From Rhizobium sp. WSM4643 (lineage in GTDB: Bacteria; Pseudomonadota; Alphaproteobacteria; Rhizobiales; Rhizobiaceae): a DNA stretch of 64,000 nt. The stretch is taken from assembly GCF_025152745.1 (NCBI RefSeq), contig NZ_CP104043.1:343297-407296 (forward strand), in the 5' to 3' direction. Below, piece after piece: positions 1-64,000 of the stretch. Positions within the stretch are counted from its first letter, which is position 1. Each line of letters opens with the position of its first letter. Made by a program: the position numbers and the translations under genes. The notes under the pieces were generated by a model, which was not told where the DNA came from, did not search any database, and saw only the letters and a program-made list of their open reading frames with translations.

Positions 1-1
1 C

Positions 2-1906
2 GTCGACAGCCGCGCGGATGGAGGTGGGAGTTGGCAGGGGCGCGCCGACGTGCTGAAGGGTGCCAGGGTCATCGATGCGTTTGGCGGCAAGCGCCTGCGC
101 GGCGTCACCGTCAAGACCGCAGACGGCATCCATCGGATCGAAGCCGATGCGCTTGCCATGTCGGGCGGCTGGAGCCCGATAATTCATCTTGCCTGTCATC
201 GCGGTGGAAAACCGCAATGGTCGCACGAGGCCTCGGCGTTTCTGGCGCCTGTCCAGCAGGAAGGACTGACCGTTGCCGGCTCGGCTGCCGGCATCGCGCA
301 AACCGCGACCTGCCTCGGCGATGGCGCCGCAAAGGCAGCTGCCGCGTTGAAGGCAATCGGTTTCACAGCGGCGGAGCCGGCCTTTGGCGCGGCTTCCGAG
401 ACGGCTGCACAGGCAAAACCGCTCTGGTCGGTGAAGGGTTCGAAGGGCAAGGCTTTCGTCGATTACCAGAACGACGTGCATCTCAAGGACCTCGGCCTCG
501 CCGTCCGCGAAGGCTACGGCCATGTCGAGCTCGCCAAGCGTTACACCACATCAGGCATGGCGACCGACCAGGGCAAGCTTTCCAATATCAACGCCATCGG
601 CATTCTTGCCGAGGCGCGCGGCGTGTCGCCCGCCGAGGTGGGAACGACGACCTTCCGGCCCTTCTATACACCGGTTTCCTTCGGCGCCTTGACCGGGACA
701 TCGCGCGGCAAACATTTCCAGCCGGCCCGCAAATCGCCGCTGCATGGCTGGGCCGAGAAGAACGGCGCGGTCTTCGTCGAAACCGGCCTCTGGTATCGCT
801 CGTCCTGGTTCCCGCGCGCCGGCGAGACGACATGGCGCCAAAGCGTCGACCGCGAGGTGCTGAACATCAGGATGAACGCCGGCCTCTGCGACGTCTCGAC
901 CCTCGGCAAGATCGAAATCTTTGGCAAGGATGCCGCGGCCTTCCTCGATCGCATCTATTGCAACGGCTTCGCCAAGCTTGCTTTGGGCAGGGCGCGTTAC
1001 GGCATCATGCTGCGCGAGGACGGCTTCATCTATGATGACGGCACCACCAGCCGGTTCAGTGACGAGCATTTCTTCATGACGACGACGACGGCGCTGGCCG
1101 CCGGCGTTTTGACCCATCTCGAATTCTGCGCCCAGACGCTCTGGCCCGATCTCGACGTCTGCTTCGCCTCCTCGACCGATCAATGGGCGCAAATGGCCGT
1201 TGCCGGGCCGAAGTCGCGCCCCATTCTTCAGGAGATCGTCGACGAGGACCTGTCGGATGCGGCTTTCCCCTTCATGAGTGCCCGCAAGGTCACCCTCTTC
1301 GGCGGCCGCCTCGAAGGCCGGCTCTTCCGGATCTCCTTCTCCGGCGAACTCGCCTACGAGCTGGCAGTACCGGCCGGTTACGGCGAAGGCGTTGCCGATG
1401 CGATCATGGTATCAGGGGAGAAGCACGGCATCTGCGCCTATGGCGCCGAAGCGCTCGGCGTCATGCGCATCGAGAAGGGCCATGTCACCCATGCAGAGAT
1501 CAACGGTACGGTGACGCCTGGCGATCTCGGTTTCGGCCGCATGGTCTCATCAACCAAGCCGGATTTCATCGGAAAGGCAATGCTGGCGCGCCAAGGGCTG
1601 CAGGATCCCGAGCGGCCGCGCCTCGTCGGCGTCAAGCCGCTTAATCCGGCAAGCGGCTTCCGCACCGGCTCGCATATTCTTGCCGACGGCGTTGCGGCGA
1701 CGCTCGAAAATGACCAGGGCTACGTCACATCAAGCGCCTTTTCGCCGGGGCTCGGCCATACGATCGGCTTGGCGCTTGTCAAGCGTGGGCCGGAACGCAT
1801 CGGTGAAAGGGTGACGGTCTGGAACGGCCTGCGCAACGAATTTACCGATGCGGTGCTCTGCCATCCCGTCTTCATCGATCCCGAAAACGAGAAGCTCCAT
1901 GCGTGA
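2..1906 (+). CDS. soxA: Sarcosine oxidase alpha subunit (5'-truncated by window edge)
   Basis: Alpha subunit of the heterotetrameric sarcosine oxidase, which oxidatively demethylates sarcosine to glycine and passes the C1 unit to tetrahydrofolate. The reading frame is open to the left edge, so only about 634 C-terminal residues are present; the family is usually close to 1000. The first part is the end of the flavin/NAD-binding half, with the AMSGGWSP motif. Roughly the last 380 residues are the aminomethyltransferase (GcvT-like) domain, with RKVTLFGG and GYVTSSAFSP-type segments. The stop overlaps the start of the next gene by 8 bases, as expected for a sox operon. The GTG at 50 is an internal codon, not a real start. 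Confidence 0.93.
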   Translation, partial: VDSRADGGGSWQGRADVLKGARVIDAFGGKRLRGVTVKTADGIHRIEADALAMSGGWSPIIHLACHRGGKPQWSHEASAFLAPVQQEGLTVAGSAAGIAQTATCLGDGAAKAAAALKAIGFTAAEPAFGAASETAAQAKPLWSVKGSKGKAFVDYQNDVHLKDLGLAVREGYGHVELAKRYTTSGMATDQGKLSNINAIGILAEARGVSPAEVGTTTFRPFYTPVSFGALTGTSRGKHFQPARKSPLHGWAEKNGAVFVETGLWYRSSWFPRAGETTWRQSVDREVLNIRMNAGLCDVSTLGKIEIFGKDAAAFLDRIYCNGFAKLALGRARYGIMLREDGFIYDDGTTSRFSDEHFFMTTTTALAAGVLTHLEFCAQTLWPDLDVCFASSTDQWAQMAVAGPKSRPILQEIVDEDLSDAAFPFMSARKVTLFGGRLEGRLFRISFSGELAYELAVPAGYGEGVADAIMVSGEKHGICAYGAEALGVMRIEKGHVTHAEINGTVTPGDLGFGRMVSSTKPDFIGKAMLARQGLQDPERPRLVGVKPLNPASGFRTGSHILADGVAATLENDQGYVTSSAFSPGLGHTIGLALVKRGPERIGERVTVWNGLRNEFTDAVLCHPVFIDPENEKLHA

Positions 1907-2444
1907 TCTTCCGCAACACAAACCGGTTCTGGCCGGAACGGCATACAAAAGCACCTCAGAGGCGGGCGTCCAGCTTGAAGCCTCGCCGGAGGGCCATCTC
2001 CTGCATGTGCTCGGCGCCATCGAGCCATCCGCGCTCGCCGCGGAATTGGTGAAAGCAGGCTTTGCGAAAAGTTCGATCCGCAAGGCGGGTTTCCGGCAAT
2101 GGTTCGTCGCCGGCGATGAGCCGCTCATGCCCGCCAGCCTCGATGCTCTCGCGGCAGCGCTTGCGGGAAAGGCCTTCGTCATGGACCAGAGCCACGGGCG
2201 CGTGCGCATCGGCGTTTCCGGCCGTTGTTCGCGCGCACTTCTGTCACGAGGCACAGCCGTCGATCTCGATCCTTCCGTCTTTCCGGAAGGCCATTCGGCC
2301 ATGACGATGGTCGGTCATCTCTCCGTGCAGATCGTCCGCACCGGCGATGACAGCTTCGAACTGACGGTCCTGCGCAGCTTTGCCGAAAGCCTCTGGGACG
2401 ATCTCGCGCATATGGCGGCGAGCGCCGAAAAGGATGGCGTCTAA
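1899..2444 (+). CDS. soxG: Sarcosine oxidase gamma subunit
   Basis: Small gamma subunit of tetrameric sarcosine oxidase, 181 residues, starting at an ATG that overlaps the 3' end of soxA by 8 bases (translational coupling). It contains the G-F/Y-RQWF-type segment around residue 65 and the C-terminal RSFAESLWDDL segment typical of SoxG. In this family gamma has a GcvT-like fold without catalytic function of its own and stabilises the complex. The assignment rests on protein pattern and position after soxA. The gene is the last of its operon here, since the next gene converges from the other strand 23 bases away. Confidence 0.9.
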   Translation: MRDLPQHKPVLAGTAYKSTSEAGVQLEASPEGHLLHVLGAIEPSALAAELVKAGFAKSSIRKAGFRQWFVAGDEPLMPASLDALAAALAGKAFVMDQSHGRVRIGVSGRCSRALLSRGTAVDLDPSVFPEGHSAMTMVGHLSVQIVRTGDDSFELTVLRSFAESLWDDLAHMAASAEKDGV

Positions 2445-2467
2445 CAGAGGAGGGTCTGGGATCGTTA

Positions 2468-3610
2468 TTAAGCCATTTGCAGCGCGGCGGCACCGACCCA
2501 TTCGGGGCGATCCGCGCCTTGCAGCTCTTCCACTGCATCGGCGGCAAAGCTCGGCACGACACCGGTCCAGAGCAGTGCGCCGTCGGGATTGGAATGACCG
2601 TCGCCCTCGAGCTTGTAGATGCTTTCGACGATATACTGGCCGTCATTGTTCAGGCCCTTGATCTCGGAGATCTCGATCACCCGACGCCGGCCGGTGCGCT
2701 TGAAGCGGGCGATCTGCACGACGACGTCGACCGCCGAGGCGATCTGGGCGCGCAGCGGCCGAAGCGGCATGTCGATATCCGACATCAGCGCCAGCGTTTC
2801 CAGCCGGTGCAGGGAGTCATAGGGTGTGTTCGCGTGCACCGTCGAAAGGCTGCCGCTGTGGCCTGAGGTCATCGCCTGGATCATATCAAGCGCCTCGCCG
2901 CCGCGGCACTCGCCGACGATGATCCGGTCGGGCCGCATGCGCAGCGACGAGCGGAACAGGTCGCGGATGCTGGCGCCGCCGCGACCGAAACGGTCGGGCT
3001 TGGTCACTTCGAGATAGACCACGTGTTCCTTGCGGATCTGCAGTTCGGACGTGTCCTCGATGACGATGACGCGCTCGTGGTCGGCAAAGGCTTCCGACAG
3101 CGCGTTCAGCATCGTCGTCTTGCCGGTGCCGGTGCCGCCGGAGATGATGACGTTCTTCTGCAGCCCGACGGCCGCCTGCAGCAGCGACAGCGATTCCTCC
3201 GTCAGGCTGCCCTGGGTGACGAGGTCGCGGATGCTGCGATGTTCTTTCAGGAAGCGGCGAATGGAGATGCAGAGCCCGGTGCGGGCGGCCGGCGGCTGGA
3301 TCATCTGCACGCGCGAACCATCCGGCAGGCGCGCCTCGATGCTCGGCTCCTCGGGGGTCAGTCGCTTGCCTGAGAATTGCGCGATGCTGCGCGCGGCCGA
3401 TTCCAGATCTTCGCGACTGGCAAAACGCGTATCGGCGCGTTCGAGCTTGCCTCGCCTTTCGACGAAGATGTCGGATGTCCCGTTGATCAGGATTTCGGAC
3501 ACGCTCGGATCGTCGAGGAGAAAACGGATCGGCCCGAGCAGCTTGTCCAGCGCCCGGGTCAGGACCTGGAAGGTTGCCTGTTCGGCAGCGTCGTCGGAAA
3601 CGGCCTTCAT
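2468..3610 (-). CDS. TadA/CpaF-type secretion ATPase (standalone copy)
   Basis: Secretion/pilus assembly ATPase of the VirB11/CpaF family, 380 residues, cytoplasmic. Visible motifs: Walker A SGGTGTGKTT, Walker B region RIIVGECRGGEALD, and the His-box segment GHSGSLSTVHANTP. The N-terminal region LLDDPSVSEILING is the usual domain before the ATPase core. The chosen ATG (3610) sits inside a TGATG overlap with a 43-residue membrane peptide gene upstream; longer in-frame starts would run through that gene. It is the second TadA-like ATPase beside this cluster (the other is at 10027-11925) and is transcribed away from the pilin genes. Its substrate is unknown. Confidence 0.88.
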   Translation of the reverse strand: MKAVSDDAAEQATFQVLTRALDKLLGPIRFLLDDPSVSEILINGTSDIFVERRGKLERADTRFASREDLESAARSIAQFSGKRLTPEEPSIEARLPDGSRVQMIQPPAARTGLCISIRRFLKEHRSIRDLVTQGSLTEESLSLLQAAVGLQKNVIISGGTGTGKTTMLNALSEAFADHERVIVIEDTSELQIRKEHVVYLEVTKPDRFGRGGASIRDLFRSSLRMRPDRIIVGECRGGEALDMIQAMTSGHSGSLSTVHANTPYDSLHRLETLALMSDIDMPLRPLRAQIASAVDVVVQIARFKRTGRRRVIEISEIKGLNNDGQYIVESIYKLEGDGHSNPDGALLWTGVVPSFAADAVEELQGADRPEWVGAAALQMA

Positions 3611-3741
3611 CAGAGCGGCATCCCGACCAGGACCGTGCTCATGCCGAACAGTGTCGCCATCATCTGGACCGCGGTCGGAAAGAACATCATCAGTGGAATG
3701 AGGACCAATCCAAGTATTAAGATGCTGCTCATCGTTTCCAT
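3610..3741 (-). CDS. 43-residue single-span membrane peptide upstream of the ATPase
   Basis: Short gene of 43 residues with a clear GGAGAGAG ribosome binding site and ATG start. The protein is almost entirely hydrophobic (ILILGLVLIPLMMFF then VQMMATLFGM), so it is probably one or two membrane segments. Its stop codon overlaps the ATPase start (TGATG), a strong sign of translational coupling. The LVLIPLM stretch resembles the LIVIPLM core of the pilin-like protein at 4250-4453. It could be a mini-pilin, or an inner-membrane partner of the ATPase. No family was recognised. Confidence 0.7.
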   Translation of the reverse strand: METMSSILILGLVLIPLMMFFPTAVQMMATLFGMSTVLVGMPL

Positions 3742-4249
3742 CGTTCTCTCTCCGGATCGACTGGCGGGCGACATCCGCCATTTTCCGAAAGCTTAATCCA
3801 GATCGCCAAACAACGCCATGGCCGGGCCCCGCGGAGGCAGTCATTATGATCGCCATATGCTGTTTCTTCTATCGCTTTGAAAGAATTGACCAATTATGGA
3901 GCAGTAGACGAGGCCTCGCCAGGTTGGCAAAAACTTCGGCCACGCAGCTAAAATCTTAGCCCGTTCAAGCGGTTAGTTGAAAAAATATGACGTCAACTGC
4001 GATTGTGCCGGCGATGCCTCCAAGACAATTGGAACCCTTCGTTTCGTTTGCTTGACGGAGGGCTGGCCTTGGGCGCACTCTTGGGTCTTAATGGTGTTGT
4101 TCAACAAACGTTGGCAGCCGGGGAAGATAAGCTGAAGCAGAAAATATCGTTGGATCGAGCAACATGCTCGTTCGGATCGATGGCGTATGCTTGGTTCATC
4201 TTCATCAGGGCTTCGAACCGAAACAAACCTGGGAATGAGGAGTAATCAC
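3742..4249. promoter_or_regulatory. Intergenic region between divergent pilus units
   Basis: 508 bases between the divergent 43-residue peptide gene and the pilin gene, relatively AT-rich for this genome, and expected to hold promoters for both directions. An inverted repeat AGTTGA-N12-TCAACT lies at 3975-3998 and is a possible operator. A TTG-initiated 80-codon frame at 4003-4245 has no ribosome binding site and no recognisable protein, so I do not call it a gene. No convincing sigma-70 boxes could be fixed by eye. Confidence 0.45.
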
Positions 4250-4453
4250 ATGTTTGGTAAACTCAAGACTCTCGCAATTGCACTTCACAAGGACGAGCGT
4301 GGCGACATGGCCCAGATCGTCCTGGCCGTCGCCCTGATCGTCATTCCGCTGATGCTGCTTCTGCTCGCATTCGGTAAGCAGATCGGCGAATGGTTCAATG
4401 AAAAGAACACGGCGCTCTCGGATGCCGAGAGAATTCCTGAGCCGGGTCAATAA
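4250..4453 (+). CDS. Flp-like pilin/pseudopilin
   Basis: 67-residue protein with a short charged leader ending HKDERG and then a 22-residue hydrophobic helix (IVLAVALIVIPLMLLLL), followed by a short polar tail. This is the build of class IVb (Flp) prepilins cleaved after glycine by a TadV/CpaA peptidase, whose gene follows 13 bases after. The start is the ATG after AATGAGGAGT. An oddity is that the position usually holding Glu+5 after the cleavage glycine is not acidic (sequence after G is DMAQI). It may therefore be a minor pilin, or cut elsewhere. It is the first gene of the plus-strand Tad cluster. Confidence 0.75.
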   Translation: MFGKLKTLAIALHKDERGDMAQIVLAVALIVIPLMLLLLAFGKQIGEWFNEKNTALSDAERIPEPGQ

Positions 4454-4466
4454 GCGGGTCGGGATC

Positions 4467-5030
4467 ATGGATACGACCTATGATCTGACCCTGATGCCTG
4501 CGGCGGCGGCTCTTGCCGTCGCCTGCACCATGACCGCGGCGGTGCTCGACCATCGCCACGGTCATATCCCGAACGCCGTCACCTATCCCTGCCTGCTTGC
4601 CGGGTTCATGTTGGCGGCAGTCAGCGGCGGTCTCGCAGGAACAGGGCTTGCCTTCGCAGGCCTCCTTGCAGCCGGCCTGATCTTTCTCATCGCCTTCGCA
4701 GCCGGAAGCTGCGGCGGCGGCGACGTCAAGCTGATGGCGGCGCTCGGCGCCATTCTCGGCCTCTGGCCCGCCATCGACGTCACCCTTGCATCGCTCATGG
4801 TCGGCGGCGTGATTGCCGTTTTCTCCATGGCGCGGCGTGTTCAGTGGAGCGTGCTGGCGCGAACGGTCGGACTGTTTGCGCTTCTCCTGCCCGCCGGTTT
4901 CCGCGACGCCGCTTCCGTGCTGAAGCCGCGCGAGACACATCATACCGTGCGCTTCGGCGTTGCCGCTGCTCTCGGACTTCTCTGGTGCCTTTTCATGCCT
5001 GATTTCACCCCTCTTTCACTCGTGAGGTAA
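4467..5030 (+). CDS. Prepilin peptidase (TadV/CpaA, A24 family)
   Basis: Integral membrane aspartyl peptidase that removes prepilin leaders in the inner membrane, 187 residues. The two family aspartates are visible: LDHRHGHIPN near residue 27 and the GGGDVKLM (GxGD) motif near residue 88. Several hydrophobic segments surround them. The ATG at 4467 gives the compact size normal for TadV-type enzymes; the longer frame would overlap the pilin gene. It lies directly after the pilin gene and 5 bases before the next pseudopilin gene, consistent with one transcription unit. Confidence 0.87.
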   Translation: MDTTYDLTLMPAAAALAVACTMTAAVLDHRHGHIPNAVTYPCLLAGFMLAAVSGGLAGTGLAFAGLLAAGLIFLIAFAAGSCGGGDVKLMAALGAILGLWPAIDVTLASLMVGGVIAVFSMARRVQWSVLARTVGLFALLLPAGFRDAASVLKPRETHHTVRFGVAAALGLLWCLFMPDFTPLSLVR

Positions 5031-5035
5031 CGGCA

Positions 5036-5833
5036 ATGCGCGCGGAACTCGAACGCCCCATCTTCGACGGCGCCTTCTGGAGTTCGATCCTGCACTCACG
5101 GACCTTCTGGATCCCAGAGGATCACGGCGCGCTCTTCGGTACCTTTGCGATCGCCATGATGCTGCTTGCCTCGATGCTGCTGCTGCCGCGGCTTTCCGCC
5201 CGCCGGCGCCGGATATCGGAGCTGCACGGCGATACCTCCGGCAGCACGACGATGATGGATTTCGTTCTTGTGACACCGGTCTTCGTCTTCTTCATGTTCG
5301 TGGTCTTCCAGTTCACGATCCTGGCCAAGAACCACCTCTTCACCCACTATGCCGCCTATGCGGCGGCGCGCAGCGCCCGCGTCTATTTCTGCCCGCCCCT
5401 GCCGATCACCATCCGGAGCATCATCGACGTCAAGACCTGCGATAACGATGCCGCCGCCGGCAAGGCCGATCTTGCCGCCCGCCTGGCGCTGATCCCGGCC
5501 GCACCCTACGACCAGCTGAAATGCGTCGGCGCCTGCCAGCCGCCGGAAGAGGCGCTGAAAAGCCTTGCCGATGCCTCGGGTCTTTCGAAGAACTGGCGGG
5601 CGATGCGCAACCAGGCCCGCTACATGTTCGATCCGCAGAACGTCACGGTGACCGTCGACCGCGCGCCGATGGCGCTCTATGCCGCCATCAACCGCTCGCC
5701 GCATGTGCCGGTCACCGCCAAGGTGGAAGCGCGCTTCCTGCTGCTCGAATATGCCGGCTGGGTTTTTGCCCGCGGTCAGAGGAAGGACGGCCGCTACTAT
5801 ACGATCTCGACGGCGGAGGTGAACCTGCTATGA
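5036..5833 (+). CDS. TadE/TadG-like pseudopilin with extra N-terminal membrane segment
   Basis: 265-residue membrane protein. A first hydrophobic segment (FGTFAIAMMLLASMLLL, about residues 35-51) is followed by a TadE-like pseudopilin motif, SGSTTMMDFVLVTPVFVFF, about residues 68-86. The rest is a periplasmic domain with paired cysteines. TadE-like proteins normally start with the pseudopilin helix, so the extra membrane segment is unusual. Its TGA overlaps the ATG of the following gene (ATGA), showing tight coupling. Probably a minor pseudopilin of the Tad machine. Confidence 0.75.
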   Translation: MRAELERPIFDGAFWSSILHSRTFWIPEDHGALFGTFAIAMMLLASMLLLPRLSARRRRISELHGDTSGSTTMMDFVLVTPVFVFFMFVVFQFTILAKNHLFTHYAAYAAARSARVYFCPPLPITIRSIIDVKTCDNDAAAGKADLAARLALIPAAPYDQLKCVGACQPPEEALKSLADASGLSKNWRAMRNQARYMFDPQNVTVTVDRAPMALYAAINRSPHVPVTAKVEARFLLLEYAGWVFARGQRKDGRYYTISTAEVNLL

Positions 5834-7473
5834 CACCGGCCCTCATCAAACGCCTGCACCGCGACGAACGCGGCTTCCTGTCGCCGATCATCCTCTATAT
5901 GACGATCGCGCTTGCCCTGATGATCGTCTGGATCCTGAATACGGGACAGATGATCTACGACAAGCAGCGCACCCAGGACACGGCCGATGCCGCCGCTCTC
6001 GTCCATGCCGACTGGGAGGCGCGCTATCTCAACATCATGGCGATGAACAATGTTGCCTCGTCGCAGGCAACCGTTGTCATGGCGACGTCGGTCGCCTTTC
6101 AGCTGACGACGGCGGAACTTGCCCTGCGCTCGGGTGTCATTCTGGCGAAACTCGCCGAATATTCGTTCACGGAAGGCTTCGGGCCAGCGTCCCTGCTGCC
6201 TCCGCTTCCGCCAATGCCATATTGCCCCGGCTGGCAAAAAGTCCCGATCGTCGGTGGCATCATCTATGGGGCTTGCCTGGCGTTCCAGGGGTTCCGGGCG
6301 TTGGAAGCGGCCAAGGCGATCGGATATACGGTGGCGGCGCAAGTCAAATACAATCCTTTGGGCCTCATCGAGAAGTCCAGCGACATCATCGATGCGATGA
6401 ACGAACTGAACGACTACCTCGTCGAAAGCTTTCCGCAGCGCGTCAGCAACGAAGCCCTGCATCTGGTGCGCTTGAACAAGTCGGATCACGTCGTCTTTCA
6501 TCCGCCGTGTGAGTCCTGCAACGACGCCGGAGAGGGCGCCGGCGGTAACCTGCCGGTCGATCGTGACGGCATCAATCCCGCCTCGGCCTATGCTGAAATG
6601 TGCCTTGCGATGGCCAACGGCACCCAGGGACAGGACCCGTTTCTGATGCGCGGCGAGTTTGCCAATCGTGGGTTCCCCAACGGCAAGGGCCCGCTAACGG
6701 CAGGCGGAGTTGATGGCAGCCATATCCGAGACTGGGTCAACCACGAAAGCGGCGTCGACGATGCGCTGGTGGAGTTCTACATCTTCTACGAAGCCTTCGG
6801 CCCGGCCTATCTCAGCAAGGTTCCGTTCAAGGCGATCGTCGAGCAATATGCCGGCGATCTGAGCTGGCTGGAGGAAGCAGCGCTCGATGTCAGCTTCTGG
6901 CTGGCGGACAAGGTCTTCGGCGTTGGCTTCGGCATCACCAACCCCTTCCAGCTACCGATCGACGTGCCGCCGCGCTATTCCGATGCCCAGACGAAGGACG
7001 AGAACGATTTCACCCGCAAGTTCGACATGATCTGGAACCAGGTCTGCGGCCCAGCCGGTGGCGCGATTTCCGTGGCGGGTGCTCCCCTGCCCGTCATCTC
7101 CTTCCCGAAGCCTTACTGGCTGAAAGGACGCATCCCCTTCAACTTCACGCCTTTTGGAGGCGAGCAGCTCGACGACTACCAGACGCTGGCGATCGTTTCC
7201 CGCGCCCCGCGCGCCAGGCTGCAGATCCGCATCTTCAAGGACAAGACACCGTCCGCCTACGCGCTCGCGCAGAGCTGGGTCCACAATTACACGGCCTTCG
7301 ATCTCTACACTCAGGACTGGCTGGCATCGCTTGCGCCCGCCACGCTTGCCGACGATATCGGTGAGGTTTCCAACACCATCAAGCAGAGCCCGGCGGCTGA
7401 CAGCTTTACCGGCTTGACCCGCGTCTTCGATCGAGGAGGAGCCAATGCCTGGGCTGCCGTCAACACACACTGA
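5830..7473 (+). CDS. TadG-like large pseudopilin
   Basis: 547-residue protein beginning with a short basic leader RLHRDERGFLSP and a hydrophobic helix (IILYMTIALALMIVWIL), then QRTQDTADAAALV. This is the TadG/TadE N-terminal pattern in which a pilin-like helix is followed by a DxADAAAL segment. The long remainder is predicted periplasmic and has no domain I can name. The start ATG overlaps the previous stop (ATGA); a longer in-frame extension upstream overlaps the preceding gene and is not used. The 3' end overlaps the next gene by 29 bases. Confidence 0.75.
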   Translation: MTPALIKRLHRDERGFLSPIILYMTIALALMIVWILNTGQMIYDKQRTQDTADAAALVHADWEARYLNIMAMNNVASSQATVVMATSVAFQLTTAELALRSGVILAKLAEYSFTEGFGPASLLPPLPPMPYCPGWQKVPIVGGIIYGACLAFQGFRALEAAKAIGYTVAAQVKYNPLGLIEKSSDIIDAMNELNDYLVESFPQRVSNEALHLVRLNKSDHVVFHPPCESCNDAGEGAGGNLPVDRDGINPASAYAEMCLAMANGTQGQDPFLMRGEFANRGFPNGKGPLTAGGVDGSHIRDWVNHESGVDDALVEFYIFYEAFGPAYLSKVPFKAIVEQYAGDLSWLEEAALDVSFWLADKVFGVGFGITNPFQLPIDVPPRYSDAQTKDENDFTRKFDMIWNQVCGPAGGAISVAGAPLPVISFPKPYWLKGRIPFNFTPFGGEQLDDYQTLAIVSRAPRARLQIRIFKDKTPSAYALAQSWVHNYTAFDLYTQDWLASLAPATLADDIGEVSNTIKQSPAADSFTGLTRVFDRGGANAWAAVNTH

Positions 7474-8125
7474 GCCTATGGGCGGTCCTGCTGGCCGCGG
7501 GCTGCTGATGCGGCTGCACCGCGACAGGCGCGGTCTGGCCTCGATCGAATTTGTGCTCGCCGCGCCTGTTATCTTGCTGATCGTGATTTTCGTCATCCAC
7601 GCGAACAAGATTTCCACCAAGAAGGTCGGAACCATGCTTGCGATGCGCAACGCCGCCTTCGCCGAGGCAAATGGGCTGGACTGCACGTCGGATTTCTCGA
7701 ATGTCGTCCCGATCCCGGCTCTGCCGGCAGTGCCCGGGGGCGACGCCATCAACTGCTCGCGCACACCATCGCATGAAGGCGATGGCGACCCGCAGCGCAC
7801 CTTTGTCTGGGACGATGTTCAAAATACCTTGAAGAGCGACGGCCGCGACTTCGGCGACATGGTCGGTGACCTCGCCAATGAGAAGCCGCAACTGGTCACC
7901 GCGACAGCCGACCGCGTCTACAAGTTCAGGGATTCCGACGATCTCGATACGATCAGGAGCCTCCGCTGGAAGGATGCGTTCACGGTGGACGATTCGACGC
8001 TGTTTGCCTCGCACAACAATGACACCACGAGCCACGGCTACGATCCGACGCTCCGCCGCGAAATCCGCGATGTCGCCGACGATTCCGGCGATCTGTTCGA
8101 CGGCGTCTTTCCGGGAGCGAAATAA
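7445..8125 (+). CDS. TadE/TadG-like pseudopilin
   Basis: 226-residue protein with the leader RLHRDRRGLASIEFVLAAP, i.e. a prepilin-type R-G cleavage context followed by the S/A-x-EF-x-L motif and a hydrophobic helix. This is the third TadE/G-like protein in a row. The start is an ATG preceded by a strong GAGGAGG site inside the end of the previous gene. The soluble part contains Cys residues and an acidic tail. It keeps the Glu found in classical TadE helices, unlike the pilin-like protein at 4250. Confidence 0.78.
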   Translation: MPGLPSTHTEPMGGPAGRGLLMRLHRDRRGLASIEFVLAAPVILLIVIFVIHANKISTKKVGTMLAMRNAAFAEANGLDCTSDFSNVVPIPALPAVPGGDAINCSRTPSHEGDGDPQRTFVWDDVQNTLKSDGRDFGDMVGDLANEKPQLVTATADRVYKFRDSDDLDTIRSLRWKDAFTVDDSTLFASHNNDTTSHGYDPTLRREIRDVADDSGDLFDGVFPGAK

Positions 8126-8126
8126 G

Positions 8127-9053
8127 ATGAGACAGGGCTCGCGCATCTCCCATCATCCCCTCGGCCATCTCACCGGTTTGGCGCTCGTCATCGGGCTCGC
8201 CGCCGCCATGGCCACACCAGGCCGCGCCGAGATCTACAAGGATTTGAGGGTGACGCTGAATTCGATGCTGGCCGGAATTGTCGGCGCGCCGGAACGGGCG
8301 CCGCGCGATCTCGTCATCAACGGCCAGCCGCTTGAATTCACGCCCTATCAGAGCGATCGCAGCATTTCCGATATCACCGACGAATGGCTGCGGGTGCTGG
8401 CCGTCAATACAAGGCCCGCCATGCCGAAAAGCAATGACAGGCAAGAACTGACTGACGTCATCGCCGCCAACATGCTGATCGTCCCGAAGATGAGCCGCAT
8501 CCGCGACGATCTTGCCGTGGTGGTGCGGTTCTTCGACGGCGACGGCGAGGCGGCCCTCGACTATCTCAGACGCCAGGATCCGGCCAATCCCTCGGCAAGG
8601 GCGCCGATCCCCGGCGTCTCGATCATGATCCGCCGTCCCGCCGACGCGCCGAGGACCGAGGTGCTGATGAGCCGCTTCGAGGATGTCGCGGCGACGCTGC
8701 CGGCCTTCGCGGCTGCGGCCGATGTCAGCAAGCTGCCGATGTCGCTGCGTCCGCCGGCCGGTGTCGAGGTGCTGAGCGATATCGGCGATCGCGACACGGG
8801 CCACACGTCGCGTACGGTCGTGTCTAAAGGCACGTTGTCGGCCACCCGCTGGTCGGATCAGCGCGCCGATCTTCTCGCCCGCGACGGCTTCACCATCGAG
8901 ACGCCGCCGGCGCAGCACGGCGGGGTCACAGCACTTTATGGCCGGCGCGGCAGCGTCGAGGCCAATGTCTTGTACACCCGCAGTAAAACCGACGGCCGGA
9001 CCGTCGAAGTCATCCAAATCAGGCAACCCTTCGTCGAAGGAACAACACCATGA
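8127..9053 (+). CDS. Exported protein of the Tad cluster, function unknown
   Basis: 308-residue protein with an N-terminal signal peptide (hydrophobic GLALVIGLAAAMA, likely cut after GRA near residue 34). The mature part is mixed charged/hydrophobic with no motif I recognise. The ATG is one base after the previous stop, and the gene ends overlapping the cpaB start by 4 bases (ATGA). Its fixed place between pseudopilins and CpaB suggests a periplasmic part of the apparatus. It does not look like the secretin or TadD-type TPR lipoprotein that are absent here. Confidence 0.6.
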   Translation: MRQGSRISHHPLGHLTGLALVIGLAAAMATPGRAEIYKDLRVTLNSMLAGIVGAPERAPRDLVINGQPLEFTPYQSDRSISDITDEWLRVLAVNTRPAMPKSNDRQELTDVIAANMLIVPKMSRIRDDLAVVVRFFDGDGEAALDYLRRQDPANPSARAPIPGVSIMIRRPADAPRTEVLMSRFEDVAATLPAFAAAADVSKLPMSLRPPAGVEVLSDIGDRDTGHTSRTVVSKGTLSATRWSDQRADLLARDGFTIETPPAQHGGVTALYGRRGSVEANVLYTRSKTDGRTVEVIQIRQPFVEGTTP

Positions 9054-10006
9054 ACTGGAAGCTCATCGCGGCCGTCATCGTCGGGCTCATCACCGGCGTT
9101 CTGCTCTACTTCTGGACCGAGAGCGTCAAGAACGAGCAGGTGGCCTATGCCTTCATGCGGCTCCAGCCCGACAGGAAGGTGACGCGAGGTCAGGCGATCA
9201 CGCCCGACATGCTCGCCGAACCGGTGATGCTGCCGGAAAGCTTCGGGGCGCTCGCCAAGCTCGCGGTTCCCGCGGCCAGCGCCTATCAGGAATGGTTGAA
9301 GGACAGGACGGCCGCCGCCGACATTCCGGCCGGCTCGGTGCTGCTCTTCCAGTATTTCGACGATAACGACGGCGGACGCCTGACGACGATGATCGCACCC
9401 GGCAAGCGGGCACTGACCCTTCCCGTCAACGCCGCCTCGGCAGTCGGCCATTTCGTCGAGCCGGGCAGCTATGTCGATATCCTCGGCACGGTCGACGAAC
9501 CGGTCGAGCCCGTGGCGCCGGCCGCAGCAGCCCAGCCGGGAGCCCCTGGCCAGCCCGCTCCCGTGCCAGGTCAGCCCACCGTTCCTGGCCAGGCGCCGGC
9601 CGTAGCCGGACAGCCGCAGGCTCCAGCCCAGCCGCAGTCACCGGTCGAGCAGATGCTGAAGAACTATCTCACCCAGTATCCGGGCGCCGACGAGAACGAT
9701 GTCAACGCTTACCGCAAACAGGCGCAGGACTATAAACTCGGCATCAGCTCGCGCACCCGCGTCGTCACCCGCACCTTCCTGCAGAATGTCAAAGTGCTGG
9801 CCGTCGGCGCGGCGACGACGGCGGAGGGTGCAGTCACCAAGGCCAACAGCACTTACAACAATGTGACCGTCGAAGTGACGCCGTCGGAAGCCGAAATGCT
9901 GATCTTTGCGATGGGCCAGTCGAACGGCAGCCTCAATCTCGTGCTGCGCAATCCGGCCGACAATACCGTCGAGGACCTGCCGAGCATCAACTGGACGCGG
10001 ATGTGA
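9050..10006 (+). CDS. cpaB: Flp pilus assembly protein CpaB/RcpC
   Basis: 318-residue periplasmic protein anchored by one N-terminal membrane segment (IAAVIVGLITGVLLYFW). A SAF-like domain follows (KVTRGQAITPDML then IPAGSVLL), and the CpaB core segment PGKRALTLPVN-VGHFVEPGSYVDIL is clear. Between residues about 155 and 200 there is an inserted Pro/Gln/Ala-rich linker, longer than usual. CpaB proteins help assemble the outer-membrane channel of Tad systems, which makes the lack of a nearby secretin gene notable. The ATG overlaps the previous stop. Confidence 0.87.
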   Translation: MNWKLIAAVIVGLITGVLLYFWTESVKNEQVAYAFMRLQPDRKVTRGQAITPDMLAEPVMLPESFGALAKLAVPAASAYQEWLKDRTAAADIPAGSVLLFQYFDDNDGGRLTTMIAPGKRALTLPVNAASAVGHFVEPGSYVDILGTVDEPVEPVAPAAAAQPGAPGQPAPVPGQPTVPGQAPAVAGQPQAPAQPQSPVEQMLKNYLTQYPGADENDVNAYRKQAQDYKLGISSRTRVVTRTFLQNVKVLAVGAATTAEGAVTKANSTYNNVTVEVTPSEAEMLIFAMGQSNGSLNLVLRNPADNTVEDLPSINWTRM

Positions 10007-10026
10007 CCGTCGCGGGGGAATGAGCC

Positions 10027-11925
10027 ATGCTGTTGAAGATTTCCTATGAGGACGGCAGCGGCCGGGAGGTGATCCCGCTCTCGGCGAACGAGACCTATTT
10101 CGTCGGCGAAAGCAGCACGCTGACGTTGCCCGCTGGCGCGGGCGTCGTGCGGCTGCGCGGCAGCCATGTCTCTTCGCCGCAATTCGTGCTGCGGAAATCG
10201 GGCCAGGGCTGGTCGGTGCAGCATCACGGCCGCAACCCGACGCGCGTCGACGATCAGCCGCTTCGAGCCGGCACGCCGGTTGCGGTTTCGGCCGGCATGT
10301 CGATCTGGGTGCCGAACGTCACGATCGAGCTCGTCGAGCCGGCCGCCGCCCCCGTAGCGGTCACGCAGTTTCCCGATCAGGAACGCGTGCTCGCCTTGCA
10401 GATGGAAATTCACGAGCGCCTGCTGAAGGACACGCAGTATGACCGGCTGGTAAAATCCTCCGATTTCGGCCGCGAGGAGACGCGCACCCGTATCCGTGAG
10501 CGTCTCGACATGTTCATCAAGGAGGCGCTCGACGGCGCGCCGCAGGATCTCGTCATCCTCGTCATCAAGAACGCCGTCTATCGGTGGCTGGCAAAACGCA
10601 TCGCCCGGACGGGGCGGCGTGACGCCTCGTCGAATGCCGCAAGCCTCTCGCGTGAGGAGCAGGACAATCGCCGCCTGTTCGATGTCGGCAAGGCGCTGAT
10701 TTCGGCCCTGCAGCTCAAGCTGAACTTCGAATCCACCCGCTCGGACTTCGCCCAGCTCGACACGCGGTTCAGCGCCGCTTTCCAGTCCCGGCAGGCTCTA
10801 TTCAACGCCGGCGACCGCTACGAGATCGCCCATATGCACCTGCGCTCCAATATCGAGGAGCTGATGTATCGCTGGGGGACGATCTCCGAACTGATGGATC
10901 TCGATGTCATCTCGGAAATCATGGTGACGCGCTACGACGAGATCTACGTCGAGAAATTCGGCCTGCTGGAGCGCTACCCCTTCGCCTTCGCCAACGAGCG
11001 GCAGTTGATGAAGGTGATCGAGCGCATCGCCGTCGATTCCAACCGCTCGATCAACGAAAGCGAGGCGATGGCCGACTTCCGCATGCCGGACGGCTCGCGC
11101 GTCAACGCCGTCATTCCGCCGCTGGCGGTCAAGGGCGCTTGCCTGACCATCCGCAAGTTCGGCGGCAAGTCGCGGCTCGATATCAGCAAGCTGGTGACCG
11201 CCGGCGCGCTCAGCGAGCCGATGCGTGCCTTCCTCGAGGCAGCCGTCCGCTCGCGCAAGAACATCGTCGTCTCAGGCGGCACAGGCTCCGGCAAGACGAC
11301 GCTCTTGAACAGCCTGTCTCAGTTCATCCCGGTCGGCGAGCGCGTCGTTGCCGTCGAGGACACGTCGGAACTGCAGCTCGATGGGATCCACGTCGTCTAT
11401 CTGCAATCGCGGCCGAAGACGGCGGAGTCCGAGACCAGCGTCACCATCCGCGACCTCGTGCGAAACGCGCTGCGCATGCGTCCCGACCGCATCATCGTCG
11501 GCGAGTGCCGTGGTGCGGAGGCGATCGACATGCTGCAGGCGATGAACACCGGCCATGCCGGCTCGATGACAACGGCGCATGCCAACACACCGCAGGACAT
11601 GATGACCCGCCTGGAAGTGATGGTGCTGCAGGGGCAGAGCTCGCTGCCTGTCATGGCGATCCGCCAGCAGATCGTTGCCGCCGTCGAGCTCGTCGTGCAG
11701 CTCAACCGCCTGGCGAACGGCCGGCGCGCCGTCACCGAGATATCGGAGGTAATCGGCATCGATCCGGATACCGGCCTCATCATTGTCGAGCCGATCTTCA
11801 ATCTCGTCGGCCGCGCCGGCGGCCAAGCCGTGCATGCCTTCACCGGCTACCTGCCGAGCTTCGTCGCCGAGCTCGTCGAGTTCAACGACGACGGCGAGAT
11901 CGAAAAACTGGACATGTTCGTCTAG
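10027..11925 (+). CDS. FHA domain-TadA/CpaF secretion ATPase fusion
   Basis: 632 residues. The first ~105 residues are an FHA-like beta domain (YFVGESSTLTL, RLRGSHVSSPQFVL, then NPTRVDDQPL), a phosphothreonine-peptide binding fold. From about residue 120 it is a full CpaF/TadA ATPase with SEIMVTRYDEIYVEKFG, Walker A SGGTGSGKTT, RIIVGECRGAEAID and GHAGSMTTAHANTP. TadA proteins usually lack an FHA domain, so this fusion and the FHA protein at the cluster end hint that phosphorylation regulates the machine. It powers pilus assembly or secretion together with TadB/TadC downstream. The ATG follows a GGGGGAATGAG site. Confidence 0.88.
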   Translation: MLLKISYEDGSGREVIPLSANETYFVGESSTLTLPAGAGVVRLRGSHVSSPQFVLRKSGQGWSVQHHGRNPTRVDDQPLRAGTPVAVSAGMSIWVPNVTIELVEPAAAPVAVTQFPDQERVLALQMEIHERLLKDTQYDRLVKSSDFGREETRTRIRERLDMFIKEALDGAPQDLVILVIKNAVYRWLAKRIARTGRRDASSNAASLSREEQDNRRLFDVGKALISALQLKLNFESTRSDFAQLDTRFSAAFQSRQALFNAGDRYEIAHMHLRSNIEELMYRWGTISELMDLDVISEIMVTRYDEIYVEKFGLLERYPFAFANERQLMKVIERIAVDSNRSINESEAMADFRMPDGSRVNAVIPPLAVKGACLTIRKFGGKSRLDISKLVTAGALSEPMRAFLEAAVRSRKNIVVSGGTGSGKTTLLNSLSQFIPVGERVVAVEDTSELQLDGIHVVYLQSRPKTAESETSVTIRDLVRNALRMRPDRIIVGECRGAEAIDMLQAMNTGHAGSMTTAHANTPQDMMTRLEVMVLQGQSSLPVMAIRQQIVAAVELVVQLNRLANGRRAVTEISEVIGIDPDTGLIIVEPIFNLVGRAGGQAVHAFTGYLPSFVAELVEFNDDGEIEKLDMFV

Positions 11926-11926
11926 T

Positions 11927-12006
11927 GCGGTTCCAGAACCGCTCTAGGCTTTTGTTTTTACGCAATTCAGGACGGAAACCGCTTCGCACTTTTCCTGGAA
12001 TTGCTC
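11927..12006. repeat. Palindromic intergenic repeat of Rhizobium type
   Basis: Short palindromic element between the FHA-TadA and tadB genes. It holds a perfect GCGGTTC-CA-GAACCGC inverted repeat (11927-11942), then a second stem between GCAATTC (11963) and GGAATTGC (about 12004). The inner text (ACGGAAACCGCTTCGCAC) is of the type scattered between genes in rhizobial genomes. It may act as an mRNA stem-loop within the operon. Confidence 0.6.
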
Positions 12007-12019
12007 TGAGGGGGAAGCC

Positions 12020-12883
12020 ATGGATATCAGCATTCTGCAGATTTTTACGGTCGCCCTCGGCGCGGTCACAGTGGGACTGCTCGTCTGGGGCGCGCCGGTG
12101 CGCTGGCCGGCGCCGTTGCTGCGCGCCACCGAACGTGACATTGCGCTCGCCAGCGAGGCAGCACAGGTCTTCGGGCGCGATGCCGTTCCGCCCTATACGA
12201 TGATCCTCGCCTACGGCATCACGGCGATCGTCGTCTTCGTGGTGATCTCACTGATCTTCGGGCCGATCTTCGGTTTCATCGTCGCAATTCCCGTCGCGAT
12301 CTTCCTCCCCAAGGGCGTGATCCGATATTTTCTGCAGCGTCGCTGGCTGCAGATCGAATCGCAGCTTCCCTACGCCGTCGACCAGATCGTCTCGGCGGTG
12401 CGCACCGGCAAGCCGCTCGCCATCGCCGTCAATGCGGTGGCCGATACCGGCCAGATGCCGGCCTCGCGCGAGTTCGAGCGGATCGCCCGCGAACAGAAGC
12501 TCGGCATCGGCCTGGTCGAGGCGCTCGACCGCCACGGCCGCAACGTGCCGAGCCTGCATTTCAAGATGGTCGATGCGGCCCTCGGCCTCTTTGCCCGCCA
12601 AGGCGGCGACATTTCCGAACCGCTGACCGAAATGTCGAAATCATTCAAGGAAATCTGGAAGCTCGATCAGAAGATCACGACCTCGTCGTCGCAGGCGCGG
12701 ATGAATTTCCGCGTCGTCAACGGCGGTGCGCTGTTCATGATCCTGATGATCTTCTTCGGCCAGCCTGAACTGATCGACAAGGTGTTCGGCAACGCCATCG
12801 GCATCGTCATCGCGATCGTCGGCGCCATTCTCTATGCCACCGGTTTCTTCTGGATGCGCTCGATGATGAAGGTGTCGGTATGA
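12020..12883 (+). CDS. TadB-like inner membrane platform protein
   Basis: 287-residue type II secretion F-domain protein. Membrane segments lie near residues 8-27, 55-95 and at the C-terminus (about 235-285). The central cytosolic part contains LPYAVDQIVSAVRTGKPL and SREFERIAREQKLG, typical of TadB. The ATG has a GAGGGGGAAG site. It pairs with TadC, with which it overlaps by ATGA, to form the platform on which the ATPase acts. Confidence 0.85.
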   Translation: MDISILQIFTVALGAVTVGLLVWGAPVRWPAPLLRATERDIALASEAAQVFGRDAVPPYTMILAYGITAIVVFVVISLIFGPIFGFIVAIPVAIFLPKGVIRYFLQRRWLQIESQLPYAVDQIVSAVRTGKPLAIAVNAVADTGQMPASREFERIAREQKLGIGLVEALDRHGRNVPSLHFKMVDAALGLFARQGGDISEPLTEMSKSFKEIWKLDQKITTSSSQARMNFRVVNGGALFMILMIFFGQPELIDKVFGNAIGIVIAIVGAILYATGFFWMRSMMKVSV

Positions 12884-13785
12884 TATCTCAGATACCCCTC
12901 GCCCCGATTGCCGTCGTCTTTGCCGGGATCACCGCTGCGCTGTTCGTCTGGTGGATCGGCGATCTGCTCGGCAGCATTCACGTGGTGCGCCGGTCCGCCG
13001 GCGGCGATGGCCCGCCACCCAATATCGTCGACAGCATCGGCATGCGCACCCCGGTCGAATTCGTGCTGACGCATTTCGAGCCGCTCCTGGCCGATTACGG
13101 CGCGCAACTCGAGCAGAAGCTGATCTATGCCGGTCGGCCGTTCGGCGGCGTCACGGGGCGGGAATATATCGCGCTTCTCGTGGTCTTAAGCCTCTTCGGT
13201 TTCGTCGTGCTCGGCCTGCTGTTCGGCATCGCCAGCGGCAGCGTGATCGGCGGGCTGGTGGCCGGGCTGATCCTCGGCCTGATCCCCGCCATCTATTTCT
13301 GGGTCGTCGCCGACGACAAGGCGCAGGACCGCAAGGAACGCATTTCGCGCGAATTCCCCTACTTCCTCGATCTCGTCGTCATGACGCAGCAGGCGCAGGC
13401 GACCTTGCCAGAAAGCCTGAGGCTCTATGCCGAGGCCGCACCCGGCACCGTCATGAGCGAGGAAATCGAACAGACGCTGAAGGACGTGGCGCTCGGCACC
13501 GGCATGATCGAGGCGTTGCAGCGGCTGGAGCGCCGCATGACCGCCGAGGAGGTCATCCGCGTCATCCGCGCCGTGATCCAGGGCGAAGTCGAGGGCAGCA
13601 ACCGTGTCGAGCTGTTGCGCGAACATGCGCGCGACCTGCGCTTCCGCCGCTGGGAAAAGGCCGACAGGGCCAGTGAAAAGCTGAAGGCCAAGATCGTCAT
13701 GCCGGCGATGATGATCGTCGTGTCGATCCTGCTTCTGGTGCTGGCGCCTGCAATTGTCGAGATGATGTCGAGTGGGATGTTCTGA
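12880..13785 (+). CDS. TadC-like inner membrane platform protein
   Basis: 301-residue type II secretion F-domain protein with membrane segments near residues 9-27, 90-145 and 275-297. The conserved TadC stretches are readable: SREFPYFLDLVVMTQQAQ and RAVIQGEVEGSNRVELLREH. It overlaps tadB by 4 bases (ATGA) and is followed after 2 bases by an FHA gene, so all belong to one operon. It is the second half of the TadB/TadC membrane platform. Confidence 0.86.
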   Translation: MISQIPLAPIAVVFAGITAALFVWWIGDLLGSIHVVRRSAGGDGPPPNIVDSIGMRTPVEFVLTHFEPLLADYGAQLEQKLIYAGRPFGGVTGREYIALLVVLSLFGFVVLGLLFGIASGSVIGGLVAGLILGLIPAIYFWVVADDKAQDRKERISREFPYFLDLVVMTQQAQATLPESLRLYAEAAPGTVMSEEIEQTLKDVALGTGMIEALQRLERRMTAEEVIRVIRAVIQGEVEGSNRVELLREHARDLRFRRWEKADRASEKLKAKIVMPAMMIVVSILLLVLAPAIVEMMSSGMF

Positions 13786-13787
13786 TC

Positions 13788-14666
13788 ATGGCCTTTTTTT
13801 CCTTCTTTCGCGGAAACAAACCAAGCCTTCTGCAGACCGGTCCCGGCGGCCAGAGCCGCAGCCATGTGCTCGACCGGCCGGAAATGTCGATCGGCCGGGC
13901 GGCTAATGCCGATATCGTCGTCGACGATCCGTTTCTGGGGCCGATCCATGCGCGTATCGAGCGGCAGAGCGATGGCGGCTTCATCATTCGCCGCATGGGG
14001 CTGAACCCGATCATGCTGCGCGGCGAAGCGCTGTTGCAGACGGCCTCGCTGAAATCAGGCGACAGCTTCCGTCTCGGCAAGGACGTCGAATTCCAATTCG
14101 TCGTCAAGGCCGCCGCCAAGGAAGCACCGAAGAAGCAGACCTCCAAGGCAAGTGATGGCAGGCCGAAAAAATCGCTCCTCAAACAGCCGGCCTTCCTGGC
14201 CGGCATGGGGGTCGTCTATCTCGCCATCGTCGGCATCATCGGCTACGTGATCCTGTCCGGCGGCAGCAGCGCGGAAACTGGCCCGACGGCCGAGCGCATC
14301 AATGCCGAAGCGGCCCGCATTCCGACATGCATCAAGAATGCCCGCCGCATGCGTGAGGTTTCCGAGCAAAGTTTCAACGGGGCCGTCGGCGGCCGCGTCG
14401 GTAGGGACGGCGAGGCAACCTATGCCGCCCTTTCGCTGGCAGCCGAACCGTCTGACGACGCCGCGCTGGCAAAGGCCGCCCAGCCGATCGTCGAGGCTTA
14501 CAAACGCACCGCCCTTGCAGCCCTTGCCTCGGAAAACCGCGGCAACAACACGCTGGCGCAGAGCCTCTACCAGCAGACCTACGATCTCGTCCCCGACATC
14601 AACTGCTCGGCGGCGCGCTTCGCGCTGCAGCGGCGGGCTGCGGTGAAGCCGGTCGCTAGACGGTGA
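13788..14666 (+). CDS. FHA-domain membrane protein of the Tad cluster
   Basis: 292-residue protein with an N-terminal FHA domain, about residues 25-105 (SIGRAANADIVVDDPFLG, then HARIERQSDGGFIIRRMGLNP). A basic linker and one membrane segment (VVYLAIVGIIGYVIL, about 142-160) follow, then a periplasmic C-terminal part with two conserved-looking Cys. The FHA end is cytosolic and could read phosphothreonine marks near the ATPase. Start ATG lies 2 bases after the tadC stop. It is the second FHA protein of the cluster and closes the operon. No kinase gene is inside the cluster itself. Confidence 0.78.
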   Translation: MAFFSFFRGNKPSLLQTGPGGQSRSHVLDRPEMSIGRAANADIVVDDPFLGPIHARIERQSDGGFIIRRMGLNPIMLRGEALLQTASLKSGDSFRLGKDVEFQFVVKAAAKEAPKKQTSKASDGRPKKSLLKQPAFLAGMGVVYLAIVGIIGYVILSGGSSAETGPTAERINAEAARIPTCIKNARRMREVSEQSFNGAVGGRVGRDGEATYAALSLAAEPSDDAALAKAAQPIVEAYKRTALAALASENRGNNTLAQSLYQQTYDLVPDINCSAARFALQRRAAVKPVARR

Positions 14667-14757
14667 TTGCCAGTCCTGCCACCGCTGCGCGATGACCCTT
14701 ATCGCAAGGTCGGAGCCAACCGTGTGTCTAGACTGTCGAAGAAAATTGGAGCCGCCG

Positions 14758-14817
14758 ATGGATGAACCACTGTTCAAACGCCTGGACATCAGCTCGGATG
14801 ACGACTGGTCACTCTGA
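14758..14817 (+). other. Possible 19-codon gene remnant
   Basis: Short frame starting MDEPLFKRLD and ending DDDWSL, with a GGAG site 8 bases before the ATG. It runs into the 3' end of the oppositely oriented VOC gene, overlapping it by 29 bases. It could be the 5' end of a gene cut off when the VOC gene arrived, or chance. No homologue was recognised. Confidence 0.18.
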
Positions 14818-15187
14818 CATAATAGCCGTCAGGATCGACAAGACGAAAATCATGCAGCCCCCAAGGCTGTAGAGCAAGATCGGAGACCGGCCAGCCGCTC
14901 TCTTTTGCCGTGCGATAGACACCCTCAACGTCAGCGACCTTCAAGACGATCTCGACGCCGAGGCCAGCTCTCTGGCCGGTATCGATCCGTAGCGGATGAT
15001 CGGTCGAAAGGACGCTACGCGAATTGATCGCGATCACCGCGTCACCGTTTTTCAACATCGTGTATTCGGTGCCTGGCGAGCCCTGGACTTCAAAGCCCAG
15101 AACCCGCCGATAGAAATCAAGCGATTTTTCAGGGCTCTCGACAAATAACTCCAGACTCAGATGCAACTGGTGCCTCCCTTTTTGCAT
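14789..15187 (-). CDS. VOC/glyoxalase superfamily protein
   Basis: 132-residue protein of the vicinal oxygen chelate fold. Paired beta-alpha-beta modules are visible: LHLSLELFVESPEKSLDFY and the closing HDFRLVDPDGYYVRV, the usual metal-ligand region of glyoxalase/dioxygenase-like proteins. The substrate cannot be told. It stands alone on the minus strand between two plus-strand genes. The start ATG was chosen as the first in frame giving a full domain. Confidence 0.72.
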   Translation of the reverse strand: MQKGRHQLHLSLELFVESPEKSLDFYRRVLGFEVQGSPGTEYTMLKNGDAVIAINSRSVLSTDHPLRIDTGQRAGLGVEIVLKVADVEGVYRTAKESGWPVSDLALQPWGLHDFRLVDPDGYYVRVTSRHPS

Positions 15188-15513
15188 AGAATGAATGCTG
15201 TTGCCAGAAGGGGCAGACGAGCTTGATGCTGGCGCGCTTCATTTGGAGAGGTACTTGTTCAAGAATGCTCAACGCGGTCAAAGGTTGTGGGTTCGTGCAG
15301 GCAATCCTGTGTCAGCGAAGCCTTAGCTGCCACCGGCCCTGCCACCGAGACTATGTTTGCCATCCGCCTCGCTTTGTGACGGCCTTTTCGCAGCCGGATT
15401 CTGGCCGCGTGTTTGGAACTAATGACGAGCGAGACTGTTTCAGCAGTGACTTTGGCATGGCGCTTACGTTCCCTCCTGGCTGGGTAAGCCTCGATTTTGA
15501 GGAGACTCGCATC
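15188..15513. promoter_or_regulatory. Intergenic region with possible EcfG-type promoter
   Basis: 326 bases without a supported gene; an in-frame extension upstream of the exported protein has no good start. At 15415-15439 there is GGAAC, 16 bases, then TGTT, close to the general stress (EcfG) promoter pattern GGAAC-N16/17-cGTT of alphaproteobacteria. It lies about 75 bases ahead of the ATG at 15514. This is a pattern match by eye only. Confidence 0.3.
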
Positions 15514-15954
15514 ATGAAGATTTCATCCGGATTTCGTTCAGTCGCGGCTGCGGTTATCGCTGCAGCAGCAATCAGCTTTGCCGGCTCCGCGCATGCCGAC
15601 AGCGGCACGATCAACTTCTCAGTCTACAAGGCTGCCTTCTTTGTGGGTGGTTCTGGAGGCGAGGGCACGCTGACCTTCCATGGTCGCCACTATCCCATCT
15701 CTGTCGGCGGCATTTCGGGCGGCCTCGCTTTCGGGGCTTCTAAGACCTATTTTCATGGTGCCGTTCGCCACATTCGCCGCGCCCGGGATGTGACGGGGGT
15801 CTACGGTGCGGCGGGCGGTGGCGGCGCGGTCGGCAAAGGGGCACAGGTAATTGTCATGACCAATGACAAGGGCGCCCAACTCGAGCTCTCAGGCAAGCAG
15901 GTAGGCCTGCAAGTCAACGCCGATCTCAGCGGCATTGCCATCACGGTCAAGTAA
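15514..15954 (+). CDS. Small exported glycine-rich protein, unknown function
   Basis: 146-residue protein with a clean signal peptide (MKISSGFR, then hydrophobic AVIAAAAISFAGS, cut after AHA near residue 27). The mature part is glycine-rich beta-type sequence (GGEGTLTFHGRHYPISVGG, GVYGAAGGGGAVGKG) and recalls small periplasmic proteins of the DUF1134/EipA kind, though I cannot confirm that. The ATG follows GAGGAGAC. A stress-type promoter may lie upstream. Confidence 0.6.
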   Translation: MKISSGFRSVAAAVIAAAAISFAGSAHADSGTINFSVYKAAFFVGGSGGEGTLTFHGRHYPISVGGISGGLAFGASKTYFHGAVRHIRRARDVTGVYGAAGGGGAVGKGAQVIVMTNDKGAQLELSGKQVGLQVNADLSGIAITVK

Positions 15955-16037
15955 GGGCCGTCGTTCCTTCACGCCGAGCCCAAGACTGCTCCTGGCGCAA
16001 ATGTAACGTCGATAGGCGGGTACCCTGGGAACAAGGC

Positions 16038-16349
16038 CTATGTTGGCATCATTGGGGGAAGGTCCGGTCGTCGCTCTCCAATTCCCTGCCGGACGAGCGA
16101 TAGAGTAGCGATACCGGCCTCGTCGGCCGCACGCAGAAGCGCTTCCCGGAATTGTTCCGGGGCAATCTTCCCGCTCAATGCGTCGACGCAGGCTTTGACG
16201 GCAGCCACATATTCCTCGCCGTCATCGCAAGGCCAGTCGTTGATCAGGAGACGCGCCGCGTCGCCCAGCGTCCATACGATCTTGCGAGATGCCGGGCCTC
16301 GCAAGGCAAACCCAACCGGCGTGAATGCTGATGATGTGTTCCAGCACAT
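16038..16349 (-). CDS. DUF982 family protein
   Basis: 103-residue protein with the DUF982 pattern common in rhizobia: GDAARLLINDWPCDDGEEY, then A-C-DALSG and AL-RAADEAGI. The family's function is unknown; rhizobial genomes carry many copies. The start ATG (16349) has GAGG about 9 bases upstream; a longer frame continues into non-coding sequence and is not used. It lies on the same strand as the protease operon but 169 bases beyond its last gene, so probably a separate unit. Confidence 0.7.
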   Translation of the reverse strand: MCWNTSSAFTPVGFALRGPASRKIVWTLGDAARLLINDWPCDDGEEYVAAVKACVDALSGKIAPEQFREALLRAADEAGIATLSLVRQGIGERRPDLPPMMPT

Positions 16350-16518
16350 TGTCCTCGACCCCTCAAGGCACGGATACTGCAGTCCCCAGTTCAATATACG
16401 CGCGTATTTTGAAATTTGGAATTGAAATTTGTCGAATGATGCGGCTTGAACGCGAGCTGCCAAATGAAGCAGAAACGGCGCGCAAAACTTCCCTATTCGG
16501 TCCCATTTTTCGCCGCGC

Positions 16519-18924
16519 TCACCGCAATTCTGCAGTAACCCGGAAGATGCCGCCGGCTGACGCGTCGGAGCAGACGACGAAGGTCGAGCCCTCCTGCGCC
16601 ATGAAGGCGACGTTGCCGCCGGCTTCGCAGGGGGTGGCGCTCCACTGCAGGATGATATCGCCATTGTCGGGCAGTTTTTCCGGAGTGATCTTCGCCGCAC
16701 TTGCCATCCATTCCGTCGCCGACGGCAGGTGGACGGGGTCGTTCAGCTGCTTCGACAGCCAGGCGGTATAATTCTGCGCCACGGCAAGCGGCACGTCGTC
16801 GGCCGGCTGCTGCGGATTGTCGGCATAGGCCTTTGCTGCGGCGGGGTCGGAATTGGCGGTGTAATATTCCGCCATCTCGGCACGGGTGACCGCCTTCGTC
16901 TGCATGCAGAAGGACTTGTCGATCTTCACGGCGCCATTGGCAACGCCGAGCATGCCGCCGAGCTCCTTCATCGAGGAGGTCATCAGCCGGACGTTCTCCA
17001 GTGAATAGCTTCCGGCCGGGACGGTTTCGAAGGCAAGGGTCTGCGAAACCGGGCAGAAGCCGCGTGCCGACAGCGCCTCGAGATCGGCAAGGATCGGCTG
17101 GTAGGCAACGACCGCGAGCTTATAGGCTTCCGCGGCGTAGCGGCCGTCGGCTTCGCCGATCTTCGGGGCGAGGGCCGCAAGCGTCGGATCGGCCGCACCG
17201 GCGCGGGTGGCGATCGAGGCGTTGAGATCGGCGACTTTCTGCTTCAGCGCCGTCGCCTCGTCCTTTGCCGCCATGACATCGGCGATGACGGCGTCGAACA
17301 GTTTGGCGGCGTCGCCATAGCCTGACGTTGCGGCCGGCATCTGCCATTGCTCGGCCTTGGTCTTGGCCTCGGTCATCAGCCCGCTCGCCTTTTTGACGTC
17401 GGGGCTATCGCCGGCGCCGATGCGATCGACCGTTTCGCGCTTTGCCGCGGCGTCCTTTTCGGCCGCCGCCAGCGCGGTGAGCGCCTTGGCGAGATCGTCG
17501 AATGTTGTTTTCGATGCGTCGTAGGCGTCGACCGCAGCATGCATCTGCTTGGCGGTGGCCGCGTCGGCGGCGGTCTTCATCTTGGTGTCTGCCTCGGCAA
17601 AACCTGGGGCCTTGTCGCCGCCGGCGGCTGAAGCAGCAGCTTTCGCCTTCTCGGCATTCTCCTTGGAGATGCCGATCAGCGCGTTGCCGAGATTGATGGC
17701 GGCCGTCTGGAAGCCCGGAAGCGCCTTTTCATAGTCTTCGTCCTTGAGCAGCGCATCGGCCGATGTCAGCGCCGCAGCGCCCGTGTCATAGGCGAGCTTT
17801 GCCTGATCACCGGAAGCGCGCTCCGGCGCCTTGGCGGCGATCGCCTTCTGCTTGCGGCTTTCGGCCTCCTTCTTCCATGTGCCGACGTCGGCGACAAGTT
17901 TTGGGTCCGGGCGGAGCAGCTTCGGGATGGTGACGACACCGACGCCGATGCAGATCAGGAGCAGCGCGCCGATCATCGACAGTTTGGCAAGCGTCCACTT
18001 TATCGGTTTCGGCGCCTCCTGCTGCTGTTGCATGCCGCCGCGCGGATCCCACGACATCGGCTGGATGCCGGTCGTGACGCGCGCGAATTCGCCCAGCGCA
18101 TCGGCGCCCATGCGCGGTCGCTGGGCCGGGTCGCGGCTCAGCATCCTTTCGACAAGGCTTGCAAGCCCCTCGGGAAAACCCGGAACCAGCACGTCCAGGC
18201 GGGGAAAGACGTTGGAAGGGTCGAGATGGATGTTCTTCCAGCTCTGCTCGCGCTGGTGTTCGTCCTCCCAGACCATGACGCTGTCGAAGACGCTGGCATA
18301 GGTCTGCCGCGGCAGGAAAAGCTTATAGGCGATCATGCCCATGGCGTAGATGTCGAGCGCGGATGAGGCGGAGAAGCTGCCGCTCGCATAGATTTCCGGC
18401 GCGCCGAATTCCGGCACATAGGGCGGGATGATGTGCTCGCCGATCTTCGAGATCAGGTGCAGGTTGCCGATCCGGACCGACAGGCCGGAATAATCCTCCG
18501 ACACATAGATGCATTGGTCCGTCAGGGCATTGTGGGCGTAACCGGCGCCGTGCAATGTCGCCAGGCCTTCGAGGATGTGGCGGCCGATCTCGACGGCGCG
18601 CTCGTAAGCCACCATCTCCGTTTCGTCGAGATATTGGTGCAGCGTTTTCGACGGCCGCTTCTCGACGATATAGAAATTGTCGTCTTCCGGCGACGGCGGA
18701 ATGAGATCCTCGATTTCGACGAAGCGCCGCGCCGTCAGAGATTTGGCCTCGTTGATTGAGGTCCAGACCCGCTCGAAACGAGCCTTGTCCAGTTTCAACG
18801 CCACATCGGGCGTGACGATGAAGACCGCATGGTCCATCCGCTTGTCCTGAGCGGGATAGACGATGAATTCGTTTTCATAGATCGGTTCGCCGATCGTGTA
18901 GCGGGCGATCAGATCACTTCTCAT
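16519..18924 (-). CDS. Transmembrane pseudokinase with formylglycine-enzyme-like C-terminus
   Basis: 801 residues. Residues about 10-280 have the protein kinase fold: hinge NFYIVEKRP, APE motif at 175-177, SALDIYAMG, RDPAQRPR. The catalytic loop reads HNA (131-133) instead of HRD, and the DFG site reads IGN (152-154), so both key aspartates are missing. One membrane segment lies at about 312-335 (LSMIGALLLICIGVGVV). Then comes an Ala/Lys-rich helical stretch (about 340-640). The last ~140 residues resemble the FGE/SUMF1 fold (KSFCMQTKAVTRAEMAEYY, HLPSATEWMASA). Kinase-FGE fusions are known (Pkn1 type). Topology puts the pseudokinase in the cytosol and the FGE-like part outside. The ATG at 18924 follows AGGGGGA. 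Last gene of the five-gene operon. Confidence 0.8.
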   Translation of the reverse strand: MRSDLIARYTIGEPIYENEFIVYPAQDKRMDHAVFIVTPDVALKLDKARFERVWTSINEAKSLTARRFVEIEDLIPPSPEDDNFYIVEKRPSKTLHQYLDETEMVAYERAVEIGRHILEGLATLHGAGYAHNALTDQCIYVSEDYSGLSVRIGNLHLISKIGEHIIPPYVPEFGAPEIYASGSFSASSALDIYAMGMIAYKLFLPRQTYASVFDSVMVWEDEHQREQSWKNIHLDPSNVFPRLDVLVPGFPEGLASLVERMLSRDPAQRPRMGADALGEFARVTTGIQPMSWDPRGGMQQQQEAPKPIKWTLAKLSMIGALLLICIGVGVVTIPKLLRPDPKLVADVGTWKKEAESRKQKAIAAKAPERASGDQAKLAYDTGAAALTSADALLKDEDYEKALPGFQTAAINLGNALIGISKENAEKAKAAASAAGGDKAPGFAEADTKMKTAADAATAKQMHAAVDAYDASKTTFDDLAKALTALAAAEKDAAAKRETVDRIGAGDSPDVKKASGLMTEAKTKAEQWQMPAATSGYGDAAKLFDAVIADVMAAKDEATALKQKVADLNASIATRAGAADPTLAALAPKIGEADGRYAAEAYKLAVVAYQPILADLEALSARGFCPVSQTLAFETVPAGSYSLENVRLMTSSMKELGGMLGVANGAVKIDKSFCMQTKAVTRAEMAEYYTANSDPAAAKAYADNPQQPADDVPLAVAQNYTAWLSKQLNDPVHLPSATEWMASAAKITPEKLPDNGDIILQWSATPCEAGGNVAFMAQEGSTFVVCSDASAGGIFRVTAELR

Positions 18925-18966
18925 GCACGTGTCCCCCTGCATTCATTGCATTCATGAAACCGAATT

Positions 18967-20151
18967 CTATTCGCCCGCCAGAAGCGGATCACCGATCAGG
19001 CCTGCGGCCAGCAGCAGGCCGGTCTTTGTGTCGCGAAGCGCGAAGGCAAAACGGGCATCGGCGACCACGCGAACAAGCTTCGGATCGATGCTGCGTTCCG
19101 TGACCACAGCCGTGGCCGCTGCCGCCTCCGTACCGTTTTCGTCAACCTTGATCATCGTCTTCTGCAGGACGCGCGACAAGCGGATGTTTTCCTTGGTGAA
19201 CCCCGGGAACCCCGCATCCTTGGCCTTCTCGGGCGCCACTCCCATCGCATTGAGTACCGGCATCAAATCACGCCCGTCGTTCAGGGAAAAGCGTGGCAGG
19301 AAGATTTCGCCCCTGGCGGCCTCAAATTTTTCCCCTTGCAGCCAGGAAGCGAGCGCCTTCAGGTCCGCCCCGCCGACACCCTTGCCGGAGCGCGCCGCCA
19401 CCACGACCATGCTGTAGCCCTCGCCGGCATAGGCAAGGTCGACGGCGGTGAATTTCTCGTCGGAGCGGAATTTTTGGCCATCGCCGGCAAGATGCATCAT
19501 CGGTACCGAAATTGTCGAGCCATCCGGCCGCTGAAAGGGGCTTGCCGGGCTCTCCTTCTCGAACGACGTCTTCCAGCGCGCCTTGAAGGAGAGCGCGCCG
19601 AGGCTGACGAAGCCGCCGCCGGGCGGTGCGTCGAGAATTGACGGAATGGCGCCCCTGGTGGCGTCCTTGACCCAACCGTTGATGTGCTCGACCGATTTCG
19701 GTCCGTCGAGATCCTCGATCGAGGGTTTGATGTGGTGGCCGGCGAGCATCGAGAGCGCATCGGGAACAAGCACCAGCTTGTCGTCGAAGACGATCGCGAC
19801 CGCCATCGCCAAAGGCGCATCCGCCGCTGCCGGCTTTTCCGGGGACATCGCCTCGAACGCCGTTTCCGGTCCCTTCACCTCGCCGCCGAAGCCGAGGCCC
19901 TTGGCGATCGAGGCCTTGGCCGCATCGGAGGCGCCGAGGCTTGCAAGGCCGAGTGCTGCGGCAAGGCTTGCCGGCGACACCATGATATTGGCAGCACCCT
20001 CCTTTGCCAGGCTGCGGTCGATCAGTTCGGCGGCAAGCCCGGTTTGCGCGGCAAGCATCGCCTTGCTGTCGCCGGAGTTGCCGGCAGGGGCGGCCGGGGC
20101 AAGCGCCATCAGGGAAGCGGCAAGACCCGCCAGCAGAGTGGATTTCGGCAT
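18967..20151 (-). CDS. Exported serpin (serine protease inhibitor)
   Basis: 394-residue serpin with a signal peptide (cut near APA, residue 23). Family signatures: NIMVSPASLAAALGLASLGA (55-74), INGWVKDATRGAIPSIL (157-173), FKARWKTSF (189-197), and the end ARFAFALRDTKTGLLLAAG. The hinge DENGTEAAAATAVV (337-350) keeps the small residues needed for loop insertion, so it should be inhibitory. Counting from Gly340 as P15 puts P1 at Ser354 and P2 at Arg353; cleavage at Arg353-Ser354 would suit a trypsin-like target. The gene starts 13 bases after the trypsin-domain gene, the obvious partner. The ATG follows GGAGC. Bacterial serpins are uncommon. Confidence 0.9.
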   Translation of the reverse strand: MPKSTLLAGLAASLMALAPAAPAGNSGDSKAMLAAQTGLAAELIDRSLAKEGAANIMVSPASLAAALGLASLGASDAAKASIAKGLGFGGEVKGPETAFEAMSPEKPAAADAPLAMAVAIVFDDKLVLVPDALSMLAGHHIKPSIEDLDGPKSVEHINGWVKDATRGAIPSILDAPPGGGFVSLGALSFKARWKTSFEKESPASPFQRPDGSTISVPMMHLAGDGQKFRSDEKFTAVDLAYAGEGYSMVVVAARSGKGVGGADLKALASWLQGEKFEAARGEIFLPRFSLNDGRDLMPVLNAMGVAPEKAKDAGFPGFTKENIRLSRVLQKTMIKVDENGTEAAAATAVVTERSIDPKLVRVVADARFAFALRDTKTGLLLAAGLIGDPLLAGE

Positions 20152-20164
20152 GGTTCGCTCCTGT

Positions 20165-22696
20165 TCAGCGGACGCGATAGAATTTGGAATCGAACGACCA
20201 TTTGCCTTGGGCGCCGGTTTCGTCGTCGCCGACGATCCTGAGGCTTCGGGCGAGATCGTAGACATAGTTGAAGGCGGCGCGCTGGCCGACGAGCGGCGTT
20301 GGCACATCGGGCAGGTCGAGCACTTCGATCGGCTTGTCGCTGAGGATGGCAACGACCATGCCGACGCCAGCCGGCCCCTCCACCACATATTCGAAGCCGG
20401 TATAGGGATTGCGCGCATCGGGCACGACGACCGGCCGGGCCGGATCGAGCCGGTTGTCGCCGCTTTTGGCTGATGGTTTCAGCCCCATCGAGCGCTTGTT
20501 CGGGTAAAGCTGCGTCAGCTTGCCGGAGGCGTCGATATCGACCAGGATCAAGTAACCGGACGTTTTGGTCGAGACGCGCATCGCCACCTTGTCGCCGATG
20601 CTGACCGCGGTGCCGGGCAGCACGTCGACGGCGACGCCGGCCTCATTGTCGCTCTTCAGCGTGTTTTCGACGGCGGCGACCGGCGTCTTCGCCTCCTCAC
20701 CGGTGATCACATCCCGGCCGAGCGCATCCGGCTGGCCATAAAATTGCGGCACCGGCGTGAAGCGGCAATCCTCCGCATGCGTCCGGCAATATTCGTCCGA
20801 TTTGCGCCGGACATAATCGAGAAGGGCGGCATTGCTGACATTCGGCTTGTCGGCGGCGCGTGCCACGCCATCCTGCACGCCTTCGATGAAGCGGCGGGTG
20901 AAGACGCCGACCGGCGGCTTGGCCTCGCGGTCGACGAGCGCCCACTGCCCTGCGTTGACTGCCGACCAGACCATCGCACTTTCGCCGCCGAAGGAGAATT
21001 TTGCTTCCTTGCCTGATTTGTTCGGCGGTTCGAGCGCTGCCAGCGCCGGGCCGAGGCAACGCACGGTGCCGGAGGGTGCGGCCACAGCGCTGCGGCTGCC
21101 GGGCCCGACATGGCAGGCATCGATCAGCAGCGTCACACGGCGGTCCTTGAGGCTGTTCAGCCGTGCGGCGATCTCGGTTTCGCGAATCTGGTTGGTGACC
21201 GTCACCTTGCCGCCCTCGCGCACCAGCTTGGCATCGACTGCAACCAGCGTCGGGCTCGTCGTTTCATCGGCGCCCATTTCTTCCGAGCCCTGGCCGCTGA
21301 AATAGAGGAAGACACGGCTTCCGGGTGTCGACTGGCGCACCAGCCAGTCGTCGATCTCGGCCAGGATCGCTTCGCGGGTCGCCTTGCGGTTGGTCAGCGT
21401 ATGAATCTGCTCCGGGCGATAGGCGAGCGTCTTGACGAGGAAGACCTGCATCGCCTTCACATCGGTCGCGGAGCCGGTCAGTTTGGCCTCGCGCATCTCG
21501 TACTCGTCGATGCCGATCAGCAGTGCGCGATCGCCGGGCGAGCTTTCGATCACCGGCATCTGGGCGACCGGCGGCTGCACGGCGGGTTCGTCGGTGACGG
21601 GCTTGTCAGCCGGCAAGGTATCGCTGGCGGGCGTGTCGGCAGCAGGCGTTTCGGTCGTCGCGGCTGGCGCGGTATCGCCAGCCGGCGGAGTGGTGATGGC
21701 GAGATTGGCTTCTTCCTGTCCGGACTGCCTCTGCTGCGTGCCGCCACTGGTCGTGGTGGACGCGACCTGATCGTCGGCAGCGGGCCCTTCAACGTCAGGC
21801 ACGTCGCCGTCGGTCTTTGCGGCGATCCAGTCGCGGAAGGCGGCCACACGGGTATAGACGCCGTAATGCTCGGCCTCGGCGCAGCCGGCGCCCCAGCTGA
21901 CGATGCCGAGCTGGATCCAGCGCTTGTCGGGACGCTGGGCGACGAGCGGCCCGCCGCTGTCGCCCTGGCAGGCATCCTTGCCGCCTTCGGCGTAACCGGC
22001 GCAGACATTGCGCTCATCGATCGGGTTCATCCGCATCGAGCTGTCGCGATAGGCGGCGCGGCAGTCCTCGCGCGGGACGATCGGCAGTTCCACTTCCTGC
22101 AGCTCGGTCGGCAGATATTTGTCGTCCCAGCCGTGATCGGCCTTGGTGTAACCCCAGCCGGTGACGACGGCCGGGTGGCCGGCGGCCTCCACCTCGTCGT
22201 CCGAGGCCGAGGCAAGGATCGCCGGCTTCGATTTGGCGGGCTCGCTCAGCTTGATCAGGGCGATGTCATTGGCGAAGACCTTGCGGTCGAAATCTTCGTG
22301 AATGATCACGTCTTCCACGGCAAGCCCCGGCTTGTCCGGCCCGTCGACCGCGATCACCTTGTCGATCTTCGACTTGCCCTCGACGATCAGCAGGTCGCGG
22401 GCGAAGAGATCCTGCTTGCCGGAGCGGCCGCTGGTGACGCAATGGGCGGCCGTCAATATCCACCGCGGTGCGATCAGCGAACCGCCGCAATGGCCGCCGA
22501 AGCGGCCGCGCTGTTCGGGATCGGGCGCCAGGATCTTCACCTGCCAGGGCCATTCGCCCTTCTTGGCCGCCTGGCCGCCGATGACACGTCCGCCATCCTC
22601 GCCGGCAAAATCGGTGTCCTGCTGCGCCAGCACGGGAGTAGCCAGAAGCAGCATGACCGACGCAATAGTGAGGACCCTGCTGATCGACGTGCTCAT
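20165..22696 (-). CDS. Exported trypsin-like protease fused to a caspase-fold and DUF4384 domain
   Basis: 843 residues with signal peptide (cut after VLA, residue 24). Trypsin (S1) domain about 38-295: activation site R37-VIGG, His85 (TAAHC), Asp144 (NDIALIKL), Ser247 (GDSGGP). Asp241 occupies the trypsin S1-pocket position, predicting cleavage after Arg/Lys. A Pro/Thr/Ala-rich linker (300-388) leads to a caspase (C14) fold: RALLIGIDEYE, Cys528 in DACH, but FSGQG (Gln469) where the catalytic His is expected. The C-terminus has a DUF4384 region (GDKVAMRVSTKTSGYLIL, QLYPN). The short propeptide implies a zymogen. The start overlaps the previous stop (ATGA). The serpin downstream is its likely inhibitor. 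Confidence 0.9.
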   Translation of the reverse strand: MSTSISRVLTIASVMLLLATPVLAQQDTDFAGEDGGRVIGGQAAKKGEWPWQVKILAPDPEQRGRFGGHCGGSLIAPRWILTAAHCVTSGRSGKQDLFARDLLIVEGKSKIDKVIAVDGPDKPGLAVEDVIIHEDFDRKVFANDIALIKLSEPAKSKPAILASASDDEVEAAGHPAVVTGWGYTKADHGWDDKYLPTELQEVELPIVPREDCRAAYRDSSMRMNPIDERNVCAGYAEGGKDACQGDSGGPLVAQRPDKRWIQLGIVSWGAGCAEAEHYGVYTRVAAFRDWIAAKTDGDVPDVEGPAADDQVASTTTSGGTQQRQSGQEEANLAITTPPAGDTAPAATTETPAADTPASDTLPADKPVTDEPAVQPPVAQMPVIESSPGDRALLIGIDEYEMREAKLTGSATDVKAMQVFLVKTLAYRPEQIHTLTNRKATREAILAEIDDWLVRQSTPGSRVFLYFSGQGSEEMGADETTSPTLVAVDAKLVREGGKVTVTNQIRETEIAARLNSLKDRRVTLLIDACHVGPGSRSAVAAPSGTVRCLGPALAALEPPNKSGKEAKFSFGGESAMVWSAVNAGQWALVDREAKPPVGVFTRRFIEGVQDGVARAADKPNVSNAALLDYVRRKSDEYCRTHAEDCRFTPVPQFYGQPDALGRDVITGEEAKTPVAAVENTLKSDNEAGVAVDVLPGTAVSIGDKVAMRVSTKTSGYLILVDIDASGKLTQLYPNKRSMGLKPSAKSGDNRLDPARPVVVPDARNPYTGFEYVVEGPAGVGMVVAILSDKPIEVLDLPDVPTPLVGQRAAFNYVYDLARSLRIVGDDETGAQGKWSFDSKFYRVR

Positions 22697-24309
22697 AGCT
22701 TGGCTCCGGCGGAGGTATAGAGGACCGTAAATCCGACACGTGCGCCCTCGGGCAGGAATTCGCCGAGGCGTTTGGCGATATTGCCGGCGGTGCGACGCCT
22801 GTCGTTCTGCTTCAGGAATTCCACAAGTTCGGGCATCGGGGTTTCAGAGGTGACGGCGACGAGCAGGTCCGTGCCGAAAGGTGCGACGACGGAAAGATCG
22901 AGATCGAAGGTCTGAGACATCGCAGCATCGACCTCCTTCTCATTGGGATAGAGGAACTGCACGGTTCCATCGCCGGTGACGTCGAAGAGCACGAGCTTGC
23001 GGCCTGATAAATCCGAAACTGTGACGCCGACCCGCTCGCCTTCACGATGGAGGGTGTCGGAAGGCGTCACGCGTACGGTCTGCGGGTTTGTCTCGGACAG
23101 CCGCTTGAGGGTATCGAGCGCGGCCATCCGGTCGACGACGAAGGGCATGTCGCCGGCGCCGATGGCGGAGGCGACGACATCGCCGCCGGCGATCGCCTCG
23201 CGTTTTTCGGGATCGAAGACGAGTTCGGCATTAGCACCCTGCGTTAGCTTGAACGGCGTGACGGCTGATGCAATCCCCTGCAGCACCGGCTCGGAGCCGA
23301 GGGCGGCAACGCTGATCGGTGCGGGCTCGGCGGGCAGCGGAGCGTTTGGTTTCTCCGTCGCCGCCTGCGCCCCCGCCCCTTGGTAATTATAGACGACGGC
23401 ACGATCGAGATCGGTTCCGGGCGGACTTTCGGTAAAGATGTTCTGCCGCTGATCGGTGAACTGGTAAACCGCCTGGCGCACATATTCGAAGAGCTCGCGG
23501 CGGCTGACGGCGCCGTCGCCGTTGCGGTCGGCCGCCCCTTCGAAAGCGCGAGCGGTGGCATAGCTCAGCGCGCCGCGTTTTTGCGGAATGCCTGGAATTG
23601 ATATCTCGGGCGACTTGGTGTTCTCGTCGACGGCGGCTAGAAAGGTCAACCGCTTGAAATCGAAGACGGTGGACAGCGCATCCGCCGTCGTCGAAATCGG
23701 CGCGAGGTCGTCCTCCTCGATCGTATAGGACGGCGCTTGACGCCATGTGATCTCGGCGCCGCGCGGATCGACGTCGCGGGTCATGCCGCCGGCATGGCAG
23801 GTATCGGCGATGAAGACGACATCGGCGCCCTTGGTCTCCAGATTGCGGATCAGCGCCTTGAATTCGTCGCCGAAGATGCGTTCCCGTGATCCGGGAAGAC
23901 GGGTGTCGAAGCCGGCGAGCACATAGACCTCGTCGCGGCCGCTCGGTTTCGAGCCCTTGACGCGCTCCGGCTCACTCGACCCGTGGCCGGCGATGCCGAG
24001 TACGACGAGGTCACCGGGCCCTGCCCGTTCCGTGACGGCCTCGATCGCGTGGAAGATGCCCTCGCGGTCGGCCGCACCATTCTTCAGCAGCGTCATATCT
24101 TCGACGCCGACCGAGCGCAGCGAAAGGGAAAGGTCTTCGGCATCGGCGACAGCGCCATGCAACGGCGGAACGTTGCGGTAGAGGTCGATGCCGATCAGCA
24201 CGGCCCTGACCGCGCCGCGCTCCGGCGCTTCGATCACCCTTGCCAGGCTATCGGTGGCCGCCATGGTGAGGAGGGCAAGTGCTGCGGCCATGGAAACGGA
24301 TGCGGACAT
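22693..24309 (-). CDS. Exported caspase-fold (C14) protease with EF-hand and DUF4384
   Basis: 538 residues. A signal-like N-terminus (about 1-23) precedes a C14 peptidase domain: RAVLIGIDLY, catalytic His109 in GHGSSE, catalytic Cys171 in ADTCHAGG. Both catalytic residues are intact. Residues 261-272 (DRNGDGAVSRRE) fit the 12-residue EF-hand calcium loop exactly, within the caspase domain; metacaspases are often calcium-dependent. The C-terminal part carries a DUF4384 region (GERVGVTVSD, VQFLYPNEKE). The ATG at 24309 follows GAGGGGAG. It ends in an ATGA overlap with the trypsin-caspase gene and starts 22 bases after the OmpA gene. Confidence 0.88.
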   Translation of the reverse strand: MSASVSMAAALALLTMAATDSLARVIEAPERGAVRAVLIGIDLYRNVPPLHGAVADAEDLSLSLRSVGVEDMTLLKNGAADREGIFHAIEAVTERAGPGDLVVLGIAGHGSSEPERVKGSKPSGRDEVYVLAGFDTRLPGSRERIFGDEFKALIRNLETKGADVVFIADTCHAGGMTRDVDPRGAEITWRQAPSYTIEEDDLAPISTTADALSTVFDFKRLTFLAAVDENTKSPEISIPGIPQKRGALSYATARAFEGAADRNGDGAVSRRELFEYVRQAVYQFTDQRQNIFTESPPGTDLDRAVVYNYQGAGAQAATEKPNAPLPAEPAPISVAALGSEPVLQGIASAVTPFKLTQGANAELVFDPEKREAIAGGDVVASAIGAGDMPFVVDRMAALDTLKRLSETNPQTVRVTPSDTLHREGERVGVTVSDLSGRKLVLFDVTGDGTVQFLYPNEKEVDAAMSQTFDLDLSVVAPFGTDLLVAVTSETPMPELVEFLKQNDRRRTAGNIAKRLGEFLPEGARVGFTVLYTSAGAKL

Positions 24310-24331
24310 GGCCAAACTCCCCTCGCCCCAG

Positions 24332-26284
24332 CTATTCGCGGCGCCATTCGACGCGGCGGTTCAGCGCATCGACGTCGTCTTCGGTGAGGTTTGCGGTTGC
24401 GGTCACGTCCACCGGCTCGGAGGCTCCGCGGCCCTCGGCGTCGATCGTCGCGTCGATGCCTTTGCTCTTCAGGAAGTCGGCGACGGCCTGGGCGCGGCGT
24501 TCGGAAAGTTTCTGATTGTAGTCGTCACCGCCGCGATGGTCGGTATGGCCGATAAGGATGACGCGTCCGGGCTTCTGCTCCTTCAGCGCCTCCAGCAATT
24601 CCTCAGCGGCTTCGGTGCCGATCGAGGTGAAGCTCGACTTGTTGAAATCGAAGGTGATCGGAACCGGAATGGAGACCGGCACGATGCCGCGCACATTCTC
24701 GGAATAGATGCCGCCGAGCACGCCGCTGCGGTGATCCTTCTCGGCCGGCACGAAGCTGCCTTCAGGATGGTCGCTGGTCGGGTTGGCGGCAAGGATGCGG
24801 GCCTGGGCGGCGCGCTGGATGAGATCGGAGATCGTCTCGGCCGGCGGCGCCTTCGGCGTGCGGGTCTCGTTCTTGATGATCTCGATCGCCTGCTGGTAGT
24901 CGGCGGCGGCATCGGCAAAGCGGCGGGCGGAGAAATAGATCTCGCCGAGCGTGGCGGAGGCCTGCCAGAGCACCTGCGGACTGTCGGCGGCGACAAGCAG
25001 CGGCTCGTAATCGGCGACCGGCTGGTTGGCGGCCATCATCTCCTGGGCAGCGGAAAGCCTGAGCGCTGCGACGCGGCGCTGGGCATTCACCTGGAACTGC
25101 CCGCAGTCGGCACTGACGGCGATCGTGTCGGCTTCAGCGGCGGCAGCCGTGATATCCTTGGCGGCAACGGCCGTGTTCAGCTTGTCGAGAAGGGCGGTGC
25201 AAACGGGCGTATCGGCGTTTGCCATCTCGACCTCCTCGCCGGCTTGGCCAGGTTCGGCCGAACGGCCAAGGTTCAGCTGCGGCATCTTGATACTGAAACC
25301 GCCGGGCAGCTTGAATTGCGGCATCTTGATCTGCGGCATCGGCAGTTTGGGCATCTTCGTCTGGGACGTCTGGGTTGGCTGCTTATACTGCGTGGTCGGC
25401 TGTTTATATTCGGTCGGGTTGGTGGATGAGGTGGTGCCGGCCGGACCGATCAGTTGCAGTTCGTCGGCGGCAAGCTCCTGGCCGGGCGCCAGATTGGTGA
25501 CGATCTTGTATTTCTTCGGCGGCTGTTGTGTTGCCTGCTCGACAGGCTTCGGCGTGAGCTTTTTCGGGGTAACGGGCTTCGGCTTTTCCACCACCGTTTC
25601 CGGCTTCTTGGCGACTTCCTGTGTCGTCACCGGCTTCGGAGCGGCTGCGGGTTTCGGCGCAACGGGCGGCTTGGCAGCCTGCTCGACCGGTGCGGGTTTC
25701 GCGGCAGGGGCGGCTGCGACGGGCGGCACCGCGGGCAAGCTGTCGACCGTCGTCAGCGTCAGCGTCTTGCTGCTGATCTTGGTGCCGAGGCTGCGGGCCT
25801 CTTCGAGACTACGGGAGACGGCTTCCATGCCGCCGTCGACGGAGCGGAACATGCCGGCGCCGCTGCCGCCGAGATCGGCAAAGATCGTCAGCGGCTTGGA
25901 GGAATAGAAGACTTTGATCTGCTCCTGGCCGACCGGGCCGGAAACCTGCAGGCGGGCGCCGCTTGCGGGATCTGGCACCTGCACGCGCTTGCCGGCGCCG
26001 ACAAGGGCGTCGGTCTGGTACTTGTTCGGGAAAAGCTTCACCACAGAACCGTTCGGAGAGACATTCAGCACCGTGACATAGGCGTTCTCGGTCGACTGAA
26101 TGAAGAGGCCGACAACTTCGCCGACGGCGTATTTGGCTTCAGCGCGATCGAAGGTGATGCTGACAGGCCCGCTTTGTGCGGGCGCTTCTGTCAATGTGCG
26201 TTCGTTCTGCGCCTCGACGGCGGGAACCACCGAAAAGAACGAAAGAAAGGTGGCTGCGGCTAGGATGGCTTTGCGGTTCGGCAT
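24332..26284 (-). CDS. OmpA-family protein with N-terminal DUF4384
   Basis: 650 residues with signal peptide (cut after VEA, about residue 25). The first domain resembles DUF4384 (VGEVVGLFIQSTENAYVTVL, VKLFPNKYQTD). A long Pro/Lys/Ala-rich linker (about 180-360) with repeated KQPT and PQIKMPQ-type units follows, then a helical TPR-like stretch. The C-terminal OmpA domain has FDFNKSSF and GHTDHRGGDDYN-LSERRAQAV, the peptidoglycan-binding pattern. It should tie the system to the cell wall. First gene of the five-gene operon; ATG with AGGAGG 7 bases before. Confidence 0.88.
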   Translation of the reverse strand: MPNRKAILAAATFLSFFSVVPAVEAQNERTLTEAPAQSGPVSITFDRAEAKYAVGEVVGLFIQSTENAYVTVLNVSPNGSVVKLFPNKYQTDALVGAGKRVQVPDPASGARLQVSGPVGQEQIKVFYSSKPLTIFADLGGSGAGMFRSVDGGMEAVSRSLEEARSLGTKISSKTLTLTTVDSLPAVPPVAAAPAAKPAPVEQAAKPPVAPKPAAAPKPVTTQEVAKKPETVVEKPKPVTPKKLTPKPVEQATQQPPKKYKIVTNLAPGQELAADELQLIGPAGTTSSTNPTEYKQPTTQYKQPTQTSQTKMPKLPMPQIKMPQFKLPGGFSIKMPQLNLGRSAEPGQAGEEVEMANADTPVCTALLDKLNTAVAAKDITAAAAEADTIAVSADCGQFQVNAQRRVAALRLSAAQEMMAANQPVADYEPLLVAADSPQVLWQASATLGEIYFSARRFADAAADYQQAIEIIKNETRTPKAPPAETISDLIQRAAQARILAANPTSDHPEGSFVPAEKDHRSGVLGGIYSENVRGIVPVSIPVPITFDFNKSSFTSIGTEAAEELLEALKEQKPGRVILIGHTDHRGGDDYNQKLSERRAQAVADFLKSKGIDATIDAEGRGASEPVDVTATANLTEDDVDALNRRVEWRRE

Positions 26285-26495
26285 TGGAAAACCTCCTCTT
26301 CGAACAATCTCACACTGTGTTGAAGATGAGAATAGCACTGACCGGCGAAATTGGGATGGCTTTGCCTGTCTTGCTTGAGGGAGGGTTACAAATTATTTGG
26401 AGCCTGCAAGAAGCCGCCAAGGCAAAGACGTGAGCAAGACTCACGCCGGGCAATATCCGGCGCGTTTTATAGTCCGCTCGACTGCAAGGTCGCGG

Positions 26496-26873
26496 TTAGT
26501 TCTTGGGTTTCTGCCCGGCTGATTTCAAAATCGAGATCAGGTCGCTCATTCCCTCGGGCGAGGAATTGTAGAGCCAGAGAATATCCGGATTGTCGACCGT
26601 GAATTCCTTGCCGGGGCCTGAACCCATGTCCCGGCCGGGCGAGTTCGCGTCGGGCAGCTTGTCCTCGCCGGGTGCCAGCCCCTTGGCGGTTTCGTGTTTG
26701 GCGATGATCGCCGTCGCCGCAGCAAAGGCCTTTTCGTCATGTTGGCGCAGCGCTGCCAGCGACGGGTTTCTCGCCGCAAGCGCGTCTTCGGCCGGGCCGG
26801 AATAGGCAAGCTGGGGGATCTGCAGCGCCAGCAGAAGGCCGATCGACAAGGTTATGAGCCAGGATTTCGTCAT
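26496..26873 (-). CDS. Small exported protein of unknown function
   Basis: 125 residues with a signal peptide (LITLSIGLLLALQIPQLAYS, cut near residue 25). The mature part is hydrophilic, with AEDALAARNPSLAAL and a C-terminal PEGMSDLISILKSA. No family was recognised. The ATG at 26873 gives the signal peptide directly at the start; a longer frame is possible but less likely. It lies on the same strand as the protease operon, 211 bases upstream, and may be a separately transcribed member. Confidence 0.55.
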   Translation of the reverse strand: MTKSWLITLSIGLLLALQIPQLAYSGPAEDALAARNPSLAALRQHDEKAFAAATAIIAKHETAKGLAPGEDKLPDANSPGRDMGSGPGKEFTVDNPDILWLYNSSPEGMSDLISILKSAGQKPKN

Positions 26874-27052
26874 CGTCGTCAAATCCGTTATCAACCTGAT
26901 GCGCCGCAATAGGGCAAGCAGCACGACAATAGGGAGAGGCCGGAAGGATGGCAACGGTGCTCAGTGCCAATCGATTTGGAGGGTTGAAATCGACTGGCAG
27001 CTGCGCTTTCGCTCCGTGTTTTATGCAATGTCGTTAACCCGGGCGACATGCA

Positions 27053-27643
27053 TCAGAGGATCTTCAATTGCTGCAGGTTAAGGCGCAGGTCGCGTAGCAT
27101 CTCGCCGAAGATCTCCTCGATCATGCCCGTCGACCAGACGACCATGGTACCGTAGGGCGAGCGCTTGCGCTGCATGAAGCCCGCCGTCTCGAAATCGATC
27201 AGCGTCTTGCGGCAGGTCTCGCTCGACATCACCGCGACCAGGAAACGGGCGAGGTTGGACTGGTCGATCGCGCCGGCTTTCTCCGCCCAGTTCTGGATCA
27301 GCCGCGGCTTGGTGTCGGCGGTGAACATCGAGGCGAGCGCCCGATCCTGCGAGAGCCCCAGGCGCTGCAGCTTGGCCGGATCGCGGGTCAGCGAAACCAC
27401 GTAATCATTGTGCAGATCGGCGAAGCGTTCGATATCTTCGGCAGTGCTGATGCCGAAGACCTTCATCGAATAGAGGAACTCGGCCATCAGATAGGTCGGC
27501 TCCGAGCGCAGCTGCACCAGATGCTTGTCATCCTTGCTGGCCGAGGCCGCGCAGACGCGATCGGAGAAGTTGATCCTTGCCGCGCGAACCTGCTCCAGCA
27601 AGCTTATATCGAGCGCCAGTTCGTCACCGTTCCATTCCAGCAT
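27053..27643 (-). CDS. Possible winged-helix regulatory protein, unknown
   Basis: 196 residues, cytoplasmic (no signal peptide). The C-terminal half (FETAGFMQRKRSPYGTMVVWST) looks like the recognition helix and wing of a MarR-type DNA-binding domain, and the end (IFGEMLRDLRLNLQQL) could be a dimerising helix. The N-terminal half is helical and unfamiliar. The ATG at 27643 has GGGAG before it. If it is a regulator, the exported-protease genes on either side are the nearest targets. Confidence 0.45.
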   Translation of the reverse strand: MLEWNGDELALDISLLEQVRAARINFSDRVCAASASKDDKHLVQLRSEPTYLMAEFLYSMKVFGISTAEDIERFADLHNDYVVSLTRDPAKLQRLGLSQDRALASMFTADTKPRLIQNWAEKAGAIDQSNLARFLVAVMSSETCRKTLIDFETAGFMQRKRSPYGTMVVWSTGMIEEIFGEMLRDLRLNLQQLKIL

Positions 27644-27778
27644 AAGCACTCCCTGCCGACAAATCTTCGAGACGATGTTCTTGTACTATCGCCGGCGGAG
27701 ATCTCCAAATCGTTTGGAAAGCAATAGCTTGCTGACGAGGCACAACTATCCTACCATTTTAAAGACTTGACGGTCACA

Positions 27779-27888
27779 GAGCATGATGCCGAAAAGTGTG
27801 AGCGGTTTTCGGACGACATCATGCTCTTGCTTTAATTGAGAACAGGATTCAGATTTTAGGCCGGATCGGCCTAAAATCATCCTGTTCT
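27779..27888. repeat. Two adjacent Rhizobium palindromic elements
   Basis: First element 27779-27826: outer arms GAGCATGATG/CATCATGCTC with inner arms CCGAAAA/TTTTCGG. Second element 27839-27888: outer arms AGAACAGGAT/ATCCTGTTCT and inner arms GATTTTAGGCCG/CGGCCTAAAATC around a 3-base centre. Both are perfect in their arms. Such elements recur between genes in rhizobial genomes. The second ends 13 bases before the ATG at 27902. Confidence 0.75.
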
Positions 27889-27901
27889 GGGGGTCGAGGC
27901 A

Positions 27902-29509
27902 ATGCGTGGTTTTGGGTCGCATATTTTGTTTGCCGCGGCACTTGCGGTCGCCTCGCCGGTTTTCGCCAAAGACACTGTGATGATCGAGCTTCGTGGCGGC
28001 GACGGCGCTCGTTCGGTCGGCATCATCTCTTCCAACGAGGAAGTCGAGGCATCCGGGCCGGCGGCGATCACCATCGGTGACGACGGCACCATCTACATCC
28101 TCGACCAGAACAATGGCCGCGTGCTCGCCATCGATGCCGAACGCTCGCAGGCAGAGCCTGAGATCCTGCCGCTGCCGGAAAATGCTGCGCCCGAGGATCT
28201 CGCCGTCGTCCACAACGAACTCTACCTCTGGTCGGACGGCGTCGTGCCGCTCGAGCGCTCCACCGATGCCGACGGCCGGTCGCAGACGCTGCGCGCCGTC
28301 GACGGCGGCGATGCCGACGACTACACCCGCTCGGTCTTCGCCTCGATGGGCTCGATATCGCCGGGTCCACTGAACAGCATCATCGACGAGATCGGCCGCA
28401 GCACCAGCCGGCCCGAGGCCCGCCCGCCGGTCATTCAGTATGTGCCGAGCCGCGGGCTCGGCGATATCGTTGCCGAGGTCTCGGCTGTTGCAAACGACAA
28501 GGCGGAAATCCTGCTGCGGCGCAGCAGCTCGGAGGAGAACTTTCTCTCGCTGCAGCTCGCCTCGGAAGGCCGCATCGGCACCGTCGAACTTCTCGACATC
28601 GACACGACAGGCAGGCCCTATGCGCTGGTCGAGCTCGTACCCGCCGACCGGCCCGAGCGCACCGGCATGCTGGTGGTGCGCTTCACGCCGAATGGGGCGA
28701 TGGACCGGGTCTACGACCTGCCGATCGACCCGGGGACGGTATTCTCCCGGCGCTTCGTGGCGATCGGCCCGCGCGGCGACGTGCTCTATTTGAGATCGCA
28801 GGAAAGCCGGGCGCAGGTGCTGCGGCTCGACGGCCGGGAACCCGGCCGCAAGCTTGCCGCCGCCCTGCCCGCAAAACAATTGGATGCCGGTAAGCCCGGC
28901 AAGACGCCGAAGGTGGCGATCGTGCCGAAATCGCGCAGCGACGTCATCGAGCGGGCCATCGGCTTCGAGACGCTGAACTGGATGGTGACGCCGACTGCCT
29001 ACGGCGGGGATCCGGGGCCTGGCTGCGTCAACATGAACCGGCTGCGCCGTCCGATCTACCTGATCGGCAAGCGCGGGCAGACGGTCAAGGGTGTTCCCTA
29101 TTGCTGGGGCTGCAAGACGCCGCTCGAGAATTTCATCGGCGGCGTCGAAAAGGGCCAGACCGCCGGCAATGTCTGCACCAAGAGCGCGCCGCAATCCAAC
29201 ATCCTCGGCGTCGACTGCTCCGGCTTCGTCAGCGACGCCTGGGGCCTGAAGATGCATGTCTCGACGCGCGCAATCCCCGGGATCACCAGGCGCCTCTCCG
29301 ATCCCTGGTCGATGCGGCCGGGCGACGCGCTGAACAAGCCAGGCTCGCATGTGCTGTTGTTCATGCGCTTCACCGACGACCGCAAGGTGGAAGTGATGGA
29401 GGCCTCGCCGAATGCCTGCAAGGGCCGCGTCTGCCGCAATACCTATTCGCTCGGCAGCCTGTTGATGCGCGGCTACCAGCCGGTGCGTTTTAAGGGGCTG
29501 GATGGTTGA
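27902..29509 (+). CDS. Exported beta-propeller protein with NlpC/P60-like peptidase domain
   Basis: 535 residues with signal peptide (cut after VFA, about residue 22). The N-terminal half contains repeat blades such as ITIGDDGTIYILDQNNGRVL and YALVELVP, like NHL-type propellers. The C-terminal part has an NlpC/P60-like core: Cys439 in GVDCSGFVSDAW and His483 in GSHVLLF, preceded by YCWGCK. Such enzymes cut peptidoglycan stem peptides or related amides in the periplasm. Extra Cys near 400-430 and in the tail (CKGRVCR) suggest disulfides. The palindromic repeat just upstream leaves little room for a normal promoter downstream of it. Confidence 0.75.
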   Translation: MRGFGSHILFAAALAVASPVFAKDTVMIELRGGDGARSVGIISSNEEVEASGPAAITIGDDGTIYILDQNNGRVLAIDAERSQAEPEILPLPENAAPEDLAVVHNELYLWSDGVVPLERSTDADGRSQTLRAVDGGDADDYTRSVFASMGSISPGPLNSIIDEIGRSTSRPEARPPVIQYVPSRGLGDIVAEVSAVANDKAEILLRRSSSEENFLSLQLASEGRIGTVELLDIDTTGRPYALVELVPADRPERTGMLVVRFTPNGAMDRVYDLPIDPGTVFSRRFVAIGPRGDVLYLRSQESRAQVLRLDGREPGRKLAAALPAKQLDAGKPGKTPKVAIVPKSRSDVIERAIGFETLNWMVTPTAYGGDPGPGCVNMNRLRRPIYLIGKRGQTVKGVPYCWGCKTPLENFIGGVEKGQTAGNVCTKSAPQSNILGVDCSGFVSDAWGLKMHVSTRAIPGITRRLSDPWSMRPGDALNKPGSHVLLFMRFTDDRKVEVMEASPNACKGRVCRNTYSLGSLLMRGYQPVRFKGLDG

Positions 29510-29514
29510 AGGGC

Positions 29515-29675
29515 GGGAGGATCGCCGGCTGCCCCTCATCCGCCTGCCGGCACCTTCTCCCCGTAAACGGGGCGAAGGGGACACGCCGCAACCTCTCCGT
29601 CCCCACAGGCCTCTCGTATGGCACGTCCCCTCTCCCCGTTTTACGGGGAGAGGGCTAGGGTGAGGGGCAGCCATT
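29515..29675. repeat. REP/RIME-like inverted repeat
   Basis: Intergenic element bounded by GCCCCTCATCCGCCTGCCGG and GCTAGGGTGAGGGGC, with inner stems CTTCTCCCCGT/ACGGGGCGAAG and CTCTCCCCGT/ACGGGGAGAG. The same CCTTCTCCCC...GGGGAGAAGG logic occurs at 50800-50980. It lies between convergent genes and may also terminate transcription. Confidence 0.6.
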
Positions 29676-29772
29676 GGAGCCAACCGGGCAGGCGTGGCTC
29701 AAGGCCCGGATGACGGAGATTGGGGATGCGTTTCCGTCAAGCTCGCCTGGCCTGCGTCCTCCACGCGTCTTT

Positions 29773-31035
29773 TCAGACGCGCGGCGCGGTCGGCGCCAAC
29801 CGCCGCTTCGCCATTGCCAAAAGCCCATGTGCCGCGACGCTCTCGGCATAGTCCCGATAGGCGGGATCCCGGCTCAGCATGCGTTCTTCGGCGCGGGCGC
29901 GCATGACGTAGATAAGACTGACGATCGCCAGCATCCCTGCCCGGGCAAGCCCTTCCGCAAGGCCGCTGGCGATGAAGCTGGGAGCCGCAAACAGCCACCA
30001 GGCAATGTTCTTCGAGACATAGGCCGGATGTTTGATGAAGCGGTAGGGGCCTGACGTGATGATGCCGCGATGGGTGAGGTTGGAAAATCGCGGCCCGAAG
30101 GCAACGGTCGCCCAGACATAGATCACGGTGCAGAACAGCGTTGCGACGCTCCAGAGGATGAAGACGGCCGACCCTTCCCGGATCACCGTCTCCCAGCCCG
30201 GCCCGTCGCCATAGGGTACGAAGGCATGCGAGATCGCAGGGAAGAACGGCTCATAACAAATGAGGCAGACGAGCCAGCCGAGTGCTGTTGTCTCCGTTGC
30301 CCTGACATGCCAGCCGAAAAGCTTGAAGGTGGCGATATAACCGCCGGCGGCAAGCACGGTGTCGAGAAGAAAGGCAAGCCGCAACAGGCCCTCGAACCAG
30401 GCGGCCGAGAGCGGAGGAAATGCCCAGGCCGGTTTGTCGGCAAGATCGGAAAGTGCCGCCATGCCGCCCGAGAACATCAACACGAGAAAGAAGCATTTGA
30501 TTGCGAGCAGGCGCAATGCGAACAGCACGTCCTCCTCGCGAAAATCCTGCATCAGCACAACGCGCCCAACCTGATTGAGATAATCGTCGGGCTCTTCGGC
30601 GACCAGATCGGTGACCACAACGTAGAGAATGGTGGCGCCGGCAAGCGCGATGAAGATCGGGATGGTCGTGTGGCCGGCCTCGATAATCCACCGGACCGCC
30701 GAGGACTGCGTAAAAAACGGAAAGACCGAGCAGGCGATGACGACTACGCCAAAAAGCGCGGCGAGGCCGACAAGTTTTGTCCCGACACGCCGCCAGAAGA
30801 TGGCGGGAGCCTCGTCTCTTCTCCTTCGCGATGCCCAGGTCGAACGAGCAGTGAGCGCGCGGTCGACGACGATCCACGCGAGGAGAAGGCAGAACACCGC
30901 AAGCGCCATTGCCTTGCCGGGCTCAAGCCGCAGATAGGTCGGGAGCGCAACGCCGACGAGAACGCCAACAAGGGTCGCAGCCTGACTGACGAGAGCGCTC
31001 CCGGTCACGGTATCCCTGTCCTGCGGTATCGGCAC
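29773..31035 (-). CDS. Membrane protein with isoprenylcysteine methyltransferase-like C-terminus
   Basis: 420 residues with about eight hydrophobic segments. The last third carries the ICMT/PEMT-type signature: GIITSGPYRFIKHPAYVSK, then RAEERMLSRDPAYRDYAESV. These enzymes methylate lipids or prenyl groups using S-adenosylmethionine; the substrate is unknown here. The start is a GTG, 17 bases after the lipoprotein gene; internal ATGs would remove membrane segments. Probably the third gene of a unit with the Sel1-caspase and the lipoprotein. Confidence 0.65.
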   Translation of the reverse strand: MPIPQDRDTVTGSALVSQAATLVGVLVGVALPTYLRLEPGKAMALAVFCLLLAWIVVDRALTARSTWASRRRRDEAPAIFWRRVGTKLVGLAALFGVVVIACSVFPFFTQSSAVRWIIEAGHTTIPIFIALAGATILYVVVTDLVAEEPDDYLNQVGRVVLMQDFREEDVLFALRLLAIKCFFLVLMFSGGMAALSDLADKPAWAFPPLSAAWFEGLLRLAFLLDTVLAAGGYIATFKLFGWHVRATETTALGWLVCLICYEPFFPAISHAFVPYGDGPGWETVIREGSAVFILWSVATLFCTVIYVWATVAFGPRFSNLTHRGIITSGPYRFIKHPAYVSKNIAWWLFAAPSFIASGLAEGLARAGMLAIVSLIYVMRARAEERMLSRDPAYRDYAESVAAHGLLAMAKRRLAPTAPRV

Positions 31036-31052
31036 GCGCTCGGCCTTCTCGA

Positions 31053-31691
31053 TTACGCTGCCGGCTGGACGCAGCCCCGAGAACGTACCCGTGCCGCCCG
31101 CGTCGCAAGCGCCATCGCAGCTTCAGCCATCAGGCAAGACGCATCCTCAGGCAGCGAGATCATCGCAATATCGAGCTTGGCGTAATCGACCATGTAGTAG
31201 CCCGATGCGGTTTTAATCACTGCCTCGGGCCTGATCGCCAACAGATCCTGCGCCATCGTACCAACGAACATCGGGCCGCCCCAGATGTAGCGGAAGGCAT
31301 AGACCGGGATGCCCTGAGCCGAGGTGCCGAGCCGACGGATATCGGTCTTCAAGCGGCGATCGGACCAGCCCCCGCTGGAGCTGGATGAACTGCTGGAGCT
31401 GGATGAACTGCTCGAATCAGAAGAACCGCTAGAGCCAGAGCCGCCGCCCATGCCGCCGCCAGAGTTGGAATTCCCACCGGAACTATTCTCGGAACGGGCG
31501 AAAGCCGGTTGATTGCTCGTTGCGGCGACTCTTTTGACGGTGGGCGTGGTTTTCCTGGCAGGCGTGGCCGGCTCTTCAGTGGAGAACAGTGTCCTGGCAC
31601 CTGGGTCGAAGATGCAGCTCTGCAGGATTGCGCCTGAGCCTGCGATGAATGTCGAGCACAAGAGAATACGGATGATGAGCTTGCTGTTCAT
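31053..31691 (-). CDS. Putative lipoprotein with poly-Ser linker and S74 (endosialidase chaperone) domain
   Basis: 212 residues. A signal sequence ending LQSC (Cys26) suggests a lipoprotein, although Gln at -2 is not ideal. A low-complexity Gly/Ser region includes 14 consecutive Ser (93-106). Residues about 110-178 match the intramolecular chaperone of endosialidase: SDRRLKTDIRRLG, then YAFRYIWGG, VGTMAQDLLAIRPEAV and YYMVDYAKLD. In this family a Ser-Lys dyad spaced five residues apart self-cleaves; Ser110 and Lys115 fit. The ATG at 31691 has GGGGGC before it. It lies 23 bases after the Sel1-caspase gene. Confidence 0.72.
   Translation of the reverse strand: MNSKLIIRILLCSTFIAGSGAILQSCIFDPGARTLFSTEEPATPARKTTPTVKRVAATSNQPAFARSENSSGGNSNSGGGMGGGSGSSGSSDSSSSSSSSSSSSSSGGWSDRRLKTDIRRLGTSAQGIPVYAFRYIWGGPMFVGTMAQDLLAIRPEAVIKTASGYYMVDYAKLDIAMISLPEDASCLMAEAAMALATRAARVRSRGCVQPAA
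31374..31409. repeat. Tandem 18-base repeat encoding poly-serine
   Basis: Two perfect copies of an 18-base unit (GCTGGAGCTGGATGAACT on the plus strand) inside the lipoprotein gene. Read on the minus strand each encodes six Ser. Copy number could vary by slippage and change linker length in 6-residue steps. Confidence 0.85.
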
Positions 31692-31714
31692 GTAGGGCGC
31701 CCCCAGACCGCCGT

Positions 31715-34294
31715 TTAGAAGAGATCGTACCTCGGATTTCGCTTTACCCATGTCGCCTTGGCAAGTTGAACGAGCCTGTCGTCGAGCGACTTGGTCTTCG
31801 GAAGCGCCTTTTGCTCCTGAGTGGTCAACTCGATAACGAAGGTTTTTTCCGCTATCTTCTTTGCAGCACTAGGCAAGGTCTTGAGTGCCGCCTTTGCCTG
31901 GTTCTTCGGATCGCCGCTGCCCGGCATGTTGATGGCGGTCGCCAGCGCGAAATAACGTGCCGCCGTTGCAAGGCTGTCAGCGTCCGAGCCTTCTTCCTTC
32001 GCCAGCACGGCGCGGTCGAGCGCACCCCAATAGTCGCCGCGTTCCGCGCCCATCTCCAGCCACTTCACCGCTTCGGCCTTATCCGCGGCAACGCCGATAC
32101 CGTCGCGGTACATGCGCCCGAGATTGGTCGGGGCATAGGGCTGACCGCCCTCTGCCGCCCGGGTGAAAAGGTCGAGCGCTTTCGGGAGATCCTGCGGAGC
32201 ACCTTTTCCGAAACGGTAGACGAGTGCAAGATTGTTCAGCGAATAGATGTCGTTGCGCTGGACACCGGCTTCGTAGAAGCGGATAGCGCGCTCCGGGTCG
32301 GCCGGAACGTTGATGCCGTTCAGGAAGATGTAGCCGAGTTCGTTCATTGCGTAGGTATGACCGAGATCGGCCGCCTGCAGCATCAAGCGCAACCCCAGCT
32401 GCTGATCGCCCTTGGTGCCGCGACCGTAGTAGAGGGCCTTGCCGTAGCTGTGCAGGGCAAAGGGATCGCCCTTGGCCGCGCCACCCTTGGCGATCTCGCT
32501 TGCCTTGGCGGCGTCACGCGGAACGGAGGCGCCGAACTCGTAAAGGCTCGACAGTTCATAGATCGCCCGGACATGCCCGGCATCCATCGCCTTCTTGATC
32601 GTCGTGAAAGCCGTTTTCGCGTCACGGTTGGCAAGCTGGGCGCGGCCGAGCTGATAGACGAAACGCGCCACCTCAGGATAGGCCTTCACCGCGTCCGTGC
32701 AGGCCGGCAGCGCTATGTCCGGTTCGATCTCGTTCGGCAGCTTGCCTGCTGTCACGCCCTGCAGGTCGAGGGGGGATGCGGCTGCTGTGTCGCAGGGGTC
32801 AAGCGCCGGCTTGAAGGTGACGGTCGCCGGCGGCAGATCCTCATTGGCGGCTTGCAGCGTCAGAGCGTAAGGCTGGTTTTCGGTGCCGATCTGCGGTTCG
32901 TAAGAGAGCAATGGAATATCCGCGGACTCCAACACGTGACCCAGCCCGATCACTCGGTCTCCGGCGCGCAGCGTGCCCTTGTCGGGCAGGGCGGCGACCT
33001 TGAAGGTCATCTCCGCTGCCGATGCCGGTACTTCAGGCAGGCCGGCCTTTACGGGGCCGACCCCGATCGTCGTGCTCACGTCACGCGGCAACGTCTTCAG
33101 ATAGGCGTCGGCATCGGCCAGCCGCACCTGCTTTTCCTGCTCGAGTTGGGCGAGCTTTGCGCCGGCATCCGCCGAGACGGTGATCGCGACGACACCCTGC
33201 GTCGCCTGGCCATAGGGGTCGCTGACGGTATAGCCGATGAGGCCGACGGTTCCGGCGGCAACACCTGATGAATCATAGCTCAGTGCCGTCAGTGCCGCGG
33301 CAGGCATCTTCGCGCCCTGCTCGATCGGCTTGCCGTCGAAGCTGAGCTTGCCGGTTTTGGGAAGCTGATTGAGAGTGACGAGCAGCGCCGAGCCGGTCTC
33401 GTCATGCGGCGGGGCGATCGGCAATTTGGTCGTGGCCGCACCCTCCGGCACGCTCACCTGCTGCATCGATTCGACGCTCGGCGGCGGCGGCGCCGGAATG
33501 AAATAGAAACTGTCCATCAGCGAGGAATTTTCCCAGGGGACCTGCTTGCCGTTAGTCATGGCGATGACATCACGGCGCACATCGGTCAGGACCTGGCGGA
33601 TTTCCTTGTTGGGTTCGCTCGCCCGCTTGATGAAGGATTCGGAATAGGGGCTCAGCGCCCCGGTGCCATCGAGCGCCACCTGGCCGGGTTCTGTGGAAAA
33701 GGCGATCAGACTGCCGAGATCGCTATCGATGCGCGCAAGTCCGCGTGTGGCGCCGACCGGTTCCAGTTTTTCCGCCATCCAGAATTTCTGGGCGTTGAAG
33801 GGATTGTTGCGGCAGGCGTCGAGGAATATCAGTTGCACCCGCGAATTCTGCTTGAGATGGTTCAGAATGAGGTCGAGCGGCATCGTCTGCGTCTCGACGT
33901 CATAGGGCGTCTCCAGTGTCGCATCGACTGGTACAAGGAAATTCTGACCGCCCACCTGGATGCCGTGGCCCGAATAATAGATCAGGCCGGCCTCGGCATT
34001 GCTGGTCGAACGCAGGAAACGGCGCACCGTATCCTCGAGCCCGATGCGGTCGACATTGACGCCGATCGTCACGTCGAATCCGGCCGCACGCAACGTGCTG
34101 GCGACCTCTTCGACGTCATTGGCAGGATTGGGAAGCGAGGGCAGCGTCTTATAGACCGAGTTGCCGATGACCAGGGCGACGCGGCGGCCGCTCTCTTCTT
34201 TGATGGCGGCAAATGCCGTGCCGATCGACAGCAGCATTGCTGCGATGATCAGCAGATAAGCGCACAGTCTCTTGACGTGGTGAAACTTGGGCAT
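31715..34294 (-). CDS. Exported caspase-fold protease with Sel1-like repeats
   Basis: 859 residues with signal peptide (cut after AFA, about residue 29). The caspase (C14) domain has RVALVIGNSVY, His110 in YYSGHG, and Cys161 in DACRNNPF, so it is catalytically complete. The middle part (about 270-510) is of unknown type. The C-terminal half contains Sel1/TPR-like units (AIYELSSLYEFGA, AMNELGYIFLNG, APTNLGRMYRDG), which bind protein partners. It is the third caspase-fold protein within 18 kb and lacks DUF4384. It heads a minus-strand unit with the S74 lipoprotein and the membrane methyltransferase-like gene. Confidence 0.87.
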   Translation of the reverse strand: MPKFHHVKRLCAYLLIIAAMLLSIGTAFAAIKEESGRRVALVIGNSVYKTLPSLPNPANDVEEVASTLRAAGFDVTIGVNVDRIGLEDTVRRFLRSTSNAEAGLIYYSGHGIQVGGQNFLVPVDATLETPYDVETQTMPLDLILNHLKQNSRVQLIFLDACRNNPFNAQKFWMAEKLEPVGATRGLARIDSDLGSLIAFSTEPGQVALDGTGALSPYSESFIKRASEPNKEIRQVLTDVRRDVIAMTNGKQVPWENSSLMDSFYFIPAPPPPSVESMQQVSVPEGAATTKLPIAPPHDETGSALLVTLNQLPKTGKLSFDGKPIEQGAKMPAAALTALSYDSSGVAAGTVGLIGYTVSDPYGQATQGVVAITVSADAGAKLAQLEQEKQVRLADADAYLKTLPRDVSTTIGVGPVKAGLPEVPASAAEMTFKVAALPDKGTLRAGDRVIGLGHVLESADIPLLSYEPQIGTENQPYALTLQAANEDLPPATVTFKPALDPCDTAAASPLDLQGVTAGKLPNEIEPDIALPACTDAVKAYPEVARFVYQLGRAQLANRDAKTAFTTIKKAMDAGHVRAIYELSSLYEFGASVPRDAAKASEIAKGGAAKGDPFALHSYGKALYYGRGTKGDQQLGLRLMLQAADLGHTYAMNELGYIFLNGINVPADPERAIRFYEAGVQRNDIYSLNNLALVYRFGKGAPQDLPKALDLFTRAAEGGQPYAPTNLGRMYRDGIGVAADKAEAVKWLEMGAERGDYWGALDRAVLAKEEGSDADSLATAARYFALATAINMPGSGDPKNQAKAALKTLPSAAKKIAEKTFVIELTTQEQKALPKTKSLDDRLVQLAKATWVKRNPRYDLF

Positions 34295-34769
34295 GGCTCG
34301 ATCGCAAACATTCTATTGTCTAGCTTCAATAAAATTTGCTGGCCTGCTGGTGCTTGGCCCCCTCCGCATTCACAGTTCAAAACTATTCCTCGGCGCCCTA
34401 AAAAGCAAGCCGCGCCGCCTCCAAGAGAATTGGAGCAGTTCTTGCAGATTGGAAGCCTGTCTCTGGCGGGAAAGACTATGGAAATCAGAGAACAAACATG
34501 CGGATGAGGGCAGATACGTCAATTCTGATGACGTTTTCTTGGAACCTCTTGTCTGTCAGCTTGGTGCATTCCGGCGACAGTAGTCTGCAGAGACCTTTGT
34601 TTCCGAATATCTTTATCGCAAAACAGCTGCACATTTTAGCGAGGCATGCTTTAGCAAAGAGGATGCTGAAACACTTTCAATCCTCGCATCGTGCTCCCGT
34701 CATGAGGGAGTTTCCATCCTCGGCTAGCCCGATGTATCATGGTGGTGTTGAATTCGTGGGCCCGAATAC
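34295..34769. promoter_or_regulatory. Intergenic region between divergent genes
   Basis: 475 bases between the Sel1-caspase and cyclase genes, more AT-rich than the surroundings. It must hold two divergent promoters. Two short plus-strand frames here have no recognisable protein and no good ribosome binding site. I see no repeat or clear operator. Confidence 0.4.
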
Positions 34770-36572
34770 ATGGGCGAGGACCGGAGGGGACCGTTGCAGA
34801 GAAGGCTCGCAGCTATTCTAATCGCGGACGTCGTCGGCTATTCTCGCTTGGTCGAGGCGGACGAGAACGGAACGCTTGCGGCTCTCGGCAGCTTGATGAC
34901 ATCGTCGTTACGTCCGGTTATCGCTGCTCATGCTGGACGTGTCGTCAAACTGATGGGCGATGGTCTGGTCGCGGAGTTCACCTCGGTGGTCGAGGCTGTT
35001 TCTTGTGCGATCGCAATGCAGAAGTCCGTGGCGAGCCAACAGCACCTCGTCGATCCGAAGAGCAAGATCGTCTTTCGCGTAGGAATCAATCTCGGCGACG
35101 TTGTGGTAGACGGTGACGACATCTTAGGGGACGGAGTTAATGTGGCGGCGCGATTGGAGCAGCTGTGTCCGCCGGGTGACGTTCTGATCTCAGGCGCAGC
35201 GTATGAACATCTTGCGGGGAAAATCGACGCCACGATCGAATACGCGGGAGAGCAGCGCCTCAAGAACATCACGCGCCCGATCAAGGCGTACCATCTTCCG
35301 CTGAGCGGGTCGAAGTTTGCCGTTTCCAACCTCTCAAGATCGACCGGACCAACTATCGCAGTCCTTCCATTTGAAAACATGGGCGGTGACCCTGAGCAGA
35401 CGTATTTCAGCGATGGAATCACCGAAGACATCATCATCGAGCTGGCCAGGTTCACCGAACTCATGGTGATCGCAAGAACCTCGTCGTTCGCTTTGGGCGG
35501 CCGCACGGGTGACCTGCGCGAGATCGGACACATTCTCGGCGCGGATTACGTGGTCGAGGGAAGCATCAGACGAGCGGGCCATCGGATCCGGCTTGCGGTT
35601 CAGCTTGTCGAGACAAAAGGCGGCACTCATCGCTGGGCAGAGCGTTACGACGCGTCCATAGAGAATATCTTCTCCACCCAGGAAGAGATAGCGCGCAGCA
35701 TCGTCGCCATGGTCGCCCAACGCGTCATAGACGACAACGAGCTCACCTCTAGAAGACGCCGTCCGGAAGACATGCGAGCCTACGATCTGTTCCTACAGGG
35801 CAACCGCCTCTCCGACGACTTCCGGCCGGGAGCACAGGAGCGCGCCGAGGCACTGTTTGAAAGCGCTGCCAAGGCGGATCCAACCTTCGCCCGCGCCTAT
35901 ACAGGTCTCGCCTATATCTACCTTAACCGCGCCTCGGAAGGAGGCCTTGGTATCCCAAGGGAACGCGATGATAACCGGATCAAGGCGCTTCGCTCGGCCG
36001 AAACGGCATTCGCCTTGGACCCAAGCGATCCTCGGGTACAGTGCACTCTGGGTTACATTTGTTTGACCTGGCGAGACTTCAAAAGGGCGGAGCATCATCT
36101 CGACCTCGCAAAATCGATGAATCCCAATGATGCCACTATTCTGATCCTCTGGGCTGGGATGCAAGGAGCGTTGGGGCGGCCGGTCAAAGGCTTGGCCGGC
36201 GCCGAGGTCGCCTACCGGCTGAACCCGCTCCATCCCAGTTGGTACAACTATTACAAATCCCGTCTTCTGTTCCTTGCGGAAAGATACGGTGAGGCCGCCA
36301 CTCTTCTGGAACAGCGGACTTTTGACACGCCCGAAAGAGAGCCGCGAGACATGGCATGGCGCGCAGCGTCCTACGGTCACCTCGGTCGGATCGATGACGC
36401 TGAGAAATGCGGAAAAATATTCCTTGATGCAATTAGGACAAGGTGGTGCGGAGCGTCGACGGCAGGTCCCGCCGACTATGTTAACTGGCTTGTTGATGTC
36501 TCATATCTCAATAACGAGCATGATGTGCTGCGGCTCCGCGAGGGTTTGAGGCTCGCTGGTCTGCCGGGATGA
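34770..36572 (+). CDS. Class III adenylate/guanylate cyclase with TolB-like and TPR regions
   Basis: 600 residues, cytoplasmic. The N-terminal cyclase domain (about 10-175) keeps metal-binding Asp20 (ILIADVVGYSRL) and Asp64 (KLMGDGLVAEF), and Asn124/Arg128 in DGVNVAARLE, so it should be active and make cAMP. Residues about 190-330 have the IAVLPFENMGGDPEQTYFSD pattern, a TolB-N-like domain frequent in these rhizobial cyclases. The remainder is TPR-like helices (ARAYTGLAYIYLNRA, DPSDPRVQCTLGYI). Rhizobia carry many such paralogues. The ATG at 34770 is the first in frame, with only a weak upstream site. It is divergent from the caspase gene, with no clear operon partner. Confidence 0.87.
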   Translation: MGEDRRGPLQRRLAAILIADVVGYSRLVEADENGTLAALGSLMTSSLRPVIAAHAGRVVKLMGDGLVAEFTSVVEAVSCAIAMQKSVASQQHLVDPKSKIVFRVGINLGDVVVDGDDILGDGVNVAARLEQLCPPGDVLISGAAYEHLAGKIDATIEYAGEQRLKNITRPIKAYHLPLSGSKFAVSNLSRSTGPTIAVLPFENMGGDPEQTYFSDGITEDIIIELARFTELMVIARTSSFALGGRTGDLREIGHILGADYVVEGSIRRAGHRIRLAVQLVETKGGTHRWAERYDASIENIFSTQEEIARSIVAMVAQRVIDDNELTSRRRRPEDMRAYDLFLQGNRLSDDFRPGAQERAEALFESAAKADPTFARAYTGLAYIYLNRASEGGLGIPRERDDNRIKALRSAETAFALDPSDPRVQCTLGYICLTWRDFKRAEHHLDLAKSMNPNDATILILWAGMQGALGRPVKGLAGAEVAYRLNPLHPSWYNYYKSRLLFLAERYGEAATLLEQRTFDTPEREPRDMAWRAASYGHLGRIDDAEKCGKIFLDAIRTRWCGASTAGPADYVNWLVDVSYLNNEHDVLRLREGLRLAGLPG

Positions 36573-36661
36573 ATAGGCTGGCGGTATCGGCGGCAGTTCA
36601 CGTCCGATCAATGGCTGCGCCTCGCTCGGGACGATCTTCGAGGGCGCTGAATGTCGATGCC

Positions 36662-37939
36662 CTAGCCGCGAAACGTATAGGTGCTGATCGAGGCCGGTTT
36701 CATCTCGATGGAGAAGCCCGGCAGGGTGGGCGGCATGTAGGCGGCGTTCTCGATCAGGCAGGGGTCGAGGAAGTGTTCGTGCAGATGATCGACATATTCG
36801 ATGACGCGGCCTTCCTTGGTCCCCGACACCGCGACGTAATCGATCATCGACAGATGCTGCACATATTCACAGAGGCCGACACCGCCGGCATGCGGCCAGA
36901 CCGGCAGGCCGAACTTGGCGGCGATCAGCAGTACGGAGAGGACCTCGTTCAGCCCGCCCATGCGGCAGGAATCGATCTGCACGATGTCGATTGCGCCCTC
37001 GGCGATGAACTGCTTGAACATGATGCGGTTCTGGCACATCTCGCCGGTCGCGACCTTCACCGGGGCGATCGCCTGGCGGATCTTGCGGTGGCCGGCGACA
37101 TCATCGGGGCTTGTGGGTTCCTCGATGAAGAAGGGCTTGGCGAAGGAGAGCGCCTTCACCCAGTCGATCGCCTGGCCGACGTCCCATACCTGGTTGGCGT
37201 CGATCATCAGGTAACGATCGGGACCGATCACCTCGCGGGCGATCCTCAGACGGCGGATATCGTCTTCGAGATCGCGGCCGACCTTCATCTTGATATGGTT
37301 GAAACCGGCGTCGATCGCTTCCTGGCAAAGGCGGCGCAGCTTTTCGTCGCCATAGCCGAGCCAGCCGGCCGAGGTCGTGTAGCAGGCGTAGCCCTCCTTT
37401 TCCAGGATGGCGATGCGTTCCGCCTTGCCCGCCTCGGCGCGCTTCAGGATCTCGACCGCCTCGTCGCGCGTCAGCACGTCGGTGAGATAGCGGTAATCGA
37501 CGATATCGGCGATCTCTTCCGGCGACATCTCGGCGACGAGCCGCCAGACGGGCTTGCCGGCCTGCTTGGCGAGCAGATCCCAGACGGCATTGACGACCGC
37601 GCCGGTCGCCAGGTGAATGGCGCCCTTTTCCGGGCCGATCCAGCGCAACTGGCTATCGCTGGTCAGATGCCGCCAGAAGGTGCCGGGATGGGCGAGAACC
37701 TCGGCAAGGTCTGCGCCGACGATGAGGTGGCGCATAGCCTCGATCGCCATGCAGCAAATGTCGTTGCCGCGGCCGATGGTGAAGGTCAGGCCGTGGCCGG
37801 TAAGATCCGGCGCATCCGTATCGAGAATGACGTAAGCCGCCGAATAATCCGGATCGGGATTCATCGCATCGGATCCGTCCAGGCTTTGCGAGGTGGGAAA
37901 GCGGAGATCGAAGACACGAAGGTCGGTGATGCGGATCAT
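36662..37939 (-). CDS. L-fuconate dehydratase (enolase superfamily)
   Basis: 425 residues, mandelate racemase/enolase superfamily. Converts L-fuconate to 2-keto-3-deoxy-L-fuconate. Visible catalytic set: Lys217 and Lys219 (HIKMKV), metal ligands Asp247 (MIDANQ), Glu273 (FIEEP) and Glu300 (TGEMCQNR), and His350 (WPHAGG). The spacing matches the characterised Xanthomonas enzyme to within about a residue as I recall it. It lies downstream of an SDR gene on the same strand (70-base gap), consistent with the oxidative L-fucose pathway. Confidence 0.88.
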   Translation of the reverse strand: MIRITDLRVFDLRFPTSQSLDGSDAMNPDPDYSAAYVILDTDAPDLTGHGLTFTIGRGNDICCMAIEAMRHLIVGADLAEVLAHPGTFWRHLTSDSQLRWIGPEKGAIHLATGAVVNAVWDLLAKQAGKPVWRLVAEMSPEEIADIVDYRYLTDVLTRDEAVEILKRAEAGKAERIAILEKEGYACYTTSAGWLGYGDEKLRRLCQEAIDAGFNHIKMKVGRDLEDDIRRLRIAREVIGPDRYLMIDANQVWDVGQAIDWVKALSFAKPFFIEEPTSPDDVAGHRKIRQAIAPVKVATGEMCQNRIMFKQFIAEGAIDIVQIDSCRMGGLNEVLSVLLIAAKFGLPVWPHAGGVGLCEYVQHLSMIDYVAVSGTKEGRVIEYVDHLHEHFLDPCLIENAAYMPPTLPGFSIEMKPASISTYTFRG

Positions 37940-38009
37940 GGTTGTTCCTCCCGATGATATGGACCGATTATATAGAGCCGATTGCAGTGGGCGGCCGCAT
38001 CAGCTGAAA

Positions 38010-38744
38010 TCAGATCGTCCAGCCGCCGTCGATGGCGATCGCCTGGCCCGACGTGTAGGTCGCGCCGGCGAGATAGACGGCGAGATCGGCGATCTCCTCC
38101 GGCGAGCCGAGCCGGCCCATCGGCTGGCGGGCGATGAAGGCGGCGCGGGCCGCATCGTAATCGCCCTGCGCCCGCATGCGGTCCTGCAGCGACGGGCTTT
38201 CCACCGTGCCGGGGCAGATGGCGTTGCAGCGGATGCCTTGGCCGACATAATCTGCGGCGACGGCTTTGGTGAGCCCGATCACCGCCGCCTTGGTGACGCC
38301 GTAGGCGAAGCGGTTCGGCACGCCCTTGATGCTGGAGGCGACGGAAGCCATGTTGATGATCGCTCCGTCCTTGCGTTCGATCATGCCCGGCAGCACGGCC
38401 CGGATGGTGCGGATCATCGCCTTGACGTTGAGGTCGAAGGCGAATTCGAGATCGGAATCCTTCATCTCGAGGATCGAGCCGGCATGAACGAAGCCGGCGC
38501 AGTTGAACAGTACGTCGACGGCTCCGATCTCGGCGACGAGGGCCTTGACCGCATCCTCTTCGAGCACGTTCAGCTTGTGGGTGGAAACCCCGGTTTCGGC
38601 GGCAAGCGTCGCCAACGCCTCGGTGTTGATATCGGTCGCGTGAACCTTGGCGCCGATCGCGGCAAAGGCTGCCGCCGTCGCCCGGCCGATGCCCTGACCG
38701 GAGGCAGTGATGAGAACGGTCTTGCCGGAAAGTCTATTTGTCAT
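38010..38744 (-). CDS. SDR oxidoreductase, likely 2-keto-3-deoxy-L-fuconate dehydrogenase
   Basis: 244-residue short-chain dehydrogenase. NAD-binding ITASGQGIGRA (about 12-22), NCAG, Ser in NMASVASS, and the YGVTK catalytic Tyr-Lys are all present. With the fuconate dehydratase after it, the likely reaction is oxidation of 2-keto-3-deoxy-L-fuconate to the 2,4-diketo acid. The assignment comes from context plus the fold. Upstream is the IclR regulator, divergently transcribed. Confidence 0.8.
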   Translation of the reverse strand: MTNRLSGKTVLITASGQGIGRATAAAFAAIGAKVHATDINTEALATLAAETGVSTHKLNVLEEDAVKALVAEIGAVDVLFNCAGFVHAGSILEMKDSDLEFAFDLNVKAMIRTIRAVLPGMIERKDGAIINMASVASSIKGVPNRFAYGVTKAAVIGLTKAVAADYVGQGIRCNAICPGTVESPSLQDRMRAQGDYDAARAAFIARQPMGRLGSPEEIADLAVYLAGATYTSGQAIAIDGGWTI

Positions 38745-39184
38745 GTCACGGGCCTTTTCTGGAATTGTCTACGCTGGACGATGGAGTGCGGCTGATGTCT
38801 TGGCGAAGCTCGGTCGTGATGGAGCGCGCCGGTCTGCTTCCGCAGGTGCACGGCTCTCTGCGTTAAATGGAGGAGTTGGCGCTGTTGCACAGGCAGATCA
38901 GCGGGAGATTCAGCCGATTGGCTGCTTTTTCGGCGATCTCCGCCGGCGGCAGGGCCGATGACCATTCCCATGCGCTGCATGGTCTTCCTCCCTGTCCCCG
39001 GCTTGCTTATGATCCTGCCGCTCGGGCGCCTTCGATACCTCAGCCGCTCGTTTTCGATCGACTTTTCAGTGATGAGTTGTCTGTTTATAGACAAACAGAC
39101 GATTGGCCAAGGGTCAAGTGCGAAGTTTTCCTTTTCCGGCTGCGGTTCTGCGTATATGCAGAATGATATTCACAGGAGGAAGGA
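38745..39184. promoter_or_regulatory. Divergent control region of the fuconate genes
   Basis: 440 bases between the SDR gene (minus) and the IclR gene (plus). It contains the inverted repeat described separately at 39079-39100 and must hold both promoters. A frame on the minus strand (38741-39094) shows no recognisable protein and I leave it out. Nothing else is seen. Confidence 0.5.
39079..39100. promoter_or_regulatory. Candidate IclR operator
   Basis: Perfect 8-base inverted repeat GTCTGTTT-N6-AAACAGAC, about 85 bases before the IclR start codon. IclR-type regulators commonly bind such sites in divergent promoter regions and repress themselves. Confidence 0.5.
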
Positions 39185-39970
39185 ATGGAGACCGACGAGT
39201 CCGACCGCTACCGCGCTCCTGCCCTCGACAAGGGCCTCGATATCCTGGAATTGCTCGCCAGCGTCGACAGCGGCCTCACCCAGGCCGAAATCGCCAAACG
39301 GCTCGACCGCAGCCCCAACGAATTCTATCGCATGCTCGATCGCTTGGTGCGTCGCGGTTACGTCACCCGGCTGGACGGCGACCGCTACTCGCTGACGCTG
39401 AAGCTCTTCGGCCTTGCCCAACTGCACGCGCCGGTGCGCCGCCTCGCCTCCTACGCCACGCCGTTGATGCGCGATCTCGCCCAGCGCACGCGCCAGGCCA
39501 ACCATCTTGCCGTCTTCGATCGCGGTGCTGCCGTCGTCATCGCCCAGCAGGAGGCGCCGGACTATTGGGGATTCTCGATCCGCGTCGGTGCCCATATCAG
39601 CCTCTTCGACACCGGTTCGGGACATGTGCTGCTTGCCTTCCGCAGCGAGGAAGAGCGGGAGATGATGATTTCGGAACATGTGCGCAGCCGCGCGGAGATC
39701 GAACTCGGGCCTGAATTCTACGACCGTCTCGACCAGATCCGCGAGCGCGGTTACGAGATGATGGCGAGCGCCCAGACATCAGGCGTCTACAATCTTTCCG
39801 CTCCCGTTCTTGGACCGGACCGCCGCTGCATCGCCGCTCTTACCTGCCCCTTTATCGCGCTCGTCAATGCGCCGTCCGCTCCCGACATTACGCAGGCGAT
39901 CACACTGGTGCAGAAGACCGCAGCCCAGCTTTCGCTGCTTGCCGGCGTCAATGTCGTCAACCCCGCCTGA
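39185..39970 (+). CDS. IclR-family transcriptional regulator
   Basis: 261 residues. N-terminal winged helix (LDKGLDILELLASVDSGL, then AEIAKRLDRSPNEFYRMLDR) and C-terminal IclR effector domain (GAHISLFDTGSGHVLLAF, AQTSGVYNLSAPVLG). It probably senses an L-fuconate pathway intermediate and controls the divergent SDR-dehydratase genes and the following lactonase gene. The ATG has an AGGAGGAAGG site. The ligand is inferred from neighbours only. Confidence 0.88.
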   Translation: METDESDRYRAPALDKGLDILELLASVDSGLTQAEIAKRLDRSPNEFYRMLDRLVRRGYVTRLDGDRYSLTLKLFGLAQLHAPVRRLASYATPLMRDLAQRTRQANHLAVFDRGAAVVIAQQEAPDYWGFSIRVGAHISLFDTGSGHVLLAFRSEEEREMMISEHVRSRAEIELGPEFYDRLDQIRERGYEMMASAQTSGVYNLSAPVLGPDRRCIAALTCPFIALVNAPSAPDITQAITLVQKTAAQLSLLAGVNVVNPA

Positions 39971-40048
39971 GGCCTGGGAATTTCTATTTGAACAATCCAT
40001 TCACCGGGGATAGGTTGCCGCAAAACCCACTCTGGGGAGGAGAAGAGC

Positions 40049-40885
40049 GTGTTCATCGACACTCATCTGCACATCATCGACCGGTCGGCCCTGCCCTATC
40101 CCTGGCTCTCCGGCGCGCCTGATCTCGATCATGATTTTCTTTACGAAAGCTATGCGACTGAAGCCCGGCGCTGCGGCATCACCACGGCGCTGCACATGGA
40201 GGTCGACGTCGATCCCGCCGCCATGCAGGCCGAGACCGACCACGTCGTCACTATCTCTAAGAAGGAAGGCAGTCTGATTGCCGGCGCCATTGTCTCCTGC
40301 CGGCCGGAAGAGGAAGGCTTTGCCGCCTATCTTGAGCGGCAAAAGGCCGATCCCTTCGTCAAGGGGTTCCGCCGCGTGCTGCATGTCGTGCCTGATGATG
40401 TCTCCGAAGGCGCCCTGTTCCGTGAAAATATCAGGCGCATCAGCGGCAGCGGCCTGACCTTCGACCTTTGCACGTTGCCGCATCAGGCGGGCCGTGTGAC
40501 CGCCCTCGTCGATCTTGCGCCCGACGTGCAGTTCGTGCTCGACCATTGCGGCGTACCGGATATCCGCTCGGACGCCTTCCAGCCATGGAAGGCGGGCATA
40601 TCAGAGATTGCCCAGCGGCCGAACGTCGTCTGCAAGGTCTCCGGCGTCGTCGCCTATGCCGATGCGAAGACATGGGCGGCGCAAACGCTGCGGCCCTATA
40701 TCGAACATGTGATCGCCAGTTTCGGCTGGGACCGCGTCGTCTGGGGCAGCGACTGGCCGGTCTGCACGCGCGGTGGCGGCCTCTCTACCTGGGTCGCAGC
40801 GACCCATGCGATGCTTTCCGGCGTGAGCGAGGCTGAGCGTTCCAAGTTGCTTTTTGCCAACGCACAACGCCTCTGGTCGCTCTGA
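40049..40885 (+). CDS. Amidohydrolase-family lactonase, likely L-fuconolactonase
   Basis: 278 residues, amidohydrolase superfamily (COG3618-like). It starts with the metal-binding DTHLHI, and has VLDHCG and the late catalytic WGSDWPV. In the oxidative L-fucose route this type of enzyme opens L-fucono-1,5-lactone to L-fuconate, which the neighbouring dehydratase would use. The start is GTG with GGGGAGGAG seven bases before. It lies 78 bases after iclR on the same strand. The fucose dehydrogenase, final hydrolase and transporter are not in this window. Confidence 0.8.
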   Translation: MFIDTHLHIIDRSALPYPWLSGAPDLDHDFLYESYATEARRCGITTALHMEVDVDPAAMQAETDHVVTISKKEGSLIAGAIVSCRPEEEGFAAYLERQKADPFVKGFRRVLHVVPDDVSEGALFRENIRRISGSGLTFDLCTLPHQAGRVTALVDLAPDVQFVLDHCGVPDIRSDAFQPWKAGISEIAQRPNVVCKVSGVVAYADAKTWAAQTLRPYIEHVIASFGWDRVVWGSDWPVCTRGGGLSTWVAATHAMLSGVSEAERSKLLFANAQRLWSL

Positions 40886-41088
40886 CGTTACAAAATGAAG
40901 CAACGGATCTCGTCGACGTGCCATTTCGGCATGTTTTTTGTACCATTCACGGACAAAAAAGGTGCGATATTCTGCCTTAACGCTATCTGCATGCAAGCAA
41001 TTGCTAGCCTTATTTATCTCGGCTAAAAGTTGTTGACACGGATATGGCGAATACCCCCTTGTCCGCTGCCTTCAGAAGGGAAAATGAG

Positions 41089-41493
41089 ATGAAAGAAGCA
41101 CCGCATTCCGTCGATGTTCACGTCGGAAAGACGATCCGTATCCAGCGTCTGTTGAGGAAAGTTTCTCAGACGGAACTGGGCGATCGCGTCGGCGTAACGT
41201 TCCAGCAGATCCAGAAATACGAAAAGGGTTCCAACCGCGTTTCCGCCAGCATGCTGGTCGAAATCGCCGGCGCGCTGAAGGTCGACGTCAGGACATTTTT
41301 CGACGACATGTCGACCCCTGATACGGCCAACGACAACCCCGCTCCGAGCGAGGAATTCGTTATTTCGCGCGAAGGCGTGCTTCTCAATGCGGCGTTCTTT
41401 TCGATCAAGAACGAAGCGCTTCGCAAGAAGATCCTGAAGCTCGTCCAGGCGATTGCCCACACTGAACAGTTGGACTCTGAAGCGGCTGAATAG
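41089..41493 (+). CDS. XRE-family regulator (PraR-like)
   Basis: 134 residues. A helix-turn-helix domain (about 10-65: VGKTIRIQRLLRKVSQTE, TFQQIQKYEKGSNRVSAS) is followed by a helical tail. It closely resembles PraR/PhrR-type repressors of rhizobia, which govern quorum sensing and biofilm genes; whether it is PraR itself or a paralogue is unclear. The ATG at 41089 has AAGGGA upstream; the ATG at 41044 lacks a site. No obvious target is adjacent. Confidence 0.75.
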   Translation: MKEAPHSVDVHVGKTIRIQRLLRKVSQTELGDRVGVTFQQIQKYEKGSNRVSASMLVEIAGALKVDVRTFFDDMSTPDTANDNPAPSEEFVISREGVLLNAAFFSIKNEALRKKILKLVQAIAHTEQLDSEAAE

Positions 41494-41555
41494 GGTCCTT
41501 CACGCGATCCCAACGGACCGCATGAGGCATGAGGATCAATAACAATCGATCGCGC

Positions 41556-41822
41556 TCAATGGCGATCGATCAGGATTAGATTCTCGCTGGCATCCTTCAT
41601 TGCGATCTTGGCTTTGCTGCCGAGCAGTTTCTCGAGATTGACGTCAAGCTCCCTGTCGGGATCTATGCCGTCCCAATCGATGACGACTTGCAGCAGCGCC
41701 ATGTTCGTCAGGTGCATCAGATTGCGCAACCGCAGCTTTTCAGCCTCCTCCTTGGCTGCCGACAGCAGCCGGAAGATCCTTGCGTATTCGCTGCCGGTAC
41801 CCTCGTTGTGTTGATCAAACAT
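41556..41822 (-). CDS. 88-residue hypothetical protein downstream of tfuA
   Basis: Small cytoplasmic helical protein (ARIFRLLSAAKEEAEKLRLR; ALLQVVIDWDGIDPDREL). No family was recognised. The ATG has GAGGCGGGAAC before it. It follows the tfuA stop by 66 bases on the same strand, so it may belong to the YcaO/TfuA operon, possibly as an accessory or immunity protein; that role is a guess from position only. Confidence 0.55.
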   Translation of the reverse strand: MFDQHNEGTGSEYARIFRLLSAAKEEAEKLRLRNLMHLTNMALLQVVIDWDGIDPDRELDVNLEKLLGSKAKIAMKDASENLILIDRH

Positions 41823-41888
41823 CGTTCCCGCCTCTTTGGTCGTAGAACCCTACGATTCCATCAGTGCTGCATCTTTCCGCCGCGACCG

Positions 41889-42632
41889 TTATTCAAGCGT
41901 TACAGGAACCGCATTGCGCGTGACTTCGGCGTGCAAGAGCTCCCAATGTGAGGTCGCGGCAAAGCGCCAGTCGCGGTCGACGGGGAGGAATTTATCCCGG
42001 CGCAGCCAGTCCAATACCAGTCGCGCGTCGTTGAGCTTGCGCTCGACGCGGCTGCCGCGGATAGCGGCGAGGATATGATCGCGGCGCGGTTTGCGGAAAT
42101 GGCACTCGTCGGCCACCTTCGCATAGGTGCGCTCGGAGAAATGCAGAAACCGGCCGGCCAGCAGCAGCTTCTTGCGCTCGCCGGGCGTAATCTCTCCGCT
42201 GGCGTAAAGCGCATCGATCGTCGGCTCGAAATCGACCCAGGGAACGGAAAGCGGCAGCCAGCCGAGCTCCTGCGGTGCATGCACCAGTGCGACGGCCTCA
42301 TCGTCGAGCAGCCGTCCGGACTCGTAATCTTCGAAGATCGAGCCGAGCCCGATCATACCGAAGGGGGCACATTCGGCTGCCCTGAGCGCTCCCATGCTGG
42401 CCCCGCCGGCAACGGCGACATCATGTTCGAGTGCGTACAATATTTCCTTGTGCCAGACCGAAGGCAGATCGCCGAAATAGCCGTCGACGAGGCCGATCGC
42501 GGTGGCGCCGTCCCGAACGGCCTTCAGGATGTCGCCGGCGGCGGCCGGCGGCCGGAAATCGATGGAAGGAGACATGGCTCTTGCCGCGGCAAGATCGCTG
42601 CCAAGACTCGGGCCGACGAATAGCACCTTCAT
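41889..42632 (-). CDS. tfuA: TfuA-like protein
   Basis: 247 residues with the TfuA core: VLFVGPSLG at the start, then IGLVDGYFGDLPSVWHKEI and GGASMGALRAAE, followed by a charged helical tail. TfuA proteins partner YcaO enzymes in peptide backbone thioamidation (shown for methyl-coenzyme M reductase) and were first linked to trifolitoxin production in Rhizobium. The start overlaps the ycaO stop (ATGA), so the two are co-translated. Confidence 0.88.
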   Translation of the reverse strand: MKVLFVGPSLGSDLAAARAMSPSIDFRPPAAAGDILKAVRDGATAIGLVDGYFGDLPSVWHKEILYALEHDVAVAGGASMGALRAAECAPFGMIGLGSIFEDYESGRLLDDEAVALVHAPQELGWLPLSVPWVDFEPTIDALYASGEITPGERKKLLLAGRFLHFSERTYAKVADECHFRKPRRDHILAAIRGSRVERKLNDARLVLDWLRRDKFLPVDRDWRFAATSHWELLHAEVTRNAVPVTLE

Positions 42633-43891
42633 GATTCGGCTCCTCTTATGGTGTTGACCGCGCGCATGCCGAGTTGGATGTATTGGCCCGAGATGTCGAC
42701 TTCCAGTCCCGGCACGATCACTCTGACGACCGAGATCGGCAGGGCTCGATGCGGAAACGGCACGACGACGATCTGCTCGATGCCGGTCGCCGTCAGCCGG
42801 TCGGCAATATGGCCGATGGATTCCTGGATCGTCGCCGGGCGGCGATGGCGGGCCTGGAACGAGCGCATCCGGCCGTCGCCCTCGCAGAGTTCGACCACCT
42901 GCTGCATCGCCGCACTCCGGTCTAGACGCTGATAGATGCGCGGCGAGAAATCGTCGCGGCTGCCGGCAATCGCGGTCAGCCGGCTCTGCGCCGCTTCGGT
43001 GATGGCGCGCAGCGCGGCGCGCACGGGGTCGGGATGGCAGCCGCAGCCACCGCAGACATGCGACCAGCGCGCGTCGACACGGTCGGAAAGATTGCCTGGC
43101 ATGATGACGGCCAGAAAGGCGGGAACGCCGATATCCGTCGTCATGTCGAGCAGCAGCAGTTTCATGCCGGCGCGCGTGATTCGGTCGGTCATGACGTCGA
43201 TGACCGCATCGCCGAAGGAGGCGGGGTCGATGCGGCTCTCCTTCAGCCGCTCAGGCGATTTCAGCTGGGTCAAGGCCCAGGCGTCGCGCTCCACCAGCTC
43301 ACAAAGCCCATGCAGGACCGCTTCGGACGGCGTGTTGCCGGAGGCGAGCCCATCGCTCGACTGCTCGAAGCCCGCCGGCCTCTCGCCGCGATGGTCGAGT
43401 CCGACGAGCCACCAGGGCACGAAGACGCTGCTGCCGGAAAGGATGTCGAGCCCCGTGCACCAGGGAATAGGACTGCTGCCGATCTCATCGGGCGCGCAGC
43501 GTGCGACATTTTCGAGATCGATCATCGCCGCATGCTCCGCCCGCATGCTGTCGATCGTCGCCTGCGTCAGGTCGGCGGGGGCAATTTCGGCGATCCGCGT
43601 CTCGACCGCTTCCATCGCCGCCGAGGTCATGGCGGCATCATTGTCGATGCCCTTGCCCTGAAACACCGAGAGCGTATGGCTGTTCGGCCTCGTCGCGAAG
43701 GCGACGGGGATGTTCAGGACGTCGAGTGCTGTCAGCAGACCGACGCGCGTGATGCCGAATTCGCGCAGATGCGGCCTGATGGCCGCGAGGGTCTGAGCCG
43801 GCGTGACGGCGCGGTCATGATAATCGCTGACACCGGCCGATGATCGTTTAAGGTCACCGGCAAGCGTTTCAAGGTCGGTGAAAGCGGACAT
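42629..43891 (-). CDS. YcaO-domain cyclodehydratase/thioamidation enzyme
   Basis: 420 residues of YcaO type. The ATP/Mg-binding glutamate motifs SAAMEAVETRI (about 90) and GLCELVERDA (about 200) are visible, with RAITEAAQSRLTAI later in the domain. YcaO enzymes phosphorylate peptide amide carbonyls with ATP; with TfuA they usually install thioamides. It starts 13 bases after the stop of a 47-residue peptide gene, the natural substrate candidate, and overlaps tfuA. It has two Cys pairs near 282-286 (HVCGGCGCH). Confidence 0.88.
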   Translation of the reverse strand: MSAFTDLETLAGDLKRSSAGVSDYHDRAVTPAQTLAAIRPHLREFGITRVGLLTALDVLNIPVAFATRPNSHTLSVFQGKGIDNDAAMTSAAMEAVETRIAEIAPADLTQATIDSMRAEHAAMIDLENVARCAPDEIGSSPIPWCTGLDILSGSSVFVPWWLVGLDHRGERPAGFEQSSDGLASGNTPSEAVLHGLCELVERDAWALTQLKSPERLKESRIDPASFGDAVIDVMTDRITRAGMKLLLLDMTTDIGVPAFLAVIMPGNLSDRVDARWSHVCGGCGCHPDPVRAALRAITEAAQSRLTAIAGSRDDFSPRIYQRLDRSAAMQQVVELCEGDGRMRSFQARHRRPATIQESIGHIADRLTATGIEQIVVVPFPHRALPISVVRVIVPGLEVDISGQYIQLGMRAVNTIRGAES

Positions 43892-43904
43892 ACCGATCTG
43901 TTCC

Positions 43905-44048
43905 TTAGCGGAACCTCAGCGCATGCGTCAGGCTCTCGAGCGCATTGGCGGAAACGTTGAGTTCGTCCTGCTTCAGGGCTGCCCTGGCGGCAGCAGAAAA
44001 ACGCAGCGACTGTGTCTGAGCTGCGGTGGTTTCAGCATTCGTCTTCAT
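43905..44048 (-). CDS. 47-residue peptide, candidate precursor for YcaO/TfuA
   Basis: Short gene with a CGGAGA site and ATG start. It reads MKTNAETTAAQTQSLRFSAA at the N-terminus and ends ESLTHALRFR. It has no Cys, two LRF motifs and no signal peptide. It sits directly in front of ycaO (13-base gap) and shares its strand. Size, position and composition fit a RiPP precursor whose backbone, not side chains, would be modified. A regulatory leader peptide is the alternative. Confidence 0.6.
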   Translation of the reverse strand: MKTNAETTAAQTQSLRFSAAARAALKQDELNVSANALESLTHALRFR

Positions 44049-44154
44049 GTTCCATCTCCGATTGGTTGGGCAGCGCCTTGCTGCCGTTAACCATCGGAAA
44101 GAAACATTGCCTCCGTCATTTAAGCGTTACAGGCTTCGTTAAAAGGCCGTGCAA
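44049..44154 (-). promoter_or_regulatory. Likely promoter of the peptide-ycaO-tfuA unit
   Basis: 106 bases between the BTAD regulator gene and the peptide gene. It holds two similar stretches, AAGCGTTACAGG and CTTCGTTAAAAGG, which could be direct-repeat sites for the adjacent BTAD regulator. AAGCGTTACAGG also occurs at the 3' end of tfuA, which weakens this idea. Confidence 0.3.
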
Positions 44155-46086
44155 TCAGGGAAGACCAGCAAGTTGCAGGCCCTGTATCAGCGGTTCCGTA
44201 TAGGCGGGATCGCGATCGGGGACGAAATGACGGATGTCCTCGCTGCGGAAATCGGGGAAGTTTTCCAGCACTACCCTGGCGTAATTCCTGGCTTTGCCCG
44301 TATCGCCTGCCATGGCATGCGAGGCGGCGAGCAGACGGGCTGTTGCCTGCTTCGCCTTCACCGGCTCCAGCGCCTCGATCGCCATTTCATATTCTTCGCG
44401 CATGAAGTGGATGCCGCCGAGGTTCCAGTAATAATAGTCCGGCGGCAGCGGATTGAGTTTAAAGGCCGCGCGGCTGAGCTCCAGTGCTCGATCGAAATCG
44501 CCATCATGGGAAAGCGCGTCGGCGAAATCGGCGAGGATGTCGGCATCGTTGGGATTGAGATCCTGAGCCTGCTGGAAATATTCCAGGCTTTCGTCGAAGC
44601 GGCGGCGATAAAGCGCCACGAAGCCGAGCTCGCGGTAGGCCCGGCCGCTGTTCGGGTCGGACTGCTGGGCCTGCCGGGCAGCACCGTTCGCCTCGTCGAG
44701 CAGTTCCTTGTCCCGCATGCCGCGGATCAGCCATTCCATGCCGAGCGCGCGCGACATGCCGGCATGGGCGGCGGAGAAATGTTCGTAGCGATTGAGCGAG
44801 GATTTGAACCATTTGCGCGCCTGGCGCAGATGCTGCAGATCGGTCTGGGCAATCAGCCGTTTGCCTTCCAGGTAGAGACGGTAGGCGGACGGCGGCGCCT
44901 CGCCGATCGGCATCGCCAGTTCGTGGCGTTCGATCGTGTCGGCGAGCGAGGAGACGATCCGCCGCGTCAGATGCGCGAAGGATTCGCTGATCTTCTGCAT
45001 GACCAGCGGCAGTTCGATGGCCCAGATTACCTCCGATGTCGTCGTCCGCGTCAGCCGACAGGTCGCAAAGACATCCTCGTCGCGGCCCTGGATGGTGACG
45101 TAGACCGCATAGTCGAAGCTGAGGTCGAGCGGACCGGGCACGGCACGCGACGGATCGATCGAACGGCTGAGGATCTCCAGGCTGGTATGCGCCGCGATCA
45201 CCTTGAAGCCGCGCTGCTGGCTAAGGCCGATGGTGACGTCTTCGAGAAGGGCCCTGCCGACGCGCTCCATCAGCGGATCGGTGAAGATACTTTCCGGCGG
45301 CAGAATGATGATGCGCGGCTGGCCGACCGGATTGACGGAAAGATTAAGCGCCGACTGTGGATGTCCCGACGTCGCCTGTGCCGCCGGCGCCAGGTTAAGT
45401 TCGCGGGCAAGAGCGGTGGTGCTTTCTTCCGGCTCGGTGTCGAAGTCGTCCTTCAACTGGCTCTTGCACTTCAGATAGGCCTGACGCGCCGCTGCCGGAT
45501 CGTTCATCCTGACATAGGTGCGCATCAAGGCGCGATAGGCCGTCTCGCTGGCAGGATCGAGTTCCAGCAGGCGCCTGGCAAGCGTGATCTGCTCTTCGTC
45601 CGATCTGTCTTCGGCGATTTCGACCAACCGGGTCAGATGGGCGGAGCGCAGTTCGTCGATGCGCTGGCGCTCAAAGGTCAGCCAGTCCTCGGCGCCCTGC
45701 GTCGGCGATTTGACGCCTTCGAGCAATTCGCCGTTCAGCAGGCCGCCGTCTTCGAGTGCGAGCGGCCCTTTCTGTTTGAGGATGTGAACGTCGACCTCCC
45801 AGCCATCGGCAAGGCCGATATGGGTTCGGGTCGCGGCAAGCAGCTGTGGAAGGCCGGCGGGAACGCTCTGCTCGATTCGTGCCAGCAGTTGGCGCAGGCT
45901 GCCGGCGCGTTTTTCCGGCAGCTCCGATTGCCAGAGCTGCCGCCTGACGGTTTCGCGGTCGAGTTCGAAATTGGGTTCGGCGGCGAGCATGGCGAGGAGA
46001 AAATAAGACTTCTCCGGCAAGGGGAGTTCCTTCCCCGCCGCCAGCAATCGCGGTCTTCCGAGCAGGCACAGCCTGTTCGTCAGCAT
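44155..46086 (-). CDS. BTAD/SARP-like transcriptional regulator with TPR tail
   Basis: 643 residues from the ATG at 46086. An N-terminal winged-helix (NRLCLLGRPRLL, then LPLPEKSYFLLAMLAAEPN) joins a bacterial transcriptional activator (BTAD) helical domain (EEQITLARRLLELDPASE, AYRALMRTYVRMND). A middle region (RIIILPPESI) and many C-terminal TPRs (GRAYRELGFVALYRR, YFQQAQDLNPNDADILAD) follow. SARP-type proteins often control peptide or secondary metabolite genes. It lies directly upstream of the peptide-ycaO-tfuA set on the same strand. An upstream TTG start is possible but would add an unlike N-terminus. Confidence 0.75.
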   Translation of the reverse strand: MLTNRLCLLGRPRLLAAGKELPLPEKSYFLLAMLAAEPNFELDRETVRRQLWQSELPEKRAGSLRQLLARIEQSVPAGLPQLLAATRTHIGLADGWEVDVHILKQKGPLALEDGGLLNGELLEGVKSPTQGAEDWLTFERQRIDELRSAHLTRLVEIAEDRSDEEQITLARRLLELDPASETAYRALMRTYVRMNDPAAARQAYLKCKSQLKDDFDTEPEESTTALARELNLAPAAQATSGHPQSALNLSVNPVGQPRIIILPPESIFTDPLMERVGRALLEDVTIGLSQQRGFKVIAAHTSLEILSRSIDPSRAVPGPLDLSFDYAVYVTIQGRDEDVFATCRLTRTTTSEVIWAIELPLVMQKISESFAHLTRRIVSSLADTIERHELAMPIGEAPPSAYRLYLEGKRLIAQTDLQHLRQARKWFKSSLNRYEHFSAAHAGMSRALGMEWLIRGMRDKELLDEANGAARQAQQSDPNSGRAYRELGFVALYRRRFDESLEYFQQAQDLNPNDADILADFADALSHDGDFDRALELSRAAFKLNPLPPDYYYWNLGGIHFMREEYEMAIEALEPVKAKQATARLLAASHAMAGDTGKARNYARVVLENFPDFRSEDIRHFVPDRDPAYTEPLIQGLQLAGLP

Positions 46087-46335
46087 CTGCCGGATGTCCG
46101 TCGCATCTCGATTCTCACCCCTGAAAGCCAAGGCGCACAAGCACACCGGCCAGTCCAAACCATGTTAGAGCCATAAGAGGCCGGCGCATAGCGGTTTTGC
46201 TTTAAAAAGAAGAAGTTTCATCGAATATTTGCATATTCTCGCGCCACACGGGGAGGAGATGCTTTGCCAACACTTGCTTGGGGCGCGGTTTTCGTTCGGC
46301 GGAAGGCTATTTACGGCGTGAACAGGCCTGAGGGA

Positions 46336-47235
46336 TCACAGAACCTGTGCAATCCGTTTCAGGCTATTCTCCGTTGCGACCGCGGCCTCGACGAAATCGA
46401 GCGCGATATCCAGCACCGGCGCACTGTGTGTCAGCCAGCCGACCGAAATGAGGTCGACACCGGAAGCCGCGATTGCGGCGGCCGTTATCGGCGTGACACG
46501 GCCGGATGCCTCGGTGATCGCTCGGCCGGCGACGATGGCGACGGCTTCGCGCAGCTGATCCGGTGTCATATTGTCGAGCAGCACGGCGTCGACGCCGGTC
46601 TCCATCGCGTCACGCAGCTGATCGAGGGTGTCCACCTCGACCTCGATCTTCACCATATGGCCGACGCCGGCCCTTGCCCGGCGGATCGCTTCAGCGACGC
46701 CGCCGGCGATGGCGACGTGATTATCCTTGATCAGCACGGCGTCATAAAGCGCGAAACGGTGGTTCATGCCGCCGCCGGCCCGCACGGCATATTTTTCCAG
46801 CGCCCTGAGGCCCGGCGTCGTCTTGCGCGTACAGGCGACGGAGGCTCTCGTGCCGCGGATGGCGGCGGCAATCTCAGCCGTCACGGTCGCAATGCCGGAG
46901 AGATGGCCGAGGAAATTCAGCGCGGTGCGCTCGCCGCTCAGCAGCCCACGCGAGGGACCTTCGATGGTGGCGATCACGTCGCCGGGCTTGACCGCATCGC
47001 CATCCTGAAGATGACGGCGCATGGCGATCTCCGGGTCGACAAGAGCGAAAGCGAGTTCGGCGGCATCGAGACCGGCGATCACGCCCGGCTGACGGGCCGC
47101 CATCACCACCGTCGAGCGATGATCCCTAGGGATCACCGAGGCCGAGGTGATGTCGCCGGCAAGACCGAGATCTTCGAGCAGGGCTGCCCGCACCAGCGGC
47201 TCGACGATCAGGCGCGAAAGGGGAACGAGGTTCAT
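46336..47235 (-). CDS. nadC: Nicotinate-nucleotide pyrophosphorylase
   Basis: 299 residues. Quinolinate phosphoribosyltransferase: converts quinolinate and PRPP to nicotinate mononucleotide, CO2 and PPi. Motifs: LEDLGLAGDITS at the start, ACTRKTTPGLRALEKYAV, GGGMNHRFALYD, LIKDNH and EVEVDTLDQL. The ATG at 47235 is one base from the nadB stop; a longer frame overlaps nadB. Last gene of the nadABC operon. Confidence 0.95.
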   Translation of the reverse strand: MNLVPLSRLIVEPLVRAALLEDLGLAGDITSASVIPRDHRSTVVMAARQPGVIAGLDAAELAFALVDPEIAMRRHLQDGDAVKPGDVIATIEGPSRGLLSGERTALNFLGHLSGIATVTAEIAAAIRGTRASVACTRKTTPGLRALEKYAVRAGGGMNHRFALYDAVLIKDNHVAIAGGVAEAIRRARAGVGHMVKIEVEVDTLDQLRDAMETGVDAVLLDNMTPDQLREAVAIVAGRAITEASGRVTPITAAAIAASGVDLISVGWLTHSAPVLDIALDFVEAAVATENSLKRIAQVL

Positions 47236-47236
47236 C

Positions 47237-48796
47237 TCAGGCACTCCTTGCAAGAGTAAAGAGCGGGGCAAGGGCATAGGGTGGCGTCGCGCGGGCGATC
47301 TCCAGAACGTCGGAAAGGTACATCCGGCGCCGGTTGGCATTGGCGAGCTTCAGCGGAAAATCGGTGCGGGCATGGGCGCCGCGCGATTCCATCCGCAGGC
47401 TGGAAAAGACGGCGATCAGCAGCGCGACGATGGCCGGATCGGCGGCAGGGCCGTTGCCTTCGGCAAGCGGCAGCAGTGCGGCGATCGCGCCCTGAATGGC
47501 GCCGGCATTGCGCAGCACGCCGAGATGGCGCGAGACGATCGGCCGGACGAGCGATGCATCGGCAGCCACTGGCAGTCTCTCGGCGAAGATGGTGCCGGTG
47601 GCGCCTGCGGGCATGCCTGAAATGTCGCGTGCAGCCCGCATGCCCATGACAGCCGCCTCCAGCAGCGAATTGCTGGCAAGCCGGTTTGCGCCGTGCAGGC
47701 CGGTCGAGGCCGCCTCTCCCGCAACCCAGAGGCCGGGAACCGAGCTGCGGCCATTTGCATCCGTGGCCACGCCGCCCATGTGATAGTGAACGGCCGGGCG
47801 CACCGGAATGACGTCTTTCGCCGGATCGATGCCGGCCTCGCCGCAAAGGCTCGAGATGACAGGAAAGCGTGCGGCAAAGCGGCTGCCGAGAGCCGCGCGG
47901 GCGTCTAGGAAGACCCTGCCGCCGCGGGCGATTTCGGCGCTGATCGCCCGCGCCACCACGTCGCGCGGCGCAAGCTCGGCACCGGATATGCGGGCCATGA
48001 ACCGTTCGCCGCGCTCGTTGACGAGCAAGGCCCCCTCCCCGCGCACCGCTTCGCTGATCAGCGCCAGCGGCCGGCGGCGTGAATCGAGCGCGGTCGGATG
48101 GAACTGGACGAATTCCATATCGGCGAGCGCGGCACCGGCCCTTGCCGCGAGCGCGATCCCCTGGCCGAAATTGCCCATCGGATTGGTGGTCGCATCGTAA
48201 AGCCCGCCAATGCCGCCGGTGGCAAGCACAACCTTCGATGTCGGCAGCATGACGGCGCCATTCGCGGTCGCGCAGAGCAGGCCGGCGACCTTTTCGCCGT
48301 CCATCAGAATCCGCCGCGCCTCGAAACCTTCGAGCACTGTTATAGCTGGCGTTTTCATCACCGCCTCGATCAGCGCGGCGATGATCGCAGCACCCGAACC
48401 GTCGCCTTCGGCATGGACGATACGGCGGCGATTATGGGCCGCCTCCAGCCCGAGCGAAAATTCACCGGCGGCATTCCGGTCGAAACGCACGCCAGCTTGC
48501 TCCAGCGCGGCGATCGCCGCCGGGGCCTCGGTGATGATACCGGCGGCGATCGTGGGATCGCAGAGCCCGTCGCCGGCAGCAAGCGTATCGGCAAGATGCA
48601 GCGCTGCGCTGTCGTCGGCGCCCATGCTGGCGGCGATGCCGCCCTGCGCCCAGGCGCTCGATGTCTCCGCGCCAAGGGCCGCGCGGGTGACGATGACCGA
48701 GGGTTCAGGCGCCAGGGTCAGCGCGGTCATCAACCCCGCAAGCCCGCTGCCGACGATCACCGTGCGTCCTGATAGCTGCTCGAGAATCTCGGTCAT
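47237..48796 (-). CDS. nadB: L-aspartate oxidase
   Basis: 519 residues. FAD-dependent oxidation of L-aspartate to iminoaspartate, the first step of NAD synthesis. FAD-binding [17 protein letters not shown], active-site region [27 protein letters not shown] and [16 protein letters not shown] are all visible. It overlaps nadA by ATGA and lies one base from nadC. The product is passed to NadA. Confidence 0.95.
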
Positions 48797-49764
48797 ATCG
48801 CCAGCATCCTCTCGACGGCGCGGCGCGCGGCCACCGCAATTGCCGGATCGACGGTGACCTCGTGGCGGTTTTCCTCGAGGGCCGCGCGGATATTGGCGAG
48901 CGTGATCCGCTTCATATGCGGGCAGAGATTGCAGGGGCGAATGAACTCGACATCGGGATGGTGCACGGCGACATTGTCGCTCATCGAGCATTCGGTGAGC
49001 AGCACGACGCGCGCCGGCTTCTGCCTACCGACATAGTCCGACATGACGGCGGTAGACCCGGCGAAATCAGCTTCGGCCACCACCTCGGGCGGGCATTCGG
49101 GATGGGCGAGCACGGTTACGCCTGGATGGTTTTCGCGCAGCTGGCGCACGTCCTCGGCGGTGAAGAGTTCATGCACTTCGCAATGGCCATGCCAGGCGAT
49201 GATCTCGACGTCAGTCTCGCGGGCGACGTTGCGGGCGAGATATTCATCCGGGATCATCAACACCTTCGGCACACCGAGCGATTCTACTACCTGCTTGGCA
49301 TTGCCCGAGGTGCAGCAGATGTCGGAGGCAGCCTTCACTGCGGCCGAGGTATTGACATAGGTGACGATGGGCACGCCTGGATGGGCCTGGCGCAGCAGCG
49401 CGATATCCTCGGGCGTGATCGAATCCGCCAGCGAACAGCCGGCGCCGAGATCCGGGATCAACACGGTTTTCCCGGGGTTCAGCAGCTTGGCGGTCTCGGC
49501 CATGAAATGCACGCCGGCAAGCACGATGATATCGGCATCAACCTCGACCGCCTTGCGGGCAAGTGCCAGGCTGTCGCCGACAATATCGGCCACGCCGTGG
49601 AAGATCTCCGGTGTCTGATAGTTGTGCGCGAGAATGACGGCGTTGCGGCGGCGCTTGAGCTCGAGGATCGCGTCGACGTCATTTTCGAACGTCATCCATT
49701 CGGCTTTGGGAATGACACGGCTGACGCGCTCGTAGAGCGAGGATGCGGAAACAGGATAATTCAT
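48793..49764 (-). CDS. nadA: Quinolinate synthase
   Basis: 323 residues. A [4Fe-4S] enzyme that condenses iminoaspartate with dihydroxyacetone phosphate to quinolinate. Conserved pieces: [24 protein letters not shown], the cysteine sites DICCTSGN and LTECSMSD, and [10 protein letters not shown]. First gene of nadABC. Its upstream region carries two inverted repeats matching NadQ-type sites. Confidence 0.95.
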
Positions 49765-49778
49765 GACCGGCTCCTAAT

Positions 49779-49797
49779 TATGCTCTCTTTGAGCATA
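49779..49797. promoter_or_regulatory. NadQ operator, site 1
   Basis: Perfect 7-base inverted repeat TATGCTC-N5-GAGCATA, 15 bases before the nadA start codon. It fits the known arrangement in which NadQ controls nadABC in alphaproteobacteria. Confidence 0.75.
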
Positions 49798-49812
49798 TCA
49801 TAGGCAAACAGA

Positions 49813-49831
49813 TATTCTCACGATGAGTATA
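49813..49831. promoter_or_regulatory. NadQ operator, site 2
   Basis: Second copy with the same 7-5-7 geometry: TATTCTC-N5-GAGTATA, one mismatch per arm against site 1. Centres are 34 bases apart, about three helical turns, allowing cooperative binding. Confidence 0.6.
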
Positions 49832-49833
49832 TG

Positions 49834-50781
49834 TCAATTGCGGGAGAGCGGTAATTTCGTTCCGGCCAGCGCCCGTTCTTCGAGAACGGTGTGGCGAAAG
49901 CGGAAAAGCTTGGCCGGCCTGCCGCCGGTTTCGCTTTCGGTGCCGCCGGTTTCCTCGACCAGTTCCTGCTGTTCGATGAGGCGGCGGAAGTTCTGCTTGT
50001 GCAGCGTCAGCCCCGCGAGCGCCTCGATGGTACGCTGCAGCCTCAGCAGCGTAAAACTCTCCGGCATCAGCTCGAAGACGACAGGGCGGTATTTGATCTT
50101 GGCGCGCAGCCGGGCGATGCCGGTCGCGAGAATACGGCGGTGATCGGCAAACATCGCCCGGCCGAGATTGGCCTCCGCCCCGCATCCGGCTTCCGAGACG
50201 AGCCCCGCCTCGTAAAGCAGTTCGTAACGCTGCAGGGCCAGATCCTCGTTCCAGCCGCCGCCGTCGAGGCCGAAGGTGAAATCCGCGCGGCGGTGGCGAT
50301 GGTCGCGCCTTGCCGGATCGGCATCGGCCCAGCTCCCCAGACGCGCCATGATCTCGTCAAGTACGGCCGGCCGTCCCTGCCGATGGTCTTCCCAGGGGAA
50401 ATATTCGTACCAGCCGTGCCATCCCGGCCGGCCGGCACCTGACTGCTCGTTGACGAGGCCGAGATAGCTGATCGAGATCGTCCGCCCGCCTGGGATGTCG
50501 TTGTTCCGGTCGCGATCGGCGAAGGTATAGAGCTGTTCGAGATAACCGACGGGATGTTCCGTCTGCTCCTGCACCCATTCGCGCAGACCCGATTGCAGGG
50601 TGCGATGCCCCATCTCGAAAGGGCCAGATGGCAGCGCGTTGCCGGAGCGGATGGTCATGACGCGCGGTTCGTCCCCCGTCACCGCGACGAGCACCGCAAT
50701 CAATTCCGCATGCGCAAAGCCGATCGTCACAGGGGACCGAATACTCCGTTCCGAATGAATCGAACGGATAATTCCTGACAC
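49834..50781 (-). CDS. nadQ: NadQ-type regulator (Nudix-like domain plus winged helix)
   Basis: 315 residues. The N-terminal two thirds resemble a Nudix-like sensor domain (AELIAVLVAVTGDEPRVMTI, SISYLGLV). The C-terminal part is a winged helix (ALAGLTLHKQNFRRLIEQQ, then GRPAKLFRFR). This matches the COG4111 family that represses nadABC. It sits upstream of nadA on the same strand with the operators between. The GTG at 50781 is used; the GTG at 50730, just before TIGFAHAEL, is a possible shorter start. Confidence 0.82.
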   Translation of the reverse strand: MSGIIRSIHSERSIRSPVTIGFAHAELIAVLVAVTGDEPRVMTIRSGNALPSGPFEMGHRTLQSGLREWVQEQTEHPVGYLEQLYTFADRDRNNDIPGGRTISISYLGLVNEQSGAGRPGWHGWYEYFPWEDHRQGRPAVLDEIMARLGSWADADPARRDHRHRRADFTFGLDGGGWNEDLALQRYELLYEAGLVSEAGCGAEANLGRAMFADHRRILATGIARLRAKIKYRPVVFELMPESFTLLRLQRTIEALAGLTLHKQNFRRLIEQQELVEETGGTESETGGRPAKLFRFRHTVLEERALAGTKLPLSRN

Positions 50782-50799
50782 AGGCAGGCACAGAAGCCA

Positions 50800-50985
50800 A
50801 TGGTGGCTTCCCCCTTCTCCCCAGCGGGGAGAAGGTGCCGGCAGGCGGATACAAGGGGGCTCTACACGGCATGGCGTTGATTGCCCTTCGCTGACGCTCA
50901 GTGCCTCGCTCCTATCGTCGCTCGCCCCTCATCTGCCCTGGCGGGCATCTTCTCCCCGCTGGGGAGAAGGGGAAGCGTCGAGCAA
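50800..50985. repeat. REP/RIME-like inverted repeat
   Basis: Two facing copies: CCCTTCTCCCCAGCGGGGAG followed by GTGCCGGCAGGCGGAT, and 50930-50980 reading ATCTGCCCTGGCGGGCAT then CTTCTCCCCGCTGGGGAGAA. The hairpins are self-complementary and the halves are in inverted order. Similar to 29515-29675. Confidence 0.65.
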
Positions 50986-50992
50986 GCCGCCC

Positions 50993-51808
50993 TCAACTAT
51001 TGCCCGTCTCGCTTTTCAGCCGCTGCAGGAAGATTTCCAGTTCCGCGTCGTCGATACCGACGAGATGGCGCTTTTCCGGATAGGCGCCGGTCCTGACATC
51101 CTCGGCAAATTCGGTGAAGGCGGCGATGCGCTCGCGCTGCAGCCGATCGTGTTCGGCGGCAAAGTCGCGATAGATCTTGGCGTGGCGCGGAGTGTGGTCG
51201 CGATTGGCGCCGAGCACGTCGTTGGCGAAGAGATATTGGGCGTCGCAGCCGCTGCCCGCCCCCATGGAGATCATCAGCATCGAGGTGTTGCTGCTGATGG
51301 CGGCAGCGATATCCCCCGGGACGACTTCGATTTCGGCGGCGAAGGCGCCGGCCTCTTCCAGGGCCTTGGTCTGCCGCCAGATTTCGGCCGCACTCGCCGC
51401 CGTCTTGCCGACGGCACGGAAGCCGCCGGTCCAGGTCGCTTTTGAAGGGATCAATCCGAGATGGCCGCAGACCGGGATTCCTTCATCGCGCATGCGCCGG
51501 ATCGTCTGCAGGCTTGCGGCACAATAGACCGCATCACCTCCTGCCTTCAGCGCCGCGAAGGCCGCACGCAGATAGTCCTCGGCCGAGACATGATCACCAT
51601 ATTCGAGCCCCGGAATGGCAAAGAGAGTGGGGGCGATTTCGCGAAAGACTGGCCCGAGCAGCGAGGGCGGTACCGAGACGATGTCGATCCCCGCTTTTTC
51701 GGCGGCGTCCGCCTCCTCCAGCGAGGTGACGCGCAGCATGGTGAGCTGGCGCTTGCCTTTTTCCGCAAGCAGATCGGCGACGGTTGCGCGTCTATGTTTC
51801 TTCATCAT
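50993..51808 (-). CDS. PanB-like (ketopantoate hydroxymethyltransferase fold) protein, divergent
   Basis: 271 residues with the PanB fold: ADAAEKAGIDIVSV, GIPVCGHLGLIPS, ISMGAGSGCDAQYL. True PanB has Asp in the GDSLG motif and acidic Mg ligands after it; here that motif reads PPSLLG and the later region AVYCAASLQ lacks the usual acidic pair, while a Glu in EIEVVPGDIA is kept. It may therefore catalyse a different aldol-type step. It lies 26 bases downstream of a moc-like redox operon on the same strand, which hints at rhizopine/inositol-derived substrates. ATG at 51808 with AAAGGAA. Confidence 0.7.
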   Translation of the reverse strand: MMKKHRRATVADLLAEKGKRQLTMLRVTSLEEADAAEKAGIDIVSVPPSLLGPVFREIAPTLFAIPGLEYGDHVSAEDYLRAAFAALKAGGDAVYCAASLQTIRRMRDEGIPVCGHLGLIPSKATWTGGFRAVGKTAASAAEIWRQTKALEEAGAFAAEIEVVPGDIAAAISSNTSMLMISMGAGSGCDAQYLFANDVLGANRDHTPRHAKIYRDFAAEHDRLQRERIAAFTEFAEDVRTGAYPEKRHLVGIDDAELEIFLQRLKSETGNS

Positions 51809-51834
51809 CAATTCCTTTGAAAATATCGGAGAGC

Positions 51835-53061
51835 TCAGGCGGCCAGCAGGGATTTCAGCTTGATGTCGCTGGCTGCGAGTGCTGCCGGGTTTGGATGGGC
51901 ACCCGCTGCGATCAGCATTTCGGCGAGCCTGATGTCGCGTGCCACGGCATTGCCCGGTCCGATGCCGCTTGCGGCAATCAAGCGTCCGTCGGCGTCGAGA
52001 TGGAAAAGAATGAAGGCGCCTGCGCCGAGATCGCGGCGCTGATGCATGGCTGCCCCTTCGGCAAGGCCTGATATCTGCAGCGTCATGTCGTATTGATCCG
52101 ACCAGAACCACGGCACTGATGAAACGGCTTCGTTACGGCCGAGCATGTTGGCCGCGGCCAATGTGCCCTGCTCCTGGGCATTGCGCCAGGATTCCAGCCG
52201 CACCCGCCGGCCGCCATAGATCGGCAGTGGAAAGGAGCAGCAGTCGCCGGCCGCAAAGACATCAACTGCGGAGGTCTGGAGATAAGTGTCGACGGCAATG
52301 CCATTGTCGATTGCGAGGCCCGCTCTTTCGGCGATCTCGATATTCGGCCGTGCGCCGATGCCGACGAGCACGAGATCGGCCTCGATCACCTCGCCGGTCG
52401 ACAATCGGATCAGGGCTTTGCCGTTTTCCTCAGTCAGCGCCTCGATGGAGACGCCGCAGCGGATATCCACGCCCTCGGCACGATGGCGTTCGGTGAGCAG
52501 ATGAGCGATCTCCTCCGGCACGCCACGCTTCAGCACGCGTTCCAGCCCCTCGATGACGGTGATCTCGGCGCCAAGCAGCCGCGCCGTCGCCGCAAGCTCC
52601 AGTCCGATGAAGCCGCCACCGATGATGGCGATATGCCGGCCCGGCTTCATTGCATCGCGCAGCGCCTCCGCATCATGATGCGTCCTCAGCGAGCGAATAT
52701 GCCGGCTGCCATGCGGCGCACCGGGGAGCGAACGCGCGGCCGCACCCGTGGCAAGCAGGAGCTTGTCGTAGGAGCGCGCCGTCCCGTCCGAAAGCGTGAC
52801 GATCCTGGATGCGGGATCGAAATCCCGGGCCTCCAGCCCAGTGAGCAGCCGGATGCCGTTTTCGGCGTATTTTTCCGCCGCGGCGATGAATTTCGGATCG
52901 CTAGCATCGGTGGGACCGGCCTTCGAAAGCGGCGGCCGTTCATAGGGCGGAAGCGGCTCGGCGCCAACAAGCGTTATCTCGCCGGCAAAGCCCTTTTCCC
53001 GCAAGGCGAAGGCGGCGCGCGCACCGCATTCGCCGGCGCCCAGGATGACGAAATGAACCAC
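51835..53061 (-). CDS. FAD/NAD(P)H ferredoxin reductase (MocF-like)
   Basis: 408 residues. Two dinucleotide-binding folds: VILGAGECGARAA at the start (FAD) and AIIGGGFIGLELAA near 150 (NADH), with VFAAGDCCSFP later. It resembles ferredoxin reductases of Rieske oxygenase systems. With the Rieske ferredoxin and desaturase-type oxygenase just upstream it forms a three-component monooxygenase like MocDEF of rhizopine catabolism. 11-base gap from the ferredoxin gene. Confidence 0.82.
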   Translation of the reverse strand: MVHFVILGAGECGARAAFALREKGFAGEITLVGAEPLPPYERPPLSKAGPTDASDPKFIAAAEKYAENGIRLLTGLEARDFDPASRIVTLSDGTARSYDKLLLATGAAARSLPGAPHGSRHIRSLRTHHDAEALRDAMKPGRHIAIIGGGFIGLELAATARLLGAEITVIEGLERVLKRGVPEEIAHLLTERHRAEGVDIRCGVSIEALTEENGKALIRLSTGEVIEADLVLVGIGARPNIEIAERAGLAIDNGIAVDTYLQTSAVDVFAAGDCCSFPLPIYGGRRVRLESWRNAQEQGTLAAANMLGRNEAVSSVPWFWSDQYDMTLQISGLAEGAAMHQRRDLGAGAFILFHLDADGRLIAASGIGPGNAVARDIRLAEMLIAAGAHPNPAALAASDIKLKSLLAA

Positions 53062-53072
53062 GCCAACCTCCC

Positions 53073-53387
53073 TCAGAGCGAGATGAAGACGGCACCGTCT
53101 TCGATCTTGACCGGATAGATCTTGAGATTGACGCAGACCGGTGCACCCTTGGCTTCGCCCGTCTTGTAGTTGAAGCGGCCGTTATGCTTTGGACATTCGA
53201 TGATCTCATCCATGACAAGTCCGTCGGCGAGATGGATATGTTCATGCGTGCAGAGCCCGTCGGTGGCGAAGAATTCGTCGTCCGGGCTGCGATAGACCGC
53301 GAAGGTGCGCCCGTCGTGATCGAAGCGGATGACATCCTCTTCGTCGATCTCGCCCTTGTCGCAGACCTGGATCCAGTTTCCGCTCAT
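53073..53387 (-). CDS. Rieske [2Fe-2S] ferredoxin (MocE-like)
   Basis: 104 residues. The Rieske ligands are CTHEHIHL (Cys-x-His) and CPKHNGRF (Cys-x2-His), spaced about 18 residues apart. A small soluble electron carrier between the flavoprotein reductase and the oxygenase. It resembles MocE of the rhizopine pathway. It lies between the oxygenase and reductase genes, all on the minus strand. Confidence 0.88.
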   Translation of the reverse strand: MSGNWIQVCDKGEIDEEDVIRFDHDGRTFAVYRSPDDEFFATDGLCTHEHIHLADGLVMDEIIECPKHNGRFNYKTGEAKGAPVCVNLKIYPVKIEDGAVFISL

Positions 53388-53408
53388 CTTGTCCTCCCTT
53401 GATTGTCT

Positions 53409-54497
53409 TTATTGCGCGGCCGGGGCCAGCTCGTTGTGGAATTCCTCGCGATAGGGCCGCGCGGTGGCCGGCAGGTCGCGCTTCAGGAAATAATCCTCGT
53501 TGCGCAGCTGGCGCAGGAAGGCCGGGACCATCTCGCGATAGCCGGACCAGATCGACGGGTTCGGCGCCGGCAGGTCGTGTTTGATCATCGCGTGCAGCTT
53601 GGGCAGCGCGTGGTAGGGCACCATCGGAAACATGTGATGTTCGACGTGGTAGTTCATGTTCCAGTAGATGAAGCGGCTGATCGGGTTCATGTAGACCGTA
53701 CGGCTGTTCAACCGATGATCGATGACATTGTCGGCAAGGCCGCCATGCTGCAGCAGTCCGGTTAGCACATGGTGCCAGGCGCCATAGAGGCGCGGCAGGC
53801 CGATGAGCACCAGCGGCAGGATCGAGCCCATGGCGATTGCGGTTGCGATCGTCACCAGATAGATCGCCAACCAGATGCGGGCAATGCGGATCGCCTTCGG
53901 CTGCTCCATCTCGGGAATGAAGGTCTTTTCCGCCGCGCTGACGCCGCCGAAGGCATTGCGCAGCATATCGACGATCGCGTGCCAGGCATCGAGGATGCCG
54001 AAGAAATTAAGCACCACCCGGAAGAGATCCGGCGGCCGCATCACGGCGATCTCGGGATCACGGCCAACGATCACCGTATCGGTATGATGGCGCGCATGGC
54101 TCCAGCGCCATGTCACCGGGTTGCGCATGATCATGAAGCAGGCGATCTGATAGACGACATCGTTCATCCAGCGCGTCTTGAAGGCGGTGCCGTGACCGCA
54201 TTCGTGCCAGCGGCTGTCGGTGGCCGAGCCGTAGAGCACGCCATAGGCGAGGAAGAAGGGCACGGCCACCCACGAGCCCCAGAAATAGATGCCGAGCCCG
54301 GCAAAGATTGCCATGGCGCCGAGCCAGATGATCGTGTCGCGGATCGCCGGCGCATCGGAGCGCTGCATCAGCGCCTTCATCTCCTTGCGCGGAATGTCGG
54401 TGTGATACCATTCGGCTGCCGCCAGCCCCGTCTCGATGGCGGTGCGGCCGCTTTCGCCGAGAAGGTCGTAGTCACGTTTCTTCGTCTGGGTCGCCAT
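53409..54497 (-). CDS. Fatty acid desaturase-type membrane oxygenase (MocD-like)
   Basis: 362 residues, membrane di-iron oxygenase. Three histidine boxes are intact: HECGHG, HARHH and HVEHHMF. Hydrophobic segments surround them. With Rieske ferredoxin and reductase genes behind it, it matches the MocD/E/F set that begins 3-O-methyl-scyllo-inosamine (rhizopine) breakdown by demethylation. The actual substrate here is inferred. The ATG at 54497 has GGGAGG; longer in-frame starts overlap the divergent regulator gene region. Confidence 0.85.
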   Translation of the reverse strand: MATQTKKRDYDLLGESGRTAIETGLAAAEWYHTDIPRKEMKALMQRSDAPAIRDTIIWLGAMAIFAGLGIYFWGSWVAVPFFLAYGVLYGSATDSRWHECGHGTAFKTRWMNDVVYQIACFMIMRNPVTWRWSHARHHTDTVIVGRDPEIAVMRPPDLFRVVLNFFGILDAWHAIVDMLRNAFGGVSAAEKTFIPEMEQPKAIRIARIWLAIYLVTIATAIAMGSILPLVLIGLPRLYGAWHHVLTGLLQHGGLADNVIDHRLNSRTVYMNPISRFIYWNMNYHVEHHMFPMVPYHALPKLHAMIKHDLPAPNPSIWSGYREMVPAFLRQLRNEDYFLKRDLPATARPYREEFHNELAPAAQ

Positions 54498-54630
54498 GAT
54501 CCGCCTCCCGTTATGCCCTTGCCTGGGAGAATAGGTTGACTTTGGAAAGCGCTCAATGCAGGCTTGATATAATCTATCAAAAGCCATCACGAATGGCTTG
54601 CATTCATGATTGAATCCCTCAGGAACGCCG
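54498..54630. promoter_or_regulatory. Divergent promoter with two adjacent inverted repeats
   Basis: 133 bases between the oxygenase and LacI genes. Two inverted repeats sit side by side: TTGATA-N5-TATCAA (54564-54580) and AAGCCAT-N5-ATGGCTT (54581-54599). An AGCGCT centre with partial flanks (54542-54556) resembles a weak LacI-family site. Likely operators for the LacI regulator. Confidence 0.45.
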
Positions 54631-55659
54631 ATGCGCCGTCCCACCATCTCCGATCTCGCCCGCGCCTCCGGCGTCAGTGTCGCCACCGTCGACCGCGTTC
54701 TCAACGCTCGCCACCGCGTGCGCGAGGAAACGGCGCGACGGGTCTATGATGCAGCGCAGTCGATCGGCTATCACGCCGTCGGCCTGATCAAGCAGCGCGT
54801 CTTCGAAGATCTGCCGCAATACAGGCTCGCATTCCTGCTGCAGAAGCCGATGCAGCCCTTCTATCAGAGCTTCGTGCGTGAGATCGAAACCGCAGCGCGC
54901 GCGTTGACGTCTGCGCGCATCCAGACGCAAATCGACTTTCCGTCAGCCGCGACTCCGGCAGCAATCGTCGAAAAGATCAAGGCGCTCGGTGCTCGCAACC
55001 AGGCCGTTGCTCTCGTTGGCCCGGATTATCCGGCGGTGACGACGGCGGTCGAGGAGTTGAAGGAGCGCGGCATTCCGGTGTTCTCGCTGCTCTCCGACCT
55101 CGCCACGGGCGTGCGCGACGCCTATGTCGGCATCAACAACCGCAAGGTCGGGCGCACCGCCGCCTGGACGATTGCGCGTACGGCGCACAAGCCCGGCAAG
55201 GTCGCCTGTTTCGTCGGCAGTCACCGCTTTCATGGCCATGAACTCAGAGAAATCGGCTTCCGCTCCTATTTTCGCGAGAATGCGCCTGATTTCGACGTCG
55301 TCGACACGCTGATCAATCTCGAGACCGCCGAGATCACCCACGAAGCGACGTTGACACTGCTGCAAAAACATCCCGATCTCGTCGGCCTCTATGTCTGCGG
55401 CGGCGGCATGGAGGGAGCAATTTCGGCATTCCGCGAAGAAGGTGTCGGCGGCAAGATCGTCCTGGTGGTCAACGAACTGACGCCCGACAGCAAAGCCGGC
55501 CTTGCGGACGATATCGTCGCCATGGCGATCGGCACCCCCCTGCCCGCTCTCTGTAAGGAGTTGATGGTGCTGATGGTAGGCGCCATCGAAAACGGTGAAA
55601 CGGCTGTTCCCGGGCAACTCTTCCTGCCTTTCGAAATTCATATTTCGGAGAACATCTAA
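54631..55659 (+). CDS. LacI-family transcriptional regulator
   Basis: 342 residues. Helix-turn-helix at the N-terminus (TISDLARASGVSVATVDRVL) and a periplasmic-binding-protein-like sensor domain (AFLLQKPMQPFYQSFVREIE; YVGINNRKVGRTAAW; GLYVCGGGMEGAI). It is divergent from the moc-like oxygenase genes and in front of an inositol-related isomerase, so the ligand is probably an inositol or inosamine. The ATG at 54631 has AGGAA; an upstream TTG in frame is less likely. Confidence 0.87.
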   Translation: MRRPTISDLARASGVSVATVDRVLNARHRVREETARRVYDAAQSIGYHAVGLIKQRVFEDLPQYRLAFLLQKPMQPFYQSFVREIETAARALTSARIQTQIDFPSAATPAAIVEKIKALGARNQAVALVGPDYPAVTTAVEELKERGIPVFSLLSDLATGVRDAYVGINNRKVGRTAAWTIARTAHKPGKVACFVGSHRFHGHELREIGFRSYFRENAPDFDVVDTLINLETAEITHEATLTLLQKHPDLVGLYVCGGGMEGAISAFREEGVGGKIVLVVNELTPDSKAGLADDIVAMAIGTPLPALCKELMVLMVGAIENGETAVPGQLFLPFEIHISENI

Positions 55660-55820
55660 GCAATGATGGAATTCCATCATTTCGTTCGAAAATCTCTCAG
55701 CAATGAAAGCGGACGCCGGCGATGACGGATGGATTGCGACGCGAATTCCGATAGAGATTCGCCGACCCATTCACGAGGACTGCTCCGCCCTGACGCGGAG
55801 ATCAGGAGGAGATACCGATC

Positions 55821-56633
55821 ATGACGTCGATCCGTTTTGCGCTCAACCATATGGCCGCGCCGTCGCTGGCCATCGGCGATTTCTTCGCGCTGGCCCGATC
55901 GCTCGGCATCGATGCCGTCGAGATCCGCAATGATCTTTCCGGCAACGCCATCCTCGACGGCACCAATCCCGAGGTGATCAAGGAGGCGGCCGCCGAGCAC
56001 GGCCTGACGATCATCTCGATCAATGCCCTGCAGCGCTTCAATGGATGGAACGCGACGAGAGCCGCCGAAGCGCGGGAACTGATCGATTATGCCGGCGCGT
56101 CGGGCGCCAAGGCGCTCGTCCTCGTTCCGAAGAACGACGGCACCGGCTGCGCTGATAGCGAGCGGCAGGCCAACCTGCGCCAGTCTCTGGCCGCGCTGAA
56201 GCCGATGCTGGAGGAAGCTGGCATCATCGGTCTCGTCGAGCCGCTCGGCTTCGAGATCTGCTCACTGCGCTCGAAGACCGAGGCGGCCGAGGCAATCAGG
56301 GAGCTCGGCGCGGAATCGAGCTTCAGGCTTGTCCACGACACCTTCCACCATCACCTTGCCGGCGAAGCGGCGATTTTCCCTGAGCTGGCCGGCCTCGTCC
56401 ACATTTCCGGGGTCAGCGATTCTTCCGTTTCCGTTGCCGACATGCGCGATTCCCATCGCGTGCTCGTGGGCGGCGACGACCGGCTCGACAATGCCGGGCA
56501 GATCAGGGCGCTGCTGCAGGCGGGCTATCAGGGTCCGTTCTCCTTTGAACCCTTTGCAGCGGAAGTTCATGCGGACAAGGACCCGGCCGGTGCGCTTCGT
56601 GCCAGCATGGATTACCTCAGCGCGCGGGTTTAA
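55821..56633 (+). CDS. TIM-barrel isomerase, 2-keto-myo-inositol isomerase (IolI/MocC)-like
   Basis: 270 residues, xylose-isomerase-like TIM barrel. Readable metal-site pieces: VEIRNDLSGNA, ISINALQRFNGW, GLVEPLGFEICSL, LVHDTFHHHLAG, and FSFEPFAAEVH. The pattern is close to IolI, which interconverts inosose tautomers. The ATG has AGGAGG. It is 161 bases after the LacI gene and probably co-regulated with the moc-like operon. Confidence 0.78.
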   Translation: MTSIRFALNHMAAPSLAIGDFFALARSLGIDAVEIRNDLSGNAILDGTNPEVIKEAAAEHGLTIISINALQRFNGWNATRAAEARELIDYAGASGAKALVLVPKNDGTGCADSERQANLRQSLAALKPMLEEAGIIGLVEPLGFEICSLRSKTEAAEAIRELGAESSFRLVHDTFHHHLAGEAAIFPELAGLVHISGVSDSSVSVADMRDSHRVLVGGDDRLDNAGQIRALLQAGYQGPFSFEPFAAEVHADKDPAGALRASMDYLSARV

Positions 56634-56698
56634 GACCTGCGCGAAACGTCGCCTGATAGCGCCATCGGCGTCGGGACCGGGCGGGGACGATTTGTCAC

Positions 56699-56724
56699 GA
56701 TTGGCCGCGCTGGCGCGGCCAATC
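56699..56724. terminator. Strong hairpin between convergent genes
   Basis: Perfect 12-base stem GATTGGCCGCGC / GCGCGGCCAATC with a 2-base loop, between the convergent isomerase gene and cobM. No good T-run follows on either strand, so termination strength is uncertain. Confidence 0.5.
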
Positions 56725-56732
56725 GCCTAACG

Positions 56733-57491
56733 TTATTCCCTGCCTCTGAACCGGCGTTGATAGGCCGGATCATAGAGTGAGCTTTCGCGGAAATCCTCGG
56801 CCGCGAGCGAGGGGCCGACGAAGATGATCGCCGTGCGTTCGATCGGTTCGGCGGCAACCTTTGCCTCGATATCGGCAAGCGTGCCGCGCAGGATCCGCTC
56901 GTCCGGCCAAGAGGCCTTGACGACGATCGCGACAGAGCAGTCGGCGCCGTAATGCGGTGTCAACTCTTCGACCACTTGCTTCAGCGCGTGGATGGCCAGA
57001 TGGATCGCCAGCGTGGCGCCCGTCGCGCCGAACTTCGCCAGTGTCTCGTCGTTCGGCATCGGTGACGCGCGGCCGGAAACGCGGGTCAGCACCAGGCTCT
57101 GCGCCACGGCCGGGATCGTCAGCTCTCGGCCGAGCGCCGACGCTGCGGCGGCAAAGGCCGGAACGCCTGGCGTCATCGTATAGTCGATGCCGTGTTTTTG
57201 CAGCCGGCGCACCTGCTCGGCGACCGCACTCCAGACCGAGAGATCGCCGGAATGCAGCCGGGCGACATCCTGGCCGGCCGCGGCAGCGCGAAGATATTCC
57301 GCCTCGATCTCATCGAGCGACATCGGCGCCGTATCGACGATGCGTGCGTCCGGCGGGCAATATTGCAGCAGTTCGGGCGAGACGATCGAGCCGGCATAAA
57401 GGCAGACCGGGCATCGGGCGATGAGATCGCGGCCACGCACCGTGATCAGATCTGCAGCACCTGGTCCCGCGCCGATGAAATGCACCGTCAT
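56733..57491 (-). CDS. cobM: Precorrin-4 C11-methyltransferase
   Basis: 252 residues, class III SAM methyltransferase. [17 protein letters not shown] at the start and [14 protein letters not shown] are typical of CobM/CbiF. Makes precorrin-5 in the aerobic cobalamin pathway. Last gene of the minus-strand cob unit; the gap to cobL is 4 bases. Confidence 0.93.
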
Positions 57492-57495
57492 CTCG

Positions 57496-58728
57496 TTATC
57501 CTTTCGTCCAGCGCCACTGCGTCACCGGCATCGCCGGCCGCCAGCCGCTCATGCCGCCGACAGGCTGTGCGCGCGATATTTCGATCCGCGTGAGGAAGCC
57601 GCCGCGTTTTGCATGTTCGGCGAGCAGCACCGCTTCCATTTCCAGCGTCACGGCGTTGGCAACGAGCCGCCCTCCCCGCTTCAACGCGGCAATCGCGGTA
57701 TCGACAACACCCGGTTCGCTACCGCCGCCGCCGAGGAAGATCACATCCGGCTCCGGCAGGTCTTTCAGCGCGAGGGGTGCCGCACCTTCGACGACAGCAA
57801 GATGCGGCACGCCGAAGGCGGTTGCGTTGCGGGCGACACGTGCGGCCCGCTCCGGCGATTGTTCGACGGCGATTGCCTTGAGGCTGGGATCGGCAAGCAT
57901 CCATTCGATTCCGATCGATCCCGATCCCGCGCCGATATCCCAGAGCAGTTCGCCGTGACGCGGCGCGAGTGCGGAAAGCGTCACCGCCCGGATTTCACGT
58001 TTGGTGATCTGCCCATCATGCTCGAACAACTCATCCTCGAGCCCGGCGGCAAAAGGCAGAATGCGTGCCCCCTCCCCTGCTGCGATATCAAGTGCGCAGA
58101 CATTCAGGGGATCGATGTCCAGGAGGTCGAAATCCGCCGCCGCCACACTTCTTTGCCGTTCCCGAGCGCCGCCAAGCGCCTCGAGCACTGTAAGTCGCGA
58201 CTGACCGAAGCCAGCAGCAGTCAGCAGGGCAGCCAGAGCGCTAGGCCCCTTCTCGTCCGAGGTCAGCGCGATGATGCGCCGTCCGCGGTGCAGCTGCGGC
58301 CGGATCAGATCGATCGGCCGCCCATGCAGCGAGATCGTTGCGACCTCCTGCAGCGGCCAGCCAAGGCGGGATGCGGCAAGGCTGAAGGCCGAGGGCGCCG
58401 AGATGGTGCGCATCTCTTCCGCCGCCACATGGCGGGAGAGCGTTGCGCCGACGCCATAGAGAAAGGGATCGCCGGAGGCGAGCACGACAACAGGCGTGCC
58501 GCGCCTTTTAACGACGGCTTCGACCGAGCGCTCGAACGGGCTCTGCCAGGATAGTCTTTCGCCGGTGATCAGCGGCGCAGCAAGTGCGTGGTGCCGCGCG
58601 CCGCCGAAGACGGCAAGTGCTGTCGCAATCAGCCTCTTCGCCTCCTCACCCAGCCCTTCTGGACCATCTTCGCCGATGCCGATAATAGTCAGCCAGCGCT
58701 GGCCGGACGGAGGAGCGACATCAGACAT
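57496..58728 (-). CDS. cobL: Precorrin-6Y C5,15-methyltransferase (decarboxylating)
   Basis: 410 residues with two parts. The N-terminal methyltransferase (about 10-210) has [15 protein letters not shown]. The C-terminal CbiT-like domain has [17 protein letters not shown] and [12 protein letters not shown]. It methylates C5 and C15 and decarboxylates the C12 acetate to give precorrin-8X. Start ATG 58728 has GGGG before it; the start codon shares two bases with the divergent cobK start. Confidence 0.93.
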
Positions 58729-59497
58729 GGGAAGACCCCGCATCTTGATCCTCGGCGGCACCAGCGAGGCGCGGCTGCTGGCCGAGGCGCTGGCGGCGCG
58801 TGACGATTACGATGTTCTGCTGTCGCTTGCCGGCCGCACCGAAAAACCGGCCACGCAGCCTGTTTCCGTTCGCATCGGCGGTTTCGGCGGCGCTGCCGCA
58901 CTTGCCGATTTCCTCAAGGCCGGCGGATATGACCTGCTGATCGACGCCACGCACCCCTTCGCCGAGCGCATTTCGGCCAATGCCGCCTTTGCGGCCGAAA
59001 CCACCGGCATTGCCGCGATCACTCTGCGCCGTCCTGAATGGCAAAGCGTGGCCGGCGATCGCTGGCGGGACGTGCAGAGCATTCCGGCTGCCATCCAAGC
59101 GCTCGGCCCCTCCCCCCGCCATGTCTTTCTGGCGACGGGCCGGCAGGGCGCCCATCATGCGGAAGCCGGACCGCAACATCATTACCTCGTCCGCAGCGTC
59201 GATCCCGTCGAACCGCCGCTTGCGCTTGATAATGTCGACTATGTCCTCGCTCGGGGTCCGTTCACGCTGGAAGGCGAATGTGATCTTCTGAGGCAGCACG
59301 ACATAGACGTCATCGTCGCCAAGAATAGCGGCGGTGCCGCCACCTATGCGAAGATCGAGGCCGCCCGCCTGCTCGGTATCGAGGTGATGATGGTGGCGCG
59401 CGCGCCGGCCCCGATCGTCAAGGCGGTCGACACTGTCGAGGCGGCGCTGGCGGTGATCGATCACCTGTTTCCCCCCGCCATGAAACGCGGTGTATAG
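58727..59497 (+). CDS. cobK: Precorrin-6A reductase
   Basis: 256 residues. NADPH-dependent reduction of precorrin-6A. Conserved pieces: RILILGGTSEARLLAEAL, DATHPFAERIS, FLATGRQG and VAKNSGGAATYAKIEAA. It is the only cob gene here on the plus strand. Its ATG overlaps the cobL ATG (CATG) and its 3' end overlaps cobJ by 37 bases. GGAGGAG lies about 12 bases upstream, somewhat far. Confidence 0.92.
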   Translation: MGRPRILILGGTSEARLLAEALAARDDYDVLLSLAGRTEKPATQPVSVRIGGFGGAAALADFLKAGGYDLLIDATHPFAERISANAAFAAETTGIAAITLRRPEWQSVAGDRWRDVQSIPAAIQALGPSPRHVFLATGRQGAHHAEAGPQHHYLVRSVDPVEPPLALDNVDYVLARGPFTLEGECDLLRQHDIDVIVAKNSGGAATYAKIEAARLLGIEVMMVARAPAPIVKAVDTVEAALAVIDHLFPPAMKRGV

Positions 59498-60225
59498 ACG
59501 AGGTCCAGCCGGCCTGGCCGCGTAACGATGCGTGTCTCGGCCGAGCCGATGATGATGCAGGTCGCCATATCGGCAATCGACGCATCTGCCTGCGACAGCT
59601 GCTGGACGGCGATACGTTCGTCCGGGCGCCCGGCCGCCCGCCCGAAAATAACCGGCGTTGCGGCAGGCAGATGATCACGCAACAGCTTGAAGGCTTCGCC
59701 GAGCTGCCAGGGCCGTGCCCGGCTGATCGGATTGTAGAGGGCGATGACAAAACCTGCCTTTGCCGCCAATACAAGCCGGTTTTCTATTATATTCCAAGGC
59801 TTTAGATTGTCAGACAGCGAGATGGCGCAGAAGTCGTGGCCGAGCGGTGCTCCGGCTCTTGCCGCCACCGCCAGCATCGCCGTGATGCCAGGCAGGATGA
59901 TGAGATCGACCGCGCGCCACGCCGCCGGCCCGTTCTCGATCGCTTCGCAGACGGCCGCCGCCATGGCGAAGACGCCGGGGTCGCCGCCGGAGACGACGCA
60001 GACCTTGGCGCCATCCGCTGCCATGGCGAGGGCCGCCCCTGCCCTTTCGAGCTCCTCGCGATTGTCCGAGGCATGCCGCAGTTGATCGTGGCGAAGCTGC
60101 AATCTGTCGAGATAGGGGCCGTAGCCGAAGAAATCCGTCGCCGCATCGACAGCGGCCAGCGCTTCCGGCGTCATCTGCTCGGGGTTGCCGGGACCGGTGC
60201 CGATCACGAAAAGCCTGCCGCTCAT
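59461..60225 (-). CDS. cobJ: Precorrin-3B C17-methyltransferase
   Basis: 254 residues, class III SAM methyltransferase: VIGTGPGNPEQMTPEA, VSGGDPGVFAMA and ALYNPISRARPWQL are diagnostic. It makes precorrin-4 with ring contraction. Overlaps cobI by ATGA, and its 3' end overlaps convergent cobK. Confidence 0.93.
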   Translation of the reverse strand: MSGRLFVIGTGPGNPEQMTPEALAAVDAATDFFGYGPYLDRLQLRHDQLRHASDNREELERAGAALAMAADGAKVCVVSGGDPGVFAMAAAVCEAIENGPAAWRAVDLIILPGITAMLAVAARAGAPLGHDFCAISLSDNLKPWNIIENRLVLAAKAGFVIALYNPISRARPWQLGEAFKLLRDHLPAATPVIFGRAAGRPDERIAVQQLSQADASIADMATCIIIGSAETRIVTRPGRLDLVYTPRFMAGGNR

Positions 60226-60953
60226 CGGCTGCCCTCCCAGCCCGGCACCAGCACGAGCGAAAAATACGGCGCATCGGCGTCGGTCTTGTCGGCAAGCTTT
60301 TCCATCGCCGCATTCGCCATGGTGCCGCGCTCGACATAGACGGCTTCGGCGAGCCGGCCGGCCGCTGCCAGCGCCCGGCGGATCTTCGGCAGGTTGCGAC
60401 CGACCTTCATGATGACGGCGGCTTGCGTATCGGCAAGGCGGCGCGTCAGCTCGGCCTCGGCCATCGTGCCGGGCAGTACGGAAAGCACGTCGTCGCCCTG
60501 GACGATCGGCATGCCGGCCAGCGACCAGCAGCCCGACATGGCGCTGATACCCGGGATCACTTCCGTCGGGTAGCGTGTGGAAAGCCGGACATGCAGATGC
60601 ATGTAGGACCCATAGAAGAGCGGATCGCCTTCGCTCAGAACGGCGACGGTCAGCCCGGCATCGAGATGCCCGGCGACAGCTTTGGCAGACAGATCGTAGA
60701 ATTGGGTGATCAACCTTTGATAACGTTCCTCATTCTTGTCGATCTCGGTCGTCACCGGATAGTAGAGCGGCAGCAGCGTCACCCCGGATTTCAGCAGCGG
60801 CTCGACGATCGCCTTGCCGTTGCCGCCCCTGCCCTGTTTGGCGAAATAGGCAATCACATCGGCACCTTCGATGGCGCGGACGGCCTTGATGGTCAGGAGC
60901 TCCGGATCGCCGGGACCCGTGCCGACGCCGATGAGACGGCCGCTTGTCGTCAT
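60222..60953 (-). CDS. cobI: Precorrin-2 C20-methyltransferase
   Basis: 243 residues. IGVGTGPGDPELLTIKAV at the start, AVLSEGDPLFYGSYMHLH and VIPGISAMSGCW mark CobI/CbiL. Converts precorrin-2 to precorrin-3A. The ATG overlaps the cobH stop; the longer frame runs into cobH and is not used. Confidence 0.93.
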   Translation of the reverse strand: MTTSGRLIGVGTGPGDPELLTIKAVRAIEGADVIAYFAKQGRGGNGKAIVEPLLKSGVTLLPLYYPVTTEIDKNEERYQRLITQFYDLSAKAVAGHLDAGLTVAVLSEGDPLFYGSYMHLHVRLSTRYPTEVIPGISAMSGCWSLAGMPIVQGDDVLSVLPGTMAEAELTRRLADTQAAVIMKVGRNLPKIRRALAAAGRLAEAVYVERGTMANAAMEKLADKTDADAPYFSLVLVPGWEGSR

Positions 60954-61582
60954 AGGCCCTGCCTCGCCAATGCATTGATGGCGGCTGCCGTCATGGCGCT
61001 GCCGCCGAGCCGGCCGCGGACGATGGCAAAGGGTACGCCGTAGGAATTTTCCGCCAATGCATCCTTCGATTCCGCCGCGCCGACGAAGCCCACAGGCATG
61101 CCGAGGATCGCCGCGGGTTTCGGGGCGCCGTCGCGCAGGAGTTCGAGCAGATGGAAGAGCGCTGTCGGTGCATTGCCGATCGCGACAACGCTGCCGCCGA
61201 GCCGATCGAGCCAGAGATGCATGGCGGCGGCCGAGCGCGTATTGCCGGTCTCGCGCGCAATCTCCGGTGTCGCGGGATCGCGCAGCGTACAGATCACCTC
61301 GTTCAGCGCTGGCAGCCGCGCCCGGGTCACACCCTGAGATACCATTTCCGCGTCGCAGAAGATCGGCGCGCCACCCTTCAGCGCGTCGCGCGCCGCGCTG
61401 ACGAAATCGGCGGAGAACAGGAAATGCTCCGCCGCCTCGACCAGCCCGCAGGCATGGATCATGCGCACGGCGATTTCGGCTTGATCGTCGGTGAAACGCG
61501 AAAGATCGGCCTCGGCACGGATAATGGCAAAGGAACGCTCGTAGATCGCATCGCCGCTGCGGATATAATCGTAGTCTGGCAT
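60950..61582 (-). CDS. cobH: Precorrin-8X methylmutase
   Basis: 210 residues. Moves a methyl from C11 to C12, giving hydrogenobyrinic acid. Catalytic His43 is in MIHACG; LGMPVGFVGAAESKDAL and the GVPFAIVRGRLGGS tail are typical. 2-base gap from cobG and ATGA overlap with cobI. Confidence 0.94.
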   Translation of the reverse strand: MPDYDYIRSGDAIYERSFAIIRAEADLSRFTDDQAEIAVRMIHACGLVEAAEHFLFSADFVSAARDALKGGAPIFCDAEMVSQGVTRARLPALNEVICTLRDPATPEIARETGNTRSAAAMHLWLDRLGGSVVAIGNAPTALFHLLELLRDGAPKPAAILGMPVGFVGAAESKDALAENSYGVPFAIVRGRLGGSAMTAAAINALARQGL

Positions 61583-61584
61583 TC

Positions 61585-62964
61585 CTATTCCTGTCGCAGC
61601 GCCTTCGAAACGCCGGTTGCGCCAAGCCGTGTAAGGCAGGCGGCGGTCGATTCGCCAGCGTCTTTGTTGTCTTCGATGGCCCGGGCGAGCCTCTCTATAG
61701 CGAAATCGATCCGACCGCCAGCGATCCCTTCGTCCGGCAGATCCGCGGCACGCCCATTGAGGATGAGGCCATAACCTTCCGCCGAGCCGGTCAGGGTCAG
61801 CGCCGGCCGCGCATGAGCGCAGCCCTTGGCGCAGCCGGACAGATGCAGCGTCAGCGAACTGTCGAAAAGGGCAGGTGCTGCGGCAATGAGGCGGCGCGCC
61901 AGAGCTCTTGTCTGGTAGAAGGCGGAACCGCAGGCGCCGGCGCCGGCGCAGGTGACGATATGCTCACTGTTCTCTCCGGGCTGGGTGCTGAAGCCATGTC
62001 CAGCTGCGGCGATCTGCATCGCCGGCACTGTATCGGCGGAAAGCCCGATGAGGAAGAAACCACGACCGGGCGCAAGCCGGATGGCGGTTGCGCCACGGGC
62101 CCTTGCCAGGTCAAGCAAAGCGATCAGATCGGACGCTTTCATCTGGCCGAATTCCGGCCTGACGCCGAGTACGGTTTTGCCGTCGTCAAGCCGGTGTAAG
62201 CCGGCAAGCGGTATCCCTGCCGCGCGGGACGGAACGAAGTGCATACCATCCATCGCGGGAAAACGCGCCTGCAGAAGCGCCGGATCGATATCTCTCGCCC
62301 GCCTGCCCTTCGCGAGGCCTGCCAAAAGGCTGAGAATTTCGCCGACGGCCGCTATCGCCGCCTCCGCAGGGCCGATCGCGATCGGCGTTGCAGTTTCGCC
62401 GTCGCCATTGATCGCGACAAGCCAATCTGTGTGGGATTGAGCGACGACACGAATATCGGCGGACAGTGCTGACAAGCCGAAGGTTCCACCACCGTCGACG
62501 ACAAGCGAGAGCTTCGGCGCGAGCCGCGGCGAGGCAAGCAGATCGTGAAGTTTGCTGCGCAACGCCATTTCCATCGCGGCTGGATCGCTTGTCTCTTCCG
62601 GGTCGATGCCGTGCAGCGGCGATGTCTCGATCGCCGGCCCGTCCGGCACGGTGATCTCGGCGGCTTCGATATCGGCGGCGAGCTGCCCGACGGTCTCGGC
62701 GCGCAGCCCGCGAATCTGCAGATTGCCGCGCGCGGTGATTTCCAGAATGCTGTTTCCATGGGCCGCGGCCGAGCGAGCAAGGCTTGCGAACTGCGACAGC
62801 GTCAACGCGCCGCCGGCCGGCCTCAGCCGGACCAGCAAACCGTCGCCGGCCGGCATTGGGGCGGCAAGGGCGGGGCAGGCGCCGCGCCTACGCATCTCCG
62901 CCGGGCGACCGTGCAGATCCGCCTCGCCTGTCCTGTCGCTCGTCTTTGCGGCCTTGATGCTCAT
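61585..62964 (-). CDS. cobG: Precorrin-3B synthase
   Basis: 459 residues, sulfite/nitrite reductase-like fold with a [4Fe-4S] centre. Cysteines are in TCAGAGACGSAFYQT and LSGCAKGCAHARP. Oxygen-dependent formation of precorrin-3B, the hallmark of the aerobic route. The ATG at 62964 has GAGGATCGAG before it; an ATG 18 bases upstream has a weaker site. Confidence 0.92.
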   Translation of the reverse strand: MSIKAAKTSDRTGEADLHGRPAEMRRRGACPALAAPMPAGDGLLVRLRPAGGALTLSQFASLARSAAAHGNSILEITARGNLQIRGLRAETVGQLAADIEAAEITVPDGPAIETSPLHGIDPEETSDPAAMEMALRSKLHDLLASPRLAPKLSLVVDGGGTFGLSALSADIRVVAQSHTDWLVAINGDGETATPIAIGPAEAAIAAVGEILSLLAGLAKGRRARDIDPALLQARFPAMDGMHFVPSRAAGIPLAGLHRLDDGKTVLGVRPEFGQMKASDLIALLDLARARGATAIRLAPGRGFFLIGLSADTVPAMQIAAAGHGFSTQPGENSEHIVTCAGAGACGSAFYQTRALARRLIAAAPALFDSSLTLHLSGCAKGCAHARPALTLTGSAEGYGLILNGRAADLPDEGIAGGRIDFAIERLARAIEDNKDAGESTAACLTRLGATGVSKALRQE

Positions 62965-63033
62965 TCTCGATCCTCTGATCATTTCTTACATGATCGCGGC
63001 CACCCGGCAAAGCTGATGGCAAGGCTCGAACCG

Positions 63034-63798
63034 CTATTCCTCGAAATCCCGTCCCTTGCGCAGGAGATAGATGTCCATGATCCATCCGTGCCGTTGCCTG
63101 GCCTCGGCCCTGAGCGTCAGAATATCGCCGGCGATGTCGCCAAGTCGCCCTGCTCTGACGATCTCATCCTTGGTGCCGAGATAGGCCCCCCAGAAGATCT
63201 CGGCATCGGGATCATCGATCTTGGCAAAAGCCTGTTCGCCGTCGAGCATGACGATGGTGCTGTCGGCCAGAAGTCCGTCCTGCGCCAGCCTGCGCCCTGT
63301 GGTGATCTCGATCGGTTTGCCAACGAGGTTGACCGGGATTCTGTGGCTGGCCGCCAGTGCCTGAATGCTGGTGATGCCGGGAATGACACTGTAATCGAAA
63401 TCCAGGCTGCTTTCCCGCCGCACGCGTTCGATGATGCGGATAGTGCTGTCGTATAGACTGGGATCGCCCCAGACGAGAAAGGCGCCGCTGCCCTCATCCG
63501 GGAGACCCGAGATCAGCGCTTCGTAAATGCGGGCGATCTCGCCGTGCCAGGTATCGACGCTCTGCACATAGGTCTTGTCTGCCGTCCGCCTTTGCGGCAC
63601 CGCGAATTCTGAAATCCTGCCAGCCGGCCGCGTGATATAACGTTCGCAGATATCCCGCCGGATCTCGGCGAGCTCTTCCTTGGCGGCGCCCTTGACCGGC
63701 AGGAAAACCACATCGGCGGCGTTCATCGCGTTGATCGCCTGTATGGTGAGATGCTCCGGGTTGCCCGTGCCGATGCCGATGATATTGATATGCTTCAA
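63034..63798 (-). CDS. cobF: Precorrin-6A synthase (deacetylating)
   Basis: 254 residues, class III SAM methyltransferase: NIIGIGTGNPEHLTIQA, VFLPVKGAAKEEL, FLVWGDPSLYDST. It methylates C1 and releases acetate from precorrin-5. The start is most likely the TTG at 63798, reading (M)KHINIIG, with GGGGAG 9 bases upstream, and gives the family's normal length; upstream in-frame starts would add sequence unlike the family. 69 bases before cobG; first cob gene in this direction. Confidence 0.88.
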   Translation of the reverse strand: MKHINIIGIGTGNPEHLTIQAINAMNAADVVFLPVKGAAKEELAEIRRDICERYITRPAGRISEFAVPQRRTADKTYVQSVDTWHGEIARIYEALISGLPDEGSGAFLVWGDPSLYDSTIRIIERVRRESSLDFDYSVIPGITSIQALAASHRIPVNLVGKPIEITTGRRLAQDGLLADSTIVMLDGEQAFAKIDDPDAEIFWGAYLGTKDEIVRAGRLGDIAGDILTLRAEARQRHGWIMDIYLLRKGRDFEE

Positions 63799-64000
63799 GC
63801 GGATACTCCCCGTTGAGTCCTGGCGGTCTTGCCGAAAAAACCTCGTGGTCGCAAGGGCAGAACGGGAGTTGGCCGCGGCCAACCGGCCCTGTGGGTGGCA
63901 TCCGAGCCCTGTTGTTGCTGCAAATCCCGAATCGTGTCACTTTCGATACGCTTTTTGACGCTATGTTGAAAGAAAAGCGCATCGAAAAGGATTGGGTGTT
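63799..64000. other. Region upstream of cobF
   Basis: 202 bases to the window edge with no gene I can support. It contains the inverted repeat GTTGGCCGC/GCGGCCAAC near 63875-63891. I looked for a cobalamin riboswitch and did not find a convincing B12 box in either direction. Confidence 0.4.

Follow-up and report, generated by a model that had tools for sequence, protein, structure and literature searches.

Why does a Rhizobium carry genes for a putative wall-binding protein, a caspase homologue, a trypsin fused to a second caspase domain, a serpin, and a membrane pseudokinase next to one another, and what might these proteins do together? These genes, here named A to E, occupy positions 16519-26284 of the window, that is, the whole stretch of 64,000 nucleotides of Rhizobium sp. 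WSM4643 that was analyzed. The host belongs to the Rhizobium leguminosarum group. In R. johnstonii 3841 the operon sits on pRL11, and the module is also present in R. etli CFN 42; laboratory work is feasible with both strains. The rhizobia considered here are non-photosynthetic.

Organization of the locus

The ORF list places all five genes on the minus strand, and the intergenic gaps, which we recomputed from A to E, are 22, -4, 13, and 42 bases, in agreement with a preliminary description of this DNA. This spacing suggests that A to E are co-transcribed as an operon. The conserved stretch in front of A (Table 1) contains a single, weak sigma-70-like match, which is a prediction only, at 26420-26392.

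Table 1. Genes and sequence features of the locus, numbered by position in the window.
Feature	Position	Strand	Description
Gene A	24332..26284	-	650 aa; DUF4384, Pro/Gln-rich linker, TPR-like region, OmpA peptidoglycan-binding domain; signal-peptide-like N-terminus
A, DUF4384 domain	25892-26131	-	Pfam 5e-21
A, OmpA domain	24392-24655	-	Pfam 6e-16
Gene B	22693..24309	-	orthocaspase (caspase-fold cysteine protease) followed by DUF4384; Peptidase_C14 7e-12
B, DUF4384 domain	about 22822-23091	-	missed by Pfam; hhalign
Gene C	20165..22696	-	843 aa; fusion of trypsin zymogen, pseudo-caspase and DUF4384
C, Arg37	22586..22588	-	predicted zymogen activation site, GGR↓VIGG, invariant in 44/44
Gene D	18967..20151	-	serpin, exported as judged by sequence, 394 aa
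D, reactive-centre loop	19081..19140	-	ENGTEAAAATAVVTERSIDP; Arg353 (codon 19093-19095) is the predicted P1
Gene E	16519..18924	-	pseudokinase (residues 1-290), transmembrane segment, helical repeat region, FGE-like domain
E, transmembrane segment	about 17926-17982	-	most hydrophobic stretch starts at residue 313-315 in 44/44
E, helical repeat region	17065-17904	-	most of the helical part at pLDDT about 95
E, FGE-like domain	about 16696-16914	-	Pfam match below cut-off
Intergenic stretch before A	26285..26495	-	blocks conserved across 44 loci; likely holds the promoter

Domains and catalytic residues

DUF4384 is common to three of the five proteins, namely A, B, and C. In A, the OmpA family domain scored 59.1 bits against a Pfam cut-off of 27.2 and is thus assigned as a peptidoglycan-binding domain; the TPR matches of this protein fall below the cut-off. 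In B, the His109/Cys171 dyad is intact, as AGHG and DTCH, in all 44 orthologues compared, and judging from this dyad the caspase domain of B looks active. The nearest PDB entry to B is metacaspase-4 (4e-7). The C-terminal DUF4384 domain of B aligned with those of C and A at probabilities of 95.6% and 97.0%, respectively, in hhalign. An AlphaFold2 model of B reached a pLDDT of 38 and was discarded, so that its S1 pocket was assigned from the DxC motif alone. We rejected an EF-hand calcium switch in B, since the EF-hand matches (E 0.0035-0.0049) are below the Pfam cut-offs and the loop sequence is variable across the 44 orthologues.

Protein C gave Pfam matches to Trypsin (7e-55), Peptidase_C14 (1e-15), and DUF4384 (2e-16). 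The His-Asp-Ser triad of its trypsin domain and Asp241, which corresponds to Asp189, are invariant in 44/44 orthologues, as in an S1A trypsin, and its closest solved relative is plasma kallikrein (2e-47). In the caspase domain of C, the catalytic His is replaced by Gln469 (SGQ) in 44/44 and the Cys is kept. By these residues, this domain is a dead pseudo-caspase in Rhizobium.

Protein D shows the full-length serpin fold (Pfam Serpin 8e-58, residues 35-389, profile positions 2-370 of 370), and its PDB matches include conserpin (2e-35) and neuroserpin (4e-30). In the reactive-centre loop, Gly340, Thr341, Glu352, Arg353, and Ser354 are invariant in 44/44, and each residue of the inhibitory-type hinge ENGTEAAAAT is kept in 43 or 44 of 44. 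The published inhibitory hinge motif is ExGTEAAAA (P17-P9) with x being E, K, or R (PMC8233489), whereas x is N in D. By strict counting along the loop, Arg353 lies one residue ahead of the canonical P1. From the fold and the hinge pattern, D looks like an inhibitory serpin, for which a covalent, SDS-stable complex is predicted.

Protein E matched Pkinase (8e-12), and the motifs of an active kinase are absent from it: HNA replaces HRD and GNL replaces DFG. An E protein from another genus (L119) likewise has HNA, together with GDL. The FGE match in the tail of E (E 0.0076; 16.4 bits against a cut-off of 23.3) leaves that region outside the Pfam family. The match recurs in all three further E proteins scanned, at 14.9-21.8 bits and again below the cut-off. 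In a model of residues 341-801 of E, the helical part is the confident one, and Foldseek gave no match at E <= 0.001.

Export was called for A to D by a crude signal-peptide rule applied to 44 orthologues each. The rule was satisfied in 44/44 for A, 40/44 for C, and 44/44 for D, but in only 4/44 for B, because its hydrophobic N-terminus carries no basic residue. Accordingly, the export of B is less certain in Rhizobium. Outside the genus, visual inspection of 12 B proteins with a caspase domain showed an N-terminus that does contain a basic residue as well as a hydrophobic stretch.

These results bear on the preliminary description in different ways. The main Pfam domains that it named in A to E were found, but the EF-hand of B is below cut-off, and the term FGE-like for the tail of E is fair but weak. 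Of the four signal peptides proposed, those of A, C, and D appear in most orthologues and that of B does not. The proposal that the fifth protein spans the membrane agrees with the hydrophobic segment of E.

Conservation within Rhizobium

A, C, D, and E each have close orthologues in 44 of 148 genomes of the genus, and the set of 44 is identical for all four genes. This speaks against the possibility, raised at the outset, that the homologues are scattered singly and unlinked. In all 44 loci the five genes are full-length and in the same order, with no broken copy, and the 4-base overlap of B and C is kept in 43. Elsewhere in the 148 genomes we found only distant single matches, namely a lone serpin (G167) and trypsins (G072, G101, G137, and G159). 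Comparison with four orthologues revealed purifying selection on all domains, with dN/dS of about 0.01-0.22 in domains and 0.14-0.42 in linkers; constraint on the pseudokinase and pseudo-caspase domains is similar to that on the trypsin.

Recurrence outside the genus

Among 25 serpin genomes outside Rhizobium, 10 from six families have the serpin no more than 10 kb from a trypsin that is accompanied by OmpA and DUF4384 domains. The linked core of OmpA, DUF4384, trypsin, and serpin, mostly along with caspases, is thus found in six other families, two of which do not belong to the order, and the linkage claimed for the locus holds beyond the genus. The claim that all five genes form the unit of conservation does not hold, and E is an accessory component. 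Among the stretches examined, those with E come from Rhizobium and a single other genus (L119 and L150). A scan of named genomes with two short peptide patterns, which detects close relatives only, gave 27 loci, 26 of them in Rhizobium; the remaining one (L100), a 21% match over a kinase stretch, was dropped as a generic kinase.

The pairing of serpin and trypsin is also seen at the level of genomes. Across 327 genomes of the order, a trypsin was present in 9 of 15 serpin genomes and in 23 of 312 others (Fisher p 9e-7); with the genus left out, the figures were 7/13 and 23/312 (p 3e-5). This tally counts matches that span the trypsin part with E no greater than 1e-30 among the best two candidates per genome and is hence a lower bound. 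Both genes are within 10 kb of each other in eight of the nine genomes of the order that have both. The serpin and trypsin trees correlate at r 0.69 for 12 sequences and weakly, at r 0.34 (p 0.04), for eight separate lineages.

In the 10 linked cassettes outside the genus, the trypsin Asp189 is present in 10/10, and the activation site R↓(I/V)(I/V)GG in 8/10, with R-ILDG in L122 and L123. The serpin has an Arg bait in 10/10, as read by eye with a spacing that is off by a residue in some. We rejected the Arg bait as a trait specific to linkage, since 8 of 11 unlinked serpins read share it. Here, unlinked means that no trypsin lies in the fetched stretch, which spans up to about 10 kb on each side and less at contig ends; a serpin on a second contig of G718 is outside the fetched stretches, and L143 and L167-L170 are outside the bait reading.

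At least one caspase dyad is intact in 8/8 serpin cassettes that have a confident caspase domain, with Rhizobium counted once. The dead paralogue differs, being C in Rhizobium and B in L139-L141; outside the genus, these states come from one alignment or from pattern searches. Of the 17 trypsin cassettes inspected outside the genus, 7 lack a linked serpin, which indicates that the trypsin does not strictly require the serpin as an antidote. These cassettes were picked either by their serpin (10) or from twelve places matching the C profile, so the split between serpin and trypsin describes a non-random sample.

Discussion

Our preferred explanation, given a probability of roughly 0.45, is that the locus encodes an arginine-specific protease module anchored to peptidoglycan, which would be kept in check by a serpin of its own. 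In such a module, the OmpA domain of A would tether the components to peptidoglycan, and assembly would probably proceed through the DUF4384 domains that A, B, and C share. C would be a secreted trypsin zymogen borne on a dead caspase domain and DUF4384, and B would be the active orthocaspase. A cut after Arg37 of C, made by C or by B, both of which are predicted to cleave after basic residues, would free the N-terminus of the trypsin and switch it on. D, with its Arg bait, would then trap the active trypsin of C covalently, so that the protease would act only briefly or only once D is exhausted. The membrane-spanning pseudokinase E, with an external helical and FGE-like part, may have been added in the Rhizobium lineage and is probably a receptor or scaffold. 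The output may be remodeling of the bacterial envelope or surface on roots.

The preliminary description had proposed a wall-anchored proteolytic cascade with its own inhibitor and a trans-membrane sensor, of which the sequential order of the cascade and the sensing by E would be hypothetical steps. On the one hand, the sequences support an envelope location, the OmpA wall anchor, and the match of trypsin and serpin. On the other hand, the caspase of C appears dead and the serpin is not obligatory. A wider interpretation, which we offer more tentatively, is an endogenous, serpin-controlled envelope switch, in which a kallikrein-like zymogen and an orthocaspase would sit on a peptidoglycan-anchored DUF4384 scaffold, wired in Rhizobium to a membrane pseudokinase receptor. 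It would be a bacterial counterpart of coagulation-type or Toll-type cascades, in which one caspase of the pair would have lost its activity repeatedly, in different lineages, and been retained as a scaffold.

It is also conceivable, if somewhat unlikely, that the main target of the serpin is orthocaspase B, with the trypsin as a downstream executor or activator. The Asp in DTCH of B is two residues before the Cys, which we take to be typical of basic-specific caspase homologues. Orthocaspases are described as cleaving at basic residues (PMC6426788), and a plant precedent is given by AtSerpin1, which acts on the metacaspase AtMC9 (PMC10609998). Five genomes of one other genus, g54 (G196, G233, G267, G296, and G343), have a lone Arg-bait serpin and a match to the caspase-DUF4384 part of C, with no trypsin match among the best two candidates scored per genome, so that a caspase target fits better there. 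In three of these genomes (L117, L118, and L121), a caspase-domain ORF lies in the 20-kb stretch of the serpin. Moreover, five of the seven trypsin cassettes without a serpin (L151-L155) show no intact caspase dyad in a simple pattern search. However, L122 and L123 have both a serpin and a trypsin but show no caspase within the fetched stretch, and L150 is an otherwise complete cassette with an intact B and no serpin. None of the four caspase cassettes without trypsin that we inspected holds a serpin: L156 and L157 have both dyads intact by motif, and in L158 and L159 the His of B is kept, the C-type dyad is dead by motif, and a lone serpin lies elsewhere in the genome.

The module could instead face outward, with secreted or surface enzymes that feed on or act upon proteins of plants, protists, or competitors, and with a serpin that shields the cell from foreign proteases rather than from its own. 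We regard this as unlikely, even though the bacterial serpins with a named role in section 12 of PMC8233489 act on host proteases. A screen in R. leguminosarum named pRL110591 as needed for lentil-root colonization (PMC11103875, section 21). A of R. johnstonii 3841 is RL_RS32735 on pRL11, and its old tag would be pRL110591, a mapping made from consecutive protein accessions and the anchor pRL110598 rather than from an explicit table. The module may offer a mechanism behind this published, unexplained result. However, the OmpA anchor and the shared DUF4384 point to proteins that stay at the wall, the serpin gene lies directly next to the trypsin gene, the text of the R. leguminosarum secretome paper (PMC2275737) contains no pRL11 tag, and the cassette is also found beyond the order, which makes a role restricted to legume roots unlikely. 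A device for phage defence or self-killing, in the manner of other bacterial trypsin or caspase systems, is very improbable. Caspases, trypsins, and kinases do occur in known defence systems, and CRISPR-linked caspase cascades are antiviral examples of bacterial proteolytic activation by caspase-like enzymes. The trypsin-nuclease pairs of PMC12799240, in the text of which neither serpin nor periplasm appears, likewise use proteolytic activation by trypsin, but as part of antiviral systems. PADLOC gave generic or partial models for A to E, namely caspase, kinases (MkoA, PD-T4-6, and mad6), the OmpA part of ZorB, and the trypsin part of LmuA. No specific model covers any of the five proteins, most parts have signal-peptide-like N-termini, and the operon genes include no STAND NTPase, gasdermin, CRISPR, or nuclease gene; we thus rejected a known defence system. 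That the genes are neighbours only through shared descent on a conserved replicon, without working together, is the least probable account. All 44 Rhizobium copies could stem from one ancestral arrangement, but six other families show the linkage again in rearranged, fused, and divergently oriented forms, which largely refutes this account and led us to reject a chance neighbourhood.

As for known systems, staphopain-staphostatin operons, like the serpin-restrained module preferred here, encode a secreted bacterial protease together with its own protein inhibitor. They differ in the folds of protease and inhibitor and in a cytoplasmic inhibitor, and they are not known to have a wall anchor, caspase pair, match of zymogen and bait, or pseudokinase. 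Plasma kallikrein and C1-inhibitor form a eukaryotic pair of trypsin-fold protease and serpin, which C and D resemble in a trypsin closest to kallikrein and an Arg-bait serpin. A second eukaryotic likeness is AtSerpin1 with metacaspase 9, a serpin acting on a caspase homologue (PMC10609998). Both pairs are encoded by separate genes, with no known DUF4384/OmpA assembly. D shares the inhibitory hinge and an N-terminal export signal with the bacterial serpins miropin, the siropins, and those of Bifidobacterium (PMC8233489). Section 12 of that paper, a recent phylogeny, calls the serpin role in many prokaryotes enigmatic and states that prokaryotes lack complex proteolytic signalling. The serpins with a named role there act on host proteases, whereas D has a candidate target of its own next door. 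A serpin that is encoded, together with caspases, next to a trypsin that it seems to match in specificity offers a testable target for the question of what many bacterial serpins do.

Among the open-licence papers listed by our searches we found no description of the operon, and the R. etli papers found contain no locus tag that could be tied to it. Within that literature, the earlier statement that no such described system was known stands for the operon but not for protein C, whose architecture has been in print since 2019. The QC pseudo-orthocaspases have an N-terminal trypsin and a C-terminal DUF4384 (Klemencic et al. 2019, PMC6426788), and C has the same architecture, with an intact trypsin triad, Gln-Cys in the p20 domain, and DUF4384. 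The words serpin, operon, and Rhizobium do not occur in the text of that paper, and A, B, D, E, and their linkage do not appear in its passages on these proteins. The tie of pseudo-orthocaspases to photosynthesis given there does not fit these rhizobia. DUF4384 is described in the same paper as often accompanying kinase domains. With the locus described here, DUF4384, the pseudo-orthocaspases, and a conserved pseudokinase gain a shared biological context.

Gene organization and domain composition

The preliminary description had proposed five adjacent minus-strand genes, transcribed in the order A to E, at 16519-26284, and the open reading frames bear this out, with Pfam support for each gene and intergenic gaps of 22, -4, 13 and 42 bases. 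Two of the domains it had named, the EF-hand of B and the FGE domain of E, fell below the Pfam cut-offs. The C-terminus of B, which gave no Pfam match to DUF4384, is a third DUF4384 domain by profile-profile comparison (95.6% against that of C, 97.0% against that of A). According to the structure model, the external part of E would contain a helical repeat (pLDDT of about 95 over most of it), and this part also has a weak FGE-like match.

Features of the operon, remnants of E in other genomes and the operon neighbourhood (window positions unless a genome and contig are named)
Feature	Description	Position	Strand	Length	Basis
A	OmpA/DUF4384		-	650 aa	Pfam
B	caspase		-	538 aa	Pfam
C	trypsin-caspase-DUF4384	20165-22696	-	843 aa	Pfam
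D	serpin		-	394 aa	Pfam
E	pseudokinase		-	801 aa	Pfam
E remnant		G061:C6:623456-623605			
E remnant		G086:C109:208834-209007			
E remnant		G017:C1249:35854-36166			
Tad pilus cluster		2468-14666			
DUF982 gene	after E	16038-16349	-		
Extra caspase	Peptidase_C14 (1e-38), Sel1 (3e-31)	31715-34294	-		
YcaO-TfuA pair	4-base overlap	41889-43891	-		
BTAD/TPR regulator	adjoins YcaO-TfuA pair	44155-46158	-		

Conservation within the genus

Among 148 genomes of the genus, matches were found in 44 for E, 45 for D, 48 for C and 44 for A; one D match is the lone serpin of G167 (34% identical) and four C matches are trypsin-only (G072, G101, G137, G159). Co-occurrence is conserved: close orthologues of A, C, D and E lie side by side in the identical 44 genomes. 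At all of these loci B is present, the gene order is unchanged and every gene is full-length, and the 4-base overlap of B and C is kept in 43. Against four orthologues, dN/dS was 0.03-0.07 for the pseudokinase domain of E, 0.07-0.12 and 0.05-0.11 for the pseudo-caspase and trypsin domains of C, and 0.12-0.19 for the serpin D.

Operon DNA was matched in 89 plasmid records (88 Rhizobium, one Neorhizobium), the best among those listed being Rhizobium sp. WSM1274 (97.4% to operon DNA), and searching named genomes with E yielded 26 loci in Rhizobium and one spurious kinase. The operon of R. johnstonii 3841 is on pRL11 (RL_RS32735 to RL_RS32715). The R. etli CFN 42 serpin is on NC_007765 (505 kb), judged by its size to be p42e, which has been described as a secondary chromosome that is not eliminable (PMC9022086).

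In three genomes, short pieces of E, spanning about residues 587-695 at 76-89% identity, are found about 3-23 kb away from the intact gene, which points to an earlier duplication. Separately, in G137, a genus genome without the operon, a gene for a trypsin and one for a caspase-domain protein are separated by about 2 kb, and no serpin accompanies them (L070).

Catalytic residues and serpin bait

In all 44 orthologues, the trypsin of C retains His-Asp-Ser, Asp189 in its pocket (DACQGDSGGP) and GGR↓VIGG as the activation site, and the caspase domain of the same protein carries Gln where the catalytic His would be. The motifs AGHG and DTCH are present in every B, E shows HNA instead of HRD and GNL instead of DFG, and Glu352-Arg353-Ser354 of D is invariant, again in 44 of 44. 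Arg353 stands one residue short of the P1 position expected for a 17-residue loop; we read it as P1 because Arg-Ser occurs there and because C1-inhibitor and alpha-2-antiplasmin have the same bait spacing.

Linked sets outside the genus

Serpins are rare: the order sample has them in 15 of 327 genomes (13 of these beyond the genus), the class sample in 9 of 385 (8 when the window's genome is set aside) and the phylum sample in 7 of 304 (4 after removal of the already counted G000, G017 and G652). In 10 of the 25 out-of-genus serpin genomes, the serpin lies less than 10 kb from a trypsin, with OmpA and DUF4384 domains. These linked sets belong to four other families of the order (L119, L120, L122, L123, L125, L126) and two families outside it (L138-L141). 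L119 has all five genes at about 51-61% identity over the aligned parts, A being aligned by its first 192 residues only, and L139-L141 keep the order OmpA, caspase-DUF4384, trypsin-caspase-DUF4384 and serpin. L125 has a trypsin-DUF4384 protein without caspase, and part of the set is oppositely oriented in L126 and L138. In the other 15 genomes, no trypsin was found in the stretch fetched around the serpin; one of them, G454, has a trypsin-caspase-DUF4384 protein on another contig (L154). The four serpin genomes left in the phylum sample are all among these unlinked ones.

The linked serpins have an Arg bait, with Ser, Gly or Ala as the next residue, in 10 of 10. In the trypsins linked to them, Asp189 is retained within a D(S/A/T)CQGDSGGP pocket, and 8 of 10 have the activation site R↓(I/V)(I/V)GG. 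Arg was also the bait in 8 of the 11 unlinked serpins read; an Arg bait is required by the model, yet is not linkage-specific. Serpin and trypsin distances gave r 0.69 over 12 sequences and a weak correlation over eight separate lineages (r 0.34, p 0.04). In the order sample, with only two candidates per genome scored by the C profile, a trypsin was present in 9 of 15 serpin genomes versus 23 of 312 others (p 9e-7; 3e-5 without the genus).

Conversely, the C profile was run over the 327 order genomes and twelve further places were fetched. L150 has A, B, C and E without a serpin. The stretches of L151-L155 have C with trypsin and degenerate caspase and no serpin, with a DUF4384 protein where B would be in L151-L154, the L155 stretch beginning inside C. 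In L161, the trypsin has a weak DUF4384 match and a weakly matching caspase next to it, again with no serpin; L160 consists of a single trypsin, and its genome (G216) carries the linked set L123 as well. Altogether, a linked serpin is missing from 7 of 17 inspected out-of-genus trypsin cassettes. L156-L159, recurring in other families, comprise OmpA and two caspase-DUF4384 proteins without trypsin or serpin, an arrangement that may be ancestral to the module; the serpin was absent from all four trypsin-less cassettes inspected.

Proposed mechanism and the target of the serpin

The linked system is real and conserved, and its simplest reading is a wall-anchored, Arg-specific protease module restrained by its own serpin, to which we assign a probability of about 0.45. 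A would tether the module to peptidoglycan, A, B and C would be assembled through their DUF4384 domains, the trypsin of C would be switched on by cleavage after Arg37, and D would trap the activated trypsin. E would add a membrane-crossing pseudokinase with its external helical repeat and weak FGE-like domain. We infer the activation order, the assembly and the role of E, and consider the match of serpin and trypsin a strong hypothesis; a cascade and a sensor are plausible additions to the model. Both B and C are expected to favour basic residues, B on the basis of the orthocaspase rule (PMC6426788) and the trypsin of C because of Asp189, so that a single Arg-based logic would join activator, protease and bait.

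At least one caspase His/Cys dyad is intact in each of the eight readable serpin cassettes (Rhizobium, L119, L125, L126, L138, L139, L140 and L141). The dead caspase is C in Rhizobium, B in L139-L141 and neither in L119, L126 and L138; such reciprocal loss speaks for one caspase activity being important, with the second domain serving as a scaffold. The fetched stretches of L122 and L123 have no caspase, and in that of L120 the sole candidate is doubtful. The main alternative is that the serpin targets the caspase instead of the trypsin, which we regard as unlikely. Its best support, which shifted a little weight from the trypsin reading to this one, comes from five serpin genomes of one other genus (g54), in which the caspase-DUF4384 part of C was matched and no trypsin match was found among the two candidates scored per genome. 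The g54 serpins have an Arg bait, and in three genomes (L117, L118, L121) a caspase-domain ORF lies within the 20-kb stretch of the serpin. On the other hand, g54 serpins sit apart from the caspase-DUF4384 cassette (cassettes L158 and L159 versus serpins L124 and L117).

Literature and neighbourhood

C occurs in a Rhizobium clade that we take to be non-photosynthetic, which is at odds with a published statement. Alphaproteobacterial pseudo-orthocaspases are said to be confined to photosynthetic organisms in the 2019 work that described the architecture of C, namely QC pseudo-orthocaspases with an active-looking trypsin and DUF4384; 'serpin', 'operon' and 'Rhizobium' are absent from its text (PMC6426788). 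The components are known families and the layout of one protein is already in print. The linked set is apparently undescribed: no description was found in the open-licence literature, and all matches of the operon proteins to PADLOC and NCBIfam models were generic or below cut-off.

L-fuconate dehydratase is pRL110598 (PMC7105596), and since protein accessions run consecutively from it, A should be pRL110591, a gene named as needed for lentil-root colonisation in an RB-TnSeq screen of R. leguminosarum that pooled samples per plant, with no independent replicates (PMC11103875). No mention of pRL110587-pRL110590 was found in the main texts searched. From the same tag count, we infer that the DUF982 gene is pRL110586, which is 2.3-fold upregulated in a praR mutant showing enhanced biofilms on roots (PMC4149787).

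The Tad pilus cluster, which adjoins the operon, has two T2SSE ATPases, TadE- and Tad-type proteins, RcpC, a prepilin peptidase and two T2SSF proteins, and ends with an FHA-domain protein. The extra caspase, which carries Sel1 repeats, is encoded some 5.4 kb upstream of the operon; in the corresponding place, R. johnstonii 3841 encodes a caspase family protein of equal size (RL_RS32770). The YcaO-TfuA pair is a candidate peptide- or protein-thioamidation locus.
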